Positions 1 to 64,000 of a stretch of DNA of 64,000 nt are shown here, in pieces (positions within the stretch are counted from its first letter, which is position 1; each line of letters starts with the position of its first letter). Source of the stretch: Flavobacterium pisciphilum (lineage in GTDB: Bacteria > Bacteroidota > Bacteroidia > Flavobacteriales > Flavobacteriaceae); NCBI RefSeq assembly GCF_020905345.1, contig NZ_JAJJMO010000001.1, forward strand, positions 1,612,001 through 1,676,000, written 5' to 3'. A model generated the notes under the pieces. The model made no database searches. It was not told the origin of the DNA and saw nothing but the letters and a program-made list of their open reading frames with translations. The translations under genes and the position numbers were made by a program.

Positions 1-215
1 GCACTCTCAGTTACAACTTCTTGTAAAGTAGCAGCCTTTCCTCCATCAAACTCACTTCTAGGAATAAATTTAACTTCATTATTTTCTCCTTGAACCAGCA
101 CCTTATCTGTTGATTCTCCTTCGTTTACGATATTTAACTTTAAAGTTTTATTTATTTTATATGTATCAGTTGATGATTGAAGTCCATCCGATTGCCTTTC
201 TGTAATCTCTTTCAT
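1..215 (-). CDS. tail-fibre-type protein, N-terminal part (runs off the left edge)
   Basis: The minus-strand frame opens with an ATG at 215 and stays open to the window edge (about 71 codons). It begins MKEITERQ and continues with a module of the form YKINKTLKLN...VLVQG...VKFIPRSEF. The next two genes carry the same module, so this is the third member of a tandem paralogue set. The short N-terminal stretch plus module probably attaches a variable fibre to the virion. This is inferred from position behind the collar and baseplate genes; the specificity part is not visible. Confidence 0.7.
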   Translation of the reverse strand, partial: MKEITERQSDGLQSSTDTYKINKTLKLNIVNEGESTDKVLVQGENNEVKFIPRSEFDGGKAATLQEVVTES

Positions 216-434
216 ATGTTCAAATTGTTTTTTAAATTAATGCGGATAATTATTCCTAGAAATATTATTTTATCATTGCTAACTAATACTTATATCAAAA
301 CATTCTACCAAAAAGTAATACCGAATGTTGGTGTATCTTTTAACTTATTATTATTCTATTGCAAGAATTAAAACTCATTGAAAAAAATGACACCAACTAT
401 AATTCAGCTTTCTTTTTTGAAATTAAAATCATAT

Positions 435-2321
435 TTATATAACTAAAACTGCTGTCTTAATCCAACCGTTAGCTATTTTCTCATAAATTACTTTTTCCGA
501 TGGTATATTTAGTGCCATAACTCTAAATCCTACTGTTGCTGCTGGATAAGTTGTATTTAAATCTGCAGATGTTAACAAAATAGTAGTTTGATTTACAACA
601 GTTCTTGAAGCTACATACGCTGCAATATCATTTGTAGTTGCAAGGGTTTGAGTTCCTCCTACCTCTATGTTTCCTGGTAATTGAAATGTATAGTTACTGG
701 TTAAATTATCTGCTTTAATTGTAGCCATCCCACCTATAGGATTAGTCTTTAAACTCAACCCACCGCTTGAAAGAGCATAACCTCCGTATCCAAATGATGA
801 AGATAAATTTCTAACTGGATATATTCCGTCCTCATCAAAAATATATCCTCCACCGTTAAATTCTAATCTTATGGAATTTCTTTTAAAAATCATATCATGA
901 TAAGGTCCTCCATCATAAAATTGGCTCCTAAGTTGAAAATGATGATCTTGACCTGTTGTAGTGCTAACTTTTCCTGTATTTAATACTTCTTGAAAAGTAG
1001 CAGCTGTTGGAGTCCCTCCAACTACAATATCACCAGTACCTATAATACTTTTTCCATTGATTGTTTTAAAAGATACTGCTGGAGCTTCTCCAACCACAAT
1101 ATCACCAGTACCTATAATACTTTTTCCATTGATTGTTTTAAAAGATACTGCTGGAGCTTCTCCAACCACAATATTACCAGTACCTACAATACTTTTTCCA
1201 TTGATTGTTTTAAAAGAATCTTCATAAGTAACAGCTCCACCTAATGGATTAAATCTAACTTGAGTTGTCTGATTTATAGGACCATCTACCATGAACGAAA
1301 CATTATGCCTTCCTTCAGAAAAAGCAAAATAAAAAGGATTTGCAATAAATCCACTATCTCCTTGTTGGGAATAAAAACTCCATTCATCACCATCTAATCC
1401 TATAGTATTGGTTCCATAATTTACAATTTCCTCCTCAATAGCAATACTTTTTTTATCAATTAATACTCTAGTTTCAATTTTATCTTGACCTGAAAAACTA
1501 GTTTCTAAAAGGCTTATGCGATCTTTATTAATTAATGTTTTATTCTCTATAGGACTAAGTCCTAAAGTACCAAACTCTGAAGTAGTACTAATTCTAGCTA
1601 AAGTTGGATCTGGTCCTGAATCTCTAAAACCAGTTTCCGAAAGACTAATACTATTTTTGTTGATGAGCATTTTAGTCTCAGTAACTCCAGAATCAGGAGC
1701 TCCAGGTTCTGAAATTGTAATATTCGCTTCAGTAATTGAGGCTTTACTATCATTAACTGTATTATTAAATACAACCTCTTTATCTGTTATGATAGCACCC
1801 GCAGCTGCAGCTTTATCTAAAGTAATATCTTGTGTCGTTGCTAAAGTATAATCACCCGCAAGAGCAGGAGCAGGTACATAAATATTTGAAGCCACTGTAG
1901 GCTCATTTATTTTTAATTCTGTTCTTATCGTTCCATCTGGATTACATTGCAAGATTTTTATCTTTCCATTTTCTGTAATATAACTTCCAACTGAAGTTGA
2001 AGTTAATGAAGCAATGGCAGCGCCCATAAGTACTCCATCTGTTTTTCCTACTATAAGAGTTCCTTTTTTTGATGCATCTACAGAATCTTCTACTGAAGCA
2101 ACTGCTGCACCATCCATATCAACAGCACTCTTGGTAACTACATCTTGAAAGCTCTGAGAACCGCCTCCAAACTCACTTCTAGGTACAAATTTTACTTCCT
2201 TATTTATGCCATGAACCAAAACATTATCTGTTGGTTCACCTTTGTTTACTGTATTTAACTGTAATGTTTTATTTATTTTATATGCATCGAACAAAGATTG
2301 CTCTTCTGTAATCTCTTTCAT
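435..2321 (-). CDS. phage tail fibre-type protein with 24-residue repeats
   Basis: 628 residues. It starts with the same N-terminal module as its neighbours (YKINKTLQLN, then PRSEF at about residue 50). Around residues 365-435 it holds almost three tandem copies of a 24-residue unit of the type SFKTINGKSIIGTGDIVVG, a motif common in Bacteroidetes phage fibre proteins. The C-terminal 200 residues are glycine- and aromatic-rich, as expected of a receptor-binding tip. There is no signal peptide. It lies at the distal end of the leftward late operon, after collar and baseplate genes. The role in host recognition is inferred from position and repeats; no enzymatic motif is seen. Confidence 0.7.
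   Translation of the reverse strand: MKEITEEQSLFDAYKINKTLQLNTVNKGEPTDNVLVHGINKEVKFVPRSEFGGGSQSFQDVVTKSAVDMDGAAVASVEDSVDASKKGTLIVGKTDGVLMGAAIASLTSTSVGSYITENGKIKILQCNPDGTIRTELKINEPTVASNIYVPAPALAGDYTLATTQDITLDKAAAAGAIITDKEVVFNNTVNDSKASITEANITISEPGAPDSGVTETKMLINKNSISLSETGFRDSGPDPTLARISTTSEFGTLGLSPIENKTLINKDRISLLETSFSGQDKIETRVLIDKKSIAIEEEIVNYGTNTIGLDGDEWSFYSQQGDSGFIANPFYFAFSEGRHNVSFMVDGPINQTTQVRFNPLGGAVTYEDSFKTINGKSIVGTGNIVVGEAPAVSFKTINGKSIIGTGDIVVGEAPAVSFKTINGKSIIGTGDIVVGGTPTAATFQEVLNTGKVSTTTGQDHHFQLRSQFYDGGPYHDMIFKRNSIRLEFNGGGYIFDEDGIYPVRNLSSSFGYGGYALSSGGLSLKTNPIGGMATIKADNLTSNYTFQLPGNIEVGGTQTLATTNDIAAYVASRTVVNQTTILLTSADLNTTYPAATVGFRVMALNIPSEKVIYEKIANGWIKTAVLVI
1019..1219 (-). repeat. 72-bp coding tandem repeat (about 2.8 copies)
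   Basis: Near-identical 72-bp units encode the 24-residue repeat FKTINGKSI(I/V)GTG(D/N)IVVG of the fibre gene. The two right-hand copies differ at only a few bases (atcaccagtacctataat versus attaccagtacctacaat), so the expansion is recent or kept alike by recombination. The same motif occurs once in the neighbouring 415-residue gene (near 3105-3150). Confidence 0.85.
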
Positions 2322-2390
2322 TTATTGAAATTGTTTGTAATTAATTCTGTAGTTATCTTGAAGTTTGTTTCTGTAAATTTTATTTTATAT

Positions 2391-3638
2391 TTAATAAACA
2401 ATCATTAATACTCCTGTTGATGTTCTATAAATATCTCCGCTGACAAGCCCTCCAGCTAGCGCATTGGAATTGTTGCTAAATTCTCGTGCCTTAATATTTA
2501 CCACTCCCGAATTCTTAACCACAAAGAGATTTTGACTGTTTTTATCTAAAATCTGTAAACCGTTACCTACACCTAGGTTCTCTATAAGCAAACTACTTTT
2601 TGCACTTGAATTATATATCCTTAAAGGAGTAGCTTGCCCATTAGCAGTGATATTTAAACCAATCCCAGCATAAGGCTTGATTATATTAATTGCATTTCCG
2701 TAGGTAAACGACGCCGTTGAAGGATTATCTTGTATCTGTAAACCAAATTGATAATTTCCATTATTCTCTACTAAAGCTCCAATATTATTATGATCCAATA
2801 TTAGAGATGACCCATTATCTCTTTTAATAACAGAGATGCCTGTTTTACCTGCAAAAAACGAATGCTTAACTAAAAAACCAATCTTATTTGTATAGTCTAC
2901 CATATTTAAACTATCCTTACTAATAACCGTTTTAGTAGAACCATCATTAAGTATAATTGTTTTATTAGCACTATTACCAGAAGTCAGTACTTCATTTAAG
3001 GTTGGTATAGTTGTACTAATAACATAAGGACTAGCATTTGCGCCTGTTCCTGTAACAGTAGTATTGGTTCCTGCAGTTACTTTCGTTTCAGAACCACCCA
3101 TAGTGATATTTCCAGTACCAACAATATTTTCACCATTGATTGTTTTAAAATCACTAGTTGTTGCCAATACATATATTCCAGTAGCTTTGGTATTATCCAA
3201 AACAAATCCAATGTTTCTATCACTGACTGTACTCACTTTGGCTTGAAAACTTATAGAATTAGATGTTCCTAATCCCGAATTAAGTCCCCAACCTTGTGGC
3301 GTATTTGCAAATTGTTGAGGACCTGAATATATTCCCCAACTATAAGCTCCTAATAAGTCAGGATCATTTATCGAAAACAGAGATAAATTTGGATTAGAAA
3401 TATCATCAACCCAAGTTCTTCCTTTATCCATTGTTTGTTGTAAAGTCTGAGAACCAGCTCCAAACTTACTTCTAGGAATATATTTTACAATTTTATCAGC
3501 ACCTCTCACGAGTACGCTATCCGATTTAGTTCCTTCATTAACGGTATTTAACTGCAATGGTTTTTCTATCGAATACGTTTTTTGTGCAGTACTGGTTAAT
3601 GATACTATTAACAATAAAAACAAAAATATTTTTTTCAT
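2391..3638 (-). CDS. fibre-type protein with an N-terminal signal peptide
   Basis: 415 residues. It opens with a textbook Sec signal (MKK, a run of Leu/Phe/Ile, then a STAQK cleavage site at about residue 19) and goes straight into the shared module (IEKPLQLNTVN...VLVRG...YIPRSKF). One FKTINGENIVGTGNI motif lies near residue 165-180. Virion proteins normally lack export signals, so this copy may be host-derived, exported during lysogeny (for example as a surface or exclusion protein), or a fibre gene fused to a host leader. It sits between the 628-residue fibre and a small tail protein in the same operon. Confidence 0.65.
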   Translation of the reverse strand: MKKIFLFLLLIVSLTSTAQKTYSIEKPLQLNTVNEGTKSDSVLVRGADKIVKYIPRSKFGAGSQTLQQTMDKGRTWVDDISNPNLSLFSINDPDLLGAYSWGIYSGPQQFANTPQGWGLNSGLGTSNSISFQAKVSTVSDRNIGFVLDNTKATGIYVLATTSDFKTINGENIVGTGNITMGGSETKVTAGTNTTVTGTGANASPYVISTTIPTLNEVLTSGNSANKTIILNDGSTKTVISKDSLNMVDYTNKIGFLVKHSFFAGKTGISVIKRDNGSSLILDHNNIGALVENNGNYQFGLQIQDNPSTASFTYGNAINIIKPYAGIGLNITANGQATPLRIYNSSAKSSLLIENLGVGNGLQILDKNSQNLFVVKNSGVVNIKAREFSNNSNALAGGLVSGDIYRTSTGVLMIVY

Positions 3639-3647
3639 CTTTTTAAA

Positions 3648-4127
3648 TTAAATTATTGTGTACACATCAAAACTTTCTATCTGAGTAATATCTCCCCCCA
3701 AATAATTTCCAGTTATCCAACTTGCATCAACATATCCAATGACCATATCTTTTGCCTCTAGTAAATAAGCATTTGCAGGATTAGAGTTATCAGGATGCTT
3801 AAAAACAAAGAGTTTACCTGTTGGAACGAAACCCATTTTTCCAAATAGATCAGCATGCGCATTGAGGTCCGTTTTATGTTCCTCAAATAAGGACTTATCT
3901 AATTTTCCTTTAAACAAATTTTCATGTGCTAGAGCATCTCCTATATGGGTATCAAACTGTGACTTCTCAGCTTTAGCGTTTAGTGTTGTCGACAAGTTTG
4001 CAATACTACTTTGTGGTATTTGCTCATCTTTGTGCCAAAATGATTGCCATGATGCCCAAAATTGGGCTTGTGTAGGTTTTAAACCTGTTTTAAACCAGCT
4101 TAAAATGGTATTTATATCTGTTGCCAT
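3648..4127 (-). CDS. small phage tail/fibre-associated protein
   Basis: 159 residues with no export signal. The N-terminus (DINTILSWFKTG, FWASWQSFWHKD) is rich in aromatic residues, followed by a helical stretch (residues 40-90) and a beta-rich end. Proteins of this type recur beside fibre genes in Bacteroidetes phages; I cannot name a family. It ends 10 bp before the signal-peptide fibre gene. A decayed duplicate of its 5' end lies directly upstream (4188-4293), so the locus has undergone duplication. Confidence 0.6.
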   Translation of the reverse strand: MATDINTILSWFKTGLKPTQAQFWASWQSFWHKDEQIPQSSIANLSTTLNAKAEKSQFDTHIGDALAHENLFKGKLDKSLFEEHKTDLNAHADLFGKMGFVPTGKLFVFKHPDNSNPANAYLLEAKDMVIGYVDASWITGNYLGGDITQIESFDVYTII

Positions 4128-4187
4128 ATTGTTTTTATACTATTAAATATTTTTTTTGTGAGTATTATTATCAGATGATATTTGTAA

Positions 4188-4293
4188 TACTGAGGTATTT
4201 GTTCTTCTTTATTTCAAAATGATTTCGAAGATGCCTAGAATTGTTCTTATATAAGTTTTAAATCAACTTAAGATGACATCTATAACTATTCAT
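4188..4293 (-). pseudogene. decayed duplicate of the 5' end of the neighbouring 159-codon gene
   Basis: Read on the minus strand, this stretch aligns with the first ~115 bases of the gene at 3648-4127: matching blocks around ggtatttg, caaaatgatt, gatgcc and aaattg, with a ~12-base deletion and many substitutions. The copy starts with an ATG that overlaps the stop of the upstream collar gene (TAATG), as a real operon member would. It reaches an in-frame TGA/TAA within about a dozen codons and is clearly dead. Confidence 0.7.
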
Positions 4294-5102
4294 TACCCGA
4301 TATATTCAATAAATAAGACTACTCTGTATGGATTCATGATTGAGAAAGGAATACCGCTTCCTGCAGTGGATGTATATCTACTCATTTCATGACCTCCATT
4401 ATCATTATCTGATCGATTTGAACCGTATTTATTAGGTACAGCAACAGTTCCTCCGTTTTCTGAATAAAAAATATCCATATATGGATGGCTGTGCGCTGGC
4501 ATTTCACTTTCATAAAGTTGCTTGCTTTTAGCACCTCCAATTTTCCCCATAGTATTAAACTCAGTTTGAAAAGCATCAAAACCAATAGGCATACGTCCGC
4601 GCCAATTAATTACTTCTGCCCATCCAACGGGTATTTGATTTGCTGGTTTATTCCATAAAACCATCCCACCGCCTGATTGAAAAACAGCATTTTTCTTTTC
4701 AAGAATTTCAAGTCGAGATACTAAATCGGTAGGGATTGTTTTTGTCTCGATTGGCTTCTTAAAATTTGCCCACGGCCATGATGTAGCTGCAGTACCAAAA
4801 GTTGCGTAGCGGATAGTATATACATTTTTTAAAAAACCATCTTGGAATTCCTTATTGACTGGTTCTTCTATAATAATAACATTTGCTGCAACGTATCCTC
4901 CTTTAAAGCTTATAACCTCATTATTAATTACAACAACTCCATCTGATACGCTAGAACCTGTAGTGATACATCCTGAAAGTATAGATAAGTTTCCTGCTAT
5001 ATTACCCAAATGATTAAAAATTTCATAAGCTGTTTGTAACTCTTGAAGTCTTTCTGTTTTTAGTGGAAAACCACCTGTCTGATTAAAATTTGTTTTATTC
5101 AT
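4293..5102 (-). CDS. phage tail collar-domain protein
   Basis: 269 residues. The C-terminal half has the collar-domain layout seen in phage fibre/collar and MdpB-like proteins: VLWNKPANQIPVGWAE, RGRMPIGFD, a GG-turn, EMPAHSH, and the closing NPYRVVLFIEYI. The N-terminal ~110 residues form the phage-specific attachment part. It overlaps by one base the upstream gene (start codon at 5102) and is co-transcribed with the baseplate genes. In the virion it should sit at the fibre base or baseplate periphery. The family assignment is good; the exact position in the tail is inferred. Confidence 0.8.
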   Translation of the reverse strand: MNKTNFNQTGGFPLKTERLQELQTAYEIFNHLGNIAGNLSILSGCITTGSSVSDGVVVINNEVISFKGGYVAANVIIIEEPVNKEFQDGFLKNVYTIRYATFGTAATSWPWANFKKPIETKTIPTDLVSRLEILEKKNAVFQSGGGMVLWNKPANQIPVGWAEVINWRGRMPIGFDAFQTEFNTMGKIGGAKSKQLYESEMPAHSHPYMDIFYSENGGTVAVPNKYGSNRSDNDNGGHEMSRYTSTAGSGIPFSIMNPYRVVLFIEYIG

Positions 5103-5587
5103 TACTTTCTAATTACTTTACTGCGTATACCGCCTGCTTTATAAAATTTTACATGAGCTTCTATGCTCTCTAATCGTGCTTCGTAGATTTCTGATGGGAC
5201 TGAAACTATAAAGTCTAATCCTGTATCTGCTGTTTCTACTTCTGTTCTGAGCCAAATTGTCTCAGATATATTATCATCTGGGAATACATATTTTTCAAAG
5301 CCTTCCCCATTTGTATATACATAAATTGTCTCATACAAACTGCCTGTCCCTATTAGAATTCTCTCGCCTCTTTCATCAAATTTAGCATTCAATGATTTTC
5401 TAAGATGACAAACTTGCCCTGTATGATAGAGTCTGAATATATTTTCATTTCGTACTATAATCCAATCATCATAGAGTGTAATTATAGGTTTCATTAATAC
5501 CTGAACAAAAGCTATAAAAGCTGGCTTTCGTAAGAAAGTGGGTAATAACTGTATTACCAACACATTAAAATTTACTTTATACCACAT
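5102..5587 (-). CDS. baseplate-associated protein of unknown fold (gp48/tail I position)
   Basis: 161 residues directly after the J/gp47-like gene, overlapping it by 11 bases. This is where Mu gp48 or P2 gpI lies, linking baseplate wedge to fibres. The first 35 residues are strongly hydrophobic and aromatic (MWYKVNFNVLVIQLLP), the rest is mixed alpha/beta. I recognise no conserved motif, so the role rests on gene order only. Confidence 0.55.
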   Translation of the reverse strand: MWYKVNFNVLVIQLLPTFLRKPAFIAFVQVLMKPIITLYDDWIIVRNENIFRLYHTGQVCHLRKSLNAKFDERGERILIGTGSLYETIYVYTNGEGFEKYVFPDDNISETIWLRTEVETADTGLDFIVSVPSEIYEARLESIEAHVKFYKAGGIRSKVIRK

Positions 5588-6446
5588 ATTCTACCCCTTT
5601 AAAATCAGTAATTTTAAAATAACCACTAAAAGGTATTGTCGAAATAAAAATATTAAGTGGTTTGCCATAATCACCAGTCTCTGGATTAATCCAGGCACTT
5701 GTTGCACCGACAACTGTTGCATCTAGAACTCCTTCAACAGATTGTAATTTATCTACCAAAGCAGATAAACGTAAATCACCATCAAATGGAAGCTCTTTCA
5801 TAAATTCCTGAATTGCAATTATAACAGGGTATTCTCCATCTTTAATTCTCATTCCTGTACTATTCAAGAGCATAGCATCTCGTTTAATTTGGATCGACAA
5901 AGTCAAAAGATCTGGTTTATAATTTAATACAGAAACCTTAACACCCGCTACCTTTATTTCGTTTATATAAGTTTCAAAAGCTTCTTTCTCACTTTCACTT
6001 ATAGGAGCTAAAACACCATCTCCATCTTCTCCTGCAATTTTTATAATCACACGACTACTCTCAGGAGATTCATTTACTGCAGCATATTTTACAATCTTTG
6101 ATGCTTCAATTTTTGATACTCCAATTTCATTTCCATTCTTATCTCTATTATCAAAATAATCTTCGTCTTTCACTAAATCAAAGCCTTTTTGAAAACGCAA
6201 AGCCATAGTACGATACCAAGGCAAAGTCCCAGATTTTTGGTTAGCGAGTTTTTCATCAACCTCTTTTTTATGTTGATCAAAGAAAACTTCCAACATCCAT
6301 ATAGCTGTGGCTACAATAAAAGTGAACAATCTAGCTATAGATGTTTTGCTAGTCGATGTTATTGATGTGAGTTGTCCTGAAAGAATTTGGTTTGCTTTAA
6401 TGGCCTCAACCATTCTTACTTGTATTTCTGATATACTTCTTGCCAT
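5577..6446 (-). CDS. baseplate wedge protein, gp47/J-like
   Basis: 289 residues. It has the Bacteroidetes J-like N-terminus (SISEIQVRMVEAI) and a hydrophobic helix around residues 38-52. The segment PWYRTMALRFQKG is typical of baseplate J-like proteins in these phages. The central part (LLTLSIQIKRD and similar strands) matches the repeated strand-rich J domain. It is shorter than Mu gp47, as usual for the Bacteroidetes type. It follows the LysM/gpX-like gene and precedes a small wedge gene. Expected role: wedge unit of the contractile-tail baseplate. Confidence 0.75.
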   Translation of the reverse strand: MARSISEIQVRMVEAIKANQILSGQLTSITSTSKTSIARLFTFIVATAIWMLEVFFDQHKKEVDEKLANQKSGTLPWYRTMALRFQKGFDLVKDEDYFDNRDKNGNEIGVSKIEASKIVKYAAVNESPESSRVIIKIAGEDGDGVLAPISESEKEAFETYINEIKVAGVKVSVLNYKPDLLTLSIQIKRDAMLLNSTGMRIKDGEYPVIIAIQEFMKELPFDGDLRLSALVDKLQSVEGVLDATVVGATSAWINPETGDYGKPLNIFISTIPFSGYFKITDFKGVEYVV

Positions 6447-6450
6447 TTTT

Positions 6451-6741
6451 TTATCTTACTATAAATGTTTCTTCTATTATCATTTCGCCAATACCTTCGT
6501 CATTTGCAGAAATTGGTCCAGCATAATTGAAAGCTGGAACATGTTTCTTATTGGTGTAGAAACCAACAATGTCTGAGTCCTTCCTAATATCTACCGGAAT
6601 CTCCAAAATCTTTTTAGGCTGTAAATCTTGGGTTATACTAGAATCGTTTGCAATAGCCATTGCAACAAGACTTTCGATTGTACCACAGTGATGTAGGGTA
6701 AAATCTATTAACGATTGGTTATGTAATACTGTTTCTTGCAT
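6451..6741 (-). CDS. LysM/gpX-like small tail protein
   Basis: 96 residues. The centre has a LysM-like layout: GTIESLVAMAIANDSSIT followed by LQPKKILEIP, resembling the short gpX/LysM tail proteins that bind the hub and spike. It overlaps the upstream coiled-coil gene by 23 bases and lies 4 bases before the J-like gene. It probably tethers the spike or hub. Family assignment by pattern only. Confidence 0.55.
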   Translation of the reverse strand: MQETVLHNQSLIDFTLHHCGTIESLVAMAIANDSSITQDLQPKKILEIPVDIRKDSDIVGFYTNKKHVPAFNYAGPISANDEGIGEMIIEETFIVR

Positions 6742-7105
6742 TGGTACGTAATGTTCTATTTTCTTTTTTTAATTCGGTAATCTCTTGTTGCTGCAACTTA
6801 ATTTTCCGATCCTTTAGCTTGAGTTCTTCCTCCAGGAGTAAAACTTTTCTATTCATCATCTCTTCAAACTCTTTGTACCGAGTTTCATATCGGCTTTTTA
6901 AGTCATCTAGAATTTCTTTATAATGTCCAGATAGTTTAATATCGTTTTCAATAGCAGTAGTATCAGCATATTGTCTGGCTTGCAAAACCTCAACCTTTAA
7001 CTTTTCTACTTCTTGTTTATACTTGCTTTTGGCAAATAAAAAAGTAAAATAACCAGTACCTCCAGCAGTTATTAACCCGGTTAATGCAATTGTGAGCTCA
7101 TTCAT
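6719..7105 (-). CDS. membrane-anchored coiled-coil phage protein
   Basis: 128 residues. Residues 5-25 form one transmembrane or signal-anchor helix (TIALTGLITAGGTGYFTFLFA). The rest is one long charged coiled coil (KSKYKQEVEKLKVEVLQ to LKKENRTL). This architecture fits a holin-associated or inner-membrane spanin-like protein, though it lies inside the baseplate cluster rather than beside the amidase. Function not recognised. Confidence 0.6.
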   Translation of the reverse strand: MNELTIALTGLITAGGTGYFTFLFAKSKYKQEVEKLKVEVLQARQYADTTAIENDIKLSGHYKEILDDLKSRYETRYKEFEEMMNRKVLLLEEELKLKDRKIKLQQQEITELKKENRTLRTNARNSIT

Positions 7106-7107
7106 TA

Positions 7108-7323
7108 TTAACTTATCGTGTGATTTATTGTTCCTGTAACTGGTCCATTTGGAGCAGCAAGTCCTGCTATATATTCGATTTTTGCATTCTTAATCTCCTC
7201 AACAATTGCATTGGCCAACTTTGATGAAATTCTGTCTAAACTAGCATTATGATCTACTTCTTCGTTTTGCTCAGCTTCAAATGCTGCACGAATTTTACTT
7301 TTTAATCTATCTGCACTTAACAT
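7108..7323 (-). CDS. small hypothetical phage protein
   Basis: 71 residues. A charged N-terminal helical part (RLKSKIRAAFEAEQ) is followed by a Gly/Pro/Thr-rich tail (APNGPVTGTINHT). It shares one base with the spike gene before it. It is regular in coding quality and tightly packed in the operon, so it is very likely real. Possibly a spike-tip or wedge accessory. No family recognised. Confidence 0.55.
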   Translation of the reverse strand: MLSADRLKSKIRAAFEAEQNEEVDHNASLDRISSKLANAIVEEIKNAKIEYIAGLAAPNGPVTGTINHTIS

Positions 7324-7814
7324 TATTTATCTTTTAAAAATTGATTAAATCTATCTTCAAGGGCTGTAAAATCGGCTAGATTTATTAAATTTATTGTTGG
7401 TCCATTATTCGTTGTGAATTTTAAACTCTTAATTGCTTTTATCAAATCAGCCATCAATTTCTTTAAGTTTTCATTTTCTTTTTTTAATAAAAACCCATCT
7501 TTATCAACCTGAAATTGAACCTTATCAATTACAAGACTCAGACTTTCTATTTCTGAATACACTTCAATATACAATCGATGTAAATCTTCATTAATCGGAC
7601 TTACGATAACTGAACTTTTTTCTTTTGGAAACAAATAAAATTTTTGATTACTCTCATTTATTATCGAAGCCAATTGCACATCTGAATACTCTAGCTTCCC
7701 ATCCGAAATTTTACATGTCCCTTTTTCTTTATCAACAGAAATAACATGTGCAATGAAGGTATCTACATCCCGTTGTTTTATTTTTCTAAAAGCGTCCTGC
7801 AGGTCTTTTTCCAT
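7323..7814 (-). CDS. baseplate spike/gpV-like protein
   Basis: 163 residues. The N-terminal ~90 residues look like the OB-fold of gpV/gp45 spike proteins (VISVDKEKGTCKISDG, then strands with PKEKSSVIVSPI). The C-terminal part (KENENLKKLMADLIKAI) is helical rather than a repetitive needle. It follows the gpD-like hub gene, which is the usual hub-then-spike order. Expected to form the membrane-piercing tip of the contractile tail. Confidence 0.6.
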   Translation of the reverse strand: MEKDLQDAFRKIKQRDVDTFIAHVISVDKEKGTCKISDGKLEYSDVQLASIINESNQKFYLFPKEKSSVIVSPINEDLHRLYIEVYSEIESLSLVIDKVQFQVDKDGFLLKKENENLKKLMADLIKAIKSLKFTTNNGPTINLINLADFTALEDRFNQFLKDK

Positions 7815-8809
7815 TATAATTTATTTCTTATACTTACTTTTCTTCTTGCTCCGCTCATCCCAAAAGTGGTTACTACTTTATTAATAAAATAGCTTCCTTC
7901 TCTATCTGTGTGCTCTTTATCTACTAAAACCGCTTTCATACCTCGTGTAGCATAAGGAATTAAAAAACTAGTTACGTCACCGTTGTAACCATCAAATCGT
8001 AATTTTTCAAGCTCTACTTTTACTAGTTCTTTTAATTGTGCTTTATCTGAGACTGTCGAAGTATTGTAGGTTCTTTGTTCACCATCTTTATCTCCGTCTT
8101 CAACAATAGTTCGTTCATTAGTTTTGGGATCGATATAGGTATATTTTACCATAATCTTTCGATCCTCTTTGGCTTTATATTCAAGATTATTTTCAACCAA
8201 ATTGTAGTTTAAATCATAAGCAGCTACTTGACCAATATTGGTTAGCTCTTGTAAGCCGCAATGCAACTTGCCATCATCAGTTATAAAAGAGGTGAAACCA
8301 AAGTCTTTTTTTAACTTTTCTAGTGCTTGTGCTCCATTCTCATTGATAATCCATTTCTCTAATTCAAAATCAAGAACAGGTTCATTAAGTACTATATTTG
8401 TCCCTTCTATAATTTTATTTAAAACAGCTTCAAGTTTAACTTTCTCTTTCCAACTCGCGCTTATATTCTTTCTTCTTAGCATCCACATGGCATCTTCGCA
8501 ATGAATTTCGAGAGGTATTTTGGGACTAATTTTTTTTATATATCCTACAAATTCCACGTTAGAAATTTTCCCTTCATAACCTAAAGTGATTGTTACCTTG
8601 TCTCCAACTTGCAATGCTTTTTCGGTAAACTTTTGTGTACCATTTTGTTTTATTTTAAATTGAGTTGGCAATTTTATAACTGCAGTATCACTCAGTTCAT
8701 CAACAGACTTGGTTATTTCGATTTCATGAATAGCATTAAAAGCATAACTAGATTCTTCTGCACCATCCTTAATTCGAGCAAACACAACTTTACTTTCAAG
8801 TAGAAACAT
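7814..8809 (-). CDS. tail hub protein, gpD/gp44-like (late control D)
   Basis: 331 residues. The order of parts fits the gpD/VgrG-hub fold: a strand-rich N-terminus (HEIEITKSVDELSDTAVIKLP), VGDKVTITLGYEG, EFVGYIKKISPKIPLEIHCEDAMW, and a conserved C-terminal segment (LRFDGYNGDVTSF...DREGSYFINKV). It lies between the DUF6046 protein and the spike gene. It connects tail tube and spike at the centre of the baseplate. Confidence 0.75.
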   Translation of the reverse strand: MFLLESKVVFARIKDGAEESSYAFNAIHEIEITKSVDELSDTAVIKLPTQFKIKQNGTQKFTEKALQVGDKVTITLGYEGKISNVEFVGYIKKISPKIPLEIHCEDAMWMLRRKNISASWKEKVKLEAVLNKIIEGTNIVLNEPVLDFELEKWIINENGAQALEKLKKDFGFTSFITDDGKLHCGLQELTNIGQVAAYDLNYNLVENNLEYKAKEDRKIMVKYTYIDPKTNERTIVEDGDKDGEQRTYNTSTVSDKAQLKELVKVELEKLRFDGYNGDVTSFLIPYATRGMKAVLVDKEHTDREGSYFINKVVTTFGMSGARRKVSIRNKL

Positions 8810-8810
8810 T

Positions 8811-9443
8811 TTATGGTGTTTTTATTAGTTCACTTTTTGTCTTATTCTTTTCTTCTAAATCAGCGTAGAAATCTTGATCACTAACTGCTGAAATCGTATA
8901 TTTTTGCATTCCTCCTTGTCCCATCATATCCTCAAACTGAATGTCTTTGATTACAATTTTTCCAATATCGAACAATGTGAAAAATGGATTACTTTTTATC
9001 TCAAGCGCTTCGTTAACATCAACCATATTTCTTAACATGCTTACTTGTTCTGAAGGATATGCGTTTGGATTTTCTTCGTTAAAACAAATTCCTTTTATAG
9101 AAATGGTATAATCTTCAGTGCAGATATACTCCTTAACAGTTCCTCTACGATACTTTCCTACTGTAGCTGTTTCAACAATTGTTTTACTTAATCCAAGTGA
9201 GATTAAAGGCTCATTTGGCAATTCATAATCAACACCTTTATGAGTAAGTGTAAGAGTTAAAAAATATTTCCCTCCAGAAAAGCTAGAAATATTGATAGAA
9301 TTAAGATCTATTTTCTTTCCGTTTTTTTTTACCTTGAGATTTCCACCTTTCATACTAACATCGAACAAGAAACCTGGATATCTTGGACCTACATAGTCTA
9401 AAAACGCTCTTGCTGTAATCTCTTTTAAATTAAATTCTGCCAT
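8811..9443 (-). CDS. DUF6046-type phage tail protein
   Basis: 210 residues. It resembles the DUF6046 family found between tape measure and hub in Bacteroidetes contractile phages: FDVSMKGGNLKVKKNG, TLTLTHKGVDYELPNEPLIS, GTVKEYI, YTISIKGICFNE and YPSEQVSMLR. The middle part (residues 95-160) is built like a LysM/gp53-type tail-completion protein. It overlaps the tape-measure stop by one base. Probable hub or initiator-complex component; the exact role is not established. Confidence 0.65.
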   Translation of the reverse strand: MAEFNLKEITARAFLDYVGPRYPGFLFDVSMKGGNLKVKKNGKKIDLNSINISSFSGGKYFLTLTLTHKGVDYELPNEPLISLGLSKTIVETATVGKYRRGTVKEYICTEDYTISIKGICFNEENPNAYPSEQVSMLRNMVDVNEALEIKSNPFFTLFDIGKIVIKDIQFEDMMGQGGMQKYTISAVSDQDFYADLEEKNKTKSELIKTP

Positions 9444-10897
9444 TATACTGCTGTTTGCATTTGGTTTACACTATTCACGGCTCTTAAAAGCATTTCTTGT
9501 ACTTTCTCGCCCAAATTACTTATCCCTTTTTCTGATGATTCTACATAAATTTTAGTATCATCTTGTAATTTTTGTATGTTAATTATAATATTAGTAGCCT
9601 TTGGTCCTCCTGAAACAATTGAGTCAGATGAACCTACTGTATTCGTTTTTGCTGTCTTTGCTGTTTTTGCCATTTTAGCATTTACAACTGGTGAATTTGG
9701 TTCACCTAAAAGAGCTTTTTGTTGGATTTTAAGTTGACTTGTCGGATTTTTTTTAGCGATTTCGCTTTTTGTTGTTATTTCTGGAGCATTCATTTTTACC
9801 CCTTTATTATATCCGGTATTAAAACTTTTTGCAGCTTTTAAACCATCTTCTATAAGTTGTTTTTTTGAATTAACGCCCATTAAATCCCCAGCCGCTTTTT
9901 TTCCTATTTCCCATGCCTTTTTAAAATCACCACTAAAAAATGCCGCCAATGCCTGCCCAATACCTGTGACTCCAGATAGTAATTCATGAAAACGATTAAT
10001 GACATAATTTTTTATCATCATCCCAAAACCTTTCATTACTTCCCAAACTCCCATTATGGTTCCACGAACAGATTCAAATCTATCCCACAAAGACCAAACA
10101 ATCGCAACTAATGCCGCTATCCCGATAATTACTAATGAAATAGGATTCATAGCCATAACAAAATTCCAAGCTGCAGTAGCACCTTCTACTAACCAGATTA
10201 CTCCTTCTAATATCCCAAGCGCAGCACTAAAAGCATAAGCTTGAATATTTGCAAGTAAAAAATTGACTCCTAAACCAAGGAGAATCCCCCCTAACGTAAT
10301 CATAATAGTCCTAGATTCTGTTATTCCGATTATTAAGTCGAGAATTCCCATAGCTAAATCTTGTACCATTTTTACAATTGGTTGTATAAAAATCCATAAG
10401 ACACTAAATGCTGCCGAAAGATTAGGAAGTTGTTGGGTTAAAAAAGATACCCCTTTGTTTAAAAATGAGATAAATCCTTTAAATGAATCAGTGGTATCTC
10501 CACCAAGTGAAACTAAAAATGTATTCCATGCTGTTGCAAATTCACTTTGACTCGTTTTGAGTTTCTCAAATTCGTCACTTATCCCCCCTTTTATTCCATT
10601 AAGTTTTTCATAGGCAACACGTGCGTTAAAGACTTCCTTTCCAAAAGCTATAATTGTATCTACAGAAAAAGTATCTTTAATTTTATTTTCAATACTTGCT
10701 AAACCCGATTTAAAAAATCCAATCGAAGAGTTGTTTTCTTTTACTGCTTCGCTAAAATTATTTACTATGTTTTCTGTGTTTGCAAAAGAATTATTCATAA
10801 CATTTATCTGATTAATCGCAATTCCGAGAGATTGTGCAACGTTCAAAATCGGACCGTTTGCATTTTGTATGGCTGTAATGTAGTCGAAGGCGTTCAT
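9443..10897 (-). CDS. tail tape measure protein
   Basis: 484 residues, alpha-helical, with a cluster of long hydrophobic segments in the middle (residues 160-275), a typical tape-measure motif (AMNPISLVIIGIAALVAI followed by W..F) and a charged helical end. Length sets tail length, and at 484 residues the tail would be short. Its ATG (10897) overlaps the stop of the frameshifted chaperone product as ATGA, the normal arrangement for chaperone G/GT followed by tape measure. Confidence 0.85.
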   Translation of the reverse strand: MNAFDYITAIQNANGPILNVAQSLGIAINQINVMNNSFANTENIVNNFSEAVKENNSSIGFFKSGLASIENKIKDTFSVDTIIAFGKEVFNARVAYEKLNGIKGGISDEFEKLKTSQSEFATAWNTFLVSLGGDTTDSFKGFISFLNKGVSFLTQQLPNLSAAFSVLWIFIQPIVKMVQDLAMGILDLIIGITESRTIMITLGGILLGLGVNFLLANIQAYAFSAALGILEGVIWLVEGATAAWNFVMAMNPISLVIIGIAALVAIVWSLWDRFESVRGTIMGVWEVMKGFGMMIKNYVINRFHELLSGVTGIGQALAAFFSGDFKKAWEIGKKAAGDLMGVNSKKQLIEDGLKAAKSFNTGYNKGVKMNAPEITTKSEIAKKNPTSQLKIQQKALLGEPNSPVVNAKMAKTAKTAKTNTVGSSDSIVSGGPKATNIIINIQKLQDDTKIYVESSEKGISNLGEKVQEMLLRAVNSVNQMQTAV

Positions 10898-11648
10898 GAT
10901 GGTGTTTGTGAGGTTTCTTTCTCTTTAGTTCTAATAAAATGTAAATTCTGAATTTCTTCTGCCCAATCTTCATCACTTAGTTTATGAGGTTTTGGAATGT
11001 GCATGTAAAATTTCAAGTACGCATCAAATAATCGAATGTCGATATTCTCTGCAATTGTAAAGGAAGAGGCATCATCGGTATCGATAATGGCCCCTTTTAA
11101 AGCTTTTTTAGCGTTGCCACTTTTTTGTTTTGGAGTTTTTCTATTGCTTGGTAAAGCGGAAATCGAATCGAAGCATTTTCTCTATCGCTAAAAACATCAT
11201 CTTTTTTGATACAAATCATTTCGAATAATTTTTCCTGAGTAACAAATGGTTTCGCTGAAGGATTTTTCTTTTCGGCAGTTTTAATATCCTGACGTGTAAT
11301 CACTCTCACGGTACATTTTTCTTCTCCAATTAAAATAACTGAGTTATTTCCTTCCGAAATTATTTCGGCATCATCAAAATTGAAAAAATTAGCAAGCTCT
11401 TTACGTGCTGCAAAGAAATAATCATCATTTGTCTTGATTTCTTCATCTCCACCAATAAACAATTCGTTTAACATAACCTCTCCAAAGGTTATTTCGCCAT
11501 CTTTTTGCATAGCACTAAAGGCATGCTTAAAAGTTGTCATTTTCGGTTCGCGTAAATAAGCTACTTTATCCTCTACAGGAAGCTCATAAATTTGACCGTA
11601 TTTTTCTTTCCACTCATTAATTTGTTCTTGTTTTATTTGCTGTTTCAT
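10894..11648 (-). CDS. tail assembly chaperone, -1 frameshift product (G-T type)
   Basis: If ribosomes slip -1 on the heptamer at 11103-11109, the upstream 182 residues continue into a second open frame (ALKGAIIDTDD ... KEKETSQTPS) and end at 10894-10896, giving about 251 residues. The second frame has no start codon of its own near the junction and overlaps the tape-measure ATG. This matches the conserved G/GT arrangement of tail chaperones in many dsDNA phages. The slip itself is inferred from the sequence. Confidence 0.75.
11097..11648 (-). CDS. tail assembly chaperone, unshifted product (G type)
   Basis: 183 residues, no signal peptide, mixed alpha/beta (YELPVEDKVAYLREPKMTTFKHAFSAM near the N-terminus). 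It lies between tail tube and tape measure, which is the slot of the tail assembly chaperone coating the tape-measure protein during tail building. The frame ends KKVATLKKL-stop just after a canonical slippery sequence, giving a short form (this one) and a long frameshift form. Identification rests on position, size and the slip site. Confidence 0.75.
   Translation of the reverse strand: MKQQIKQEQINEWKEKYGQIYELPVEDKVAYLREPKMTTFKHAFSAMQKDGEITFGEVMLNELFIGGDEEIKTNDDYFFAARKELANFFNFDDAEIISEGNNSVILIGEEKCTVRVITRQDIKTAEKKNPSAKPFVTQEKLFEMICIKKDDVFSDRENASIRFPLYQAIEKLQNKKVATLKKL
11103..11109 (-). promoter_or_regulatory. -1 programmed ribosomal frameshift heptamer A AAA AAG
   Basis: On the minus strand the codons read CTA AAA AAG CTT TAA, so A-AAA-AAG lies exactly in the X-XXY-YYZ register needed for -1 slippage, only two codons before the zero-frame stop. 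After slipping, the frame reads GCT TTA AAA GGG GCC and stays open for 69 codons to the tape-measure start. Confidence 0.8.
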
Positions 11649-11662
11649 TGTTTGTTTTATTT

Positions 11663-11698
11663 AACCAACCAAAGCAGTTTAAGATGCTTTGGTTGGTT
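11663..11698 (-). terminator. 14-bp perfect stem-loop between tail tube and chaperone genes
   Basis: Arms aaccaaccaaagca and tgctttggttggtt with an 8-base loop. On the minus strand the hairpin is followed by ttaaataaaa, a poor U-tract; on the plus strand it is followed by tttt. It is probably a partial terminator or RNA-processing element that makes the abundant tube/sheath mRNA exceed the chaperone and tape-measure mRNA. Confidence 0.65.
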
Positions 11699-11711
11699 TT
11701 AATTAAAATTA

Positions 11712-12128
11712 TTATTGTTGTGCTTTTACACCTAAAAAGACAATTGGCAATTCGACTACCATGTTTTTATCTCCTTGTTTCATGCTTTTCTTAGTTTCGG
11801 TAAATTCGCAACCAGATAAAACATCAATTACCGTTTTTCCTCCATCAGATGGAACATAAGAAACGATAACATCAAAGTTTAAATCAAGGATATCAAAGTT
11901 TGGAGCACTTAAAACCATGGCTTCCAATTCGCTTTGCCAAATAGTAATTTTTCCTTCGTAAGATTTATTACCACGAGTAACTTTATGTGGTTTGTTACCA
12001 CGTCCTCTTAAAGTTTCCTTTTCCTGCTTAACAGTGTATTCAACTTCAGTAATTCCTTCTATAATTCTGCCTCCAATTGAAATGGAAACATCTGACCAAG
12101 CGTATTGCTTGCTGCTAAATGTGCTCAT
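11712..12128 (-). CDS. tail tube protein
   Basis: 138 residues in strand-rich order: a start with SWSDVSISIGG-like strands (YAWSDVSISIGGRIIEG), a long basic loop (RGRGNKPHKVTRGNKSYEG), VLSGCEFTETKKS and a final hydrophobic strand (VVELPIVFLGVKA). It sits three bases after the sheath gene. Contractile phages place tube right after sheath, and the size suits a gpFII/gp19-type tube subunit. Hexameric rings of it would form the inner tube. Confidence 0.8.
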   Translation of the reverse strand: MSTFSSKQYAWSDVSISIGGRIIEGITEVEYTVKQEKETLRGRGNKPHKVTRGNKSYEGKITIWQSELEAMVLSAPNFDILDLNFDVIVSYVPSDGGKTVIDVLSGCEFTETKKSMKQGDKNMVVELPIVFLGVKAQQ

Positions 12129-12130
12129 AT

Positions 12131-13306
12131 TTATTCTAAATTTGTTGTAAATCCGATGTTTACAGTTATATAATCGCTATAACCTACTGGTAATAATTGT
12201 AAGGCAATATTCAAGTTGTTTGTAACCAATACATTTTGGTTTTCATCGATATATGCTTTTACCCCAGATAATTTTCCGTTTTGAACCATTAAACCATCGA
12301 TTTGTCTCTCGATAGCATTTTGCCAAGATTTAATAGTAACAGGATGAATTTTTCCAGCATCAGTTACTGGAATTTCGTCTGATAATTCGTCAACCAATGT
12401 ATCATAAGCAATAAGTACTGCTTCGTCCATCACTAAACCTCTTGATAAGGTGTTGAAATCATCTGTAGATCCAGTTAAAGTTACATCGCTTGTAAAATAA
12501 TAACCAGAACGGTTAGCAAAGCTGCGTAAAAAGATATAGCCTTTGTTATGAATAGCATCCCAAGATGTATCTAGACTTTCTGCAGTTCCGCCATTAGTAA
12601 AATAAGCTGTAAAATTTTCTACTGGGCCATCTTTTACACGAGAGATTTTTCTTTGAGAAGGAATACTTGCGATTCTTCCTAAAGCCAAACCTACAGAAGC
12701 TTCTTTAGAACCATCTGTATTTGCCAACAAAATAGATACTTTGTTGAAGCTTGCAGTGGCATAATCTTTTAAATCAGCAACAGTTCCTGAGAATTTGTTA
12801 CCCGAAATAATTGTACGAACTGGGAAATATCTGCTTGCATAATCTTCGTTTAAAGCTTGTGCTTTTGCAACAGCAAGAGCAACGTCTGCATCTAATCCGT
12901 TTGTGATTGTTTCGGTAGTTCCTGATTTTTTAAGAAGTCCTAAAATTCTAATTTTTCCTGATGCATCAGCCAATAGCTTTTTTGCATAAGGTTTTGTCAA
13001 ATCGGCCATATCTTCCATTGTAATGGTAGATAAAACAAGCATGAACCAAAGCTCTGCTCCTTTTTTGGCTTCGTCGTAAAATGCTTTGATATGCTTGTAA
13101 GCAAAAGCATTTGCACCTGTCTCTTCGATACCAAGATTTACTGCTTCATCAAGCGAGAAAATCTGATACGAACCACCTACAGCAACTTTTCCTGTTCCTG
13201 CAACTGTAACTCCAGTTAATACCAATCCTGGTACTTTTTGGATGTCTGATTGTAACAACCCTAGACCCTTGCTAGAGATGTTGAATTTTATATTTGGTAA
13301 ACTCAT
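12131..13306 (-). CDS. contractile tail sheath protein (DUF2586-like)
   Basis: 391 residues. Features of the Bacteroidetes short sheath family: N-terminal strand region (PGLVLTGVTVAG), VGGSYQIFSLDEAVNLGI, AYKHIKAFYDEAKKGAELWFML, ASIPSQRKISRVKDG and a C-terminal domain with ILPV... type strands (NIALQLLPVGYSDYITVNIGF). It is followed by the tube gene. It overlaps by 4 bases the spanin-like gene upstream. It forms the contracting outer layer of the tail, so the phage is a myovirus. Confidence 0.85.
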   Translation of the reverse strand: MSLPNIKFNISSKGLGLLQSDIQKVPGLVLTGVTVAGTGKVAVGGSYQIFSLDEAVNLGIEETGANAFAYKHIKAFYDEAKKGAELWFMLVLSTITMEDMADLTKPYAKKLLADASGKIRILGLLKKSGTTETITNGLDADVALAVAKAQALNEDYASRYFPVRTIISGNKFSGTVADLKDYATASFNKVSILLANTDGSKEASVGLALGRIASIPSQRKISRVKDGPVENFTAYFTNGGTAESLDTSWDAIHNKGYIFLRSFANRSGYYFTSDVTLTGSTDDFNTLSRGLVMDEAVLIAYDTLVDELSDEIPVTDAGKIHPVTIKSWQNAIERQIDGLMVQNGKLSGVKAYIDENQNVLVTNNLNIALQLLPVGYSDYITVNIGFTTNLE

Positions 13307-13794
13307 ACTATTTTAAAAAATTTAATTATATAACAAAATGCAAATCCGAGTAAAAAAGCAATCCCGATATTGATAAAAGAATATCCTGTTTTTTGTTTGC
13401 TTTCGATGTTGTTGTTTTTAATAACATTTGAACTCTCTTTTTTGAACTCATTTTTTATCTTGGCCACTATTGCAAGGCTATCGCAGGTTGCAGATATTAA
13501 AATTGTATCGTGTACAATTTTTAATTTAACCTTTGCCTGGGCGTTTTTCTGAACATAAAAAATGGGCTGTGAATCTGTTTTCAATTGGCTCTTTGCAACC
13601 AATTCAGATAAAGGGATTCTTAGTTCCGTTTCTGCTCTCGGAGCATAAACTGTAGTATCTTTATAGATGACTACTTTTTCAGATGTTATCTGAGTCTGAT
13701 TTTCAATTTTTTGAGTTTCCTGTCGCGTCGTACGACAGGAAATCAACAAACAACTAAAAATAAACACTGATAACAAAAGTGTTTTTTTATACAT
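13303..13794 (-). CDS. candidate unimolecular spanin (lipoprotein with C-terminal membrane helix)
   Basis: About 163 residues from the ATG at 13794; an in-frame ATG at 13818 would lie before the end of the amidase gene and give a less natural leader. It has a lipoprotein signal (YKKTLLLSVFIFSCLLISC, with LISC as lipobox), a periplasmic helical/strand region, and a C-terminal transmembrane helix (INIGIAFLLGFAFCYIIKFF). An N-terminal lipid anchor plus a C-terminal membrane helix, directly after an endolysin gene, is the u-spanin arrangement that fuses inner and outer membranes at lysis. A 10-bp inverted repeat lies just after the lipobox codon. Confidence 0.65.
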   Translation of the reverse strand: MYKKTLLLSVFIFSCLLISCRTTRQETQKIENQTQITSEKVVIYKDTTVYAPRAETELRIPLSELVAKSQLKTDSQPIFYVQKNAQAKVKLKIVHDTILISATCDSLAIVAKIKNEFKKESSNVIKNNNIESKQKTGYSFINIGIAFLLGFAFCYIIKFFKIV

Positions 13795-14197
13795 GTTGAT
13801 ATTCTTTTTTAGCGTCAAAACTCGGGCATGCTTTCTTTACATTCGGAAAATCTCTGTGTCCTTGAATAATAGCTTTTGGGAATTTTTGTCTTAACTCCTT
13901 AAGCAATTTTAACAAAGAAGCTTTCTGGGCAAGCGTTCGATTATCCTTCGGAATAACTTTTTCATCAATTCCACCTACATAAGATATGTTGATACTTTCA
14001 TGGTTAAATCCTTTTACACCATTCGAAACTTGTTCTATTGGCAATAACGAAACTACTTCCCCATCTGGCTTTATAATAAAGTGGTAACCTGGCATTCTCC
14101 AACCCAATTGATTTTTCCAGTAGTTCTGTATGCTACTTATTGATGTGTTTTGAGAGGTTGCTGTGCAATGCACGGCTAAGTACTTTATTTGTCTCAC
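13787..14197 (-). CDS. N-acetylmuramoyl-L-alanine amidase, phage endolysin (T7 lysozyme-like)
   Basis: 136 residues, amidase_2 fold. Zinc ligands are visible as the His in AVHCTAT (residue 10), the His in QGHRDFP (about residue 115) and the Cys in KKACPSFD. Length and motifs match T7 lysozyme/AmiD-type endolysins cutting the amide bond between MurNAc and L-Ala. No signal peptide, so release needs a holin or equivalent. The start codon is GTG; no better ATG lies upstream. It overlaps the spanin-like gene by 8 bases. Confidence 0.85.
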   Translation of the reverse strand: MRQIKYLAVHCTATSQNTSISSIQNYWKNQLGWRMPGYHFIIKPDGEVVSLLPIEQVSNGVKGFNHESINISYVGGIDEKVIPKDNRTLAQKASLLKLLKELRQKFPKAIIQGHRDFPNVKKACPSFDAKKEYQHV

Positions 14198-14430
14198 TTT
14201 GTTTATTTATATTCTCGGTTCACTACTCATTTTTTGGTTTTACTTAAAGAAGTATCTCGTATTAAAAAGTAATTTTCCGATTGATTTCTGAGGCAAAGTT
14301 GTGGGCTTTTCTGCTGCAAAAAAAATAGTCTTCCAAGCCTTGTATTGGATCAATACAAAGTTTGGGGACATTTTACACAAGCATTGGAACTTAAATTTTA
14401 TGATACGTATCTAAAGCCGAATTTTGCTTT
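14198..14430. promoter_or_regulatory. divergent late control region with an 8-bp palindrome
   Basis: 233 bases without a gene separate the leftward lysis/tail operon from two rightward tail genes. It holds a perfect inverted repeat TTGTATTG-GAT-CAATACAA (14340-14358), a plausible binding site for a late-gene activator or repressor. Clear TAnnTTTG boxes were not found on either strand, which fits activator-dependent late promoters. No open frame of note. Confidence 0.5.
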
Positions 14431-14718
14431 ATGAATGATATAATAGTAGACACAAACGGGGATTTAGGCTTCCATAATGGAGACCTATTGATTGGTTTTT
14501 CAGAAAACCTGCATCAAGAACATATCTTGATTGCCAACAAAGGCGAGTATCGTGAATTTCCTGAACTGGGAGTAGGTATTTTGCAAATGTTAAACGACGA
14601 CAATTACATGAACGTTTTAATTGAAGCCAAAAAAAATCTGGAATACGATGGTATGAAGATTAATAATATTGAGCTCGATGACGATGGGAATTTAAATGTT
14701 GATGGACAATATAAATAG
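14431..14718 (+). CDS. gp46/gpW-like small baseplate protein
   Basis: 95 residues, rightward, opposite to the main tail block. DTNGDLGFHNGDLLIG, ANKGEYREFPELGVGILQML and LEYDGMKI follow the pattern of small Mu gp46/gp25-type baseplate proteins of Bacteroidetes phages. A terminator follows immediately. The separation from the other baseplate genes is unusual compared with Mu, where gp46 precedes gp47. Confidence 0.55.
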   Translation: MNDIIVDTNGDLGFHNGDLLIGFSENLHQEHILIANKGEYREFPELGVGILQMLNDDNYMNVLIEAKKNLEYDGMKINNIELDDDGNLNVDGQYK

Positions 14719-14743
14719 ACTTTAAAGAAGAGTCTATTTTTTT
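14716..14743 (+). terminator. intrinsic terminator after the gp46-like gene
   Basis: Stem tagact/agtcta overlapping the stop codon, followed by a run of seven T. Confidence 0.6.
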
Positions 14744-14835
14744 AGTAATTAAAAGCTGCCATAAATCAGCTTCAAATTGTTATGCCTATATCTCAAAAGA
14801 GTTAGGCAAACTAATCATGTAAAAACAAAATTTAA

Positions 14836-15312
14836 ATGACACCACGCAACGAATTATTTGTAAAAATAAAACAAGCTTTAAAGACAATTCCTGAGTTGGG
14901 ATTAGTCGATTTACAACGCAAACAAATTTCTAATCCAGCCTCAGGTGATCCTGTTTATTGGACTGCAGCTCTTATTGAAGTAAAAAGTATTGCTTGGCAA
15001 AACATGCCAGAAAGTAATCAAGAAGGAGATTGTGTTATAGAAGTACTTTTATATTGCAAAAATGGATGGATTGACCATCTTAATATAACAGTCGGAAATC
15101 CAGATGAATTAGCTGAGTTTAACTTAATTCAGAAAATCTCCGAAAAACTCCAACACTTAAAAGGAGATTTATTTGCCCCATTATTACAAGTAAATGAGGA
15201 AACAGATAATGCTGTAGATGGTTTTATGAGTTACAAATTATCATTTAACAGTACAATCTGCAGAGAAATCAATCCGTTGTATTTGAACAAAAAGCTAACC
15301 ATAATTTCTTAG
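14836..15312 (+). CDS. phage tail-associated protein, function unknown
   Basis: 158 residues, rightward. Cytosolic, alpha/beta, beginning TPRNELFVKIKQALKTIPELGLVDLQRKQ, with QNMPESNQEGDCVIEVLLYCKNGWID in the middle and SYKLSFNSTICREI at the end. The build (N-terminal helix, then a strand pair with a polar loop) resembles Mu gp37/tail-terminator-type proteins, which act at the head-proximal end of the tail. That is a guess from size and layout. A good terminator follows at 15322. Confidence 0.5.
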   Translation: MTPRNELFVKIKQALKTIPELGLVDLQRKQISNPASGDPVYWTAALIEVKSIAWQNMPESNQEGDCVIEVLLYCKNGWIDHLNITVGNPDELAEFNLIQKISEKLQHLKGDLFAPLLQVNEETDNAVDGFMSYKLSFNSTICREINPLYLNKKLTIIS

Positions 15313-15321
15313 GCATAAAAA

Positions 15322-15350
15322 AACCTCCTGGATAAGGAGGTTGTTTTATT
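15322..15350 (+). terminator. intrinsic terminator after the rightward tail gene pair
   Basis: Perfect 8-bp stem aacctcct/aggaggtt with a 5-base loop, followed by gttttatt. Confidence 0.75.
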
Positions 15351-15401
15351 GTGGACGAAAAATAAAAAAAGCATAGCGTTTAAACACTATTTAAATACTG
15401 T

Positions 15402-15626
15402 TTAAAACATTTTTAATTGGCTATTTTTATTTGAATCTTTTAGGTTGTCATTGTAAATACCTTCGTAGTTTACAATAGCATCCACAGTTCTTGTGGATAA
15501 GAAATACTTTTTTGCAACTTCCTCAATTACAGCATCAATCCTCCATTTTGGATTCTTTGCCATTAATGAATAAAAGTGCTTACGTACTAAATTATTTCTT
15601 TCGAGAAGTCTTTCTTTGCGAGTCAT
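15402..15626 (-). CDS. small HTH-like phage regulator candidate
   Basis: About 74 residues from the ATG at 15626; a start 21 bases upstream adds only SVYLCN-like residues and is less likely. The first half is basic and helical (RKERLLERNNLVRKHFYSL). The second (IDAVIEEVAKKYFLSTRTVDAIVNYEG) is a good helix-turn-helix pattern. It lies alone between the early/cargo region and the late control region, with two 18-bp repeats upstream (15706-15751), like Mu's middle/late activators Mor and C in position and size. Its role as late activator is an inference. Confidence 0.5.
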   Translation of the reverse strand: MTRKERLLERNNLVRKHFYSLMAKNPKWRIDAVIEEVAKKYFLSTRTVDAIVNYEGIYNDNLKDSNKNSQLKMF

Positions 15627-15705
15627 ATTACAAAGATAAACAGACAATTTTAATCCTGCAAGGCGATTTTTTTTGAGTATTGAATCTCCTTTATTTACCT
15701 ATTTT

Positions 15706-15751
15706 ATTACTTATTTCCGTAATATTGGAGTCTATTACCTATTTCTGTAAT
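15706..15751. promoter_or_regulatory. tandem 18-bp operator-like repeats
   Basis: Two copies of ATTACyTATTTCyGTAAT (15706-15723 and 15734-15751) match at 16 of 18 positions, 28 bp apart start to start. Each is itself an imperfect dyad (ATTAC...GTAAT). A half copy (ttacctatttta) starts near 15696. They lie upstream of the HTH gene and downstream of the SecB-like gene, so they may control the HTH gene's promoter. Confidence 0.55.
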
Positions 15752-15777
15752 TATTTCTAATCATGAAGAAATCAATC

Positions 15778-16203
15778 CTACTCTAATACAATTATAGAAT
15801 TTTCCTTAAGTGGTTTTGACATATCTGTAAAATTCATGACTCCTAACATAATCACACCTGTATTAGCTTGAAGAGTTACAGTACTAATAAATGCTCTTAA
15901 ATATGGATAAACAATAGGAATCGAATTGGTATAAAAATAATTTGGTATTTCGTCAAATTCAATTTTATTAGTAAATTTAAAATCCGCAATTCCACTAATT
16001 ACAATTATTGGTTTACGTTTTTTACCTTCCTCATAACCAATAAAATTTATTGACAATTCAAACCTACCTTCTTTCGGAAAGTATTTCCCTGTAGGATTAA
16101 ATTGTAATTTTAGTTCGCTTTCTTTTTCTCGAGTTTCATTATAGGAAAAACTCGGTACTTGAAATTTAATAAATTTAAACTCTGCTTTTTTTGCTTCTAA
16201 CAT
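15778..16203 (-). CDS. SecB-like chaperone of a toxin-antitoxin-chaperone module (CmdC-like)
   Basis: 141 residues, cytosolic and strand-rich. The C-terminal half (FDEIPNYFYTNSIPIVYPYLRAFIS, QANTGVIMLGVMNF) has the SecB layout: a short strand, the YPYLR..IS helix start and a final hydrophobic 'P-x-N-F'-type stretch. Solitary SecB-like proteins next to small operons act as chaperones of an unstable antitoxin (TAC systems). It is the third gene of a three-gene operon behind a candidate antitoxin and an ART-like toxin, the order of CmdT-CmdA-CmdC. The gene lies 13 bp beyond an intrinsic terminator. SecB similarity: fairly confident; TAC role: inferred. Confidence 0.65.
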   Translation of the reverse strand: MLEAKKAEFKFIKFQVPSFSYNETREKESELKLQFNPTGKYFPKEGRFELSINFIGYEEGKKRKPIIVISGIADFKFTNKIEFDEIPNYFYTNSIPIVYPYLRAFISTVTLQANTGVIMLGVMNFTDMSKPLKENSIIVLE

Positions 16204-16216
16204 ATTGCAATAATAG

Positions 16217-16257
16217 TTAAAAAAAAAGACTCTGTGAAATTACAGAGTCTTTTTTTA
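16217..16257 (-). terminator. intrinsic terminator overlapping the end of the antitoxin gene
   Basis: On the minus strand GACTCTGT-AATTTC-ACAGAGTC is followed by nine T, and the TAA stop of the 104-codon gene is formed by the end of the T-run. The hairpin codes the last ten residues of the antitoxin candidate and lies between it and the chaperone gene, so the chaperone depends on read-through or on translation opening the hairpin. Confidence 0.75.
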
Positions 16258-16531
16258 TTTTTCTTTTTCTATTTGAAATCAATTTTGGTGGATCAGCCAA
16301 AAAAGCAAATGTAGTTGCTGTAGCTCTAATATATTCTACTTCTACTTCCGAATTATTACAATCTATCAAAATTGAATTTTCATCTATAGATGTCAAATAT
16401 TCATAATAAGTAGGACCATCAATATCACTCTTTTTATGCTTATTGATAATTTCTTGTACTTCATCTGGAGCAGAAGCAATAAATTCATTTAATAAATCTA
16501 GCGCATTGCTTTGTATCTCTTGTTTTTTCAT
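16217..16531 (-). CDS. candidate antitoxin of a toxin-antitoxin-chaperone module (CmdA-like)
   Basis: 104 residues, acidic N-terminal two thirds (NALDLLNEFIASAPDEVQEIINKHKK, then SILIDCNNSEVEVEYIRAT), then a hydrophobic, basic tail (FAFLADPPKLISNRKRKIKK, SQSLFF). In chaperone-addicted antitoxins an aggregation-prone C-terminal tail is what the SecB-like partner holds, and this tail fits. No DNA-binding motif is obvious. It is 23 bp after the toxin candidate. Identification depends on gene order and size; I do not recognise the sequence by itself. Confidence 0.5.
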   Translation of the reverse strand: MKKQEIQSNALDLLNEFIASAPDEVQEIINKHKKSDIDGPTYYEYLTSIDENSILIDCNNSEVEVEYIRATATTFAFLADPPKLISNRKRKIKKDSVISQSLFF

Positions 16532-16554
16532 AATCTTATATATAAAGTATTTAA

Positions 16555-17097
16555 CTAAACAGAATAAATCACATCATATGTCGGCAAAATTAGTTCATTC
16601 TTTTCAAATAAACAAATAATATACATTGGTGTCAAAATAGAATAGTTTTTTTTATTATTATCATCAGAAAATTTATATTTAACTTGCTCAAACTTATTCT
16701 TTGCTAAATTATCAACAGCTCTAATTGCCTTATAAGGAAAAATTCCTTTCTTTTTGAGTTCCAAATCTTTTAATGCACCAATAATTTTACCTAGTGCTTC
16801 CCCTGTCATCTTTAGTTTTTCAACTAAATCTAAAAAATGAATCTGATCTTCCCTACTACCAACTAAATCTAAAAAATCGTTTTTAGGAAGTACAAATTTA
16901 CTTTCACAAACAATATATTTATTATTACAATGCACTTCTCCCCAAAATTTTGCCAATTCTAAATGATTATCCCAAAAATAACAGCCTTCTCCTAGAAAAG
17001 ACTCTTTAATATTTTGAACTGAAAATGGACCGTTAGCCTCTACGTATTCATCATTGTTACGATTTTCTAGAGTTTGGTGAGCTACTGTTTTAAACAT
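16555..17097 (-). CDS. candidate ART-fold toxin of a toxin-antitoxin-chaperone module (CmdT-like)
   Basis: 180 residues, cytosolic. The segment LGEGCYFWDNHLELAKFWGE (about residues 35-54) fits the ADP-ribosyltransferase-type pattern G-x-G-x-YFW...A..WG seen in PARP/DarT/CmdT-like and related toxins. The following strands (YIVCESKFVLPKNDFLDL) are of the right kind. It leads a three-gene operon with a candidate antitoxin and a SecB-like chaperone. In the known CmdTAC system the toxin ADP-ribosylates mRNA after the chaperone meets a phage capsid protein. The equivalence here is inferred from fold pattern and gene order. Confidence 0.5.
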   Translation of the reverse strand: MFKTVAHQTLENRNNDEYVEANGPFSVQNIKESFLGEGCYFWDNHLELAKFWGEVHCNNKYIVCESKFVLPKNDFLDLVGSREDQIHFLDLVEKLKMTGEALGKIIGALKDLELKKKGIFPYKAIRAVDNLAKNKFEQVKYKFSDDNNKKNYSILTPMYIICLFEKNELILPTYDVIYSV

Positions 17098-17098
17098 T

Positions 17099-17120
17099 CA
17101 TTGTTATTTATTTTACAATG
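17099..17120. promoter_or_regulatory. inverted repeat at the start of the toxin operon
   Basis: CATTGT ... ACAATG with a 10-base AT-only spacer, one base upstream of the toxin's ATG. It could be an autoregulatory operator or an mRNA element at the ribosome-loading site. The next 110 bases upstream are AT-rich, with no certain -7 box. Confidence 0.4.
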
Positions 17121-17232
17121 ATAGGAATAAATTTTTATTCAATTATAAAGGTAAGCATATATTATCGCTTTATTATTAAAGTTTATGTAAATAATTCCCC
17201 TAATTACAATAACATATAATAAAATATTCTTT

Positions 17233-17436
17233 TTATTCTTCCTGTAATTGCTTAATCATAAAGAGCAATCCTGCTAGAACCAAATAGGTAAGAATTAAAC
17301 CAAACGGAACTATAATTGGTGATGAAACCAACCACCAACTCCAACTTATCAGATTGGTTATTTTTAAGATTGTAAAAACTATTGTAACTATTGTTAAAAC
17401 TCCAATCGTGTCTAATTTTGTTTTTCTGCTGCTCAT
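17233..17436 (-). CDS. small two-helix membrane protein of phage type
   Basis: 67 residues. Two membrane helices (about 12-34 and 40-60) flank a Trp-rich turn (ISWSWWLVSSPIIVP). Small phage proteins with this W-rich two-helix pattern are often labelled 'transmembrane Fragile-X-F protein', an uninformative name. It could serve as a holin, but it lies away from the lysis genes. Eleven bases after the previous small gene. Confidence 0.6.
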   Translation of the reverse strand: MSSRKTKLDTIGVLTIVTIVFTILKITNLISWSWWLVSSPIIVPFGLILTYLVLAGLLFMIKQLQEE

Positions 17437-17447
17437 ACTATTTTTAT

Positions 17448-17648
17448 TTAATCGTTATACGTTGCTTTGGTGTGTTTTTTAAATCGAGGATTCTGAATAA
17501 CAATTTTGGTGTATTGACTAAAAGCTCGCTGTTCTTTTTCGGATAAATCAGATTTGGATATCCAATTATTTAAGGGGTCTTTATAAAGCAAATGTCCGTT
17601 TACCTCATAGGCTTCGTGATCAGTTATTGGTTTGATTCTTACGCTCAT
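17448..17648 (-). CDS. small hypothetical phage protein
   Basis: 66 residues, basic C-terminus (RFKKHTKATYND). Starts SVRIKPITDHEAYEVNGHLLYKD, a pattern often seen in small early genes of Bacteroidetes phages. No known domain. It lies in the leftward MuA/MuB early operon. Confidence 0.5.
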   Translation of the reverse strand: MSVRIKPITDHEAYEVNGHLLYKDPLNNWISKSDLSEKEQRAFSQYTKIVIQNPRFKKHTKATYND

Positions 17649-17766
17649 ATTTTCTTTGTTTGTACATTATTTTAAGTTTAAATTTCAGCCATTCAATATA
17701 GATTCTAATCGGTTTTAAGTTTGTACCGATGAGTACTACCACTAATAAGATTATTGTATTATTCAT
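17620..17766 (-). CDS. possible 48-residue membrane peptide
   Basis: ATG at 17766, stop TGA at 17620-17622, overlapping the next gene by 29 bases. It begins NNTIILLVVVLIGTNLKPIR (a short hydrophobic helix) followed by a basic amphipathic part (YIEWLKFKLKIMYKQRKYERK). It fills an otherwise empty 130-base gap in a packed operon. Weakly supported. Confidence 0.35.
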   Translation of the reverse strand: MNNTIILLVVVLIGTNLKPIRIYIEWLKFKLKIMYKQRKYERKNQTNN

Positions 17767-17777
17767 AGGCTCAGTTT

Positions 17778-18056
17778 CTATATTACTCTGGATTGATTAT
17801 AAGCTTGCCAGTTGGTATCTTTTATCTTTTGAAGTGTAAACTGAATTTTAGTTTCTATCTTAGGTGGGCACTTATAATCTCGAACTTCATTTTCGGATAT
17901 TTCATCCAATAAGAAAGAAAATTTGCTGTATAAAGCACCTCGCTCCTGGTTGATACAAATACGTTGAAACTTGCTGAAAGTGGCATGTTTTTCGGAACAA
18001 TACAAAAGAACATTGTATAAAATGTCTAAGCGGTTTGTGATTTCGTTTGCTGTCAT
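17778..18056 (-). CDS. hypothetical early phage protein
   Basis: 92 residues, helical, no membrane segment. It starts TANEITNRLDILYNVLLYCSEKHATFSKF. It lies downstream of the P-loop ATPase in the transposition operon. No family recognised. Confidence 0.5.
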   Translation of the reverse strand: MTANEITNRLDILYNVLLYCSEKHATFSKFQRICINQERGALYSKFSFLLDEISENEVRDYKCPPKIETKIQFTLQKIKDTNWQAYNQSRVI

Positions 18057-18097
18057 ATTAATTTTGATTTAAATTTTTGGGTAATTATTATTTGGAT

Positions 18098-18724
18098 TTA
18101 TTTTTTGATATCACTTCCATGATACAATAGGGCTGTTTTTTCGTTTATCGCTATTATTCCTCCCGGGCATCTTCCGGCAACAAAAGCTGTTAAACCTTCT
18201 ATTCGTATGTAAATCTTAGCCAGCTTTTTGGCCAGTTTAGCTGTGGCTGTGTAGGGTTCTTTTTTTTCCTCATGTGCCAGAAATATCATTGTCGTATTCT
18301 GAAACTCTGAAGTAAATCGCCTGAAGGCTCCATTTTTTAATTCATCATTGTAAATCGTCATATTATCAAACAGTACAATTTTTGGTGCTTGACGTTTTGA
18401 TAATCTTTCTTTTACCACTTCGATTTCGGTATATTCAGAGAACTTTATTTTTCTCGAGGCTGGATCTATTTTTGCTCGTTGTGCATTGGCTTGGAATTCT
18501 TTTCCTGTTCCTTCCTCGGCAGATATGTACCAAACATTTTCATATTTGGTTAGGAATTCAGCTAGTTTAAGTGCAAAGAGCGTTTTTCCGTTTTTTTCGG
18601 CTCCATATATAATCCAAACGCCTCCTTTTTCGGGTTTGCCAAATACGTCGCCCCAGATTCCTTCAAAATCAAACTCGTCGAACTTCTTTTCAAATAATGT
18701 TTTGGGAGATATTGCTCGTGCCAT
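18098..18724 (-). CDS. RecA-like P-loop ATPase of the transposition operon
   Basis: 208 residues. Walker A is GAEKNGKT at about residues 41-48; Walker B is KIVLFDNM at about 115-122, and ISAEEG matches the RadA/DnaB-like strand with a catalytic Glu. Overall a single RecA-type domain like phage AAA_24/RadA-like ATPases. It abuts the MuB gene (1-base spacing). It may act in replication or recombination with MuA/MuB, for example loading on DNA; the target is unknown. Confidence 0.65.
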   Translation of the reverse strand: MARAISPKTLFEKKFDEFDFEGIWGDVFGKPEKGGVWIIYGAEKNGKTLFALKLAEFLTKYENVWYISAEEGTGKEFQANAQRAKIDPASRKIKFSEYTEIEVVKERLSKRQAPKIVLFDNMTIYNDELKNGAFRRFTSEFQNTTMIFLAHEEKKEPYTATAKLAKKLAKIYIRIEGLTAFVAGRCPGGIIAINEKTALLYHGSDIKK

Positions 18725-19603
18725 TTATACGCCTATTTTAATGAGTGTTTCTAAATACCTAAGTGTTGTTTCTTTTCCGATACATTTATTAACCAGCATT
18801 TTGGTTCTGGAACGGTCTATTAAATTCGCATTGGCTACGTCACCAATTAATTGAGTATAAAAAATCGTTCTATCTACTTTTCCGTTGGGAACCAACTTGA
18901 TAAATTCGTCTGAAAACCGACTGAATATTTCGGCAAAACCTACTTTTTTATTACTGATTCCTTTTTGAATTTTGGCTCTCAATCCATCTGCTCCGATCAT
19001 GTACCAACCACAAGCTCCATCAGTTCCGTTCCATAATTCTTTAAGTTCCAGAAACGCGTTATATTCTAAATCTCCAGCTTCATCAAGAACTATCAATGGT
19101 TTTTCGAGCGTTGTGACATAGTATTTTAAATTGGCTTTTACATCTACATATTTTCCTTGATTGTCTATTCCTACTGTTTTAGCAAGAAGCCTTATAAATT
19201 GCTGTTTGCTTTTGGCTTGTGAACAATCGACATAAAATGTGTTTTTCATTTTTTTGATAATATGCTTGGTACAAAAAGTTTTACCAATCCCGCAATCATC
19301 AACTAAAACCATAGATTTACTTAGTGTTGCACAGAAATTGAGATTATCTTCTATTTCTGTATAAACTGTTGTTCTAGCTACTTTCCAATTGTCTTCAAAT
19401 ACTTTTACCTGAAGCTCTCTTCCTAAAGTAATCCAAGTAGTATCAGATAAGATCCTTTCGATTTCTCCATTCTTTAATCGGGAATAGATGGAAGGTTTTA
19501 TTCCTTTGGACTTAGAAAAATCGGCATCTGAGCCTCCATAATTTTGACGAGCTTCAATGAGTGCCAGTCTTACTTTTTGTTTAAATTCGTTTGTTAGGTT
19601 CAT
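18725..19603 (-). CDS. MuB-like transposition target-selector ATPase
   Basis: About 292 residues from the ATG at 19603; the further-upstream start at 19642 would overlap the MuA end and adds a basic leader. The N-terminal HTH region (SKGIKPSIYSRLKNGEI) binds DNA as in MuB. Then AAA+ parts: Walker A DCGIGKT (about residue 98), Walker B LIVLDEAGD (about 150), and a sensor region (FAEIFSRFSDEF). MuB delivers target DNA to the MuA transpososome and gives target immunity. It comes directly after the MuA gene. Confidence 0.85.
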   Translation of the reverse strand: MNLTNEFKQKVRLALIEARQNYGGSDADFSKSKGIKPSIYSRLKNGEIERILSDTTWITLGRELQVKVFEDNWKVARTTVYTEIEDNLNFCATLSKSMVLVDDCGIGKTFCTKHIIKKMKNTFYVDCSQAKSKQQFIRLLAKTVGIDNQGKYVDVKANLKYYVTTLEKPLIVLDEAGDLEYNAFLELKELWNGTDGACGWYMIGADGLRAKIQKGISNKKVGFAEIFSRFSDEFIKLVPNGKVDRTIFYTQLIGDVANANLIDRSRTKMLVNKCIGKETTLRYLETLIKIGV

Positions 19604-19620
19604 TGTTTTACTTTTTATTA

Positions 19621-21654
19621 TTACATAAAATTTCGTTTCCAACTTGGTATTGCATTTCCTTGTGGGACAAATGCTAGATCATCTTCGGCTTCATCGTCAA
19701 ATATTTCAACTGGTTGCTCTTCTTTTGCTTCAAAGCGTTTTATATTCGAAAACTTAAAATTGGAATTAATCGTTCTAGGCGTATTATCAATAATGTTGAT
19801 TCTTTCAATTTTATCTCTTTGGCGTTTTGCAAAAGCTTCTACCGATGCCACATAAGAACTCTGCAAGGCTCTTGCTTCATTATCTACTTCGGTTCTTTCT
19901 ATCGTTGCTCGATTGTAGCGAGGCATTTCCATTATTTCGCAAATCAATCTATCATTAACATATACAAAGGCTTTAAGAACTTGCCCGTCGTTGGCATCAA
20001 GCCAATACACATTGACTTCCTTACTCTCGATAACTTTCATTACATCGATCAAGGCTTCACCAGTTAAAATCTTTCCTTCCTCGGCGATAGCTCTTCTTTT
20101 TCCTTGAAGCGTTACATAGCCTAACTTGCATGACGTTTCGGTTTTGTAACCAATAATTGGTAGAATTGCTTCCCAGTTGGTTGGTTTTAAATCTGGATGT
20201 TGTTTGCTTAGGAAATAATCAAAACGGCTCATCGTTGTTTCTTCAGGATGTGGCATATTATTCCATTGTTCGATTTCTAGCATTCGCTCATTAATCAATT
20301 GGTTGTACGGAATAATTTTATTCTCTCCCGGGCCTGCTTGATTGGACTCTTTCTTAGCACTCGGACGTCCGATCCATCCAAAAGCTTCTTTCTCGACATC
20401 GTACCTAACTTTTCCAAACATTCGCTCTATATATTTTCCACTCGCTTTATTGGCAATAATTCTTGTGCTTTGGAACATTGCACCAGGACGAAGCAGCGTA
20501 TTTCTAAAACTGCTATTTAATGAACTCTCACATTCTAGTTCATTTGGCAAAGGCAAATTCCACTCTGTATAATTTCTAACCATTTGTCGGTAGAAGTCAA
20601 CGATAATACCTTCTTTCGTTTTCCCGTAAACTACTGTTGTAAAGCACTGAGAAGCAATATCACACCCGATATAAAACCAAGCTCTCTTTCCTTTTTCATA
20701 CCAAAACGGTGGATTTCTATCATCTATAGATAAAATAGATCCTGAATAAACTGGCAAATCCATTTGATGCGGAGTCGTATATTGACTCATATATTTTTGT
20801 CTATCACCACTTCTGGTTAAATGCGTTGCAATTCTATTTTCCCATTTATTGATATAATTAATAATCGTGGTATTTGATAGTTTTTTATATTCTTTTGGAT
20901 CAAACATTTCTCCGGTTTCTTCATTAAAAACTTCGGCATAACCATTTAAAAAAGCTTCATAATTGCGGGCAATTTCTGTAGGCGTAGGTTTATGCATTTG
21001 ATTTTTGAATAGCCCATTAAAAATCATTTCGGTTTTGTCGTCCACCTTTCTGGCATTGTTTGTTTTTCCGCCGTTAGGATCTTTTATTATCGGATAATAC
21101 AAATCCTCTTTACAAGCTTTTAAAAGCTTTTTAAATTGTTTTTCGCTCGCTGGCAAATTGTGATTAACTTCATGTTTTATCTTTAATGTATTATTGAAGT
21201 TTTCTACATCCTTAACCAATATTGCTGTAATTCCACGTATTGAACCTCTTAATTTGATTCTTTCTTGTATTCGCGCTTGCTCCAGTTTGATTGCTGCATT
21301 CATGACGCTTGCATTAATTATGTATCGCTCTTGTTCATCGGCTTCTAATGCATTTCCTGCCCTTTTGAACTTGGCGTAATACCGAACTGCAGCTGCATCA
21401 AAATCAAAAAAAACTTCCAACGGATTATCAATCCTTCTTGGATCACCTAATGCATCCTGAATTGTTGTTCTTAAACTATCAAAGTCTATCAATAATTTTC
21501 GGCCATTCCCTCCTACTTGTAAGCGCTTTATACCAAAAGGTTTCTGCTTGTAACGATTAAGTTCAGATTGTAAACTTTTTAAACAATTCCAATATGCTGG
21601 AACCAATTCTTCGTGTTCTACTGCAACCTTATTATTCATCCACAGATAGGGCAT
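19621..21654 (-). CDS. MuA-like DDE transposase
   Basis: About 677 residues from the ATG at 21654 (MPYLWMNNKVAVEHEEL); a start at 21702 adds a 16-residue basic leader. RNase-H-type catalytic core: first Asp in GSILSIDDRNP, third residue Glu in KYIERMFGKVRY (compare PVERAFG of Mu). Between them the expected Asp position reads NELECESSLNSSF, a Glu. The C-terminal beta-barrel region (TLQGKRRAIAEEG, VNVYWLDANDGQ) and the basic end (KRQRDKIERIN) match MuA. It performs strand transfer for integration and for replicative transposition, with MuB encoded next. Confidence 0.85.
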   Translation of the reverse strand: MPYLWMNNKVAVEHEELVPAYWNCLKSLQSELNRYKQKPFGIKRLQVGGNGRKLLIDFDSLRTTIQDALGDPRRIDNPLEVFFDFDAAAVRYYAKFKRAGNALEADEQERYIINASVMNAAIKLEQARIQERIKLRGSIRGITAILVKDVENFNNTLKIKHEVNHNLPASEKQFKKLLKACKEDLYYPIIKDPNGGKTNNARKVDDKTEMIFNGLFKNQMHKPTPTEIARNYEAFLNGYAEVFNEETGEMFDPKEYKKLSNTTIINYINKWENRIATHLTRSGDRQKYMSQYTTPHQMDLPVYSGSILSIDDRNPPFWYEKGKRAWFYIGCDIASQCFTTVVYGKTKEGIIVDFYRQMVRNYTEWNLPLPNELECESSLNSSFRNTLLRPGAMFQSTRIIANKASGKYIERMFGKVRYDVEKEAFGWIGRPSAKKESNQAGPGENKIIPYNQLINERMLEIEQWNNMPHPEETTMSRFDYFLSKQHPDLKPTNWEAILPIIGYKTETSCKLGYVTLQGKRRAIAEEGKILTGEALIDVMKVIESKEVNVYWLDANDGQVLKAFVYVNDRLICEIMEMPRYNRATIERTEVDNEARALQSSYVASVEAFAKRQRDKIERINIIDNTPRTINSNFKFSNIKRFEAKEEQPVEIFDDEAEDDLAFVPQGNAIPSWKRNFM

Positions 21655-21726
21655 AATTGCATTTTTTAGAAAATTTTGTTTGTGATTATTTCTAAGAATC
21701 AAAACTATAATCGATAACTGAGTCTA

Positions 21727-21936
21727 TCATTTAGTATTGAATTGCTTGATGGTTTCTTTCAGCTCTTTTTCGAGCATTTTATAATCCATTCTTATTTTAT
21801 CTGCTGTAATACTGTTGCGGTGTCCAGATAAACATTGTCGAATAAAAAAAGGTGTAAATCCATGTTTATCAACCAATGCTTTAATTATTTGCTGATTGTA
21901 AGTGTACCTTTTGTTTTTTTTAGTTTCTTTATCCAT
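21727..21936 (-). CDS. first gene of the leftward transposition operon, small basic protein
   Basis: 69 residues, basic: KETKKNKRYTYNQQIIKALVDKHGFTPFFIRQCLSGHRNSITADKI at the front has a helix-turn-helix-like run (FTPFFIRQCLSGHRNS). It lies immediately downstream of the operator/promoter at 21961-22027 and could be a Ner-like regulator of that promoter. Family not recognised. Confidence 0.6.
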   Translation of the reverse strand: MDKETKKNKRYTYNQQIIKALVDKHGFTPFFIRQCLSGHRNSITADKIRMDYKMLEKELKETIKQFNTK

Positions 21937-21960
21937 TGCTCTGTTTGTTTTTTATGATGT

Positions 21961-22027
21961 AGCAAAGATAAAGTAAAACAAAAGTATTATGCAAGTAATT
22001 TGAATAAAATAATTGCATTTTACTTTT
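21961..22027 (-). promoter_or_regulatory. PL: promoter and operator of the MuA/MuB operon
   Basis: Read on the minus strand this 67-base block matches the block at 23371-23437 (plus strand) at about 55 of 67 positions without gaps. It ends in a -7 box TATCTTTG (21963-21970), with ACTTGC and TTTTACTTT motifs upstream. It sits just before the first gene of the leftward operon. Shared operator sequence implies joint control by the repressor at 22627-23340. Confidence 0.75.
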
Positions 22028-22393
22028 AATAATGAAACACATCAAGTAAAACAGGCTATAAACGAGAGAATCATAATTTAAACTCTACAAGACTCCTAAG
22101 ACTGTAAAGAACATCACAAGCCATAAATAAGAAGAATAGAACACAACTTTTGATAATACCTGAAGAAAACAACCAATCAACAATCTAAAAATCAACCTAT
22201 TAAACAAATAAAATGAATTTTTAAAGAAGCTATTAACTAGCTTGAGTTGAATCATTTTAAGCAAAAAACTCCCCAAAAGAGCCATTATAACCCCATGAAA
22301 CAATCTTAAAAAACACTCTTTTGAATACCCAAATGCATACCCAACCCAGAAAACAAGAAAATAAAAACTGAATTACAACTGACTTTATTCCAT
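22028..22393. other. non-coding stretch between the left promoter and the repressor terminator
   Basis: AT-rich (over 70%), no convincing gene. A 72-codon hydrophobic frame on the minus strand (22085-22303) is a biased-composition artefact. A half operator (catcaagtaaaac, near 22040) repeats the AAGTAAAAC element of the promoter block, so extra repressor sites are possible here. Confidence 0.4.
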
Positions 22394-22440
22394 AAAAAAA
22401 GCCGTAAATAAACTCGTATGAGCTTTATTTACGGCTTTTA
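22394..22440 (-). terminator. terminator of the repressor gene
   Basis: 16-bp stem (aaaagccgtaaataaa / tttatttacggctttt) with a T7 tract on the minus strand (22394-22400). It ends leftward repressor transcription before the MuA promoter. Confidence 0.8.
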
Positions 22441-22626
22441 TGCCTTTTTATATTTATATAATCCTAAACAAGACAAGCAGTCATCAAAGAATCAAATGAA
22501 AAGAATAATAAGGAAATTTTGTTTTTTATTCAAAAGAACGCTCTATTCTTGTAACTAGCTTGTTTTAAATACCTTTAAACCTTTTTTAGTGTTTTATTAA
22601 TTGGAAATATTGTTTTATTGAGGATA

Positions 22627-23340
22627 TTAGAAAGTTCTTTTTATAACTTTAAAGATCTGCTTCACGTCATTCAATTCGATAGTAAAATCCTGATATTCTG
22701 GGCTTTGATTTCTAGAATGACATGTTATCGTTCCATTTTCTAAATCCTGAGCAATAATATCTTTGCAAACAATTGTATCCTTATGCACAATTATCCAACC
22801 GTATTGAGAACCTCTAAATCCATCTTTCCAGTGCTGACGATTTAATTCTCTGCAAAGTGTAATAGATCCTTCTGGATTATCATACAATCCACCATTATCC
22901 ATACTATCCCCTTTTATTTCAAAAGCGACATAATTACCTCTCGCATATTGATCTACATAAAAATTCACATCATTAAACCCATCCACAAAATCACCTTCAC
23001 AACATTCACTTATATAAGTAGCATAAGCCTTTACAGGTACTAAGGGTACAGTCATAATAAATTTTCCGTTCTCTAATTCTTTAAATCTGTTACCGTTTTT
23101 ATTCTCAAGATATTCTTCTTCTTCCATCACAACTTCCTGCTCACTTTCGGGCAAAAAGTAATTTCCTGGAACATTAAAATAATCTGCAAGTATTTTACGG
23201 TTTTTAATATTAGGCTTAGAGTCCTTATTTATAATTCTACTTAAAGTCGATTGCGAAATACCCGTATTCTCAGAGAGCTCATAAGGCGTTATACCTTTAT
23301 TTCTGATAAGGGTTTTTAATCTTGACCCAACTGTATCCAT
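22627..23340 (-). CDS. phage repressor, XRE HTH plus S24/LexA-type domain
   Basis: 237 residues. HTH of the cI/XRE kind at residues 1-60 (GITPYELSENTGISQSTLSRIINKDSK). The C-terminal half is an S24 peptidase-like domain with the catalytic Ser in EIKGDSMDN (about residue 145) and a Lys region in IIVHKDTIVCKD. The Ala-Gly cleavage bond of LexA/cI is not obvious; the linker reads PVKAYATY. It should repress both flanking promoter blocks to keep lysogeny, and lose function on RecA activation if self-cleavage is intact. The start at 23340 faces the rightward promoter. Confidence 0.85.
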   Translation of the reverse strand: MDTVGSRLKTLIRNKGITPYELSENTGISQSTLSRIINKDSKPNIKNRKILADYFNVPGNYFLPESEQEVVMEEEEYLENKNGNRFKELENGKFIMTVPLVPVKAYATYISECCEGDFVDGFNDVNFYVDQYARGNYVAFEIKGDSMDNGGLYDNPEGSITLCRELNRQHWKDGFRGSQYGWIIVHKDTIVCKDIIAQDLENGTITCHSRNQSPEYQDFTIELNDVKQIFKVIKRTF

Positions 23341-23351
23341 TTCTCTTAATT

Positions 23352-23370
23352 ATTTATAATCGTTATAAAT
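23352..23370. promoter_or_regulatory. perfect palindrome next to the repressor start
   Basis: ATTTATAA-TCG-TTATAAAT: 8-bp perfect arms, 12 bp upstream of the repressor's ATG (23340) and directly adjacent to the right promoter block (starts 23371). Likely autoregulatory operator of the repressor gene. Confidence 0.65.
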
Positions 23371-23437
23371 AAAAGTAACTTGCGCTAATTTTAATCAAAT
23401 TACTTGCGTTTTACTTTCGTTTTACTTTATATTTGCA
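23371..23437 (+). promoter_or_regulatory. PR: promoter and operator of the rightward early operon
   Basis: A 67-base block shared in opposite orientation with 21961-22027. It contains repeated elements (aacttgcg, ttacttgcg, ttactttcg, ttacttta) and the -7 box TATATTTG (23428-23435), with TTG at 23404-23406 as the -33 element. The Ner/Cro-like gene starts about 40 bp downstream. Confidence 0.75.
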
Positions 23438-23474
23438 CTGTACAAAAATAACTAATCAAAAGTAGGCAATTAAA

Positions 23475-23669
23475 ATGGAACTAACAAAAGTAGCTAAAGA
23501 AAAACTTGGAACCGATGAGGTTAAAATGCAAATAGCATTAGAGTTAGGTAAGTCCTATTTAACCATGAGAAGATGGATAAATAAGAATCACGACAACCTA
23601 ACCAAAACAAAATCTATTGAAGCAATAACAAAATTTACAGGGCTAAAAGAAAACGAAATCTTCGAGTAG
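23475..23669 (+). CDS. Ner/Cro-like DNA-binding protein
   Basis: 64 residues with a clear helix-turn-helix (QIALELGKSYLTMRRWINKNHDN, then TKSIEAITKFTGLKENEI). It is the first gene of the rightward operon, diverging from the repressor, which is the place of Cro or Mu Ner. It should shut down early transcription or repressor synthesis at the shared operators. Confidence 0.75.
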   Translation: MELTKVAKEKLGTDEVKMQIALELGKSYLTMRRWINKNHDNLTKTKSIEAITKFTGLKENEIFE

Positions 23670-23752
23670 CCAAAACCCAAACAAAACAAACAACATATTA
23701 AAAATCAAACAATTAAACACTAAAAAAGTAAAAAAAAGACCAATAAAAAAAA

Positions 23753-23774
23753 ACCGCTCACGGGAATGAGCGGT
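23753..23774 (+). terminator. stem-loop between the Cro/Ner-like gene and later early genes
   Basis: ACCGCTCA/TGAGCGGT, 8 bp, GC-rich in an AT-rich region, followed by cttaaatcc rather than a T-run. Likely an attenuator or processing site that lowers expression of the genes after 23828. Confidence 0.5.
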
Positions 23775-23827
23775 CTTAAATCCAATTTTTTATAACGCCC
23801 GGACAAGGGGCATTAATTCCAAATAGA

Positions 23828-24130
23828 ATGGCAAAGTTAGAAGAAATTTCAGAGAAAATACAAAGCATCAAAAAAAACATTTCTGCACATGAAAAATTAA
23901 GAAATACTTGCTTAAAGCTTTCAGTTTACTACTATAGAGAAGGAAATACTGCAATGAATGACTGCATGAAACTACGATTGGCCAAAGTAAAATCGAGAAT
24001 AAATGATTTGCATAGCGAATTAATTCCGACAGAAAAGGAGAGAATACAACTTCTTAACCAACAACCAAAAATTATAGTCCGTCAAAGTATCACTTTACAA
24101 ATCAAAAATTACGAATCATGGATGCATTAA
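23828..24130 (+). CDS. small early phage protein, coiled-coil type
   Basis: 100 residues, largely helical (KLEEISEKIQSIKKNISAHEKL, LRLAKVKSRINDLHSEL). No membrane or enzymatic motif. Overlaps the next gene by 13 bases. Typical unnamed early gene. Confidence 0.5.
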   Translation: MAKLEEISEKIQSIKKNISAHEKLRNTCLKLSVYYYREGNTAMNDCMKLRLAKVKSRINDLHSELIPTEKERIQLLNQQPKIIVRQSITLQIKNYESWMH

Positions 24131-24300
24131 CCACCAAAGAAAAAAATATTCTGGCAACTGCACTCCGAATACTTTTTGACAAAAAAGAAAGTGATTACGA
24201 AACCTGCTTTACAATCTCCGATTTGGCCTTCAAATTACAAATAAGCAACGCCAATGAGATAAAAAATGATTTACTATTTGTAACCCAAAATCCTTTTTGA
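24118..24300 (+). CDS. small early phage protein
   Basis: 60 residues. TTKEKNILATALRILFDKKESDYETCFTISDLAFKLQ: a winged-helix-like pattern of two helices. It overlaps genes on both sides slightly, as in a packed operon. No family recognised. Confidence 0.5.
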   Translation: MDALTTKEKNILATALRILFDKKESDYETCFTISDLAFKLQISNANEIKNDLLFVTQNPF

Positions 24301-24302
24301 TC

Positions 24303-24800
24303 ATGAATATAGATGCACAGATACGAACCGTTTTTGATACAAGCAAAAAAATGGCACTAAACAAACCTGATTATCTATTTATAACATTTTCAAAAAAGGA
24401 TAAAAAAACAAACAGTACCATTTTTAAGGTTTATAACAATGATAAAGTTCCGTTTTTCAGTCTTATCACTACAAATAAAAAATTATTAGCACATTCCTTA
24501 AAAGAATTTCTATCCACCGAAAAGATTCCGTTTCGATTTGAAACCACAACCGACCCAAAAATTCTAAACATAGAAACCGAGATAAGGAGGCTATTCTTTA
24601 AAGACTGGCTAATTAAAACAAAGAATATATACCAACATCATCCCATATGCATGCAAATGGCACTAAAAAAAAATCAAATAACAATGAAACATTTAGAGCA
24701 AGAAAAACCAAACAAAGCCTTTCATTTTTACATCATTAGCATACTGATTGCATTTTGGATTGGTCTAGCAGCAGGAGCTGGAATAGCATATTTAATGTAA
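24303..24800 (+). CDS. early phage protein with a C-terminal membrane helix
   Basis: About 166 residues from the ATG at 24303 (a TTG codon at 24297 is a less likely start). The soluble part (residues 1-135) is alpha/beta with SKKDKKTNSTIFKVYNND; the tail is a single membrane helix (FYIISILIAFWIGLAAGAGIAYL). A tail-anchored early protein could alter the host envelope or exclude superinfection; this is only a suggestion. Confidence 0.55.
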   Translation: MNIDAQIRTVFDTSKKMALNKPDYLFITFSKKDKKTNSTIFKVYNNDKVPFFSLITTNKKLLAHSLKEFLSTEKIPFRFETTTDPKILNIETEIRRLFFKDWLIKTKNIYQHHPICMQMALKKNQITMKHLEQEKPNKAFHFYIISILIAFWIGLAAGAGIAYLM

Positions 24801-24811
24801 GTGAAAAAATT

Positions 24812-25027
24812 ATGGCAATAGAAAAAAACCAAACATACAAAACCACCACAGGATTACTACTAAGAGTCAAAACAGTTCGAAGATCTGGAATGCACACACT
24901 AGAACTCGTTGACGAAAAAGGCAATGCGCTTCCAGAAAGAAAAAACACTGCCGGACACATAATCAAGAAATCCGAAAGAATGTGCTCCGAAGAAACAATT
25001 AAAAGTTATCAAAAAACAAATAACTAA
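24812..25027 (+). CDS. small early phage protein
   Basis: About 71 residues from ATG 24812 (AIEKNQTYKTTTGLLLRVKT); an earlier in-frame ATG at 24755 lies within the preceding gene. The first half looks like a short beta-barrel (KTTTGLLLRVKTVRRSG..TLELVDEKG), the rest is charged. No family recognised. Confidence 0.5.
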   Translation: MAIEKNQTYKTTTGLLLRVKTVRRSGMHTLELVDEKGNALPERKNTAGHIIKKSERMCSEETIKSYQKTNN

Positions 25028-25052
25028 ACTATATCATCCCAAAAAAGATATT

Positions 25053-26243
25053 ATGACAAATTTAAACCCAACTATGGCAATCGAAAAAGAAATCCAAACC
25101 AATTCAATCGACTTTACTCGACCATTAAGCGAATATCCAACAGCTCAGTTTATTGCTGAATTCATCAAATCTGAAGTAAAACCAAAGCATATTTATACCG
25201 AAACATTAAATAACAATGGATTAGTAATCCAGGACGAAAAAGAAAAGTACTTAAAAAACGATGCTTTGAGCCCTTCAATGCTAAAATCAGCTTTAAAAAC
25301 GCCATTGCATTTTGAATATGCAAAAAGCGAAGACAAAGAAGAACTAAAAAAACTAACCGAAACTGCCGACCACTTTAATCTAAGCACGTTTCTACATCAA
25401 GCTATTTTAGAACCAACAAAATTTAGCCGAGTTATAATCGAACCAAGTATCCCCCTAAATACTAATGAAGGAGTTACAAAAGCAATCGAATTCTGGGAGC
25501 AATTAATCACCGAAAGAGGATATGGCGTAATCAAACTACAAGAAACACCATTTGATTTTGTTTTGGAATATTGCCAAAGAACCGTTGCAGAAACATTGGG
25601 CTTGAGTTTAGACAAAATAGATGGAAAACGAGCTTACATCAAAATTCTAAAAAACTGTTCGGATGTAGAACCCGTTACTGAGGAGAATATGGCTAAAATC
25701 AAAATCCTAAAAAAACATTACGACCAATACGGAAACGGAATCTTAAGAAGACTTATACTCCACTCCAAAAGAGAAACATCTGTTTATTATAATGATACAA
25801 AAACAGGTTTAAAACTAAAGGTAAGACCCGATGCCATTCAATTTAAAGAAAACATTGGTGTAGATGCTATTATATCAGTCAAAAGTTCAGCAATCGAAGA
25901 CATCCAAGCCTTTTACAATCAAGCCTCAAGATTGCATTACGATCTACACGAAGCAATGTGCCAAGAAATTGTTTCAAATGCAACAGGACGTGATTTTAAT
26001 ACCACAATAATGGTAATGTTACAAACCGTTGCACCATTTGCAATAGCGATATTCGTTTGGTCAGCCGAAGATATCGAAACAGGAAAACGCAAATACCAAC
26101 TAGCACTCAATAACGCCAAAGAAATAATCGAAAAACAATCTGTAAAAGGATACGAAATTTTATCGCAAGAAAATAACTTAGGCTTAATACAAATGTCTTT
26201 ACCCGCTTGGAATAAACAAGAATTCGTGTCAAGAAACCTATAA
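25053..26243 (+). CDS. RecE/exonuclease VIII-like PD-(D/E)XK nuclease
   Basis: 396 residues. LSPSMLKSALKTPLHFEYA and STFLHQAILEP (about residues 73-125) correspond to the entry motif of exonuclease VIII/RecE C-terminal domains. RPDAI...GVDAIISVKSS (about residues 255-280) supplies the D...(E/D)xK metal-binding core (here D-x-I-x-S-x-K). RecE-type enzymes resect dsDNA 5' to 3' for annealing recombination; no RecT-like annealing partner is recognised nearby. It lies in the rightward early operon. An exonuclease like this is unusual in a Mu-type phage. Confidence 0.7.
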   Translation: MTNLNPTMAIEKEIQTNSIDFTRPLSEYPTAQFIAEFIKSEVKPKHIYTETLNNNGLVIQDEKEKYLKNDALSPSMLKSALKTPLHFEYAKSEDKEELKKLTETADHFNLSTFLHQAILEPTKFSRVIIEPSIPLNTNEGVTKAIEFWEQLITERGYGVIKLQETPFDFVLEYCQRTVAETLGLSLDKIDGKRAYIKILKNCSDVEPVTEENMAKIKILKKHYDQYGNGILRRLILHSKRETSVYYNDTKTGLKLKVRPDAIQFKENIGVDAIISVKSSAIEDIQAFYNQASRLHYDLHEAMCQEIVSNATGRDFNTTIMVMLQTVAPFAIAIFVWSAEDIETGKRKYQLALNNAKEIIEKQSVKGYEILSQENNLGLIQMSLPAWNKQEFVSRNL

Positions 26244-26255
26244 AATAAAACCAAA

Positions 26256-27008
26256 ATGACCTCAGCAACTCAACCCTATTTTCTGCTATATATTGATGAT
26301 TGGATGAACAATACACAATTAAAAATGTGCTCACCAGCGGCACACGGAGTTTTAATTTCAATCCTGTGCATCATCCAAAAAGAAATGAGCTCAAATAAAC
26401 TCATTCTCAAACAAAAGTTCAAGCAAAGCAACAACCAAACAACAAATTTTGCTTTACAAATTGCCAAATTAACAGCTTTTGATTTGCATGAAATAGAAAC
26501 TCCTCTAATAGAGTTGGTTGCCGAGGGAGTTTTAACAATCCAAGAAGATTTCTTGATTTACAAACCAATGCCACGAGATGAAAATAACACCCGAGAAGAA
26601 AACACAAAAGAACTCGTAATTGCACCAAAAAATGAAATTATAATCAAAGAATCAGAAAAAATTGATTTCGAAAAAATAATTTCAATCTTCAATTCCGTCT
26701 GTAACAAACTGCCAGTTGTTCAAAAACTAACGCTTCAGCGAAAATCAGCCATTAAAAACCGAATTTCAGAATCTGGTCTTGCAGGTCTAGGTGATGCATT
26801 CCAGAAGGTAGCGCAAAGCCGATTCTTAAACGGCGAAAATGAACGCGGCTGGACAGCCGATTTTGATTGGATTTTAAAACCTGCAAACTTTATAAAAATT
26901 ATCGAAGGAAAGTATAAAAACACCGAAAATGGAACTAATAAATCAAACGAACAAATCTTTACCGCCGCAATGGACAGCGAGGTTGGAAGAGACTTTAAAT
27001 TTAAGTAA
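26256..27008 (+). CDS. phage replisome organiser-like protein (DUF1376/DnaD-like)
   Basis: 250 residues. The front (YFLLYIDDWMNNTQL...AHGVLISILCII) is the DUF1376/replisome-organiser start. The end motif WTADFDWILKPANFIKIIEGKY is the hallmark of phage DnaD-like/replication proteins. Such proteins open the origin and recruit the host helicase for theta-type replication. Overlaps the next gene by 80 bases. Its presence with MuA/MuB is odd, since Mu replicates by transposition. Confidence 0.7.
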   Translation: MTSATQPYFLLYIDDWMNNTQLKMCSPAAHGVLISILCIIQKEMSSNKLILKQKFKQSNNQTTNFALQIAKLTAFDLHEIETPLIELVAEGVLTIQEDFLIYKPMPRDENNTREENTKELVIAPKNEIIIKESEKIDFEKIISIFNSVCNKLPVVQKLTLQRKSAIKNRISESGLAGLGDAFQKVAQSRFLNGENERGWTADFDWILKPANFIKIIEGKYKNTENGTNKSNEQIFTAAMDSEVGRDFKFK

Positions 27009-27627
27009 GTCTATTATTTCTGGAAATGCGCAAATGGCACTTATCGAAATGAACCTTTCCGTAGAACAGACCCTTTCTAAACCAAACATAAGAACTGTTT
27101 TTAAAAACCAAAACGGAACCATCGGCTTTAGCGTAGTAAATGTACTCGTAAACCGATTCATTAATTCATTTGGTTTTAGCACCAAATTATCCAACGACCA
27201 AATCGAAATTCTAACCGTAGATACTCTCGAAAACTTTAAATACGAAAGCCTCGAAGATATTATAGTCTTTTTTAAAATGGCACGCACCGGGAAGTTTGGC
27301 AGTACAATGAAAGGAGTCGATTCTAATTTAATCTACGGAACATGGTATCCTGCCTATTTAGACCTAAAAGCCGATTTGAGAGAACAGAAGTACTTGAAAG
27401 AAAAAAATGCCTTAAATAGCAAGAAAATCACTTTTGAAGATGTGCAAAAAACATACTCAAAAAATCAAGAAAAAAACTTTGAGAAAAGAGTTATCGCCTT
27501 TGTAGAAGAAATAACAAAAGACATTGACCGCCAGATACTCGAAGATTTAATTATCGATTGGGAAAAAGACCCCGCCCGAAAACCCTATCTCAATATCCTA
27601 AAAAAGAAAAGAATTACAATTAAGTAA
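26929..27627 (+). CDS. early phage protein, possibly DUF6633-like
   Basis: 232 residues. FKMARTGKFG...GVDSNLIYGTWYPAYLDLK (about residues 110-150) is the most conserved-looking part and recalls DUF6633 proteins beside replication genes in Bacteroidetes phages; I am not certain of the family name. The start may be further down, since the first 26 codons overlap the replication gene. It is the last phage gene before host DNA. Confidence 0.5.
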   Translation: MELINQTNKSLPPQWTARLEETLNLSKSIISGNAQMALIEMNLSVEQTLSKPNIRTVFKNQNGTIGFSVVNVLVNRFINSFGFSTKLSNDQIEILTVDTLENFKYESLEDIIVFFKMARTGKFGSTMKGVDSNLIYGTWYPAYLDLKADLREQKYLKEKNALNSKKITFEDVQKTYSKNQEKNFEKRVIAFVEEITKDIDRQILEDLIIDWEKDPARKPYLNILKKKRITIK

Positions 27628-27845
27628 TTCCAAAAAACGAGATTCAAAACCCTAAAACATAATTAAAACAAGGAGCTATTTACTTCATCAGTTCACTACC
27701 CTTACCTCATCAGGAACTGACAACAAATCTGTGTTACTATTAAAAACAACACCCTCATTTGTATCACTCTTATTAAATCACATCAGAAAGTTTAAAAGCT
27801 TGAAAGAAATACTTTTTTTATAAAATTGAAAATTTATTTTTATTT

Positions 27846-27876
27846 AATTGACACAACAACTATATTTGTATCAATT
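27846..27876. promoter_or_regulatory. MarR-family operator and promoter
   Basis: AATTGACAC...GTATCAATT, arms matching at 8 of 9 positions, encloses a -7 box TATATTTG, 24 bp before the MarR gene start. A MarR dimer here would cover the promoter, giving autoregulation of the two-gene operon. Confidence 0.65.
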
Positions 27877-27899
27877 ATAATCATCACAATCAATTTAAC

Positions 27900-28337
27900 A
27901 TGAAAAAAAACAATCCAACAGGAACTGTTCTCTATACAGTTGAGCAGACAATAAAAGAGTATAGAAAGATTTCACAGAAAAACATAAAAAAAATCGTAAG
28001 TGATATAACAGTCGATCAATGTTTGTTACTAATTATGATTAATAAAAATTCTGATTATTCTCAAAAGGAAATAGCCGAATTAATCTTTAAAGACAATACT
28101 TCGATTACTAGAATTATAGAGTTAATGGTAAAAAAGGAGTATCTAACAAGAACAATAAACGAATTAGACAGACGAAAATTCAACCTTGAAATTACAGAAA
28201 AAGGAAAAAAAACAATTGAATTATTAACTCCCGTGATAAACAAAAACAGACAAATTGCTCTTGAAGGATTGTCTGAAGATGAAATTGAATTACTAGATAA
28301 AATGCTAAGCAAAATAATTTCAAACTGCAAAAACTAA
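27900..28337 (+). CDS. MarR-family transcriptional regulator
   Basis: 145 residues with the MarR winged helix: DYSQKEIAELIFKDNTSITRIIELMVKKEYLTRTINELDRRKFNLEIT is the recognition helix plus wing, with the typical D-x-R-x wing tip. Dimer helices at both ends. Its stop is one base before the beta-lactamase-family gene, so the two are co-transcribed. Probably represses the operon until a ligand binds. Confidence 0.9.
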   Translation: MKKNNPTGTVLYTVEQTIKEYRKISQKNIKKIVSDITVDQCLLLIMINKNSDYSQKEIAELIFKDNTSITRIIELMVKKEYLTRTINELDRRKFNLEITEKGKKTIELLTPVINKNRQIALEGLSEDEIELLDKMLSKIISNCKN

Positions 28338-28338
28338 A

Positions 28339-29667
28339 ATGGAAAAAATATATCAAACAACTAGATCAGGAGTATTATTAATATTCCTTCTTATTCCAAC
28401 ACTATTTTTTGGACAAAAAGACATAGCAACCAATCTTGCAAAATACATGCAAGCACAAGTTGATATCAATAATTTTAGCGGAACGGTTATAGTCACAAAA
28501 AACGGTTCGGTTTTATTAAAAAAGGCTTACGGATTGGCTGATTACGAATGGAATATTAAAAACACTGTAGATACCAAGTTTCAGTTGGCATCGGTAACAA
28601 AACAATTTACAGCAACGGCTATTCTTCAATTAGTAGAACAAGGAAAACTATCCCTTGATGATAAACTAAGTAAATTTTTTCCAGATTATCCCAAAGCCGA
28701 TATTGTTACCATTCACATGCTTTTATCTCATTCTTCAGGACTTGCCTTAGGTTTTAAAGAATTGGCATTAACTACCATTTCGACTGATTCGGCATATAAT
28801 GAAATAAAGAAAATACCTTATGAGTTTGCACCAGGAACCAAAAGTGAGTATAGCAATGTTGGATATTATCTATTGGGAAAGATTATTGAAAAAGCATCAG
28901 GTGAAAAATATGCCGTTTATTTAAAGAAAAACATATTTGAAAAAGTAGGAATGAAGAATACAGGAGTCAGTAATAATGATTCGATAATCCCAAAGAAAGC
29001 AAAAGTTTATCATATAACCGAAAACGGATATGTTCATAATCCATATATCAATTGGCAATTTAACCTTGGACATGATGGCGTTTATTCTACCGTTGAGGAT
29101 TTGGCACTATGGGACCAAGCGCTTTATGGAACAACTATCTTATCTTCAGAAATGAAAAAGAAAATGTTTACTTCTTATAACAACCAAAGTTACGGTTATG
29201 GATTTATGGTTAATCCATTTTATAATCATGGTCATCAACTTATTGCACATGATGGTGGTTTCTTTGGAACAATGACTTCCTTTAACCGATTTACTGATGA
29301 CAAGATTTTTGTTGCCGTACTTTCTAATAATGAATCTCCGTCACATATCATCGGTTATGCATTATCTGCAATTGCTTTACAAAAAGAAGTAGAACTTCCG
29401 TACAAACACCATCAAATTAAAGCTGACATTACGCAATATGATAAATATATAGGCAAGTATGGGGAAGTTGAAATAATCAAAAATGGAGAAAAGCTATATT
29501 ATAACAACTCAGAAATGGAACTCTTACCTGAATCAAAAACAAAGTTTTTTAGAGCTGACAATAACGACAGAACTGTAGAATTTATACAAAATAAATCAGG
29601 TATTTACGATTCTATAATTTTGACAAAAGGAGGAGTGAGAGAAATTATAATGAAAAACAAACCATAA
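28339..29667 (+). CDS. serine hydrolase of the beta-lactamase (class C/PBP4*) family
   Basis: 442 residues. Signal peptide (residues 1-25, ending FFGQK). Active-site Ser in SVTK (about residue 84), YSN (about 171), HDGG (about 304). The C-terminal ~90 residues form the extra lipocalin-like domain common in PBP-AmpC-type esterases and D-amino peptidases. It acts on a small amide or ester in the periplasm; substrates of such enzymes range from peptides to beta-lactams, so resistance should not be assumed. Paired with MarR upstream. Confidence 0.85.
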   Translation: MEKIYQTTRSGVLLIFLLIPTLFFGQKDIATNLAKYMQAQVDINNFSGTVIVTKNGSVLLKKAYGLADYEWNIKNTVDTKFQLASVTKQFTATAILQLVEQGKLSLDDKLSKFFPDYPKADIVTIHMLLSHSSGLALGFKELALTTISTDSAYNEIKKIPYEFAPGTKSEYSNVGYYLLGKIIEKASGEKYAVYLKKNIFEKVGMKNTGVSNNDSIIPKKAKVYHITENGYVHNPYINWQFNLGHDGVYSTVEDLALWDQALYGTTILSSEMKKKMFTSYNNQSYGYGFMVNPFYNHGHQLIAHDGGFFGTMTSFNRFTDDKIFVAVLSNNESPSHIIGYALSAIALQKEVELPYKHHQIKADITQYDKYIGKYGEVEIIKNGEKLYYNNSEMELLPESKTKFFRADNNDRTVEFIQNKSGIYDSIILTKGGVREIIMKNKP

Positions 29668-29710
29668 ATACTATTTGTCTATTTCTTTTGCTTAATCTTA
29701 TTTATACAAA

Positions 29711-29746
29711 AATAGCTTATATAAAGAAATCTTTATATAAGCTATT
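29711..29746. terminator. bidirectional terminator
   Basis: Perfect 16-bp stem (aatagcttatataaag / ctttatataagctatt) with a 4-base loop between the converging hydrolase and Trp-rich protein genes. Confidence 0.75.
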
Positions 29747-29764
29747 CTAATCAATATAGTTGTC

Positions 29765-30109
29765 TTACTGCTCCGTAACAGTTTCTTGTACTTTAAGAAC
29801 ATTAGGTCCCATAGCACTTGTAGTTGTCAATTGAATGAAATAAGTATAAGGTCCATTTGGGCTTCTTTCAGCAATGTAAGCACAATTCCATCCTGTGCCC
29901 CATTTTTGTCCTGAATCCCAGTTTTGGTTGTGTTCGTTATCCCAAGACCAAGCTTTAGTTTCTTTTGTAGGATCTGAAGGGAAACCCGCATTATATACGT
30001 GAATTTGCCCTTGTTGTGCTCTAAACGGTGAATTGGTACTCCATCGTAGCCATAAATTTCCACGAGACTCATAAGCCTCTAAGGACCAAGTAAATGTTGA
30101 TTGTGACAT
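29765..30109 (-). CDS. small tryptophan-rich protein of unknown function
   Basis: 114 residues, no signal peptide. Eight Trp, many in short strands (TWSLEAYES, LWLRWSTNS, WSWDNEHNQNWD, KWGTGWN). The layout suggests one small beta-sandwich with a sugar- or lipid-binding face, similar in style to bacterial and fungal lectins or pore-forming small proteins. I recognise no family. It lies after the oxidase operon in the same direction but 227 bases away, so it may have its own promoter. Confidence 0.6.
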   Translation of the reverse strand: MSQSTFTWSLEAYESRGNLWLRWSTNSPFRAQQGQIHVYNAGFPSDPTKETKAWSWDNEHNQNWDSGQKWGTGWNCAYIAERSPNGPYTYFIQLTTTSAMGPNVLKVQETVTEQ

Positions 30110-30245
30110 AATAAAAAGTATTTGGGGATTTCCTACTCGTTTAAGGTTTTTCGGATGCGACCTGTTGTTTCATAATAAAACTATTTTATAGTTAGTTTTA
30201 CAGGGCATCTAAATTAAACAAATATAACATACTGATTATGAGTGT

Positions 30246-30273
30246 TTTTACCTGTTTTTAAAAACAAGTAAAA
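30246..30273 (-). terminator. near-perfect palindrome downstream of the oxidase operon
   Basis: ttttacctgttttt/aaaaacaagtaaaa, 13 of 14 positions paired, no loop, 63 bp after the flavoprotein stop. Could be a terminator or an operator of the Trp-rich gene. Confidence 0.4.
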
Positions 30274-30335
30274 CTACTTCAGTAATTACTTACAGACCAA
30301 ATACTTATACCATATATCAAACCATATATCATTAA

Positions 30336-31406
30336 TTACAACTGTCGTCTTTCCCAAAAAGGATGTTTGTGCCAGCGTTGTTCCGATTGATATTGGTTTT
30401 GTAATAATGCAACTGATTTATTAAACAAAGCCATTTGAGAAGTAATATATTCAGACAATGAATCCGTATTACCATTTAAAGAATCCGAGATTGCATTGGC
30501 AGCATTATGACCACTTACCAGTGCATTTGTAATTCCAAAAGAAGTTAATGGGTCGTAAGTACATAATGCATCACCTACAGCAATCCATTGCTTACCACCT
30601 GGTTTTTCTAATAAAGAAGTTGTGGCGGTTTTAATGCGTACTTCGGTTGTTGAAGAAATTTTTGAAGGAAAATAATTTTTAAGATACTGGGTTGTAGCTA
30701 CTTTATTGAACAACCAATCTTTTAGCAAAACTGACTTTGTAGTATGTAAATCGCTATCCGACATAAAATTGACAATTACCTTATTATTAGCTAGCGGAGC
30801 GGCATACCACCATCCGTCTTCTACTGCCTCTATAAAGGTCATTCCCTTTAAAGATTCCCCTGATTGCTCTGTAATAAAATAATAGGAAGCCAGATTATCG
30901 ATGGTCTGCTTCTTAATTCCCATTTTTTTAGCCACTATTGAAGCTCTGCCACTACAATCGGCTATAAAATCGGCAGTAATTATTTTTGTACTATTATCAG
31001 AATCAGAACAACTTACGATAATTTTATTGTCTTCTTCTATAATGTTGGTAAGTCGGTGGTTTTCTAATAAAACTACACCTCTTTCGATAGCAACATCCTG
31101 AAGCTGTTTTTCAAAAAGCGTACGATTCAAATGCCTTCCGTCGCCGTAAGGTTCATTAAAAAAATAACGCTGGCGGAGCGATGAATCGCCCCACACAACG
31201 TTATTGCCTACATATAAGCTATGGTGCTCAGAAGCCAACACATCTCCCAAACTTAATTTTCGGAAGACGGTATTGGCACTTGGAGCCAATGATTCCCCAA
31301 GTTTAACGGTACTTTCCATATGATTGTTTATTACAACACATGGGATATTATGTTTACGTAATGTTATTGCAGTTGCCAGACCAGCCGGACCTCCACCAAT
31401 AATCAC
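30336..31406 (-). CDS. LodB-like FAD-dependent oxidoreductase
   Basis: 356 residues from a GTG start, 23 bp after the LodA-like stop. GGGPAG at residues 4-9 is the FAD-binding turn; with this start the first strand is short (IIGGG), and an unusual upstream start within the same frame (SISIPVV) remains possible. GDALCTYDPLTSFGI is the second FAD motif and WWYAAPL is typical of the tryptophan-halogenase-like group. In Marinomonas the LodB flavoprotein is needed to form the quinone cofactor of LodA. The neighbour being LodA-like makes that role likely. Confidence 0.8.
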   Translation of the reverse strand: MIIGGGPAGLATAITLRKHNIPCVVINNHMESTVKLGESLAPSANTVFRKLSLGDVLASEHHSLYVGNNVVWGDSSLRQRYFFNEPYGDGRHLNRTLFEKQLQDVAIERGVVLLENHRLTNIIEEDNKIIVSCSDSDNSTKIITADFIADCSGRASIVAKKMGIKKQTIDNLASYYFITEQSGESLKGMTFIEAVEDGWWYAAPLANNKVIVNFMSDSDLHTTKSVLLKDWLFNKVATTQYLKNYFPSKISSTTEVRIKTATTSLLEKPGGKQWIAVGDALCTYDPLTSFGITNALVSGHNAANAISDSLNGNTDSLSEYITSQMALFNKSVALLQNQYQSEQRWHKHPFWERRQL

Positions 31407-31429
31407 TACGGGTATAGAAATTGAAGTTG

Positions 31430-33304
31430 CTATAATTCGTGTCGTTTTAATGGATGACTCTCACGCGGAACTGCTCTTAATAATTTAGCCCCTTCAGTGC
31501 TTTCTCTTTCGGCATGTCTTACCTGTTCCAAAGTAGGATCAATTCCTTTAGGTCCTTCCCTATCAGTTTCTACCCATAAAGTATCAGGCAAAAATTTCGA
31601 TTGAGCATCAAGTTCCTGTTTGGTAATAATACCCAACTGATGCCATTTGGCAACCATATTATTAATACGAGGTACATAATTTGAAGTAAAATCACGCATC
31701 CAATCCACACGATAGGAGAAATGTTTCAACTTCTGCCCTTCGTTTGTAGTCGTTGCTTTTAATCGGTTATAACTATCTGTTGATAATACAGTATTTGGAA
31801 CCCTAACCGACCAGAATGAAGGCAATGGCAAATAGAGAGTAACATCATAACCCGACATACAACTGGCTTCATCCGTTTGCCAAGGCACACCTAACCAACG
31901 TGTAAGCGATCCAGGTCCTGTTCCGTCCAATGGTCCGTTTACTGACAAGGCAATTTCGGGAGTAATGATACCTCCATAATCATCTCTGACTTTTTCATTT
32001 TCAGATAGCACTTTCAAACGAAAAGGCTCTTCCCACATCATAAGGTGTCGGAAAGGCCATGTAATCTCAATTCCGGGATGAAAAGGACCTCCTAAACATT
32101 CTTCTAAAGGGGCTTTTGATAAGGCATCAATCTGTTCGCTTACTGATAATTCTTCAAAAGGAACAACTACTTTTGGTGCTCCAGTAATAAATTTACCTTC
32201 AGACCATAGACGTAGCATTTCATATTGAGTAGCAGTTACTGATAAATCAACAGCTGGCAAATCTTCATAATCACCAAATAAATCACCATAATGAGGAGGC
32301 AACTTGGTAGGTTCATATTCAGTAGATTGATGATCTCTAAACCATTCAAATACTCGTTTTCTCTCTGATTCAAATTGAACATCTGGATTTTCAAGCTGCT
32401 TGATGAACTCAGGGTTATTAAAATCACTTGGAGAATCAGTCCCAAACAATATAAAGAAACCTTCATTAACCCATTGCGTAGTGCTCATTCGGGATAATAT
32501 AGGATAGATATCTTCATAGAAATTTACTGTTTCTTTTGATGTTATCCAGCCTTCCTTTAAATACAAATCTTGAACCACATCCAACATACTTACCACTGGG
32601 AATAATCCCTGTCCAAAATTTGGAGGTGTACAAGCAACAACAGCAGGCTTGGCATCAAATGTTTGTCCACCAATAGTTACCTTGGCTCTTACAACACCAT
32701 CTGATGTATCATCATGCCAGTCATCATTATTCGCAAAAGTTATGGCACGAATATTAAGTCGGGATTCACTATTTCCGTCCCCACCAAAAAATAACAAGCG
32801 TCCTTTGTCATCTGTTTTCAACTCCCCTAAAGAAACTTCCTTATCAAAGAATTTCCCAGTATCCAACTGATATTCTTTTCCAGATATATTCTTACCACTA
32901 ATTATTCTAGGTCCTGGATCAATAACAAGTTGATCTCTTTCTGTACCTGTAATACCTCCATTACGCTTCAAACTCGGAATACTATATTTTCCTAAATCCA
33001 AAGCGTTATTAAACTGATACCATGCCGCTTTTCTATTGGCCACATGCACATTCCATTGAATGGTGACATTAGGTTCAGTATCTAAATTAATTTCATAAAG
33101 TGGATTGTCTTCTTCATCCAACGCATAAATACGGAATAAAGGCACTTGTTTTTTAAACAAATTGTCACCGTCTTTAAAACCACCTTCTGCAACTGGCGCT
33201 ACGCCCGGTAAATCAGAAGCCAGATAATATTCAGGTGAATTTCCAATTCTAGCTATTCCGATTGCTGGATAAATAGCTACTTTTTTTATAATTTTAGTAT
33301 CCAT
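31430..33304 (-). CDS. LodA-like cysteine tryptophylquinone oxidase
   Basis: 624 residues. Starts in the LodA manner (VAIYPAIGIARIGNSPEYYLASDLPG). The Cys in ASCMSGYD (about residue 480) and the Trp in AKWHQLGII (about 552) occupy the positions of the CTQ cofactor-forming pair. LPLPSFWSVRVPN is a conserved block. Family members oxidise amino acids (lysine epsilon or glycine), releasing ammonia and hydrogen peroxide, which makes them antibacterial. No signal peptide. A catalase-fold gene precedes and a LodB-like gene follows, so it is probably one operon. The substrate cannot be told from sequence. Confidence 0.85.
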   Translation of the reverse strand: MDTKIIKKVAIYPAIGIARIGNSPEYYLASDLPGVAPVAEGGFKDGDNLFKKQVPLFRIYALDEEDNPLYEINLDTEPNVTIQWNVHVANRKAAWYQFNNALDLGKYSIPSLKRNGGITGTERDQLVIDPGPRIISGKNISGKEYQLDTGKFFDKEVSLGELKTDDKGRLLFFGGDGNSESRLNIRAITFANNDDWHDDTSDGVVRAKVTIGGQTFDAKPAVVACTPPNFGQGLFPVVSMLDVVQDLYLKEGWITSKETVNFYEDIYPILSRMSTTQWVNEGFFILFGTDSPSDFNNPEFIKQLENPDVQFESERKRVFEWFRDHQSTEYEPTKLPPHYGDLFGDYEDLPAVDLSVTATQYEMLRLWSEGKFITGAPKVVVPFEELSVSEQIDALSKAPLEECLGGPFHPGIEITWPFRHLMMWEEPFRLKVLSENEKVRDDYGGIITPEIALSVNGPLDGTGPGSLTRWLGVPWQTDEASCMSGYDVTLYLPLPSFWSVRVPNTVLSTDSYNRLKATTTNEGQKLKHFSYRVDWMRDFTSNYVPRINNMVAKWHQLGIITKQELDAQSKFLPDTLWVETDREGPKGIDPTLEQVRHAERESTEGAKLLRAVPRESHPLKRHEL

Positions 33305-33313
33305 GATGCTAGC

Positions 33314-34336
33314 TTATTGGTTATTTAATTGTCTTGGTACAATTGGTTCTACAGCTGGAACACCGTTTTTAAAACGTCTTAACGCTGCTCCTGCCTCATA
33401 TACAATTTTGCGAGCATCACTAATAGTACCTTGTGGTTTGTGCTCTTCTAAAGTACGCCAAGGATTAAAAGAAAGATTCTCTCCATATTGTGCTTGTCCT
33501 TGATTCGTAATATCTTGTTTATGAATAACCAGTGTCGCAATATGAACTGGAACTGATTCCTCCTCATCCCAAGGAGTCATAGCTTTATCCAATGGCATTG
33601 TTACAGAATCTTTACTAAACTGAACCATAAATTTAAATTGTGCTTCACCCATATTCAAACGGGCTTGAATATCTGCTTGTAGATAATCTGCTGAATTTTG
33701 AGATGGAGGTGCACTAAACGGTGGACCAATTGGTTCTAATTTGTATTTTACAAAACGATTTTCTCCAAAAGAATAAGGAAGTCCACTCCAGTAAGGTGTC
33801 GTTAAACAGCTAGAAACATCTTTTTGCATTTCATTCAAAATACGGTCAGTTTCCGGATGGTCTTTTAAATACAGATTATAATCGTGATCGACTACTCCAG
33901 CCTTAGTAAACTTGCACATTTCGGTAGCATTATCTACAAAAAACACATTCATATTTTGTAGAATAAAGTCGGCAGTAGTAGCATTTTCACTGGATTCCAA
34001 TAACTTTTTACCTGCCACCCCAAATAGTTTGATTCCTATTCCCACTGTAGTTTGCATGTCGGGGGCATGAGGAACAGTATCGCTTGAAAAACGTACCCAA
34101 GCTTCAAAATGATCATGAGCAAAGATTCCAACTTTGTACTCTGCTGCTAATCCCGGCATTATGATAAAATCTGCCTTGGCAACACCATGAGGTTTTAAAA
34201 ACACACCTCTACGTACAGGGCATTGTCCAGCAATGATACGATTTCCCATAGTCGTATCGACAAACATTTTCTTGAGAGATAAAGCTGGATTGGCATCGCA
34301 ATCAATAGCAGCTTTCTTTGATAATTCGTTTTTCAT
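33314..34336 (-). CDS. catalase-fold haem protein (y4iL-like)
   Basis: About 340 residues from ATG 34336; an upstream ATG (34393) adds 19 hydrophobic-aromatic residues and is less likely. Distal His in PHGVAKADF (about residue 48), FEAWVRFSSD substrate-side region, and the proximal haem ligand pattern R-x-x-x-Y in DARKIVYEAG (about 310). Much shorter than true catalases, like the small y4iL-type members. It could remove hydrogen peroxide made by the LodA-like enzyme whose gene starts 9 bp downstream. Confidence 0.75.
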   Translation of the reverse strand: MKNELSKKAAIDCDANPALSLKKMFVDTTMGNRIIAGQCPVRRGVFLKPHGVAKADFIIMPGLAAEYKVGIFAHDHFEAWVRFSSDTVPHAPDMQTTVGIGIKLFGVAGKKLLESSENATTADFILQNMNVFFVDNATEMCKFTKAGVVDHDYNLYLKDHPETDRILNEMQKDVSSCLTTPYWSGLPYSFGENRFVKYKLEPIGPPFSAPPSQNSADYLQADIQARLNMGEAQFKFMVQFSKDSVTMPLDKAMTPWDEEESVPVHIATLVIHKQDITNQGQAQYGENLSFNPWRTLEEHKPQGTISDARKIVYEAGAALRRFKNGVPAVEPIVPRQLNNQ

Positions 34337-34454
34337 ATAGTGTAGGTTATAGATTTGTTCACTGCAATATAAAAAATAAGAAAAAGATGACACTAGGTAA
34401 TACTACCTGATTTTAACATAATAAACAAAAACCCAAAATGACAATTCTTAGGTT

Positions 34455-37169
34455 TTAGAAAACTGCAATTTTCCCTATTTGCTCTCCACCTAAGCTTGTT
34501 ATTATTTTATAAATATAAATTCCTGAGGCAATATTGTTGAGGTTGATAGTATTGATTTTAGAAAGTAATGGAGAAGTAATCGTGTTTTGCCCACTAATAC
34601 TGTACAAATAAAAAATAGCGTTTTCTTCGTTTTTGGCTTCAATATTTAATTCTTCATTTTTACTTAATAAGGTGGGGTGAACAAAGAATAAATCATTACC
34701 TAAATAATTAGCATCCACAATCAGAGAACTCACTACATTATTGTTTTCTAAAATTATATTGATTTTATATTTATTACTGCCTTTTATTGGGCTAGCATCT
34801 AAAAAAGAGAATTCTTTTGAATTGATATCATTTATTGCACTAATAACGCTTTCGGTAGTATTAACTATTTTTACTAGCTCTATTCTTTTGATATTATACA
34901 AGCTAAAAAGACTAGCACTGACTTTTACTTTATTCTCCTCATAAACTTCTGCCTGAGTCAATTCGAAATAACAATTTGAATTTTGATCATACTGCAATGT
35001 AGACTCACTTTTTATTCCTTCACTATCGTCAAATACAGGAATAACAGTGTGAATTTTTCCATCAGTATAGGTATAATTAGCGTTTGTTATTTGTTCTTTA
35101 AATTCTAAATGATCCCCTGTCAATTGATAAATATTAAATGAAGCAACATCAGTAGGCTTATCCCAATTAATTTCTGTTGTGCCATCACAAACCAAACTAG
35201 TTCTGATATTTAAATCATAAGAAATCGTAAAGCTATCAGAGATATAATCAATAGCATCAATGGTCATTTTTAATTTAGCTTTTGAGAATTTTTGCTCTGT
35301 AGGGGTATAAGTAAATTGTTCGCTATCTAAATTTATACCACTTGCTATAATTTCCCAAGTCTGTCCATTATTGTAACTAATAGACAATTGCCCAACGCTT
35401 CCCGAAAATGAAGAATTCCATTTGAAAGGAGAAATCGTTTTACCATCGTATGGAAAATTATCATTACTTACAGGATAATTCCATTCAAATTGACTTCCTA
35501 TTTCGTATTCATAAGCAATGCTGTAATCCTGAGATGCATTTGAGATGTATGTACCAATAACAGTGATATTATAGGATCCTGATGTGGGATTTTCAATAGT
35601 CACCTGTTCTATATTATTAAGCTTGTCTTTTCCTCTTGTAGCTTGGTCTTGAGGAGCATCAGGATTAAGAATCCATGGCAAAAAAGCAGTATTGTTATCC
35701 GAAATGACTTCTATGTCTAAATCGTTTATCAAACCTATATTACTATTGATTGCAGCTGGTAAATCGTTCCAAACTAATGTGATTTTTAAGTTTTTTGCAT
35801 TTGCTGGAAGTGTAATCTCATGTGAATTTGTCTTGCCTGATATTAGATTACCCGATATAATTCTATTTTCACTGATTGTTTTTAGGCATTTATCGGCATT
35901 GATATTACCATAGCCATAAGTGAAATCTGGGCCAATGTTTCCCAAATCTTTTGCACTATTAATTAAAATTGCTTTTGTTGAGGCATTAGTCAAAGAGGTA
36001 TTGTTTATAGTCTTATAATGTTGCTTCATAAGAGTAATAATTCCTGTAGCTAATGCAGTAGAATTTGAAGTCCCTTGCGTGCTAAAAGCTACTAGCTCAG
36101 GTTTTATTCGACCATCATAAGCTGGACCTTTTGAGGAAAATGGCATAATTACTTCGTTTTGGTCGATACACCCCAATACAATACTATTTTTGGATTGCTT
36201 AAAATTACCAGTAATAGATTTATACCCCACAAGTCCTATATTACCAGAAGAAAAACAATGAGTCAAATCAGTATTTGAGAATAGTTGCGAATCATAAGCA
36301 TTTGCGAGCGAGCCATAAAAATTCTCAATCTCTGTTCCGTAGGAATGATTTTGAATGGTAGCACCTTGTAAAGTCGCTACTTCATCAGGATAGATATTCT
36401 TAAAATCAGACGATTGTATCTTAGCCTTTTGAACTACTCCTTTTCCTAGGGCAGAACTATTTCCTAATCCAGAAACGATAGTTGCCATAGCTGTTGCGTG
36501 ACTTGATACTGTAGCCGATTGTGTTGAAGAAGGAATATGCTTATTTAATAAATCAATATCATTTAGATCAAAAAGGTCGTCTTTGATGGATACAATTTGA
36601 TTTTCGCCATTTAAAAGAGGGAAATTAGCATTGACCTTATTTATATGATTAATACTGAAATTTTGATCAATTATTTTAGACTCTCCTTTTGGTTGTAACG
36701 ATTCTTGCGAAATAGAAGATACACTGCTCAATGCTATAATCTCATCCATAATTTTTTTGGAATCACTTTTTACAATTACAAGATTGTTATCTAGTATTTG
36801 TATATCAAAAATATTCATTGATTTCAAGTCAGCAATTAACGATTCGATACTATCTGTTGCTAAAATATACTGCTTGTCTTCCCTATGATTCGAAAAATTT
36901 GGTGGTAATTTCCATAAATTATTAACAGGGACTACTTTTTTTAGGGACTCGTTAGATCCTAAACTTTCGCTTTCAACAATACAAAAAGCATTATCAAGTT
37001 TTTTTACAATCTTGTATTTGTTATAATGTGCATTTTCTAAAGTAGTAAAATAGTATTTCTCAACTTTTCTTTCGTTTTCTTCTTTTATGTATTGCTTCCA
37101 TTTTTCAGAACTTTGAGAGAGACTGATAGTCGTTATCATAAAAAAGAGAAAAGTAATTTGTGTCTTCAT
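34455..37169 (-). CDS. subtilisin-family (S8) protease with T9SS sorting tail
   Basis: 904 residues. Signal peptide (KTQITFLFFMITTISLSQ). A prodomain of ~170 residues, then catalytic Asp in IVSIKDD (about residue 196), His in SSHATAMA (about 224), oxyanion Asn in SSGN, and Ser in GTSNSTAL (about 367). Then a beta-sandwich P-like domain, a fibronectin-like stretch, and a C-terminal sorting domain (NEELNIEAKNEEN..YLYSISGQ ... SGIYIYKI) that directs export through the type IX system. An extracellular endopeptidase, probably for nutrition. Confidence 0.9.
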   Translation of the reverse strand: MKTQITFLFFMITTISLSQSSEKWKQYIKEENERKVEKYYFTTLENAHYNKYKIVKKLDNAFCIVESESLGSNESLKKVVPVNNLWKLPPNFSNHREDKQYILATDSIESLIADLKSMNIFDIQILDNNLVIVKSDSKKIMDEIIALSSVSSISQESLQPKGESKIIDQNFSINHINKVNANFPLLNGENQIVSIKDDLFDLNDIDLLNKHIPSSTQSATVSSHATAMATIVSGLGNSSALGKGVVQKAKIQSSDFKNIYPDEVATLQGATIQNHSYGTEIENFYGSLANAYDSQLFSNTDLTHCFSSGNIGLVGYKSITGNFKQSKNSIVLGCIDQNEVIMPFSSKGPAYDGRIKPELVAFSTQGTSNSTALATGIITLMKQHYKTINNTSLTNASTKAILINSAKDLGNIGPDFTYGYGNINADKCLKTISENRIISGNLISGKTNSHEITLPANAKNLKITLVWNDLPAAINSNIGLINDLDIEVISDNNTAFLPWILNPDAPQDQATRGKDKLNNIEQVTIENPTSGSYNITVIGTYISNASQDYSIAYEYEIGSQFEWNYPVSNDNFPYDGKTISPFKWNSSFSGSVGQLSISYNNGQTWEIIASGINLDSEQFTYTPTEQKFSKAKLKMTIDAIDYISDSFTISYDLNIRTSLVCDGTTEINWDKPTDVASFNIYQLTGDHLEFKEQITNANYTYTDGKIHTVIPVFDDSEGIKSESTLQYDQNSNCYFELTQAEVYEENKVKVSASLFSLYNIKRIELVKIVNTTESVISAINDINSKEFSFLDASPIKGSNKYKINIILENNNVVSSLIVDANYLGNDLFFVHPTLLSKNEELNIEAKNEENAIFYLYSISGQNTITSPLLSKINTINLNNIASGIYIYKIITSLGGEQIGKIAVF

Positions 37170-37754
37170 TTACTGTAGTTATTAGGGGCAATTCTAACTG
37201 TTTTTATCAATGTTAGACAAAAATTTGACAATTGTAACTGTTTATCACTTCTTAATTTAGATAAATAAAAAGATAAAATTCATTCATAATGATTTCTATT
37301 TTAAATATTTATCCCTTCTCGTTAAGTCAAAGTTATTAAATTATTTGTAATAATTTTATGCGTTTTTATTTCATCCTGAAACCTCAAAGTCTGCAAGAGG
37401 ACTATTCCCTTTTTATAACCCTGTTTGTATTTTATTATGTAACTAAGAATTTCAAAATCATTTTTAAAACTTACTAAACAAAATAGAAAATTTAAAATAG
37501 TATACGATATAATTTTTCATAACACACTGGTTTTTACTCAATTATTGATTTTACTGGGCTCACAATGATAATCAGATAATTATTACTAAAAATAAATATA
37601 AAATAATTTAACAAAAACTGTTAATTTTGTTAAATCACTATTTTTGTAAGTATTTTTTTGGTTAAAATTATATAAATTTGGTAACAAATAGTACTAATGT
37701 TTTGTAAAGCCCTTATAAATCAACCTATTAAAACTAACCCCAAAAAACTATTAA
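37170..37754 (+). promoter_or_regulatory. intergenic region with the promoter of the M57 protease
   Basis: 585 bases without a gene between divergent secreted-protease genes. A good -7 box TAAATTTG lies at 37673-37680 (74 bp before the ATG). Candidate -33 elements (TTG) lie at 37644-37646. The remainder is AT-rich with no repeats I can recognise. Confidence 0.5.
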
Positions 37755-38582
37755 ATGAAGAAAATTAAATCAATTTTAGCCTTGTCATTCATAGCACTGA
37801 CGCTATTATCATGCAACAAAGAAGATGAGTTGAATCAATCAAACGAAGAAGCTCTAAAAGTAACGCCGGAAGTGTTAACTAAACTTAGATCACTTTCACT
37901 AAATAGCACAGATGTTAAAGTGATTAAAAATACTAAGCTAGATGGGACCACTGAAGATGCATTCTTGATTGAAGGATGTATTGTCATGACAGAAGATCAA
38001 TTAAATAAAATGGATCTTCACGGAGGTATTACAACAGAACAATACCGCACTACCAATTTAGTATCTCCACAAACTATTAAAATTGTTGGACTATCAGGAA
38101 CTGGCACAACAGCTCTGTCTACAAATATGCGTGCTGGATTACAAGCAGCAGTAAATAGATACAACAATTTAGGATTGACTATTAAATTTACTCTAACCTT
38201 TAGTTCAAGCACTGCAGGTGCAAACATTGTTGTAAGAAGACAAGTTGGATCTGCTGGAGGTGTAGCTGGATTCCCTTCGGGAGGAGCACCATATAGTTCA
38301 GTTACATTATATTCTGGATTAGATACTTATTCTACTGGTGTAAATGCACACGTAGCTGCACACGAAATAGGTCACTGTATTGGTTTACGTCATACTGACT
38401 GGTTTAGCCGTCAAAGTTGTGGACAAAATTCAAACGAAGGAACAGCTGGTGTTGGAGCAATTCTAATCCCAGGAACCCCTTCTGGATATGATTCAACTTC
38501 ATATATGAGAGCTTGTTTTGGTTCAAACGAAACTGGAGCATTCAATTCTAATGATATTATAGCTCTTAATTATTTATATTAA
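37755..38582 (+). CDS. M57-family lipoprotein metalloprotease
   Basis: 275 residues. Lipoprotein leader with lipobox LLSCN (Cys about residue 20). Zinc-site HEIGHCIGLRHTD (about residues 203-215) is HExxHxxxxxH, with a Met-turn candidate SYMRA. The mature N-terminal 80 residues act as a prodomain-like region. This is the 'dual-action HEIGH' (M57) type. Membrane-anchored or surface zinc protease. A strong terminator follows. Confidence 0.85.
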   Translation: MKKIKSILALSFIALTLLSCNKEDELNQSNEEALKVTPEVLTKLRSLSLNSTDVKVIKNTKLDGTTEDAFLIEGCIVMTEDQLNKMDLHGGITTEQYRTTNLVSPQTIKIVGLSGTGTTALSTNMRAGLQAAVNRYNNLGLTIKFTLTFSSSTAGANIVVRRQVGSAGGVAGFPSGGAPYSSVTLYSGLDTYSTGVNAHVAAHEIGHCIGLRHTDWFSRQSCGQNSNEGTAGVGAILIPGTPSGYDSTSYMRACFGSNETGAFNSNDIIALNYLY

Positions 38583-38614
38583 AAGTTGAATTAAAGTTAT
38601 CTTTACAAAACATA

Positions 38615-38653
38615 AGAGGCTGCTTCTTGATTTATGGAGCAGCCTCTTTTTTT
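38615..38653 (+). terminator. intrinsic terminator after the M57 protease
   Basis: 9-bp stem agaggctgc/gcagcctct and seven T. Confidence 0.85.
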
Positions 38654-38686
38654 GTTATGTCTCATTCTGAAATTGGCTCGCACTAA

Positions 38687-40486
38687 TTGATTTTTTTCTA
38701 TAATAATTACTTTGATTTGGAGCCTTATACCTTATTTTACATAGATATAAGGGTCCCATGCAAAAATGATACACTTTCGTCACAGTCCAAAATGGAGATT
38801 TACGCTAAGATAGCTGCGCATTCCTCCTCACCTGACGAAGTATTGTTATTCGCCAATAAATTGTTAGCAATGGCTTCGAATAATAAGCAGTTCACTTATA
38901 TAATCGAAGCCTATCAATCTAAAGGTGTAGCATACAGGTTAAAAGGCAATTTAAAATTGGCTTTAAAAAATCTTTTTAAAAGTGCTGATCTTGCTATCGA
39001 ATATAAAAATGACAAACTACTAACGAGTGATTACTTGGAAATTGCCAATACGTACATGTCAAATAATGATTTCAAAAATACAATTGTCTATAACAAGAAA
39101 GCCATTGCCATCATACGTCTGCACGGCAATAAAGAACAATTAGCTATCAATCTACTCAATACGGGATTTAGTTATTACAGGCTGAATGAACTCGATTCTG
39201 CCTTATCACTTTATAACGAAGCAGCACCCATTTTTGATGACATTGATCTTAAAATTGGAAAGGCATATACCATTGGGAATCGCGCACTAGTTTACTGGAA
39301 ACAGGGAAAATATGTTATTGCCGAACAAGATCTTCTTAGAGCTATTAAAATGCTTGATGCCCTTGGCGATACATTTGGCATGGCAGATTATCACAACCAG
39401 CTGGGACGGATTTATTCTGAACAGAGACAAACCGAAAAAGCGATCAATCATACTCTCACAGCACTCAAGATGGCAAAAGACCTTGACCTGAAAGAGCAAA
39501 TCAGGGATGCCACTCTACTTTTATCAGAATTATATGAGGTAGTGAAAGACTATCCAAAAGCATTCACTTATCAATCACAATATATAGCTTACAAAGACAG
39601 TATAGAAAATACCGAAGCAACAAAACAACTTGCCAACCTTCGTACAGATTTTGAAGTAAGCCAAAAGGAAAAAGAAATCGCATTGTTAGAAAAAAGGCAA
39701 CTAAGCAACCGGATTTATAGTATCGTTACTGTTTTTCTGTTGCTTTTTGCCATATTATTATTGTTGTATTTTCGGCAACGGTTTAAAAACACTCGGCTCA
39801 TGGTCCATAATGAACGCAACCAGCATGATGAAAAAATCAAAAAACTGCTAACCACACAGGAAACTAAAACGCTTCAATCTATGGTGCAGGGACAGGAAAA
39901 TGAGAGAAAACGCATCGCACGGGAGCTGCATAACCATTTTGGAAGCCTGATGGCCACCATAAAAGTGAACTTAAATGCAATCGATGAAAATACTATTTCC
40001 AACCACCATACACTGACAATATTAGTAGATCAGGCTTGCACTGATATTCGAAACTTGTCACATGAACTCAATATGGGAATATCGGATAATTTCGGACTTG
40101 TACCGGCCTTAAAAGAACTGACATCACATTTACAACAAGCCAACGGCATTGAAGTTGAGTTTACAGCAGCGATGTGTCAGGAGCAAATGAGCTCAGAAAA
40201 TGAAATAATTGTATACCGCATCGTACAAGAACTCGTAAACAATGTACTGAAACACGCATCAGCCACAAAACTATCCATATTACTGACTTGTTTCGATGAT
40301 GAAAGCCTGATTAATATAATTGTACAAGACAATGGAAAAGGGTTTAGTACAACCGAAAAATCAAAAGACGTTTCTGGAATGGGTCTCAAAACTCTTAAAG
40401 AAATAATATCTGATTTAAACGGCAGTATTAAATTCGACAGCAATCCGGCAAGCGGAACTACTGTAAATATTGATTTGCCTTTTTAA
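38687..40486 (+). CDS. TPR-containing sensor histidine kinase (HisKA_3 type)
   Basis: TPR units at residues 40-310, one transmembrane helix (about 343-362), then HisKA_3 with the phospho-His in RIARELHNHFG (about 414), and an ATPase domain with N-box NNVLKHA, G1 DNGKGF, G2 GMGLKTL. Partner is the LuxR-type regulator 28 bp downstream. The N-terminus is odd: the frame opens with a TTG at 38687, homology-like sequence (CKNDTLSSQ) continues above the first ATG (38792), and no signal peptide is present, though the family normally has one to place the TPRs in the periplasm. So the 5' end may be truncated. Confidence 0.75.
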   Translation: MIFFYNNYFDLEPYTLFYIDIRVPCKNDTLSSQSKMEIYAKIAAHSSSPDEVLLFANKLLAMASNNKQFTYIIEAYQSKGVAYRLKGNLKLALKNLFKSADLAIEYKNDKLLTSDYLEIANTYMSNNDFKNTIVYNKKAIAIIRLHGNKEQLAINLLNTGFSYYRLNELDSALSLYNEAAPIFDDIDLKIGKAYTIGNRALVYWKQGKYVIAEQDLLRAIKMLDALGDTFGMADYHNQLGRIYSEQRQTEKAINHTLTALKMAKDLDLKEQIRDATLLLSELYEVVKDYPKAFTYQSQYIAYKDSIENTEATKQLANLRTDFEVSQKEKEIALLEKRQLSNRIYSIVTVFLLLFAILLLLYFRQRFKNTRLMVHNERNQHDEKIKKLLTTQETKTLQSMVQGQENERKRIARELHNHFGSLMATIKVNLNAIDENTISNHHTLTILVDQACTDIRNLSHELNMGISDNFGLVPALKELTSHLQQANGIEVEFTAAMCQEQMSSENEIIVYRIVQELVNNVLKHASATKLSILLTCFDDESLINIIVQDNGKGFSTTEKSKDVSGMGLKTLKEIISDLNGSIKFDSNPASGTTVNIDLPF

Positions 40487-40513
40487 TATCACCTAATTAA
40501 ATAATTGCAGATT

Positions 40514-41145
40514 ATGATAAAAGTATTAATAGTAGAGGATCACCACCTGTTTGCTGAAGGTGTAAAATCGATGTTCAAACCAGAAGATGGTATTGAAATA
40601 GTAGAACATACAAAAAACGGAAATGCCATTCCATCTATCTTGGATACTGTAGCAATCGACGTTATTCTTATGGATATTGATATGCCAATATTGGACGGAA
40701 TACTCTGTATGGAATTACTAAAAAACAAGGGGTATGACGTGCCAATATTAATGCTGACTATGCACCAATCCATGAAGCAAATCAAGAGTGCGCTTGAAAA
40801 GGAGCTCTCGGTTATATTCTTAAAGATGCTTCAAAAGCCGAACTCATACAGGGCATTATTGATACCAGTCAACGCAAGAATTATTTTCACAGTAAAATCA
40901 ACGAGCAATTGTTTAATTATTTCCGAAACAAAAATCTAAATAAGAACAACATGCAGGAGCTTTCTGAACGTGAAAAGGAAATCATAAAATACGTTGCCGA
41001 CGGAATGAATACTAAAGCAATATCCAATATCCTTTATATCAGCGAGCATACTGTAAAAACGCACCGAAAAAATATCATGCACAAACTACAGGTAAAAACA
41101 TCGCCAGAACTAATCAAATTTGCTATTGAAAAAGGCATTATCTGA
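40514..41145 (+). pseudogene. LuxR-type response regulator broken by a one-base deletion
   Basis: A receiver (VLIVEDHH, phospho-Asp in LMDIDMP, LMLTMH) runs to about base 40800. There a single missing base (a GG run expected to be GGG) shifts the frame. Restoring it gives EKGALGYILKDASKAELIQG and an uninterrupted link to the HTH (LSEREKEIIKYVADGMNTKAIS...HTVKTHRKNI) that ends at 41145. As it stands, the receiver frame stops at 40939. Either a true inactivating mutation or a sequencing error. Confidence 0.85.
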
Positions 41146-41296
41146 TCCATTTCTCTTCAATATTTTTTTTGATTAGAAAAGACAAGTAAAACGGTCTTAT
41201 AAAACATAAGTCCCTTTTTCTATCTTTTAACCAGCAGGCTTTCATGTAGATTCCTAAAAAATATATGATTTTATAAAATAAGAAAAGTATTTAAAT

Positions 41297-41324
41297 AAAA
41301 AAAGCACCTCGATGAGGTGCTTTT
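41297..41324 (-). terminator. terminator of a former tRNA-Ser gene
   Basis: Stem aaagcacctc/gaggtgcttt, 10 bp, 3-base loop, with a T-run on the minus strand (41297-41303). It directly follows the tRNA fragment on the minus strand. Confidence 0.75.
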
Positions 41325-41325
41325 C

Positions 41326-41344
41326 GCGGAGAAAGAGGGATTCG
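41326..41344 (-). repeat. tRNA-Ser 3'-end relic (probable att site of the defence island)
   Basis: On the minus strand CGAATCCCTCTTTCTCCGC equals the last 19 bases of a tRNA-Ser (end of T-arm plus acceptor strand). Sequence to the right does not continue as tRNA. Integrative elements that insert in a tRNA leave exactly such a 3' copy at the far end, with the intact gene at the other end. Confidence 0.7.
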
Positions 41345-41565
41345 CCACCTGTATCGTAAGCACTAGTAAACACTGGGTGTCATGTTATGTCAAAAAAAGA
41401 AGGGCACTAATAGGTCACTCTTAAAATTCTTAGGTTTATTGACCTCTGTAAATGTAGGAAAAAAAATCGAGATATAGTCGGAGAATTTAGAAAAAACAGG
41501 AGGTAATTTTACCTTTATCAAATGTGTAGTATTGGTATCTAGCCGAGCTATTAAGAATATATAAG
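41345..41565. other. non-coding junction sequence
   Basis: 221 bases between the tRNA relic and the first island gene's stop. No open frame and no clear repeat. Confidence 0.4.
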
Positions 41566-42297
41566 TTAGTGATTTTGATTAAAGTAATAAATGACAAATG
41601 CCATAAGTATTAAAAATGTAATAACAGAAAAAACAGCAAAAATTGTTATTATTATTTTTTGTTTTTTTAGAGTTTTAATAAAATGCTCTTCTGATTTTGA
41701 ATTTATCAATTCTTGAACAAGTGCTATTTTTTTTTCATTTTCAATGTTTTTAGCATTTAGTTGAGTCAAATAATAATCAATTCCTTCAAATTTAGATTGA
41801 ATTCTTTCTGTTTTAACTTTCTCTTCTTTAATTTTGTTAATATGAGCTAAAATAATACGTTTAATTTGAACAGCTTGCTCTGAGTTACCATTTGAACTTT
41901 GTTCTAAATTTACAGCCATTTTCTCCAGCTGAGCTGTTGTTTCGCTGATTTTTTCAAAAGACAAACCAGAGAGCATAGCTAACTTTCCAATCATTTCAGC
42001 TAGAAGCTTTGAATTGTCATTGCTATTTTGGATAAGTTTAGAAATTGAAGAGAATGAAGAGTGTGTTATATTTCTACTCTCGATAATAAAATCAAATAAT
42101 GTTTCTGATTTCCAACCCAAAAATCTTCTAGTAAAACTCTCGTCATTCTTAGCTTTTTGAAGCGAATTTGATGAGTCATTAATATTTCTAATTAGGTTTT
42201 CCGCTGTTTGTTTTGATTCTTCTATTTTATGGTTTATTCCTGAAATAGATTCAATAATTTTTTTTGCTTCAATAACGCTTGTGTTTTTTTCCGACAT
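41566..42297 (-). CDS. coiled-coil protein with C-terminal membrane anchor
   Basis: 243 residues. Long helical coiled-coil region (residues 1-205, with SNSLQKAKNDESFTRRFLGWKSETLFDFI), then one membrane helix (IIITIFAVFSVITFLILMAFVIYYF) and four residues. It follows the HNH membrane gene by 20 bp. The same architecture (coiled coil plus tail anchor) appears in the 234-residue protein at 54520. Function not recognised; probably acts as a partner, sensor or immunity for the first gene. Confidence 0.65.
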   Translation of the reverse strand: MSEKNTSVIEAKKIIESISGINHKIEESKQTAENLIRNINDSSNSLQKAKNDESFTRRFLGWKSETLFDFIIESRNITHSSFSSISKLIQNSNDNSKLLAEMIGKLAMLSGLSFEKISETTAQLEKMAVNLEQSSNGNSEQAVQIKRIILAHINKIKEEKVKTERIQSKFEGIDYYLTQLNAKNIENEKKIALVQELINSKSEEHFIKTLKKQKIIITIFAVFSVITFLILMAFVIYYFNQNH

Positions 42298-42317
42298 AAA
42301 TATCTCTTTCGTATTTT

Positions 42318-43973
42318 TTATAAACTTTCTAATATTTTTAACAAATCATCATTCTCATCAATGTTTATTTTTGTCCGTTCAATATTGTTCGTGATTAATA
42401 AACTTGAGTTTTGAATGTTTTTTAAATTTTCATCAATAGCATTTCTAAATGATTGGATTAAGGGTAAAGTATTTTCAAAAATAACTATTGATTTAATTAC
42501 AACTTCTGTAGTTGTTACATTGTTAATTCCTAATTGAGCTAAATTTACTTTTTCCTTTTTTTCTAATAATGAATTTTCATCTCCTTGAAGTTTTTTTAGT
42601 TCAATATTATTCTTATATTTTTGAAATGCTTGAAGTACCAAAACTGAGCCAATTCCAACGATCAGGCCACTTAAAATAAATGAAATAAATCCAGCGAATG
42701 GAGTTGTGAAAGGTAATGCACTTATTAATGCTTTTTCAATTATTTCTTCTAAAGCAATTCCTACTAAACCTAAAACGGCTACTCCAAGAATTTTGAGTGC
42801 TTCATTAATTCTTTCTTCCCATGAAAGATTTGAGTCAAAAAGTATTTTAATCGAACTTAAAATTGAATTAAATGCGGTTTTAATAAATTTGAAAATATTC
42901 TTGGCAATTTTAAATAAACTATTTAACAACGCATCTACCAAAGATGAAATAAAACCGTTAATTGAATGATTTTTAAATGTTTCCAAAACATCTTTAGCTC
43001 TTTCTTTAATATTAGAAGTGATGTTTTTTATACTTTCTTTTACATCGTTTTCTTCTTTTTTTTGGTATTCATTAACTATTTCTACTATTGTAATAGTTAA
43101 TAATTTTCCAACTGCTGCTTTAGCTGCACCTTTAGCAACATTACCCACAACTATTTTACCTTTCGTTTTTAGACTATATTCAACTGTTTTACTTTCTTTT
43201 ATATCATTTAATTTGTTAACGCTTTTTTCTACTGTAGCGGACATTTTCTCATTATCGACTTCATGATATTCTTTGTTTGTTTTATTATTGTCCTTACTTG
43301 ATTTTTGTTCTTTCCATTCCTCGATATTTTCAATTTTAGTTTTGCCTAATGATTGATTCAATTCGCCTCCAATTGCAACTAAATTTTCTTTTGAATTTGC
43401 AAAATCTCTCCTTTCTTCAATTGTTGTAACATAATTAAGTACTCTATCTTGACTAATTTCATGAGTTGATTTTACATGTTCATAGTGATAATTTTCCCCA
43501 TGTTTGTAAAATTTTCCAGTATAAGCACAAATAAAACCTTCAGGATTTTCTTTTTTTAATTCATTGATTGTTTTTTTAAAAGAATTACCTGTAATTTTAT
43601 CTTTTGTAAGTTCATTTCTATTATAACTCAAATTATTAGTTTTGTTTAGAAAATTTTTGAATTCATCAGGATGGATATTTGTAGTTTTATATTCTTTAGA
43701 TTTCTCATTTGCTGGTCTTTGATCCCACTCTAAGTATTTTTTATACTCATTCTCTAAATCTATTCCATTCTTAGGCGAAAGACCATCTACTAAGTCAGAA
43801 ATACCTAGAGACAAAGCAATAGAGTTAATTGCTGTGTTTTTTATAGAGTCCAAAAGTTGTATACTTAACTTTTCTGGATCTATCTCTTCCTTTTTTTTTC
43901 TTAAATCATCAATTTCATTTAATAATTGATTGTCTTTATTGCTTAATTCTATTTCAATTTTTTCAAAACGCAT
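42318..43973 (-). CDS. HNH-like nuclease fused to a multi-pass membrane domain
   Basis: 551 residues. The N-terminal half has an HNH-type signature (ICAYTGKFYKHGE, HYEHVKSTHE around residues 163-172, FANSKENLVAIGG with Asn ~198), with a single Cys pair lacking a clear second Cys. The C-terminal half contains a basic region and two to four membrane helices (about 390-450: ILGVAVLGLVGIAL, GFISFILSGLIVGIGSVLV), ending in a coiled coil. A membrane-bound nuclease is a good design for abortive-infection effectors. Not recognised as a known family member. Confidence 0.6.
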   Translation of the reverse strand: MRFEKIEIELSNKDNQLLNEIDDLRKKKEEIDPEKLSIQLLDSIKNTAINSIALSLGISDLVDGLSPKNGIDLENEYKKYLEWDQRPANEKSKEYKTTNIHPDEFKNFLNKTNNLSYNRNELTKDKITGNSFKKTINELKKENPEGFICAYTGKFYKHGENYHYEHVKSTHEISQDRVLNYVTTIEERRDFANSKENLVAIGGELNQSLGKTKIENIEEWKEQKSSKDNNKTNKEYHEVDNEKMSATVEKSVNKLNDIKESKTVEYSLKTKGKIVVGNVAKGAAKAAVGKLLTITIVEIVNEYQKKEENDVKESIKNITSNIKERAKDVLETFKNHSINGFISSLVDALLNSLFKIAKNIFKFIKTAFNSILSSIKILFDSNLSWEERINEALKILGVAVLGLVGIALEEIIEKALISALPFTTPFAGFISFILSGLIVGIGSVLVLQAFQKYKNNIELKKLQGDENSLLEKKEKVNLAQLGINNVTTTEVVIKSIVIFENTLPLIQSFRNAIDENLKNIQNSSLLITNNIERTKINIDENDDLLKILESL

Positions 43974-44052
43974 ATTTTATTTTTTATAAATTATTTAAAT
44001 CAATTTTTATAGACTATAATTCAAATGTAATATTTTTAGTAAAATTTTAAAT

Positions 44053-44200
44053 TTAATAATTCTCAAATCCCTTCCGTAATTCCTCCTTAATCTCCTCTGA
44101 CAACCATTTTGGTTCAATAACCCTAACCAAACTGCCATATTTAAAAACTTGTTGTCGAAATTTAAAATTGGGAAAAAAGTTTGAGTTTTTAATACTGAAA
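44053..44200 (-). pseudogene. C-terminal remnant of a WYL-domain regulator
   Basis: The minus-strand frame ending at 44053-44055 reads FRQQVFKYGSLVRVIEPKW...EELRKGFENY, the typical end of WYL-domain transcription factors. No in-frame start precedes it, and upstream similarity fades near 44200. A truncated remnant, probably left when a neighbouring defence gene cluster was lost or replaced. Confidence 0.6.
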
Positions 44201-44934
44201 CTTTTTTTATGATACGTAACTATAAAAATGATAATTCTATTGGCGAAAACTAATATGAAATTAATTTATGAATCATTTTGCGCAGTTTGACATCACGTTT
44301 TCTTGTAATTCTAAGTCATTCGAGTTGAATTGTAATTTCTTCTGTTGCTTTTTTGTTTTATAATTCGAATTGAGTCATTTTTTTTGTTACAGGATTGATA
44401 AACTTTTTTAGAGATTGAATGAATTTTAAATACGATTATTTGGACCTTATTTTATCTTGTAAGTTTTCAATTTGGGATGTACAGTAGGTATGAAAAAAAA
44501 ATTACTAAATTGATTTTAAGAATATGCATTTAAGATTAAGCTTCATGGGGTTTAAAAAGAAAAGTAATAGAGGTGAAAGTTATAGTATGCTATAAAAAGA
44601 ATGAAATTGTAAAGGCATATAATTGGAACTATTTTTTGCATTCTATAATTAAGGGGAAGCTGACTTATCCCCTTAACTATATTATGACTATGAGTAAGAA
44701 AATCGGAGTTATTTGTAATTGACGTAACGGTTCCTTTGATAAACTTTTACAAACTTAGACAGTCTTCGTAACTTTTCACCATAAAAAGCAATAGTTATAA
44801 AGGCAATTTAATAGTCAGTGTGACAATTTAATGTTTCGGATATCAAAGGTTTTTATTCTTAACATCTTAATTCTCATTTTTTTTTTAGTTTAAGTATGAT
44901 TGAAAATTAATGTTTTTTTTTGATGATCTTTAAG
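44201..44934. other. intergenic region with one stem-loop
   Basis: About 730 bases with no convincing gene. One hairpin, ttaagggga/tccccttaa (44649-44676), 9 bp, may be a terminator remnant. The rest is AT-rich, degenerate sequence. Confidence 0.4.
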
Positions 44935-47499
44935 CTAATTCATTAAAATAGATTTTAGCTCCAATATGAATTTAGATATTTCAGATTCAATATAATTTGT
45001 GTTTTTTTCTATTTCACAATTATAAATATTGCTCAAATCAGCTAACTCTCGTGCTACCAACCAACCTAAATTTTGTTTTGAGTGATCTTCTAATTCCTTA
45101 ACTTTATTTGAACTGTATTCCAGGCCATAGTAAATTTTATCTGGTGCAAACTCGATTGTTAACTTTGCATTCTCTATCACATAAATCGCTTCATTTATCT
45201 TGAGATTAATATTGCCTATTTTATTTTTTAAATTAATTCTCCATCCCTTGTAAAAGGTTAAACCTGTTTGGTTACACGTAAGTGTATTCCAATGTTCTGA
45301 TTCATTTTTGTAATCAGTATTATTTGCTAAAAAAGAAGTAATAAGTTCATTTCTATAGTTAGAAAGTAGAAATTGATTGTCATTATTGTTCCAGGTTTCT
45401 TTGTTGTACAAGAAAATATTATTCCAATATGACTGAATTTTTTTGGATTGAGAGTGAGTACTATTTAAAAGGTTTTCACACTTTACTAAATAGTATCTCC
45501 ATAAAACACTCATGTCTTCATAACCTGAGATAATGTTTTTTAGTGTTTCTTGATAATTATCAATATTAATTAATACTGTTATTACATTATTTACAGCTTT
45601 TTGAATTTTGTCATTATCCAATAAAGTAAGCCAATTTTCTTGAGTATTTAGAAGTCGAATATTTTCATTTAAATCACTTTTAGCTAAAATTGCTCTGGTT
45701 ACCAGATAATTTTCTCTATGTTCTTTGTAGAAAATGGCTTTTGCACAATCTTTTCGCAATATAAATTCTTTTAATTTATAATTTTCGGTTAATAGAAAAT
45801 CTATTTTTCCTTTGAAAAGTGGATGATTTTCGGTATCTAAAAGCACATTTTCCCAATCTTGCTTCTGAGCGGTCTGTGCATAACGTATTATATTTGCTTT
45901 TTTAGTTTCTTCTAAGATTTGCTCTTTTTTAAAACCATTAATCTCTCCGCCTTCAGCAATGAAAGCTATGATGTTATTGCAGTTCTTGGATAAATTATCA
46001 ATACCTCTAATTGCTCTTGAGAATGATGAAATATCTTCTATTGATGAGTTTTGAACTAGATTTCGAATAATTCTCATCCAACTTTTTATTGATGCAGGAT
46101 TGTATGAACCATTTTGGGATTGAACTAAATAAATCGCCAAACCATAAAACCTTGCCTTATCAGGATAGGTCATTGTACCGCTAATAAATGATTCAAAAAG
46201 AGTTTTAGTTTTAGTATTAAAGAACTTAATTGAAGAAAGGTCTTTTTCAATCTTTTTCATACCAATTCCATTGTCGGATAAGATATTAATTATTGAAAAA
46301 CTGTCATTCCATCTTTTTTTTGTAAAAACAGGAAGTGTTAATGGTTCTTGATTACTATTTTTAGAATTTACGGTAAGTTCTTCAAAATAATTATTTGGTA
46401 TATATTTATATTCCCCATCAGATCCCTTGTCGGTAAAGAAAACAACAAGATCTCTAATTAATTTTTCCTCATCAGTTTTTCCATCGGGTTTAAAGTCTTC
46501 ACTTTGAGCACAAAATATTTGTGCCATATTTCTAAAAAAACGAATGTATTCTTCGTCAATAAGCATATTCTGATCATCTTTGTATTCCCAAAAAAGATCT
46601 GCCCATTTGGTGTCTAAAAAATCTTTCCACTCTTCCAGTTCAATATATTTATTGTGGAATTCTTTTTCTTTTCTTTCAACTAATTCCATAAGCCAAGCTT
46701 TGAAATTTTCAAAAGAAGTTAAAGGTTTTCCTCTGGCATTCATCTTTACATATAATTCATCGGTAAGGTTGTAATCATCCAAATCAAGAAATTCAAAATT
46801 GATTTTATTTTGTTGAGTTAAACAATCCCAATAACCGGCTAGATCCTCTTCATTGCCAAATTGCTCGTAAATTTCATCCAGCATAGTCAGCATTCCTTTT
46901 ACTGTAGGATCATTTTTCCAGTAGGAAAAAAACCAAGGTGCATTTTCTATCTGTTTTGAAATGAGTTTACTTTTATCTATTTCATTTTGATTTTCTGATA
47001 GTGCATAGCAAAAATCTTTTGAACTTGATCGAATGCGATAGCTAAAATTCTTTATGGTATTTATATTGTTTTCATTTAAAGGCATGAGATACCAATGCAA
47101 TAAATAAAGTGTAGTAAGTCTTTGTTGTCCATCCAATGGAATGAAAGAAGTTTGATGTTTACCTTCAGTTAAAAAGTCTTTTTCTTTGATTTCACAGATA
47201 ACGTCCAAATCCATATTTTTAGAATATGACTGAACTGCATTTAACATTGCTTTGATAGCGGATTTATTGTCAGCTATTTTTTTAGCATTCTTTATCCCGT
47301 TTATTTTTCCATAAACAAAATTAAGGTGTAACTCTTCGCAATTATTTGTGAGCGTTTTTTTTACTTGTTCTATGAAACGTGTTCTGATATCCTCAGATTT
47401 TGAATTGTCTCTGCCTTGGGCATAATCTCTTTGTATTATTGGAATTTCGATGCGATGTTCATTAATTAATTGCCAGAAAGTAAAATTTTTATTGCTCAT
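44935..47499 (-). CDS. DUF262-domain protein of a GmrSD-like pair
   Basis: 854 residues. DUF262 N-terminal signature IPIIQRDYAQGR (residues 19-30) and DGQQRLTTLYLLHWYL (about 123-138), the ParB/Srx-like nucleotide-binding motifs of GmrS-type subunits. The rest is helical with no DUF1524 HNH. It is the second gene of a pair; start and preceding stop overlap by 11 bases. GmrSD enzymes cut modified (glucosylated 5hmC) phage DNA. Two-gene DUF262 systems in Bacteroidetes are widespread, but their targets are mostly untested. Confidence 0.8.
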   Translation of the reverse strand: MSNKNFTFWQLINEHRIEIPIIQRDYAQGRDNSKSEDIRTRFIEQVKKTLTNNCEELHLNFVYGKINGIKNAKKIADNKSAIKAMLNAVQSYSKNMDLDVICEIKEKDFLTEGKHQTSFIPLDGQQRLTTLYLLHWYLMPLNENNINTIKNFSYRIRSSSKDFCYALSENQNEIDKSKLISKQIENAPWFFSYWKNDPTVKGMLTMLDEIYEQFGNEEDLAGYWDCLTQQNKINFEFLDLDDYNLTDELYVKMNARGKPLTSFENFKAWLMELVERKEKEFHNKYIELEEWKDFLDTKWADLFWEYKDDQNMLIDEEYIRFFRNMAQIFCAQSEDFKPDGKTDEEKLIRDLVVFFTDKGSDGEYKYIPNNYFEELTVNSKNSNQEPLTLPVFTKKRWNDSFSIINILSDNGIGMKKIEKDLSSIKFFNTKTKTLFESFISGTMTYPDKARFYGLAIYLVQSQNGSYNPASIKSWMRIIRNLVQNSSIEDISSFSRAIRGIDNLSKNCNNIIAFIAEGGEINGFKKEQILEETKKANIIRYAQTAQKQDWENVLLDTENHPLFKGKIDFLLTENYKLKEFILRKDCAKAIFYKEHRENYLVTRAILAKSDLNENIRLLNTQENWLTLLDNDKIQKAVNNVITVLINIDNYQETLKNIISGYEDMSVLWRYYLVKCENLLNSTHSQSKKIQSYWNNIFLYNKETWNNNDNQFLLSNYRNELITSFLANNTDYKNESEHWNTLTCNQTGLTFYKGWRINLKNKIGNINLKINEAIYVIENAKLTIEFAPDKIYYGLEYSSNKVKELEDHSKQNLGWLVARELADLSNIYNCEIEKNTNYIESEISKFILELKSILMN

Positions 47500-49474
47500 T
47501 TGTGTTTTGTGTTATAATGAAATATTTTTTTAAAGTCAGACTAATACTCTCGATATAATTTTCCCTATCAAGATAACCCCAAATGTCCATTTGTGTAATG
47601 TTCTTTGTGTAATATTTCAAGAAAACATTTTTTGTACATATTGGTATAAAATGTTTTTCATTATCACTTTCCTGCCAATGCACTTTGTCTGTTTTTATTA
47701 TATATTTTCGTTTTTCAATAAATCTTTTCTTCCCTAGGCCGCTATTTGTATTGCCATCCAAGAGTGCCATATTACTTAATTTGTGAACACCCATAATGTC
47801 TTCGATTGATTCTATTATTTCATTTAAATAATCTCGTTGAACGTTATTTATTTCATCTTCATTCTTAAGATCATTCCAGCTTACTTTTAGTTTTTCAATT
47901 AATGGAATAGTTTCTACTTTAAAATTTTCAAAGTGTATTGACAATCCATTCAGTTCCTCAATTTCAATTTTAGATTGATTTTCTTTTTTTCTGAGGTATT
48001 CAATATGTTTTTTTATTTCAGTATTCCATGACCTCAATTCATTTTCAAATATTTTCAATTCTGCAATGTTTTCAAAATCATCAGCATTTTGAGCATGTAT
48101 GTGCTCTAAAGTCCATTTTTCATTTTTAAATTTGTTGAAAGGAAAACGAAATTGCGCTTCACTTTTTTGATACGTTTCGATGTTAAACAATAACAATATC
48201 TTAAGAGTATCGCCATAAGAATTATAACTCAGGTTTTTTAAATCGTTAAAATGTACATTTGATTCTTTAAGGTCTTCTTTGATCATTGTTATCAGTTTTT
48301 CTAAAAAAATGTCTTTTGTTACATTTTCACTAACCTTAATAATATGTTTTAATGATTTTATTTTTCGATCGACGATAAACCCTATCAGATGGTATTTTTC
48401 TTGATCATTAAACCATTCTCTTAATTTTAAAAACAGATTTTTAATTTCGCTCCAAATTAATTGATGCTTGCCCTCTGAGTATTGATGGTAGGCATACAGC
48501 TTATCATTCTTTGAGTTGGTTCCTACAATAAGCTCAAACAAAAAATCAATCCGAGTTTCATATTTAGTTTTGTCTTTTTCATTATTGATAAAAAACCAAA
48601 ATACGTCATCTTGCAATGTTTGCTCTATAGTGTCCCATTCTGATGCAAGCGAGGTTTGTTGGAGTTGTTGAATCTCTATGTTTTCATGTTTTAAATTATT
48701 TATAAACAGTGCTTTAATAAGCTCGGCATTGGTAAGTTCAATTTTGCCACTATTTAAATTTCGAAATACGGATTTTGAGTTTTCATGTCTTTTATCTTCA
48801 TACCATATAAAATGGGTGTGATTCAGTAGGTTTTTCAAAAAAACATCAACTTCACCAATAGAATAAAACCAAGCTTTTATTACCAGATAAGCACCAAAAA
48901 AATGATAAACATCTATGTTTTTAAATTTATTCTGGTTTTCGATAAAATTTCCCCACTGAAATTTAATTGATGCATCATTTTTTTTTGCATCATTGCTAAA
49001 TTCAATAGAATATTGTTCTAATTCATTTGTAATTATATTTAAAAAGCGGGCGCTTTCATCTCTTGTTTGGTATTTAATATTATAAATTGAAGAACTGATA
49101 GTTTTTAATATAATATGAATAGTAGTTAGACGTTGTTGTCCATCTATTACTTCAAAACTTTTCTCGTAATTTGAATTAAAATGTTCTTTAATTTTATCTT
49201 CAGAAAGTAGTTTTACTGCCAAAGGCTGCAGACAATAAAACACTTCATTTTTAGGATTGAAATATTTGATATCATTTAATAAATCAAGTACTTGTTGTGA
49301 AGTCCATTTGTAACCCCGTTGGTATTCATCAATGAAAAAATTATACCCTTCCAGATCTTTAATAGGTCGGGTATATAAATTATTGATTTGATCAATTCCC
49401 TTTGCGGGATTCGACTTTTCCGGATTTATTATTTTTGGATTTGTATTTTTTACTACTTCTTGAATATTATCCAT
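47489..49474 (-). CDS. DUF262-DUF1524 protein, GmrSD-like nuclease
   Basis: 661 residues. DUF262: FFIDEYQRGYKW (about residues 46-57), DGQQRLTTIHIIL (about 110-122), FRNLNSGKIELTNAEL. DUF1524-type HNH: WTLEHIHAQN (about 455) and LSNMALLDGNTNSGLGKKRF (about 575), in which H-x-H and the Asn are catalytic. Single-chain GmrSD enzymes are a bit larger, but the domain set is the same. It is co-transcribed with the DUF262-only partner. Confidence 0.85.
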   Translation of the reverse strand: MDNIQEVVKNTNPKIINPEKSNPAKGIDQINNLYTRPIKDLEGYNFFIDEYQRGYKWTSQQVLDLLNDIKYFNPKNEVFYCLQPLAVKLLSEDKIKEHFNSNYEKSFEVIDGQQRLTTIHIILKTISSSIYNIKYQTRDESARFLNIITNELEQYSIEFSNDAKKNDASIKFQWGNFIENQNKFKNIDVYHFFGAYLVIKAWFYSIGEVDVFLKNLLNHTHFIWYEDKRHENSKSVFRNLNSGKIELTNAELIKALFINNLKHENIEIQQLQQTSLASEWDTIEQTLQDDVFWFFINNEKDKTKYETRIDFLFELIVGTNSKNDKLYAYHQYSEGKHQLIWSEIKNLFLKLREWFNDQEKYHLIGFIVDRKIKSLKHIIKVSENVTKDIFLEKLITMIKEDLKESNVHFNDLKNLSYNSYGDTLKILLLFNIETYQKSEAQFRFPFNKFKNEKWTLEHIHAQNADDFENIAELKIFENELRSWNTEIKKHIEYLRKKENQSKIEIEELNGLSIHFENFKVETIPLIEKLKVSWNDLKNEDEINNVQRDYLNEIIESIEDIMGVHKLSNMALLDGNTNSGLGKKRFIEKRKYIIKTDKVHWQESDNEKHFIPICTKNVFLKYYTKNITQMDIWGYLDRENYIESISLTLKKYFIITQNTNEQ

Positions 49475-50217
49475 ACTATTTTTTTATCGACAGCCTTAAA
49501 AAGGATTTAAGCCGTATTGTTTGTCTTTTTTTATATTAATAAAATGAAATAATTGTTTTGGTTCTTCAAAAGTACATCTTCACAATGCCAAAACGTCAAA
49601 CTGTAAAAATGTGTCTGTATTATTTTTGAATATGAAATTATATAGCTTTACTTTATCTGTGATCAATGCTTATCGCATTATAAATATGAAGCTGTAAGTT
49701 GTGCATTTATCTGGTGTAAAAAACACATTTACTCGTTTGGCTAAAGTAGAGAATTAAAAAATAGAATAAATACGGAAATACGTAAAGGACCTGATCATTG
49801 ATGTAAAATTAATTCAAAGCAGACTCCGTCATATCTAAAGCTAATTTTTCGTTTTCCTATTTTAAAATTATAAAAGTAATGGCGCTTACAAGGCGCCATC
49901 ATCTCTTCTAAAGGAGAACAGTTATAAAAGTATTGAAATAGATTTGTAAGTTAGCAAGACAATATGAACTTGAAAAAAATAGAATTTAATATTTAAAAAG
50001 TCGTAAGAATCTGTCCTATAAGAGGTAGATGCTACATCTGTATTATACAGATTATTATAAATATGATCTATTTAAAAGATGTAGATAATGTTCTCTAAAT
50101 TTTTATATTAAGAAAAGCCTGAAAATATAAATACTTTCAGGCTTTTAGTAACTCAGTCGGAAATTTATGATTGATTTTTAGAAAAGTAGAATGCAATTTT
50201 TTAGAAATTGATAAAAT
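49475..50217 (-). other. intergenic region with the CBASS terminator
   Basis: 743 bases without a gene. The strong hairpin aaaagcctgaaa/tttcaggctttt (50113-50124 and 50135-50146) lies 70 bp after the NucC stop and should end the CBASS transcript. The rest carries no motif that I recognise; the DUF262 operon's promoter must lie in its left part. Confidence 0.5.
50113..50146 (-). terminator. terminator of the CBASS operon
   Basis: 12-bp perfect stem with 10-base loop; the minus-strand right arm ends in TTTT. Confidence 0.7.
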
Positions 50218-50937
50218 TCAATTGCCTAACCATTTAGAATACTCGAGAACATCAATCATTGGAACAGTACCACTAAATTGAAGTTGCGAAATTAATTTAA
50301 ATAGAAATGCTGTGGCTGGCTTGCCTCCCTGTATAAATTTATATTCTTTACTTTCTGCTTCATAATTAAAATATCCATGAGATGCTATACACCCCATATC
50401 TATAATACCTTCTTCTTTTTTTAGTAACGCCATTAAAGATTCTCCCATACCTGGTGTCCAATCACTTTCGAATGTAAGTATGCCGCCTATTATCTTAATT
50501 GGTGCTTTAGCAGGAAAAGTGCCGCCCGCATGAGGTATTGGAAGACTTGTTCGATACAACTTTCTCACACTTTCAATTTTTTCATGTGCATAATTAACAT
50601 ACGTTGCATTTATAGACTGTTTAGCCTCAAATACTGCATATACACTTTCTGCTGGGATGATATATTCATCTTTGAAGTTAAAAATGAAAGGTGAATATTG
50701 TCTATCAAATATTACAATATCAATCTGTTGACTAAAATTTCCCTTACTGTCAACCACATGTGCTTTTTCTGCGCGGTAGCGTTCCGGCAAATATTTTTGA
50801 AGTAATTCTAGCCATATTGTTTCACTAACATCTCCTTTGCTTCCAGGATGATTAAAAGATTTGCGGGCAATCTCTAATTGTTGATGAATATCATCATGTA
50901 AGCTCTGAAGCAACGTTTCTAAGGACCAATTTGCCAT
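50218..50937 (-). CDS. nucC: NucC, cyclic-trinucleotide-activated DNase (CBASS effector)
   Basis: 239 residues, the usual NucC length. The restriction-endonuclease core is Asp73 (QQIDIVIFD) with Glu104 and Lys106 (AVFEAKQ), the same numbers as in E. coli NucC. Conserved blocks: SFNHPGSKGDVSE, PIPHAGGTFPAK, GGILTFESDW and GTVPMID. It forms trimers that bind cyclic tri-AMP and pair to hexamers to degrade DNA, killing the infected cell. It is the last gene of the type III CBASS operon. Confidence 0.92.
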   Translation of the reverse strand: MANWSLETLLQSLHDDIHQQLEIARKSFNHPGSKGDVSETIWLELLQKYLPERYRAEKAHVVDSKGNFSQQIDIVIFDRQYSPFIFNFKDEYIIPAESVYAVFEAKQSINATYVNYAHEKIESVRKLYRTSLPIPHAGGTFPAKAPIKIIGGILTFESDWTPGMGESLMALLKKEEGIIDMGCIASHGYFNYEAESKEYKFIQGGKPATAFLFKLISQLQFSGTVPMIDVLEYSKWLGN

Positions 50938-50939
50938 AA

Positions 50940-51875
50940 TTATATTTCTTTAAAGGGTGAGGTTGGTATAATAGTTTTTGTAATATCAATTGATCGCTTA
51001 GCTGTAACGGCATGATTTGGATAGGCATCTAATACAATTGCTGGTAGAAGACGCTGTACAATGTCAGAAAAAGTGTAACCAAACGTTCTCCCTTCTTGAG
51101 GACCAGTCAAATCAACGATCTGTTGTACCTCTTCATTTGTGAATCCTAGCTCTTTTAATGGAGTATTCAAAACTTTAGTACGGGAATCTTCATTTGGCCT
51201 TTGAAAATAAATAATTTCGGCAGCTCTTCTTCTAATGGCTGGATCAAGTGAATTAGGTCGGTTTGTACACATGATTACAGCTGCGGGAAATTTTCCATTT
51301 CCTAAACTGTCGATTCCTCGAATAAAAGCATTTACGCCTGCTTTATCTTCATGATGCATTTGGTCATTTTCTCTTGACTGAGCAAGCGCATCTGCTTCAT
51401 CAACCAATAAAATTACAGCTCCTTTTGATTTACCAGTTTCATTCTTCAATTTTTTGGCTCTTTCAAGAGTGTATTCAAAAGCTGATGAGACAAGCTGTGT
51501 CATTTGACCTACGCGACCTTGACCTCTACTAGATAAGCTCAAAGGAAATAATTCGACATCCAACTTTTCTTGTCTTGCTACAGCATCACCAATTGTGTAA
51601 GCCAATTCTGATTTACCGGATCCAACATCTCCAGCAAGTATTATAAGAGGAGGACGTCGATTAACGAAATTTAAAATTTGATTTGCTCCCGAGTGGTGCA
51701 CACCTATCCATTCTTTTACTCCATTAGGATTAATAAGAAGACTTAATATTTTTTTTATCTTTTCTTTCGTTTCATCAAGGCCTATCAATAATTCAAAACG
51801 CATCTGCATTTCGTGATCAGGATAAGAAATAGTTGATTCAAATAATTCAGAAAAAGATGGTTTTATATTTTCCAT
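50940..51875 (-). CDS. cap6: Trip13-like AAA+ ATPase of type III CBASS (Cap6)
   Basis: 311 residues. Walker A GDVGSGKS (residues 82-89), Walker B ILLVDEADAL (159-160 acidic), and sensor 1 MCTNRPN, arginine finger AIRRR. Pch2/TRIP13-type remodeler that removes HORMA from the CD-NTase to switch off signalling. The stop is 2 bp before nucC and the start overlaps the HORMA stop by one base. Confidence 0.9.
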   Translation of the reverse strand: MENIKPSFSELFESTISYPDHEMQMRFELLIGLDETKEKIKKILSLLINPNGVKEWIGVHHSGANQILNFVNRRPPLIILAGDVGSGKSELAYTIGDAVARQEKLDVELFPLSLSSRGQGRVGQMTQLVSSAFEYTLERAKKLKNETGKSKGAVILLVDEADALAQSRENDQMHHEDKAGVNAFIRGIDSLGNGKFPAAVIMCTNRPNSLDPAIRRRAAEIIYFQRPNEDSRTKVLNTPLKELGFTNEEVQQIVDLTGPQEGRTFGYTFSDIVQRLLPAIVLDAYPNHAVTAKRSIDITKTIIPTSPFKEI

Positions 51876-52387
51876 TAGTAATTTTTTAATGTTGAACGAT
51901 CAAGGGATTTTCCACCTGAAGAATATGTTTTGTCAGAACTCATGTAACCACTAATACCGGGTGTTGGAGCTCCACCTCGCAGAAAAGGAAGCGTTTTATC
52001 AAATGATTCTCTATCTGCATTTGCTAAATTGGAGTATTTAGAGTTGGTTATAAGATAAGAATAAAATGACGCTCCACTGATATCCGCATTTGGGCGTATT
52101 TGCCCAGGATCATCATCGCCTGACATTCCTGCCAAATCTTTTGCGGTATACTTAATGGTAGGTTCAATCCAGTTATCGCTACGTTTGAAACCATAACTGA
52201 TTTCAGATAGGTAACCATTTTTTAAAAATTCTATCAATTCTGTTTCATAAGAACTTATTTCTAGGTCAGATGGCGAACCATAAAAACGTTGTATTCTCTT
52301 TAAATCTGTCGCCACTTTAGAAGCTAAATATTTAGCATGAGTGACAGTAAAAGTCTGTGTTTCGGAATTAGTATAACTAGTGCTCAT
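51875..52387 (-). CDS. cap7: bacterial HORMA-domain sensor of type III CBASS (Cap7)
   Basis: About 170 residues from ATG 52387. An upstream ATG at 52504 lies inside the CdnC gene and is unlikely. Front (TFTVTHAKYLASKVATDLKRIQRFYG) and WIEPTIKYTAKDL match the HORMA1 group of CBASS. The C-terminal ~50 residues (GISGYMSSDKTYSSGG) form the safety belt or closure-peptide part. Binding of a phage protein peptide would let HORMA activate CdnC. It starts 4 bp after the CdnC stop. Confidence 0.85.
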   Translation of the reverse strand: MSTSYTNSETQTFTVTHAKYLASKVATDLKRIQRFYGSPSDLEISSYETELIEFLKNGYLSEISYGFKRSDNWIEPTIKYTAKDLAGMSGDDDPGQIRPNADISGASFYSYLITNSKYSNLANADRESFDKTLPFLRGGAPTPGISGYMSSDKTYSSGGKSLDRSTLKNY

Positions 52388-52391
52388 AAAT

Positions 52392-53357
52392 TTATATTTG
52401 AAATGAATGGCCAAAAACTTTTTGCCAATAATAAACTGTTTTCTCTTTAGTTGTTGCGGACAATGCTGCATCAATAGCATCTCCTGCATCAATTGCGGCT
52501 TCAACTATTAAATCTGCTTGCTCATTAGTATAAAGTCTTGCTGCATTATTTGCTGAATTCACAGGATCTATAATTTTAACAGGACTTGTATATTGTGGTA
52601 TAGAAGATGATGAATAATAGTCGTTAAATACAATAAGATCGCGAAGATTGCTAGTAGCCAGATAAGTAAAAAAGTTTTGCAAAGCTTCTGGATAATCAGA
52701 AAAAGATTTCCCTTGATCAAGAAGTTTTGACATTACTAACTCAACCATAAAAGATTTGAATCGGAAGTTTGAATTCTCAAGTTTCATATTCTTAACCCAA
52801 TATTTAGCTAACCTTATAACTTGTGCAAAATGTTGATCCTGCTTTTGCTTTCTCGTTCTAATGAATTCTAAATGTCTTGGAATACAGGTTTCTAACAAAG
52901 AACCATCTTCTTGGCTAACTAAGCAACCGTACCAATCAGGATCTCCATAGTAAAGGATAGGTACTATGTCAACATCTAATCCAGTACCTTTGAATGAAAT
53001 AGTAACACAATAAGTTTTAGGTTGAACCTGGCTAGGATCTAAATTAGGAAAAGCCTTTCTTAATTTTTCTGCTAAATACGAAATTAGTTCAGCTATATCT
53101 TTAGGGGCTTCGGAACCACTAATATAACAGGCCATATCAATATCATTTAGATTCTTTAAAGCGGTTCCTTTTGCTAAACTTCCCGATAAAAGAATTTTTT
53201 TTAAGGAAAAATTTGGATGATCATTTAAATAACCTACAACTTTTTCTCTTACTCTTTGAGCTTGAGCTCTGTAATCATCAGCAATTTCCTTAGGTAAATT
53301 TACCTTATCTTTAGCAAATTGTAAGATGTCACCATGTGTTACGTGTTCTCTCGACAT
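52392..53357 (-). CDS. cdnC: CD-NTase CdnC, cyclic tri-AMP synthase
   Basis: 321 residues, the usual CdnC length. Catalytic motif GS(59-60)...D72-I-D74 (LSGSLAKGT, NDIDMACYI) and the third Asp in GLDVDIVPIL (about 130). The C-terminal part (NNAARLYTNEQADLI, TVYYWQKVFGHSFQ) matches E. coli CdnC closely in layout. Makes cyclic tri-AMP once bound by activated HORMA. First gene of the operon. Confidence 0.92.
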   Translation of the reverse strand: MSREHVTHGDILQFAKDKVNLPKEIADDYRAQAQRVREKVVGYLNDHPNFSLKKILLSGSLAKGTALKNLNDIDMACYISGSEAPKDIAELISYLAEKLRKAFPNLDPSQVQPKTYCVTISFKGTGLDVDIVPILYYGDPDWYGCLVSQEDGSLLETCIPRHLEFIRTRKQKQDQHFAQVIRLAKYWVKNMKLENSNFRFKSFMVELVMSKLLDQGKSFSDYPEALQNFFTYLATSNLRDLIVFNDYYSSSSIPQYTSPVKIIDPVNSANNAARLYTNEQADLIVEAAIDAGDAIDAALSATTKEKTVYYWQKVFGHSFQI

Positions 53358-53399
53358 TTTTATATATTTTTATTATCTAAGTACAAAGCTCGTTTCTAA

Positions 53400-53420
53400 C
53401 TATGCAGATTTAGTGCATAG
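53400..53420. promoter_or_regulatory. inverted-repeat operator between CBASS and the WYL regulator
   Basis: CTATGCA-GATTTAG-TGCATAG: 7-bp perfect arms with a 7-base spacer, within the 98-bp divergent promoter region. The expected CdnC -7 region (minus-strand CTTTG at 53384-53388) is next to it. Its position suggests binding of the WYL regulator to repress both genes. Confidence 0.7.
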
Positions 53421-53455
53421 AACTTAAAAAAATAAAAAACGTTATTTCAATAATT

Positions 53456-54484
53456 ATGGCTATCACTAAAACTCCATTGACTCGATATAAAATTCTAGAT
53501 ATTTGTTTTAGGAACAGATTTAAAAATTTTGATATAGATAGTCTTCTTATTAAAGTAAATAATGATTTAATTGAGTTATATGGAGATAGCAGTCACTGTA
53601 TACAAAAAAGACAACTTCAGCAGGACATTGCATTTATGAAAAGTGAAAAAGGTTGGAATATTGAGTTGCAAGAAGAATACGATGGCAAAAAGAAAATTTA
53701 TCGATATAGTGACTTAAACTTTTCGATTAATAATGCACCTTTAAATGATGTTGAGATAAGCGAATTTCAATCAGCCTTAAAAACATTGTCTCAATTTGAA
53801 GGAATGCCTCAATTTAATGGCATTCAAGAAATTTTAGTGAAATTAAGATCTGATTTAAAATTTGCTGGTTCTGAAGAACCCTTTGTAAGCTTTGAGAATA
53901 ATCAGGATTTAAAAGGTTTGCAATTCTTTAGAGAATTATATGATGCTTTACAAAATAAAACAACACTTGAAGTTACTTATAAAGATTTTAAAAGCCCAGA
54001 ACCATATACCTTTATTTTTCATCCACATTATCTTAAACAATATAATAGCCGTTGGTTTATCTTTGGATTGCATCAGCAAACCGGAAGACAAAATTGTAAT
54101 TTAGCAATTGACAGGATAATCTCAATCAATGCAAGTAATGTTCTATTTACAAAAAGTATTATAAATTGGTCTGATTATTTTTCTGATATGATAGGAGTTT
54201 CTAAAAGTGATGGCGCTCATGAAGAAGAAATAGTTTTACAATTTGATGAATTAACGGGAAAATATATGGAGAACAAACCAATTCATGAAACTCAAAAACA
54301 TAAATGGGCAGGGGATAAATTGGAGTTAAAAATTAAATTAATTATAAATTATGAACTTGAACGCTTGATATTGTCTTATGGTGACTGTGTAAAAGTTATA
54401 GCTCCAGATCATCTCAAGGAAAAGATCAAAGAACGCTTAAAAAATGCTCTAGATTTAAATCTAGAAATTACAGATTTTAATTAA
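53456..54484 (+). CDS. WYL-domain transcriptional regulator, CapW-like
   Basis: 342 residues. N-terminal winged helix (LTRYKILDICFRN, IQKRQLQQDIAFM), a central WYL domain with FHPHYLKQYNSRWFIFGL (about residues 180-200), and a C-terminal WCX part (ILSYGDCVKVIAPDHLKEKI). It diverges from the CBASS operon, as does CapW, a repressor that is relieved by DNA damage or a nucleic acid ligand. Same general type as many Bacteroidetes defence regulators, so the CapW equivalence rests on position. Confidence 0.8.
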   Translation: MAITKTPLTRYKILDICFRNRFKNFDIDSLLIKVNNDLIELYGDSSHCIQKRQLQQDIAFMKSEKGWNIELQEEYDGKKKIYRYSDLNFSINNAPLNDVEISEFQSALKTLSQFEGMPQFNGIQEILVKLRSDLKFAGSEEPFVSFENNQDLKGLQFFRELYDALQNKTTLEVTYKDFKSPEPYTFIFHPHYLKQYNSRWFIFGLHQQTGRQNCNLAIDRIISINASNVLFTKSIINWSDYFSDMIGVSKSDGAHEEEIVLQFDELTGKYMENKPIHETQKHKWAGDKLELKIKLIINYELERLILSYGDCVKVIAPDHLKEKIKERLKNALDLNLEITDFN

Positions 54485-54519
54485 AAATAATTTCCAGTTA
54501 TAGTTCTTAAAAATTATAT

Positions 54520-55224
54520 TTATTTTTTAATCAATGCAATAAATATTACAGTAACAACAAGCAAGGCTATGATAATGAAATTTAGTTTTTTATTCAGAGC
54601 GGCTTCTTTTCTTAGTGATTCTGTTGCTGTAATAATTGATGATAATTTGGTTTCAGATTCATTTATTTTATCTAATAATTCATTTTTATTTTTTTCTTGG
54701 GTTTCAGTTAGTGAATCGATTTTTAGACAAATTTCTTTTTGATTTTTAGCAAGTGTTTGTTCAATTTCGCCAAAGTTTTTAATAATGTTATTAAAGTTTT
54801 GTGATATGGATGTCAAAATGCTATTAATTCCATTTACAGAAATAAAAACTTCTGATAGTTTGCTTTGATGCTTATTAAAGTGATCTTCTAGATCAATTTT
54901 TGATAAACGCGTAATTTCAGCTTTAAAATCGTCATTTACCTTTTGAAACTGTGAAATATTACTTTCTATTTGATTTATATTTTTAACCAATAAGTCATTG
55001 TTTCCATCAACGAATAATTTTACTGAACTTCCAAGGTTATTATTATATTCCGTTGCATGTTCAATTATTATTTGAAACTTTTTTCGAAACTCTTCGGGTA
55101 ATTTCTCATTACTATCTTTTAACTCCTGAATTCTTTCTTTTAAATTTTCTATTTGTTGTAACTCTGATTTTAATTTGTCTAATTGCTCGTAATTATCAGA
55201 TAAAATTTGGTCTATATTATTCAT
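54520..55224 (-). CDS. coiled-coil protein with C-terminal membrane anchor
   Basis: 234 residues. Almost all coiled coil (SELQQIENLKERIQELKDS, LDKINESETKLSSII), ending in one membrane helix (KLNFIIIALLVVTVIFIALI) and a KK tail. It starts one base after the helicase gene's stop, so it belongs to that gene functionally. Architecture resembles the protein at 41566. It might anchor or sense for the nuclease-helicase; no family recognised. Confidence 0.65.
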   Translation of the reverse strand: MNNIDQILSDNYEQLDKLKSELQQIENLKERIQELKDSNEKLPEEFRKKFQIIIEHATEYNNNLGSSVKLFVDGNNDLLVKNINQIESNISQFQKVNDDFKAEITRLSKIDLEDHFNKHQSKLSEVFISVNGINSILTSISQNFNNIIKNFGEIEQTLAKNQKEICLKIDSLTETQEKNKNELLDKINESETKLSSIITATESLRKEAALNKKLNFIIIALLVVTVIFIALIKK

Positions 55225-55225
55225 A

Positions 55226-58200
55226 TTATAAATCGTTTAAGCTATTGTTAATTTTTTGTGCAAATTTGGTTGTAATTCTAAGCATTAACCTGTGTTTTGC
55301 TCTTTTTATAAATTCTTTTGAATTTTCAAACTTCACTTCTTGGGATAAAATTTGCTCAAAATGATATAACTTCTTTTCAAAATCTATATAATTGTTGCTT
55401 TTGTCATATAAATTTTCAAACCCTTCCATAAAATATTTTTCTGCTTCTTCAAAATAATATGAATTATTTAATCCGAAACTTGCATACGCATAAAGTAGTT
55501 TTAAAACATATTCATCATTAGTTTCTTCATTTGCAATTGAACGCCAAATCCTTTTGCAAGAACCTCGCATCATTTTACATTCATTTATGAATGATGCCTT
55601 ATTGTTTAATATGTTGGTATATTTTTCAAAGAGTTTCCATTTTTTAAATTCATTATTTTTAAAATCATCGATTAACGAACGCGGCTCATCATCTTCAATA
55701 AATTCACTCTTAGCATATTTTGCATTAAAGTAATAGTACATAAGCTGTTTGAAATGACTATTATATTTTGAATTTATGAATCTCAGATTTGTTTCCTTAT
55801 TCTGATCAATACTTTCGGTGATGAATTCTTTTATGTCGTCAATTGCTCTTTTTCTTTTCTTAACAATATCTGAATAGGTGAATTCTAGAATAATTTTTAT
55901 CGATTTTTTAATTGTATTGAACGTGTTCAGATCACTGCAGATCTTTTCTAATTCTTCGATCTTTAATTGTGTTTTTTCTTTGGATAGGTATTTTAATAAA
56001 TGATTTTTTGTAGCATTAATATAAAAGTTTTTATCGTTTTTATTTATGCTGATAGTAACCAATCCTTTGTTATAATCTATAGTATAATCTGAGATAAATT
56101 TAATGCTATATAAGCGGTAAATAATTCGTAGTATATCCTGCCTGTTAATATTTGAATAATATAATTCCTTATATTGTTTTTTATTATTGGCATAGGTACC
56201 AGAATTTAAAATTTCAATATTCCAAGTTTCTTCAATTCTTTGAATATAATCTGTAAAATCAGTCGATTGTTTTTCTAAGGCTTCTAAATAGATTTGGACA
56301 TTGTGAATACTTTGGGTAGTTATTAGATCGAAATCTAAAATTATTTTATTAGATAAACTGTCTTTAGTTAAGTCTAATGGTACAATAAATTTTAAGTTAC
56401 TACTTTTTGACTCAAAGAAATCTTTTAATGATAGACCATAATTAATTATGTTTTCAACTGGTTTACTTACATATTCGTAAAGGGTTGTATTTGGGCTGTT
56501 TCGTTTCCATTTTTTACATATAAAATCAAAAACATCATTTGTAAGAGTTACATCCATGACGCCACCAGTGTTTCCGAAATTAAAATCCACCGACAAATTA
56601 CCAACTCCATTTGCTCTTATAATTTTACCAAAAACAATATTATCCGCATTTCTTAGCCAAATATTTCCTTGATAAGGACCATCCGGGGTTAAATAAAATT
56701 GTATTTTGATATCATTCTCAAGATTAAAAATGTCTGTAATTTGTTTAAATACTGTTTTGTTAATTACTTCTTTTCTAGTAAAAAAACGTTCTAATTGATA
56801 TAATTCAGTTTCTATTCCTTTAAAACTATTTTTGTGAAAGAAATCATGTATGCTTTCATCTAAACTATACGATAGAATTGTGTTTTCTTCTCGTATTTCA
56901 TTAGGGGCTATTTTAAAAGTTTCAGTGAGATTCGGAACAATTAACATTAAGTCATTTAGTAGTGATTCTTTATTTGATTGTCGTAATCGGGAGAAGTTTT
57001 CTCCGTCAAACATTTCATTTATGTACCTCAATTTTATTCTGGCTTCTTTCGGAAAATGTTTAATATAGTTAGGATTTAAGAAATAAAATTCTTCAGTATT
57101 AATTAAATTCACACACAAAGATTTTTTCTTATCTCTGCCTGCTCTACCTGCTTCCTGAATATAACTTTCAGGCGAAGAAGAATAGTTGACATGATAAACA
57201 ACTCTTACATCTTCCTTGTCGATTCCCATTCCAAATGCTTTAGTGCAAACCATATAACTGGTTTTGCCATCTAAAAAATCATTAAAGTGATTATTTATTT
57301 CTTCACTCAAACGTCCTGCATCATCATTACCAATAAAGTAAGATTTGTTGGCATCATTTATTTTTAAATTTTCAAATATTTCTTTTGGGTTTTGGCCATT
57401 GTGTACTCTTCCGGTAACTCCTAATATTCCTTTAGTGCTAGGACAAAATATTATTGACGTTGTACGCTCAGATTTTAAGGTTTCTGGAATCGCATTGATA
57501 GCTTCTATTTCATTTTCAATTGCAGATTTCAATTCACTTTTTCCAATTTTATCTACCTCAAACTCATGGTAATGTTGATTTAAGGAATTTGAAATAACTT
57601 CATAATCAATGGTTTTTAATTTTTGAATACTATTTTGAACATACCCGTTTAATTTATCTCTTTTAATTAAACCGATTTTATTTTTTATGTCTCGATCTGT
57701 AATAGTATAATCTGAAATTTTTGCATTACATTCAATAAAATCGAAAAACAATTCTTTTCTAATTGTATTATCAATCAAAATTACTGCGTTTGCGGCATCA
57801 TCATGGTTAATATTCAACTCTCTTTCAATATCAGCTAAAACGTCATATGAAGCTGTTGCTGTTAGTCCTACCAAGGTGACTTTGCCTTTTCTGGTTTTAA
57901 TGAATTTTTGAGCATTTTTGCCCAACATTAAATAGGTAGAACGGAAGTCATGTCCCCATTCAGATAAACAGTGAACTTCATCAATAATGCAGAAGGAGAA
58001 GGCTAATTTGTATTTTGTATTGTCAATAGTATTTATTATACCTCTAAAATCTTCCATTACAAATCTTTCTGGAGATACAAACAGAAATTGAGTTTGCCCA
58101 AACTTAAGATCAATTAACTTACTTTGTTTTTCCTCTCTTTTTAAATTGGAATTTATGTAATCGCAGCAGTCAATCCAATTATTGTTTAAAACCCTAACTT

Positions 58201-59773
58201 GATCTTCCATTAAGGATTTAATTGGATCGACGATTAAGCACAAGCCAGGTTGTAAAAATACTGGCAACTGGTATGTTAATGATTTTCCGCCACCTGTTGG
58301 TAATAATCCTATAACTGGTTTTTGTTGTAGTGATCTTGAAATAATTGGTAATTGACCTGGTCTAAAATTTGATTTCCTGAAAATATTTTTGATAAAGAAA
58401 TTAATATGTTTTTCATACTCTACAACATTAATAAAAGAGCCGTCTCCTTTTTTATTTACTAATTCTTTATAATGCAGTAAATTAGCGCAGTATACTTTTT
58501 TATTACTTTCAATACTATTATCAAAATAATGTGATGAACGAATATCTATAACCTCACGAATAGTATATTTTTTCTCTCTATAGATTTTAGAACGCTTGAG
58601 TATGGAATGATCAATTATTATATCGAAATCATTTGATCCGAAATAAATTTCATTTTGAGGTTTGACATTGCAATGTAACTTTTGATTAATTACCCATTTT
58701 TCATTTTCAAAGATGGATAATTCTATTTTTGGTAACTGCAACTTTTCTGTTTCTTCTAATAAGGCGTTTAGATTTATAAAAATTTCTTCTAAGCTTTTTA
58801 AAGCCAAAGCACCACAAGGTAAATCTCTTTCAATGATTGCTATTTGGATAGATTCTTTCTTAAATAAATCTGGATTTGCAATTAAGTGCTCTAGGAGTGT
58901 TTTTTGAATTCTTGCAACAGCAAAAGGTATGAAGATTAAACTGTATGCTTCTAAAAATTCATGAGGTTTTCTAAGGAAGTTTTTTTCAAAAATTTTATAT
59001 AAATCTTCAGAGAACAATTTCTCATAGGGAATTGAATTTTCATTTATATCCTTTTGTTCAAACCTAAATGTTTCCGCATCAGCTTCTTTTGATGCTAGAT
59101 CTCGATTTGTATCATAATGTAAATATTCATCCAATAAATGATGAGGACCATCTATTTCAAAAATTCTAGTTTTATATTCCGATCTATTTTTATTATCATT
59201 CCAGTATAGATACGGAGATGTAAAGCTGAAATCAACTGTTTTTCCACCAATCATTTCGGGGTTTATGCTGGCAAAATCTCTTTGTGTTTGGAAAAGCTGC
59301 TTAATAAACTGATGATTTCCTAAAAATTTATGCTCTAATTTGCTACCTAATTCCCCAACATAATTTTCATCATTAATCTTTAAACTGGGTTCTATGACGT
59401 GAAACAATTCAAAGACAGTCTTAAAACTTAATTCTTTAAGCGATACAGGGTATTCTAATGCATATTCATTGCTATTTTTCTTTACCAAGCCAATTTCCAC
59501 AAATTTTTCTTCTACAATAATTGGAGCTTTTGTTGGTAAACCTCTTGTAATAATATTATTTATAGTGGCTAAAACCGGATGTATATTGTTGTGATCAATT
59601 TTATGTTTATATGGAAATTCAACATCAAATGAACTGAGATTTTTAAGCAGTCCTTTTACTTTGTTGATTTCTTCATTTCCATTTTCATTAAAGTAATTAA
59701 GTGGCTTGAAATTCTCAGTAATTAAATTACTTACAGCATCTACTATATATCCTGCTTTGAATTGTTTTATCAT
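55226..59773 (-). CDS. PD-(D/E)XK nuclease fused to a RecQ-like helicase
   Basis: 1515 residues. A nuclease-like region at residues ~195-235 (FEIDGPHHL...YDTNRDLASKEAD..FRFEQKD) is of DUF559/Vsr type. SF2 helicase of RecQ kind: Walker A LLPTGGGKS (about 492), DEVH (IIDEVHCLSEWGHDFR, about 596), TAT (GLTATAS), motif V/VI (KAFGMGIDKEDVRVVYH, QEAGRAGRD about 878). A long C-terminal part (about 600 residues) has no known domain. It starts 14 bp after hsdR's stop, so it is an add-on to the type I restriction operon. Acting on DNA is clear; the system is not one that I recognise. Confidence 0.75.
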   Translation of the reverse strand: MIKQFKAGYIVDAVSNLITENFKPLNYFNENGNEEINKVKGLLKNLSSFDVEFPYKHKIDHNNIHPVLATINNIITRGLPTKAPIIVEEKFVEIGLVKKNSNEYALEYPVSLKELSFKTVFELFHVIEPSLKINDENYVGELGSKLEHKFLGNHQFIKQLFQTQRDFASINPEMIGGKTVDFSFTSPYLYWNDNKNRSEYKTRIFEIDGPHHLLDEYLHYDTNRDLASKEADAETFRFEQKDINENSIPYEKLFSEDLYKIFEKNFLRKPHEFLEAYSLIFIPFAVARIQKTLLEHLIANPDLFKKESIQIAIIERDLPCGALALKSLEEIFINLNALLEETEKLQLPKIELSIFENEKWVINQKLHCNVKPQNEIYFGSNDFDIIIDHSILKRSKIYREKKYTIREVIDIRSSHYFDNSIESNKKVYCANLLHYKELVNKKGDGSFINVVEYEKHINFFIKNIFRKSNFRPGQLPIISRSLQQKPVIGLLPTGGGKSLTYQLPVFLQPGLCLIVDPIKSLMEDQVRVLNNNWIDCCDYINSNLKREEKQSKLIDLKFGQTQFLFVSPERFVMEDFRGIINTIDNTKYKLAFSFCIIDEVHCLSEWGHDFRSTYLMLGKNAQKFIKTRKGKVTLVGLTATASYDVLADIERELNINHDDAANAVILIDNTIRKELFFDFIECNAKISDYTITDRDIKNKIGLIKRDKLNGYVQNSIQKLKTIDYEVISNSLNQHYHEFEVDKIGKSELKSAIENEIEAINAIPETLKSERTTSIIFCPSTKGILGVTGRVHNGQNPKEIFENLKINDANKSYFIGNDDAGRLSEEINNHFNDFLDGKTSYMVCTKAFGMGIDKEDVRVVYHVNYSSSPESYIQEAGRAGRDKKKSLCVNLINTEEFYFLNPNYIKHFPKEARIKLRYINEMFDGENFSRLRQSNKESLLNDLMLIVPNLTETFKIAPNEIREENTILSYSLDESIHDFFHKNSFKGIETELYQLERFFTRKEVINKTVFKQITDIFNLENDIKIQFYLTPDGPYQGNIWLRNADNIVFGKIIRANGVGNLSVDFNFGNTGGVMDVTLTNDVFDFICKKWKRNSPNTTLYEYVSKPVENIINYGLSLKDFFESKSSNLKFIVPLDLTKDSLSNKIILDFDLITTQSIHNVQIYLEALEKQSTDFTDYIQRIEETWNIEILNSGTYANNKKQYKELYYSNINRQDILRIIYRLYSIKFISDYTIDYNKGLVTISINKNDKNFYINATKNHLLKYLSKEKTQLKIEELEKICSDLNTFNTIKKSIKIILEFTYSDIVKKRKRAIDDIKEFITESIDQNKETNLRFINSKYNSHFKQLMYYYFNAKYAKSEFIEDDEPRSLIDDFKNNEFKKWKLFEKYTNILNNKASFINECKMMRGSCKRIWRSIANEETNDEYVLKLLYAYASFGLNNSYYFEEAEKYFMEGFENLYDKSNNYIDFEKKLYHFEQILSQEVKFENSKEFIKRAKHRLMLRITTKFAQKINNSLNDL

Positions 59774-59787
59774 ACTTAATTCAAGAT

Positions 59788-62700
59788 TTAAGCTATAGAA
59801 GCATTTTCGTTTATCTTTTCAATAATACTAATCACTCTATGTGCATCACTATCTTCGAAAATACCTAATAAACCGTTGTCATTAATGTCAGTGAAAGGTG
59901 ACTCGAAAAGCATACTTGGTTCAATCGTGCCGTTTTTCGTTAAATGCGTGATTATATTTTGAATAAAAATCATTTGGTCGGCTCTAAGGTTTCCGGCTTG
60001 CAGAAACTCTGAAAATGCATCCTGTGCTGCTTTAACTTCGAGTCCAATAATACTGCGGATAAATTTACCTAAAGGTTCAGTTCCGTATTCTTTAGTAAAG
60101 TCTAAATAAGTGCCTCTCTCAGTTCCATCAAACAAAATTTCTTGTAATAAAGCAAGTTCTTGTGAGGTGATAGGTTGGTTAGAAGACAACTTTGAAATGG
60201 TAATGTTGTGTTTATTTTCTCTAATAAAACTTTCTACTCTTCTTCTGTAGGCATTACCATAGGTTGATGCCATTTGTGGTTCATTAACAACAGTAATTAT
60301 ATCTTCATCTTGCAAGTCTAAATAGAATATCTCTTTGTTTGCTTTATCTAAATAGTGAATCAACTCGCGAAGTTCTTCTCGTACTTCATTTAATTTTTTT
60401 TGTGAAATTGCTTTGAAAAAGTCGGCTCTCTTGATGTCTTCAATTAATCCTTTTGCTCTTAAAACTGCTGGAATAGTATACTTTTGACTTAATCCCTCAC
60501 ATATTTCAACCAGTGCTTCTTGGTATTTTACTTTGTAGTTGTTGGTCATTAAAGTTGCTATTTGAAGCTTTAGCATCATCAAATCAAATCTTCGTGCTGA
60601 TTCATTTATGGTTTCAGGTGCAGGTAAATCAGACAGGAACTCTTCAATAATATGTACATCACTAGAGTCAAGATTTGACCAACGACTTCTTTCAGCAAAT
60701 TCAGCAACATGTCTGGATTGCATATTTACCTGAAACCTGTCTTTGTCTAAGTGACTAATAGCATAATGTAAAATATCTCGTAAGTTGTTGGCTAATTCTA
60801 TATCATCAGGCTCACCAGTTTCAATTAATAATCTGCTTAAATGCAAACGGTCTTCAAATATTTGTTGCGTTATTGGTTTGGCTATTTTATTTTCTTGTCC
60901 TTTTTTCTCAATATCAAAAAACTCAAAGTTTTTACAAACATCAAAAATTAAGAAATGATCTTTAGGCATATTTGGTCCATAAACATCCGGACACAAACGA
61001 GTACCTCTACCAATCATTTGCCAAAATTTAGCATAAGAACGTACTACTTTAAAAAAGACTAAATTCAGTACTCTAGGAGCATCAATACCAGTGTCCATCA
61101 TATCTACCGATACAACTATTTGTGGATTATTTTCGATGTAATGGTCACAAAATAGGTCAATTAGACTTTGTGAATGTGACACTTCATTGTGAATCATAGA
61201 AATAAAACCGGAAGGCTGTTCTGGATAACGTTCTAAAAAGCAATCAACAATAAATTTTGCATGTGTTTGATTTACGGCAAAAATTAAAGTTCTACCTAGT
61301 TTATCGCCACCTTCAATTTTCAAACCTTGTTCCATTAGAGTGTCTAAAACTTTGAAAACAGTGTCTTTGTTAAATAGCCTTTTGTTCATTTCATTGGCTC
61401 TTATTTCCTCGGGAAAAATACCTGTGGTTTTGTCTGCAAAAGTCTCTTCGTATTTGGTTTTATCGGTATCAGAAAGTTCACTGTACTTAATTCCCTCTCT
61501 AATGAACTTGGTAGAAATATCAATGTTTTTATACGCACTTAGATAAGTAGGTACTGCTTCGTGAAGCTCATACAAGAAAGTAGGATCTTCATTACTACAA
61601 CCAAAAAGTTCAAATGTATTGTGGTCAATACCATCTTTTGGGGTTGCTGTCAACCCAATTATTGAGGCATCAAAATAATCAAAAATAGCTTTGTATCTAT
61701 TGTAAATAGAACGATGTGCTTCATCTACTATGATTAAATCAAAATGTCCAACACCATAGAAACGTTCTTCTGCGTTTCGGATATTGTCAATTTTATTCAT
61801 CATAGTAGGGTAGGTACTAAACACTAATCGTGTAGTGTCGTTCTCTTTTTCCTCAGTTAAATCTATAGAAGTTAGATCGGGTAAATGTTCGCCAAAACTT
61901 TTCTTTGCTTGTCTCACTAAAGCATTTCTATCTGCTAAGAATAATACACGTTTTACCCAATTGTTTTTAAACAGTACATCAACCATTGCAGCAATAGTTC
62001 TAGTTTTTCCACTGCCAGTAGCCATAACTAATAAGGCTCTTCTTTTATTCCCACAAATTCCATTTTTGTTTTCTGTAACAAAGTCTTCGGCAACATTTTG
62101 AATGGCTAGAAATTGATACGGTCTGTTTACAATATTTGTATTAATAATAGCCTTACGAATGTCTTTGATGGTGTTTCTTTTCTGAATCAACCATTGCAAT
62201 TCTTCTTTAGTGTAAAAGCCATAAATACGTCTGGGCGAACTATAAAAAGTATCTTCCCAAATTTTAGTTTCGTAACCATTGGTGTAAAAAATGATAGGTC
62301 TTTGCCCATGTATTTTTTCAATACAATTGGCGTATAAGAATGCTTGGTGTTTTCCCACTTCAATATCTTTGGTAGTACGTTTAGCTTCTATTATAGCCAA
62401 AGGCTTTCCGTTATCATCCCACAATACATAATCTATAAAACCATTTCCCTTTGGATTATCGACGCTGATTGGCATACCCGAAACGGGATATTCTAAATCT
62501 CTTCCAATGCTTAAATCAAACCAACCGGCTTCTTTTAGTAAAACATCAATTAGATGTTGTCTGGTTTCGGATTCGTTGTATTCTGAAGTAAGGGGTTGTA
62601 AACGGGTTTGTTTTTGTTTTTTTAGTTTTACAACTGCTTGAGCAGTTTGCTCTTTAAAGTCAATTAATGAGGCTTCACTTTCTTCTGCTTTCGCTAGAAT

Positions 62701-63225
62701 TTCTTCTTTTTCCTTTTCTAGTGTGGCAATTTGCTCTTGAAGTAATAAAAAGGCTTTCTCTTGTTCTTTCTGTACTTCTTTTAACTGTCTTTGTTTTTCG
62801 CCTAATTTAGGAACGAAACCGGCATCAAAATGTTGTGGTAACTCAGGAATGTGTTTGCTGTAGTTTAAAGCAAACCACTTGACGAAATCATAAGTATAAC
62901 GAATACTAATATTGGCTTCTTTACTTGAAATACGTTGTCCAAAATGAACGGCATTGTTTCCCGTTTTTCGAACAATATGTAATCCCTCAGTTAGATGAAA
63001 TGGAATAATGTTTTTAATTTCTTCGGAAGTCATTAAGTTAACCAGTTCCGTATTAAAAGGTTTTTCGATATGTTCTATATTATACATAAGGTACATACAT
63101 TCCTCTAATGCTAAACGGCAATAAGTGGCAGTAGAAACAGGTTCTGTACTTACCCGTTCTTCTGCTGTTTTTAACTTTTGATAAAGTGATAACCACTCTT
63201 CTTGAAGAAATTTAAAGTTGCTCAT
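59788..63225 (-). CDS. hsdR: type I restriction endonuclease subunit R
   Basis: About 1145 residues from ATG 63225; a TTG start at 63237 would overlap the previous stop. An N-terminal DUF4145-like helical domain (residues 1-140), a coiled coil, then the nuclease core (FIDYVLWDDNGKPLAIIEAKR, about 265-290), SF2 motor with Walker A MATGSGKT (about 408), DEAH (IIVDEAHRS about 503), TATPK and DAPRVLNLVFF/GRGTRLC, and a C-terminal helical part that binds the MTase. Cuts foreign DNA after translocation. Upstream are hsdS and an unusual small gene. Confidence 0.92.
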   Translation of the reverse strand: MSNFKFLQEEWLSLYQKLKTAEERVSTEPVSTATYCRLALEECMYLMYNIEHIEKPFNTELVNLMTSEEIKNIIPFHLTEGLHIVRKTGNNAVHFGQRISSKEANISIRYTYDFVKWFALNYSKHIPELPQHFDAGFVPKLGEKQRQLKEVQKEQEKAFLLLQEQIATLEKEKEEILAKAEESEASLIDFKEQTAQAVVKLKKQKQTRLQPLTSEYNESETRQHLIDVLLKEAGWFDLSIGRDLEYPVSGMPISVDNPKGNGFIDYVLWDDNGKPLAIIEAKRTTKDIEVGKHQAFLYANCIEKIHGQRPIIFYTNGYETKIWEDTFYSSPRRIYGFYTKEELQWLIQKRNTIKDIRKAIINTNIVNRPYQFLAIQNVAEDFVTENKNGICGNKRRALLVMATGSGKTRTIAAMVDVLFKNNWVKRVLFLADRNALVRQAKKSFGEHLPDLTSIDLTEEKENDTTRLVFSTYPTMMNKIDNIRNAEERFYGVGHFDLIIVDEAHRSIYNRYKAIFDYFDASIIGLTATPKDGIDHNTFELFGCSNEDPTFLYELHEAVPTYLSAYKNIDISTKFIREGIKYSELSDTDKTKYEETFADKTTGIFPEEIRANEMNKRLFNKDTVFKVLDTLMEQGLKIEGGDKLGRTLIFAVNQTHAKFIVDCFLERYPEQPSGFISMIHNEVSHSQSLIDLFCDHYIENNPQIVVSVDMMDTGIDAPRVLNLVFFKVVRSYAKFWQMIGRGTRLCPDVYGPNMPKDHFLIFDVCKNFEFFDIEKKGQENKIAKPITQQIFEDRLHLSRLLIETGEPDDIELANNLRDILHYAISHLDKDRFQVNMQSRHVAEFAERSRWSNLDSSDVHIIEEFLSDLPAPETINESARRFDLMMLKLQIATLMTNNYKVKYQEALVEICEGLSQKYTIPAVLRAKGLIEDIKRADFFKAISQKKLNEVREELRELIHYLDKANKEIFYLDLQDEDIITVVNEPQMASTYGNAYRRRVESFIRENKHNITISKLSSNQPITSQELALLQEILFDGTERGTYLDFTKEYGTEPLGKFIRSIIGLEVKAAQDAFSEFLQAGNLRADQMIFIQNIITHLTKNGTIEPSMLFESPFTDINDNGLLGIFEDSDAHRVISIIEKINENASIA

Positions 63226-63226
63226 A

Positions 63227-63760
63227 CTAAAATTCAATTATATATTGTGATTCAATAGATTTTACAAGTTTTCTTTTCTCTAAATTATCTAATGACCCAT
63301 TTGTATTTATTTTATAATGATTTTCGTAAATTAAGTTAAATGACTGATTGAAAAAAGGCTGGTTTTCATAAAGATGCCTACTTGAAACATCTTGTTCCGC
63401 TTGTTGTAAATTATAGGTATATTCCGCAATTTCTGTAATGTAATTCGTAGAAATATTATCTACAATTATATTATTGTGCAAAGGCCAAGTCCAATCTGTG
63501 TCAGTTAAAATATCGGGTTCATAGGTATAAATAGGTAATGCATTTACAGGAATTTTAATTGTAACTAAAATAAAAATGTCACCATCTTTTATCTCATGTA
63601 GCTGAGAGTTTATGACTACATTAATAATTCCTTGGTCATTAGTCCTTAAAACACAGATTCCTTTTTGAGAACGTTTTATACCATGAGTTTCTATACTAGC
63701 TCTATTTTTAACGGGACTTATATGGTAAAAAACACCCGTATTTTCTAAATAATTTCTCAT
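63227..63760 (-). CDS. small ART-like protein between hsdS and hsdR
   Basis: 177 residues. Starts VFYHISPVKNRASIETHGI, the opening pattern YHxSPxxNxxSIxxxGI of ADP-ribosyltransferase-like proteins (DarT, KptA, PARP). Strand-like IFILVTIKIP follows. The rest (LPIYTYEPDILTDTDW) has no motif. It overlaps the stop of hsdS as ATGA and ends just before the hsdR start, so it is translationally linked to both. Not a standard type I gene. Might be an auxiliary toxin, anti-restriction counter or regulator. Confidence 0.55.
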   Translation of the reverse strand: MRNYLENTGVFYHISPVKNRASIETHGIKRSQKGICVLRTNDQGIINVVINSQLHEIKDGDIFILVTIKIPVNALPIYTYEPDILTDTDWTWPLHNNIIVDNISTNYITEIAEYTYNLQQAEQDVSSRHLYENQPFFNQSFNLIYENHYKINTNGSLDNLEKRKLVKSIESQYIIEF

Positions 63761-64000
63761 GCCAACTCTCCTTTAAATGCCTTTTGCAATAGACTATTAA
63801 ACAACTCCTCTGATTTTTCTAAACTCTTTTGCGCAATAGCTTTTTGTTCTTCTATTAAAGTAACTCGCTCTTCAAATTGGTTTTGTAATTCAATTGGTGG
63901 AATAACTAATTTAAAAGAATTGATTTTAGTTAATGTATACCTTTGAATAGCTGCGCCAGACATAAATTCAGATAAAAGTTTGCTTTTGATTTTTGGATTA
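63757..64000 (-). CDS. hsdS: type I restriction specificity subunit S, C-terminal part
   Basis: The frame enters from the window's right edge and ends at 63757. The end of the second target-recognition domain (SGAAIQRYTLTKINSFKLVIPP) and the final long helix (QNQFEERVTLIEEQKAIAQKSLEKSEELFNSLLQKAFKGEL) are clear HsdS features. An ATG at 63963 lies inside the gene; the real start is outside. Confidence 0.85.
   Translation of the reverse strand, partial: NPKIKSKLLSEFMSGAAIQRYTLTKINSFKLVIPPIELQNQFEERVTLIEEQKAIAQKSLEKSEELFNSLLQKAFKGELA

Follow-up and report, generated by a model that had tools for sequence, protein, structure and literature searches.

A nuclease/RecQ-like helicase gene and its coiled-coil membrane partner in Flavobacterium pisciphilum: a conserved pair that is probably an undescribed immune system

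Gene order and predicted domains at the locus

The 64,000-nucleotide stretch of Flavobacterium pisciphilum DNA analyzed here (the window) carries a gene for a 1515-aa nuclease/RecQ-like helicase (55226..59773, minus strand) followed by a gene for a 234-aa protein predicted to be a tail-anchored coiled coil (54520..55224, minus strand). The helicase ATG (59773) is separated by 14 bases from the stop of hsdR (59788) and a gap of 1 base lies between the helicase stop and the partner ATG, as an earlier annotation made from the letters alone (the sequence-only reading) had placed them. The upstream neighbors include hsdR of a type I restriction-modification (R-M) operon (59788..63237, minus strand; PADLOC REase_I 535 bits), which is not an obligate part of the pair, a neighboring 177-aa gene between hsdS and hsdR without a Pfam match at E ≤ 0.01 (63227..63760, minus strand), and the 3' part of hsdS running past the window edge (63757..64000, minus strand; named from sequence and position). 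Fetching the sequence past the window revealed Druantia type III directly upstream of the hsd genes (L014 2628-11561, minus strand; DruE 2512 bits and DruH 142 bits in PADLOC), giving the one-strand order DruH, DruE, hsdM, hsdS, the 177-aa gene, hsdR, nuclease/RecQ, and coiled coil. A promoter and terminator scan of the locus gave no signal exceeding shuffled sequence and therefore, co-transcription of the pair is argued from the spacing. The 5.46 Mb host genome contains three further RecQ-like loci besides the window helicase. Directly beyond the pair is a type III CBASS set (cyclase, HORMA, TRIP13, and NucC by PADLOC; 50218-53357, minus strand) accompanied by a divergent WYL regulator (53456-54484, plus strand), and two adjoining GmrSD_N (DUF262-type) genes occupy 44935-49474 (minus strand).

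The large protein has a RecQ-like SF2 helicase core (57074..58393, minus strand; residues about 461-900) containing Walker A TGGGKS (493-498), DEVH (598-601), and QEAGRAGR (873-880) motifs, with Pfam matches to DEAD (472-646, 1.6e-17) and Helicase_C (760-881, 5.4e-14). The description of a full RecQ-type helicase in the sequence-only reading stood for this core but was too strong a label for the whole, as the broad RecQ family model was barely reached (NCBIfam recQ_fam TIGR00614, 222.9 bits versus a cut-off of 219.8), the equivalog model was missed (NCBIfam TIGR01389, 241.5 of 640.2 bits), and none of the RQC, RecQ zinc, or HRDC domains appeared in the Pfam search at E ≤ 0.5, which divergent copies could escape. 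Upstream of the core, a PD-(D/E)XK/EDxHD-like nuclease domain is predicted (58997..59344, minus strand; residues about 144-259). Of the 25 sequences aligned, 24 retain E206, D208, and H212 and 23 retain D181, while the domain positions conserved in at least 90% of the 25 rows were D181, E206, D208, G209, H212, D221, R224, and R237. The window protein itself had no Pfam DUF559 match, and DUF559 scored above the Pfam cut-off in the relatives L021 and L024, whose motif aligns with the window protein, and in L105. The DUF559/Vsr-like motif named earlier is consequently judged real and is assigned to a putative DUF559/EDxHD nuclease. As modeled, the domain tentatively resembles the nuclease domain of I-Bth0305I in fold, with residues 1-449 lacking a Foldseek match at E ≤ 0.001. 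Between nuclease and helicase lies a Rossmann/methyltransferase-like domain (58484..58972, minus strand; residues about 268-430) that was also matched in nuclease-less loci; its middling structural similarity to METTL17/PRMT5 may merely reflect a common fold. The C-terminal part (55229..57073, minus strand; residues 901-1515) comprises a weakly modeled stretch and then a mostly helical end that looks, by eye, winged-helix-like and helical-repeat (AlphaFold2 pTM 0.47; pLDDT about 70-90 across most of the last ~300 residues), and had no PDB structure match at E ≤ 0.001 in Foldseek.

The partner contains a single hydrophobic segment at residues 214-232 (54529..54585, minus strand; mean 3.15), two residues before the C-terminus, and a strong heptad pattern (score 0.83), in agreement with the tail-anchored coiled-coil protein claimed earlier; both features are predicted from simple sequence scores as opposed to dedicated predictors. 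Across loci, partner length varied from 114 to 500 aa and a heptad score of at least 0.65, a threshold picked after the partners had been seen, was reached by 32/32 partners scored versus 23/349 other ORFs of 100-510 aa from the same loci (omitting the near-duplicate L022, whose partner otherwise scored 0.74). An earlier strict tail-anchor test was passed by 23/299 ORFs of which 18 were partner genes, with the remaining partners of the same loci failing or falling outside the ORF set. Conservation within the partner family is higher at the N-terminus, represented in the window by the first 55 residues (55060..55224, minus strand), which are the proposed docking site on the helicase. Pairwise scores over 300 pairs had a mean of 44.4 and a median of 35 for the N-termini (the mean being inflated by a few close relatives) compared to 29.2 and 27 for internal pieces and 24.5 and 24 for shuffled sequence. 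Another ORF of the window, 167 aa in a different context (24297-24800, plus strand), also passed the tail-anchor test.

Conservation, distribution, and modularity of the pair

Comparison of homologous loci revealed that the two genes are kept together, the helicase gene being followed immediately by a coiled-coil gene in 33/33 evaluable loci (window included) and a membrane helix being encoded in the partners of 31. The first set comprised 25 loci including the window, one of which (L066) was not evaluable as its contig ends. A partner was present in the other 24/24 with a distance of -17 to +102 bases between the helicase stop and its nearest start; the membrane helix was 0-4 residues from the end in 22/24, the partners of L071 and L072 having none. 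In the second set of 12 added loci, partner plus membrane helix were found in 9/9 evaluable cases, and seven partners of the f70 clade continued for about 30-60 residues beyond the helix. The evaluable loci belong to the phylum of the host, to Rhodothermota, or to enterobacterial plasmids, and clustering 35 of the 37 sequences (two partial ones excluded) at 60% identity gave 30 groups. This two-gene module is real and widely conserved.

The module is rare and patchy. Relatives occurred in 4/296 genomes (own included), 1/395 genomes of the order, and 19/294 genomes of another class. A phylum search with a loose threshold matched 38/395 genomes, of which 18 were kept (own included) and 20 dropped as their matches (E 4.7e-10 to 7.6e-9) were mainly over the DUF559 core, some of these lying in long frames of up to 1484 aa. 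Among plasmids, 15 records matched, 12 of them beyond the helicase region, and six were opened. Searching with an E. coli copy identified relatives in 7/5426 E. coli genomes, with four of the seven places being plasmid and three chromosomal. A plasmid search with a Rhodothermus protein gave 48 records and besides the known relatives, those listed match the helicase region only. The same held for every one of the 17 phage records at E ≤ 1e-20, and two single-protein scans of viral contigs, a method that catches close relatives only, gave no relatives.

The nuclease motif is fused to the helicase in 25 of 37 loci, encoded separately in L105, and absent from ten of the 36 evaluable loci, namely L067 and nine of the f70 clade (L095-L103); L104 begins mid-gene. 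The nuclease gene of L105 lies ahead of helicase and partner and includes a topoisomerase-type zinc ribbon, such that the activities can be separate subunits. In L067 (6763-8000, plus strand), located between Azaca and BREX genes, the N-terminus of the nuclease-less protein is weakly methyltransferase-like. The nuclease is thus replaceable, missing from 10/36 loci while the coiled-coil partner stays. In the f70 clade, GK[ST] was kept in 10/10 loci, but histidine replaces the final motif VI arginine in seven and the motif was not found in L099 and L104, while L103 stops before it; these motors may therefore be impaired. Within this clade (L095-L104), the coiled-coil membrane partner was observed in 7/7 judgeable loci (L096-L102) and an uncharacterized gene of 190-219 aa upstream in L095, L098, L099, L100, and L101. 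The Klebsiella, Raoultella, and E. coli cousins additionally have HAD and PRTase-like domains fused N-terminally to the helicase (the alignment covered L021 and L022, the domain scan L021) and carry DprA upstream (L021, L022, and L074), a gene seen only in the enterobacterial loci among those annotated. L021 displays a PRTase-like motif with Pfam PRTase matches below cut-off (E about 0.05).

Comparison with known systems and proposed function

The sequence-only reading had recognized no named defense system, and PADLOC 2.0 concurred in matching the large protein over its helicase part only and the partner by weak coiled-coil matches only. Nor was the pair found described among the matches listed in the literature searched, although subscription papers and preprints lay mostly outside this search and a description may exist there. 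The portions of text available for PMC4670107, PMC9122126, PMC12278908, PMC12458937, PMC12839542, PMC10853773, PMC5512222, and PMC13316683 do not describe it, and the term "RecQ" is absent from the main text of PMC12458937, PMC12839542, PMC10853773, and PMC12278908. Neither outcome that would have counted against the sequence-only reading occurred, since the two genes stay together across loci and no described system was matched. The pair is probably an undescribed immune system.

The best PADLOC match to the large protein was DpdF (helicase part, 236.6 bits). DpdF is a helicase only, no Dpd operon was noticed beside the pair, and identity was rejected on the NCBIfam DpdF score of 112.3 of 550 bits. 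Hachiman (HamAB) similarly combines an SF2 helicase and a nuclease acting on DNA, but as portrayed in the available part of its description, HamA is a separate DUF1837 protein and HamB is Ski2-like (PMC12278908). Neither protein of the pair had a PADLOC match to HamA or HamB at E ≤ 0.5. Hachiman is not known to have a membrane coiled-coil partner. Zorya and Kiwa couple a membrane component to a DNA-acting partner. In contrast to these, neither a MotA/B-like nor a KwaA/B-like protein is encoded by the pair, and the match of its partner to ZorA (PADLOC, E 0.0032) is weak coiled-coil similarity only. Druantia III, just upstream in the same genome, is a neighbor and not the pair itself.

The reading we favor, with a probability of about one half, is that the pair constitutes an undescribed, self-contained two-gene module against phages or plasmids in which a helicase-nuclease is tethered to the membrane. 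Constant pairing, close spacing, and the conserved partner N-terminus are suggestive of a membrane-held complex, while the helicase core, the nuclease, and the DprA of the cousins suggest a role in defense by processing of invading DNA, DprA being a protein that binds single-stranded DNA (PMC9122126, from the part available). The small protein would be a tail anchor in the inner membrane whose cytosolic coiled coil oligomerizes and whose conserved N-terminal ~50 residues would bind the large protein, with the helical C-terminal region of the latter as the probable docking surface. This larger protein would load onto foreign DNA at single strands or ends arising at injection, at replication forks, or from cuts by neighboring R-M, DISARM, Druantia, or BREX systems; the RecQ-like motor would unwind this DNA and the EDxHD-type nuclease would nick or degrade it. 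In enterobacteria, DprA with the PRTase-like and HAD domains could contribute a further layer of control or toxicity. The patchy distribution and the defense genes nearby speak for this reading. Weighing against it are the ten nuclease-less loci, the possibly impaired motors of the f70 clade, the two partners without a helix, the residues trailing the helix in seven f70 partners, and the chromosomal loci at which no defense gene was noticed. The sequences show the gene pair, its motifs and conservation, the predicted tail anchor, carriage on plasmids, and the defense neighbors, whereas the formation of the complex, its membrane site, substrate, order of events, and protection are what we infer from these genes, and the degradation of incoming DNA at the envelope, proposed from the outset, is plausible.

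A different function may be suggested by RqlHI/PsyrTA, which also have a RecQ-like helicase in an operon and whose PADLOC PsyrT model matched the helicase part of the window protein (159 bits); the enterobacterial cousins of the pair further share DprA and a PRTase-like domain. According to the portion of PMC4670107 available, the DprA-like rqlI is downstream of rqlH, whereas DprA is upstream in the enterobacterial cousins and was not recognized among the window neighbors; that portion also mentions neither an EDxHD nuclease nor a coiled-coil membrane partner, both of which are predicted for the pair. The window protein had no Pfam match to a PRTase domain and, together with the unrecognized DprA, this led to identity with RqlHI/PsyrTA being rejected. 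This likeness and the replaceable nuclease nevertheless keep alive a toxin-like reading, considered rather unlikely, in which the helicase acts as a sensor of phage DNA or damage and the cell is killed by the unleashed nuclease or by a membrane-acting coiled-coil protein, with DprA, where present, as antitoxin. RqlH has been portrayed as a RecQ-like helicase with a genotoxic PRTase domain restrained by RqlI (PMC4670107, in part) and DprA homologs as antitoxins in shosTA, syrTA, and rqlHI (PMC9122126, in part), and retention of the coiled-coil partner where the nuclease is lost would also fit abortive killing. Against it, DprA was seen only in the enterobacterial loci among those annotated, two partners lack a helix, and a coiled coil of great and variable length that ends in a lone tail anchor resembles, in our judgment, a tether more than a pore.

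Genomic neighbors and their bearing on function

In the sequence fetched around each locus, defense genes were recognized at twelve loci, of which ten belong to the 37 and the other two are L003 and L074. Type I R-M genes were present at seven of these, namely the window (which also has type III CBASS, with Druantia III just past its edge), L026, L001, L020, L021, L074 (from its annotation), and L064 (hsdM, alongside a weak ZacB). The other five have DrmA/DrmB (L003 and L019), a reverse transcriptase close to retron/DRT models (L059), ZacC and BrxC (L067), or a type IIG R-M (L071). Neighbors for PADLOC/Pfam scanning were selected by eye without a control and consequently, the defense context is strongly suggestive but carries no statistical weight. 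The E. coli plasmid copies sit amid phage-like genes, and at several chromosomal loci no defense gene was noticed in seemingly metabolic surroundings.

The locus in L026 (genome G168) has an order similar to that of the window, running from a DruE-like end (a partial frame that encodes an MrfA zinc-binding domain), which is followed by two extra genes, through hsdM-like, hsdS, and hsdR to the pair. The position directly behind hsdR in these two loci, and type I R-M at the five others, are consistent with an accessory that clears fragments cut by HsdR and similar enzymes and is not protective alone. That role is nevertheless doubtful, as the best PADLOC HsdR model was not the same between loci, DrmAB, BREX, IIG, or no noticed defense gene took the place of type I R-M elsewhere, and two E. 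coli plasmid copies had no R-M in the stretches shown. The homolog search proposed earlier thus found the pair both with and without type I R-M neighbors, and the claim that it is appended specifically to a type I restriction operon did not survive; an hsdR-specific appendage was rejected on these varying neighbors. Small genes adjoin hsdR in the window (63227-63760), L026 (6370-6867), L001 (9257-9961), L020 (5202-5921), and L074 (9292-10047). Those of the window and L026 had no Pfam match, that of L001 is similar-looking, and those of L020 and L074 are annotated as SprT or M48 metallopeptidase.

A chromosomal DNA-repair or segregation enzyme at the membrane that hitchhikes near defense genes would suit the RecQ kinship and the loci amid seemingly metabolic genes, but is very improbable for a gene pair that is rare and patchy even in relatives, plasmid-borne, and fast-diverging in a host already having three other RecQ-like loci.

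Returning to the membrane-tethered module, a broader reading that can be offered tentatively is an undescribed modular class of membrane-docked DNA-processing immunity, in which the motor and tail-anchored coiled coil would form a chassis for a swappable effector (nuclease fused, as a separate subunit, supplemented by HAD/PRTase, or lost) and, as a common stage behind varied primary defense systems, would finish or amplify their action at the envelope. Among the common helicase-nuclease immune systems, an invariant coiled-coil partner anchored in the membrane is unusual and raises the question of where invading DNA is attacked, which is testable in a model host since cousins exist in E. coli. 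The varied neighbors likewise offer a natural setting for asking whether one accessory module, shared among several primary defense systems, works together with them. In Rhodothermus, a second coiled-coil tail-anchor gene occurs with a weakly UvrD-like gene (L024 15521-19004 and L057 4501-8116), convergent to the first pair and with the UvrD-like frame intact in L057 (1031 aa).
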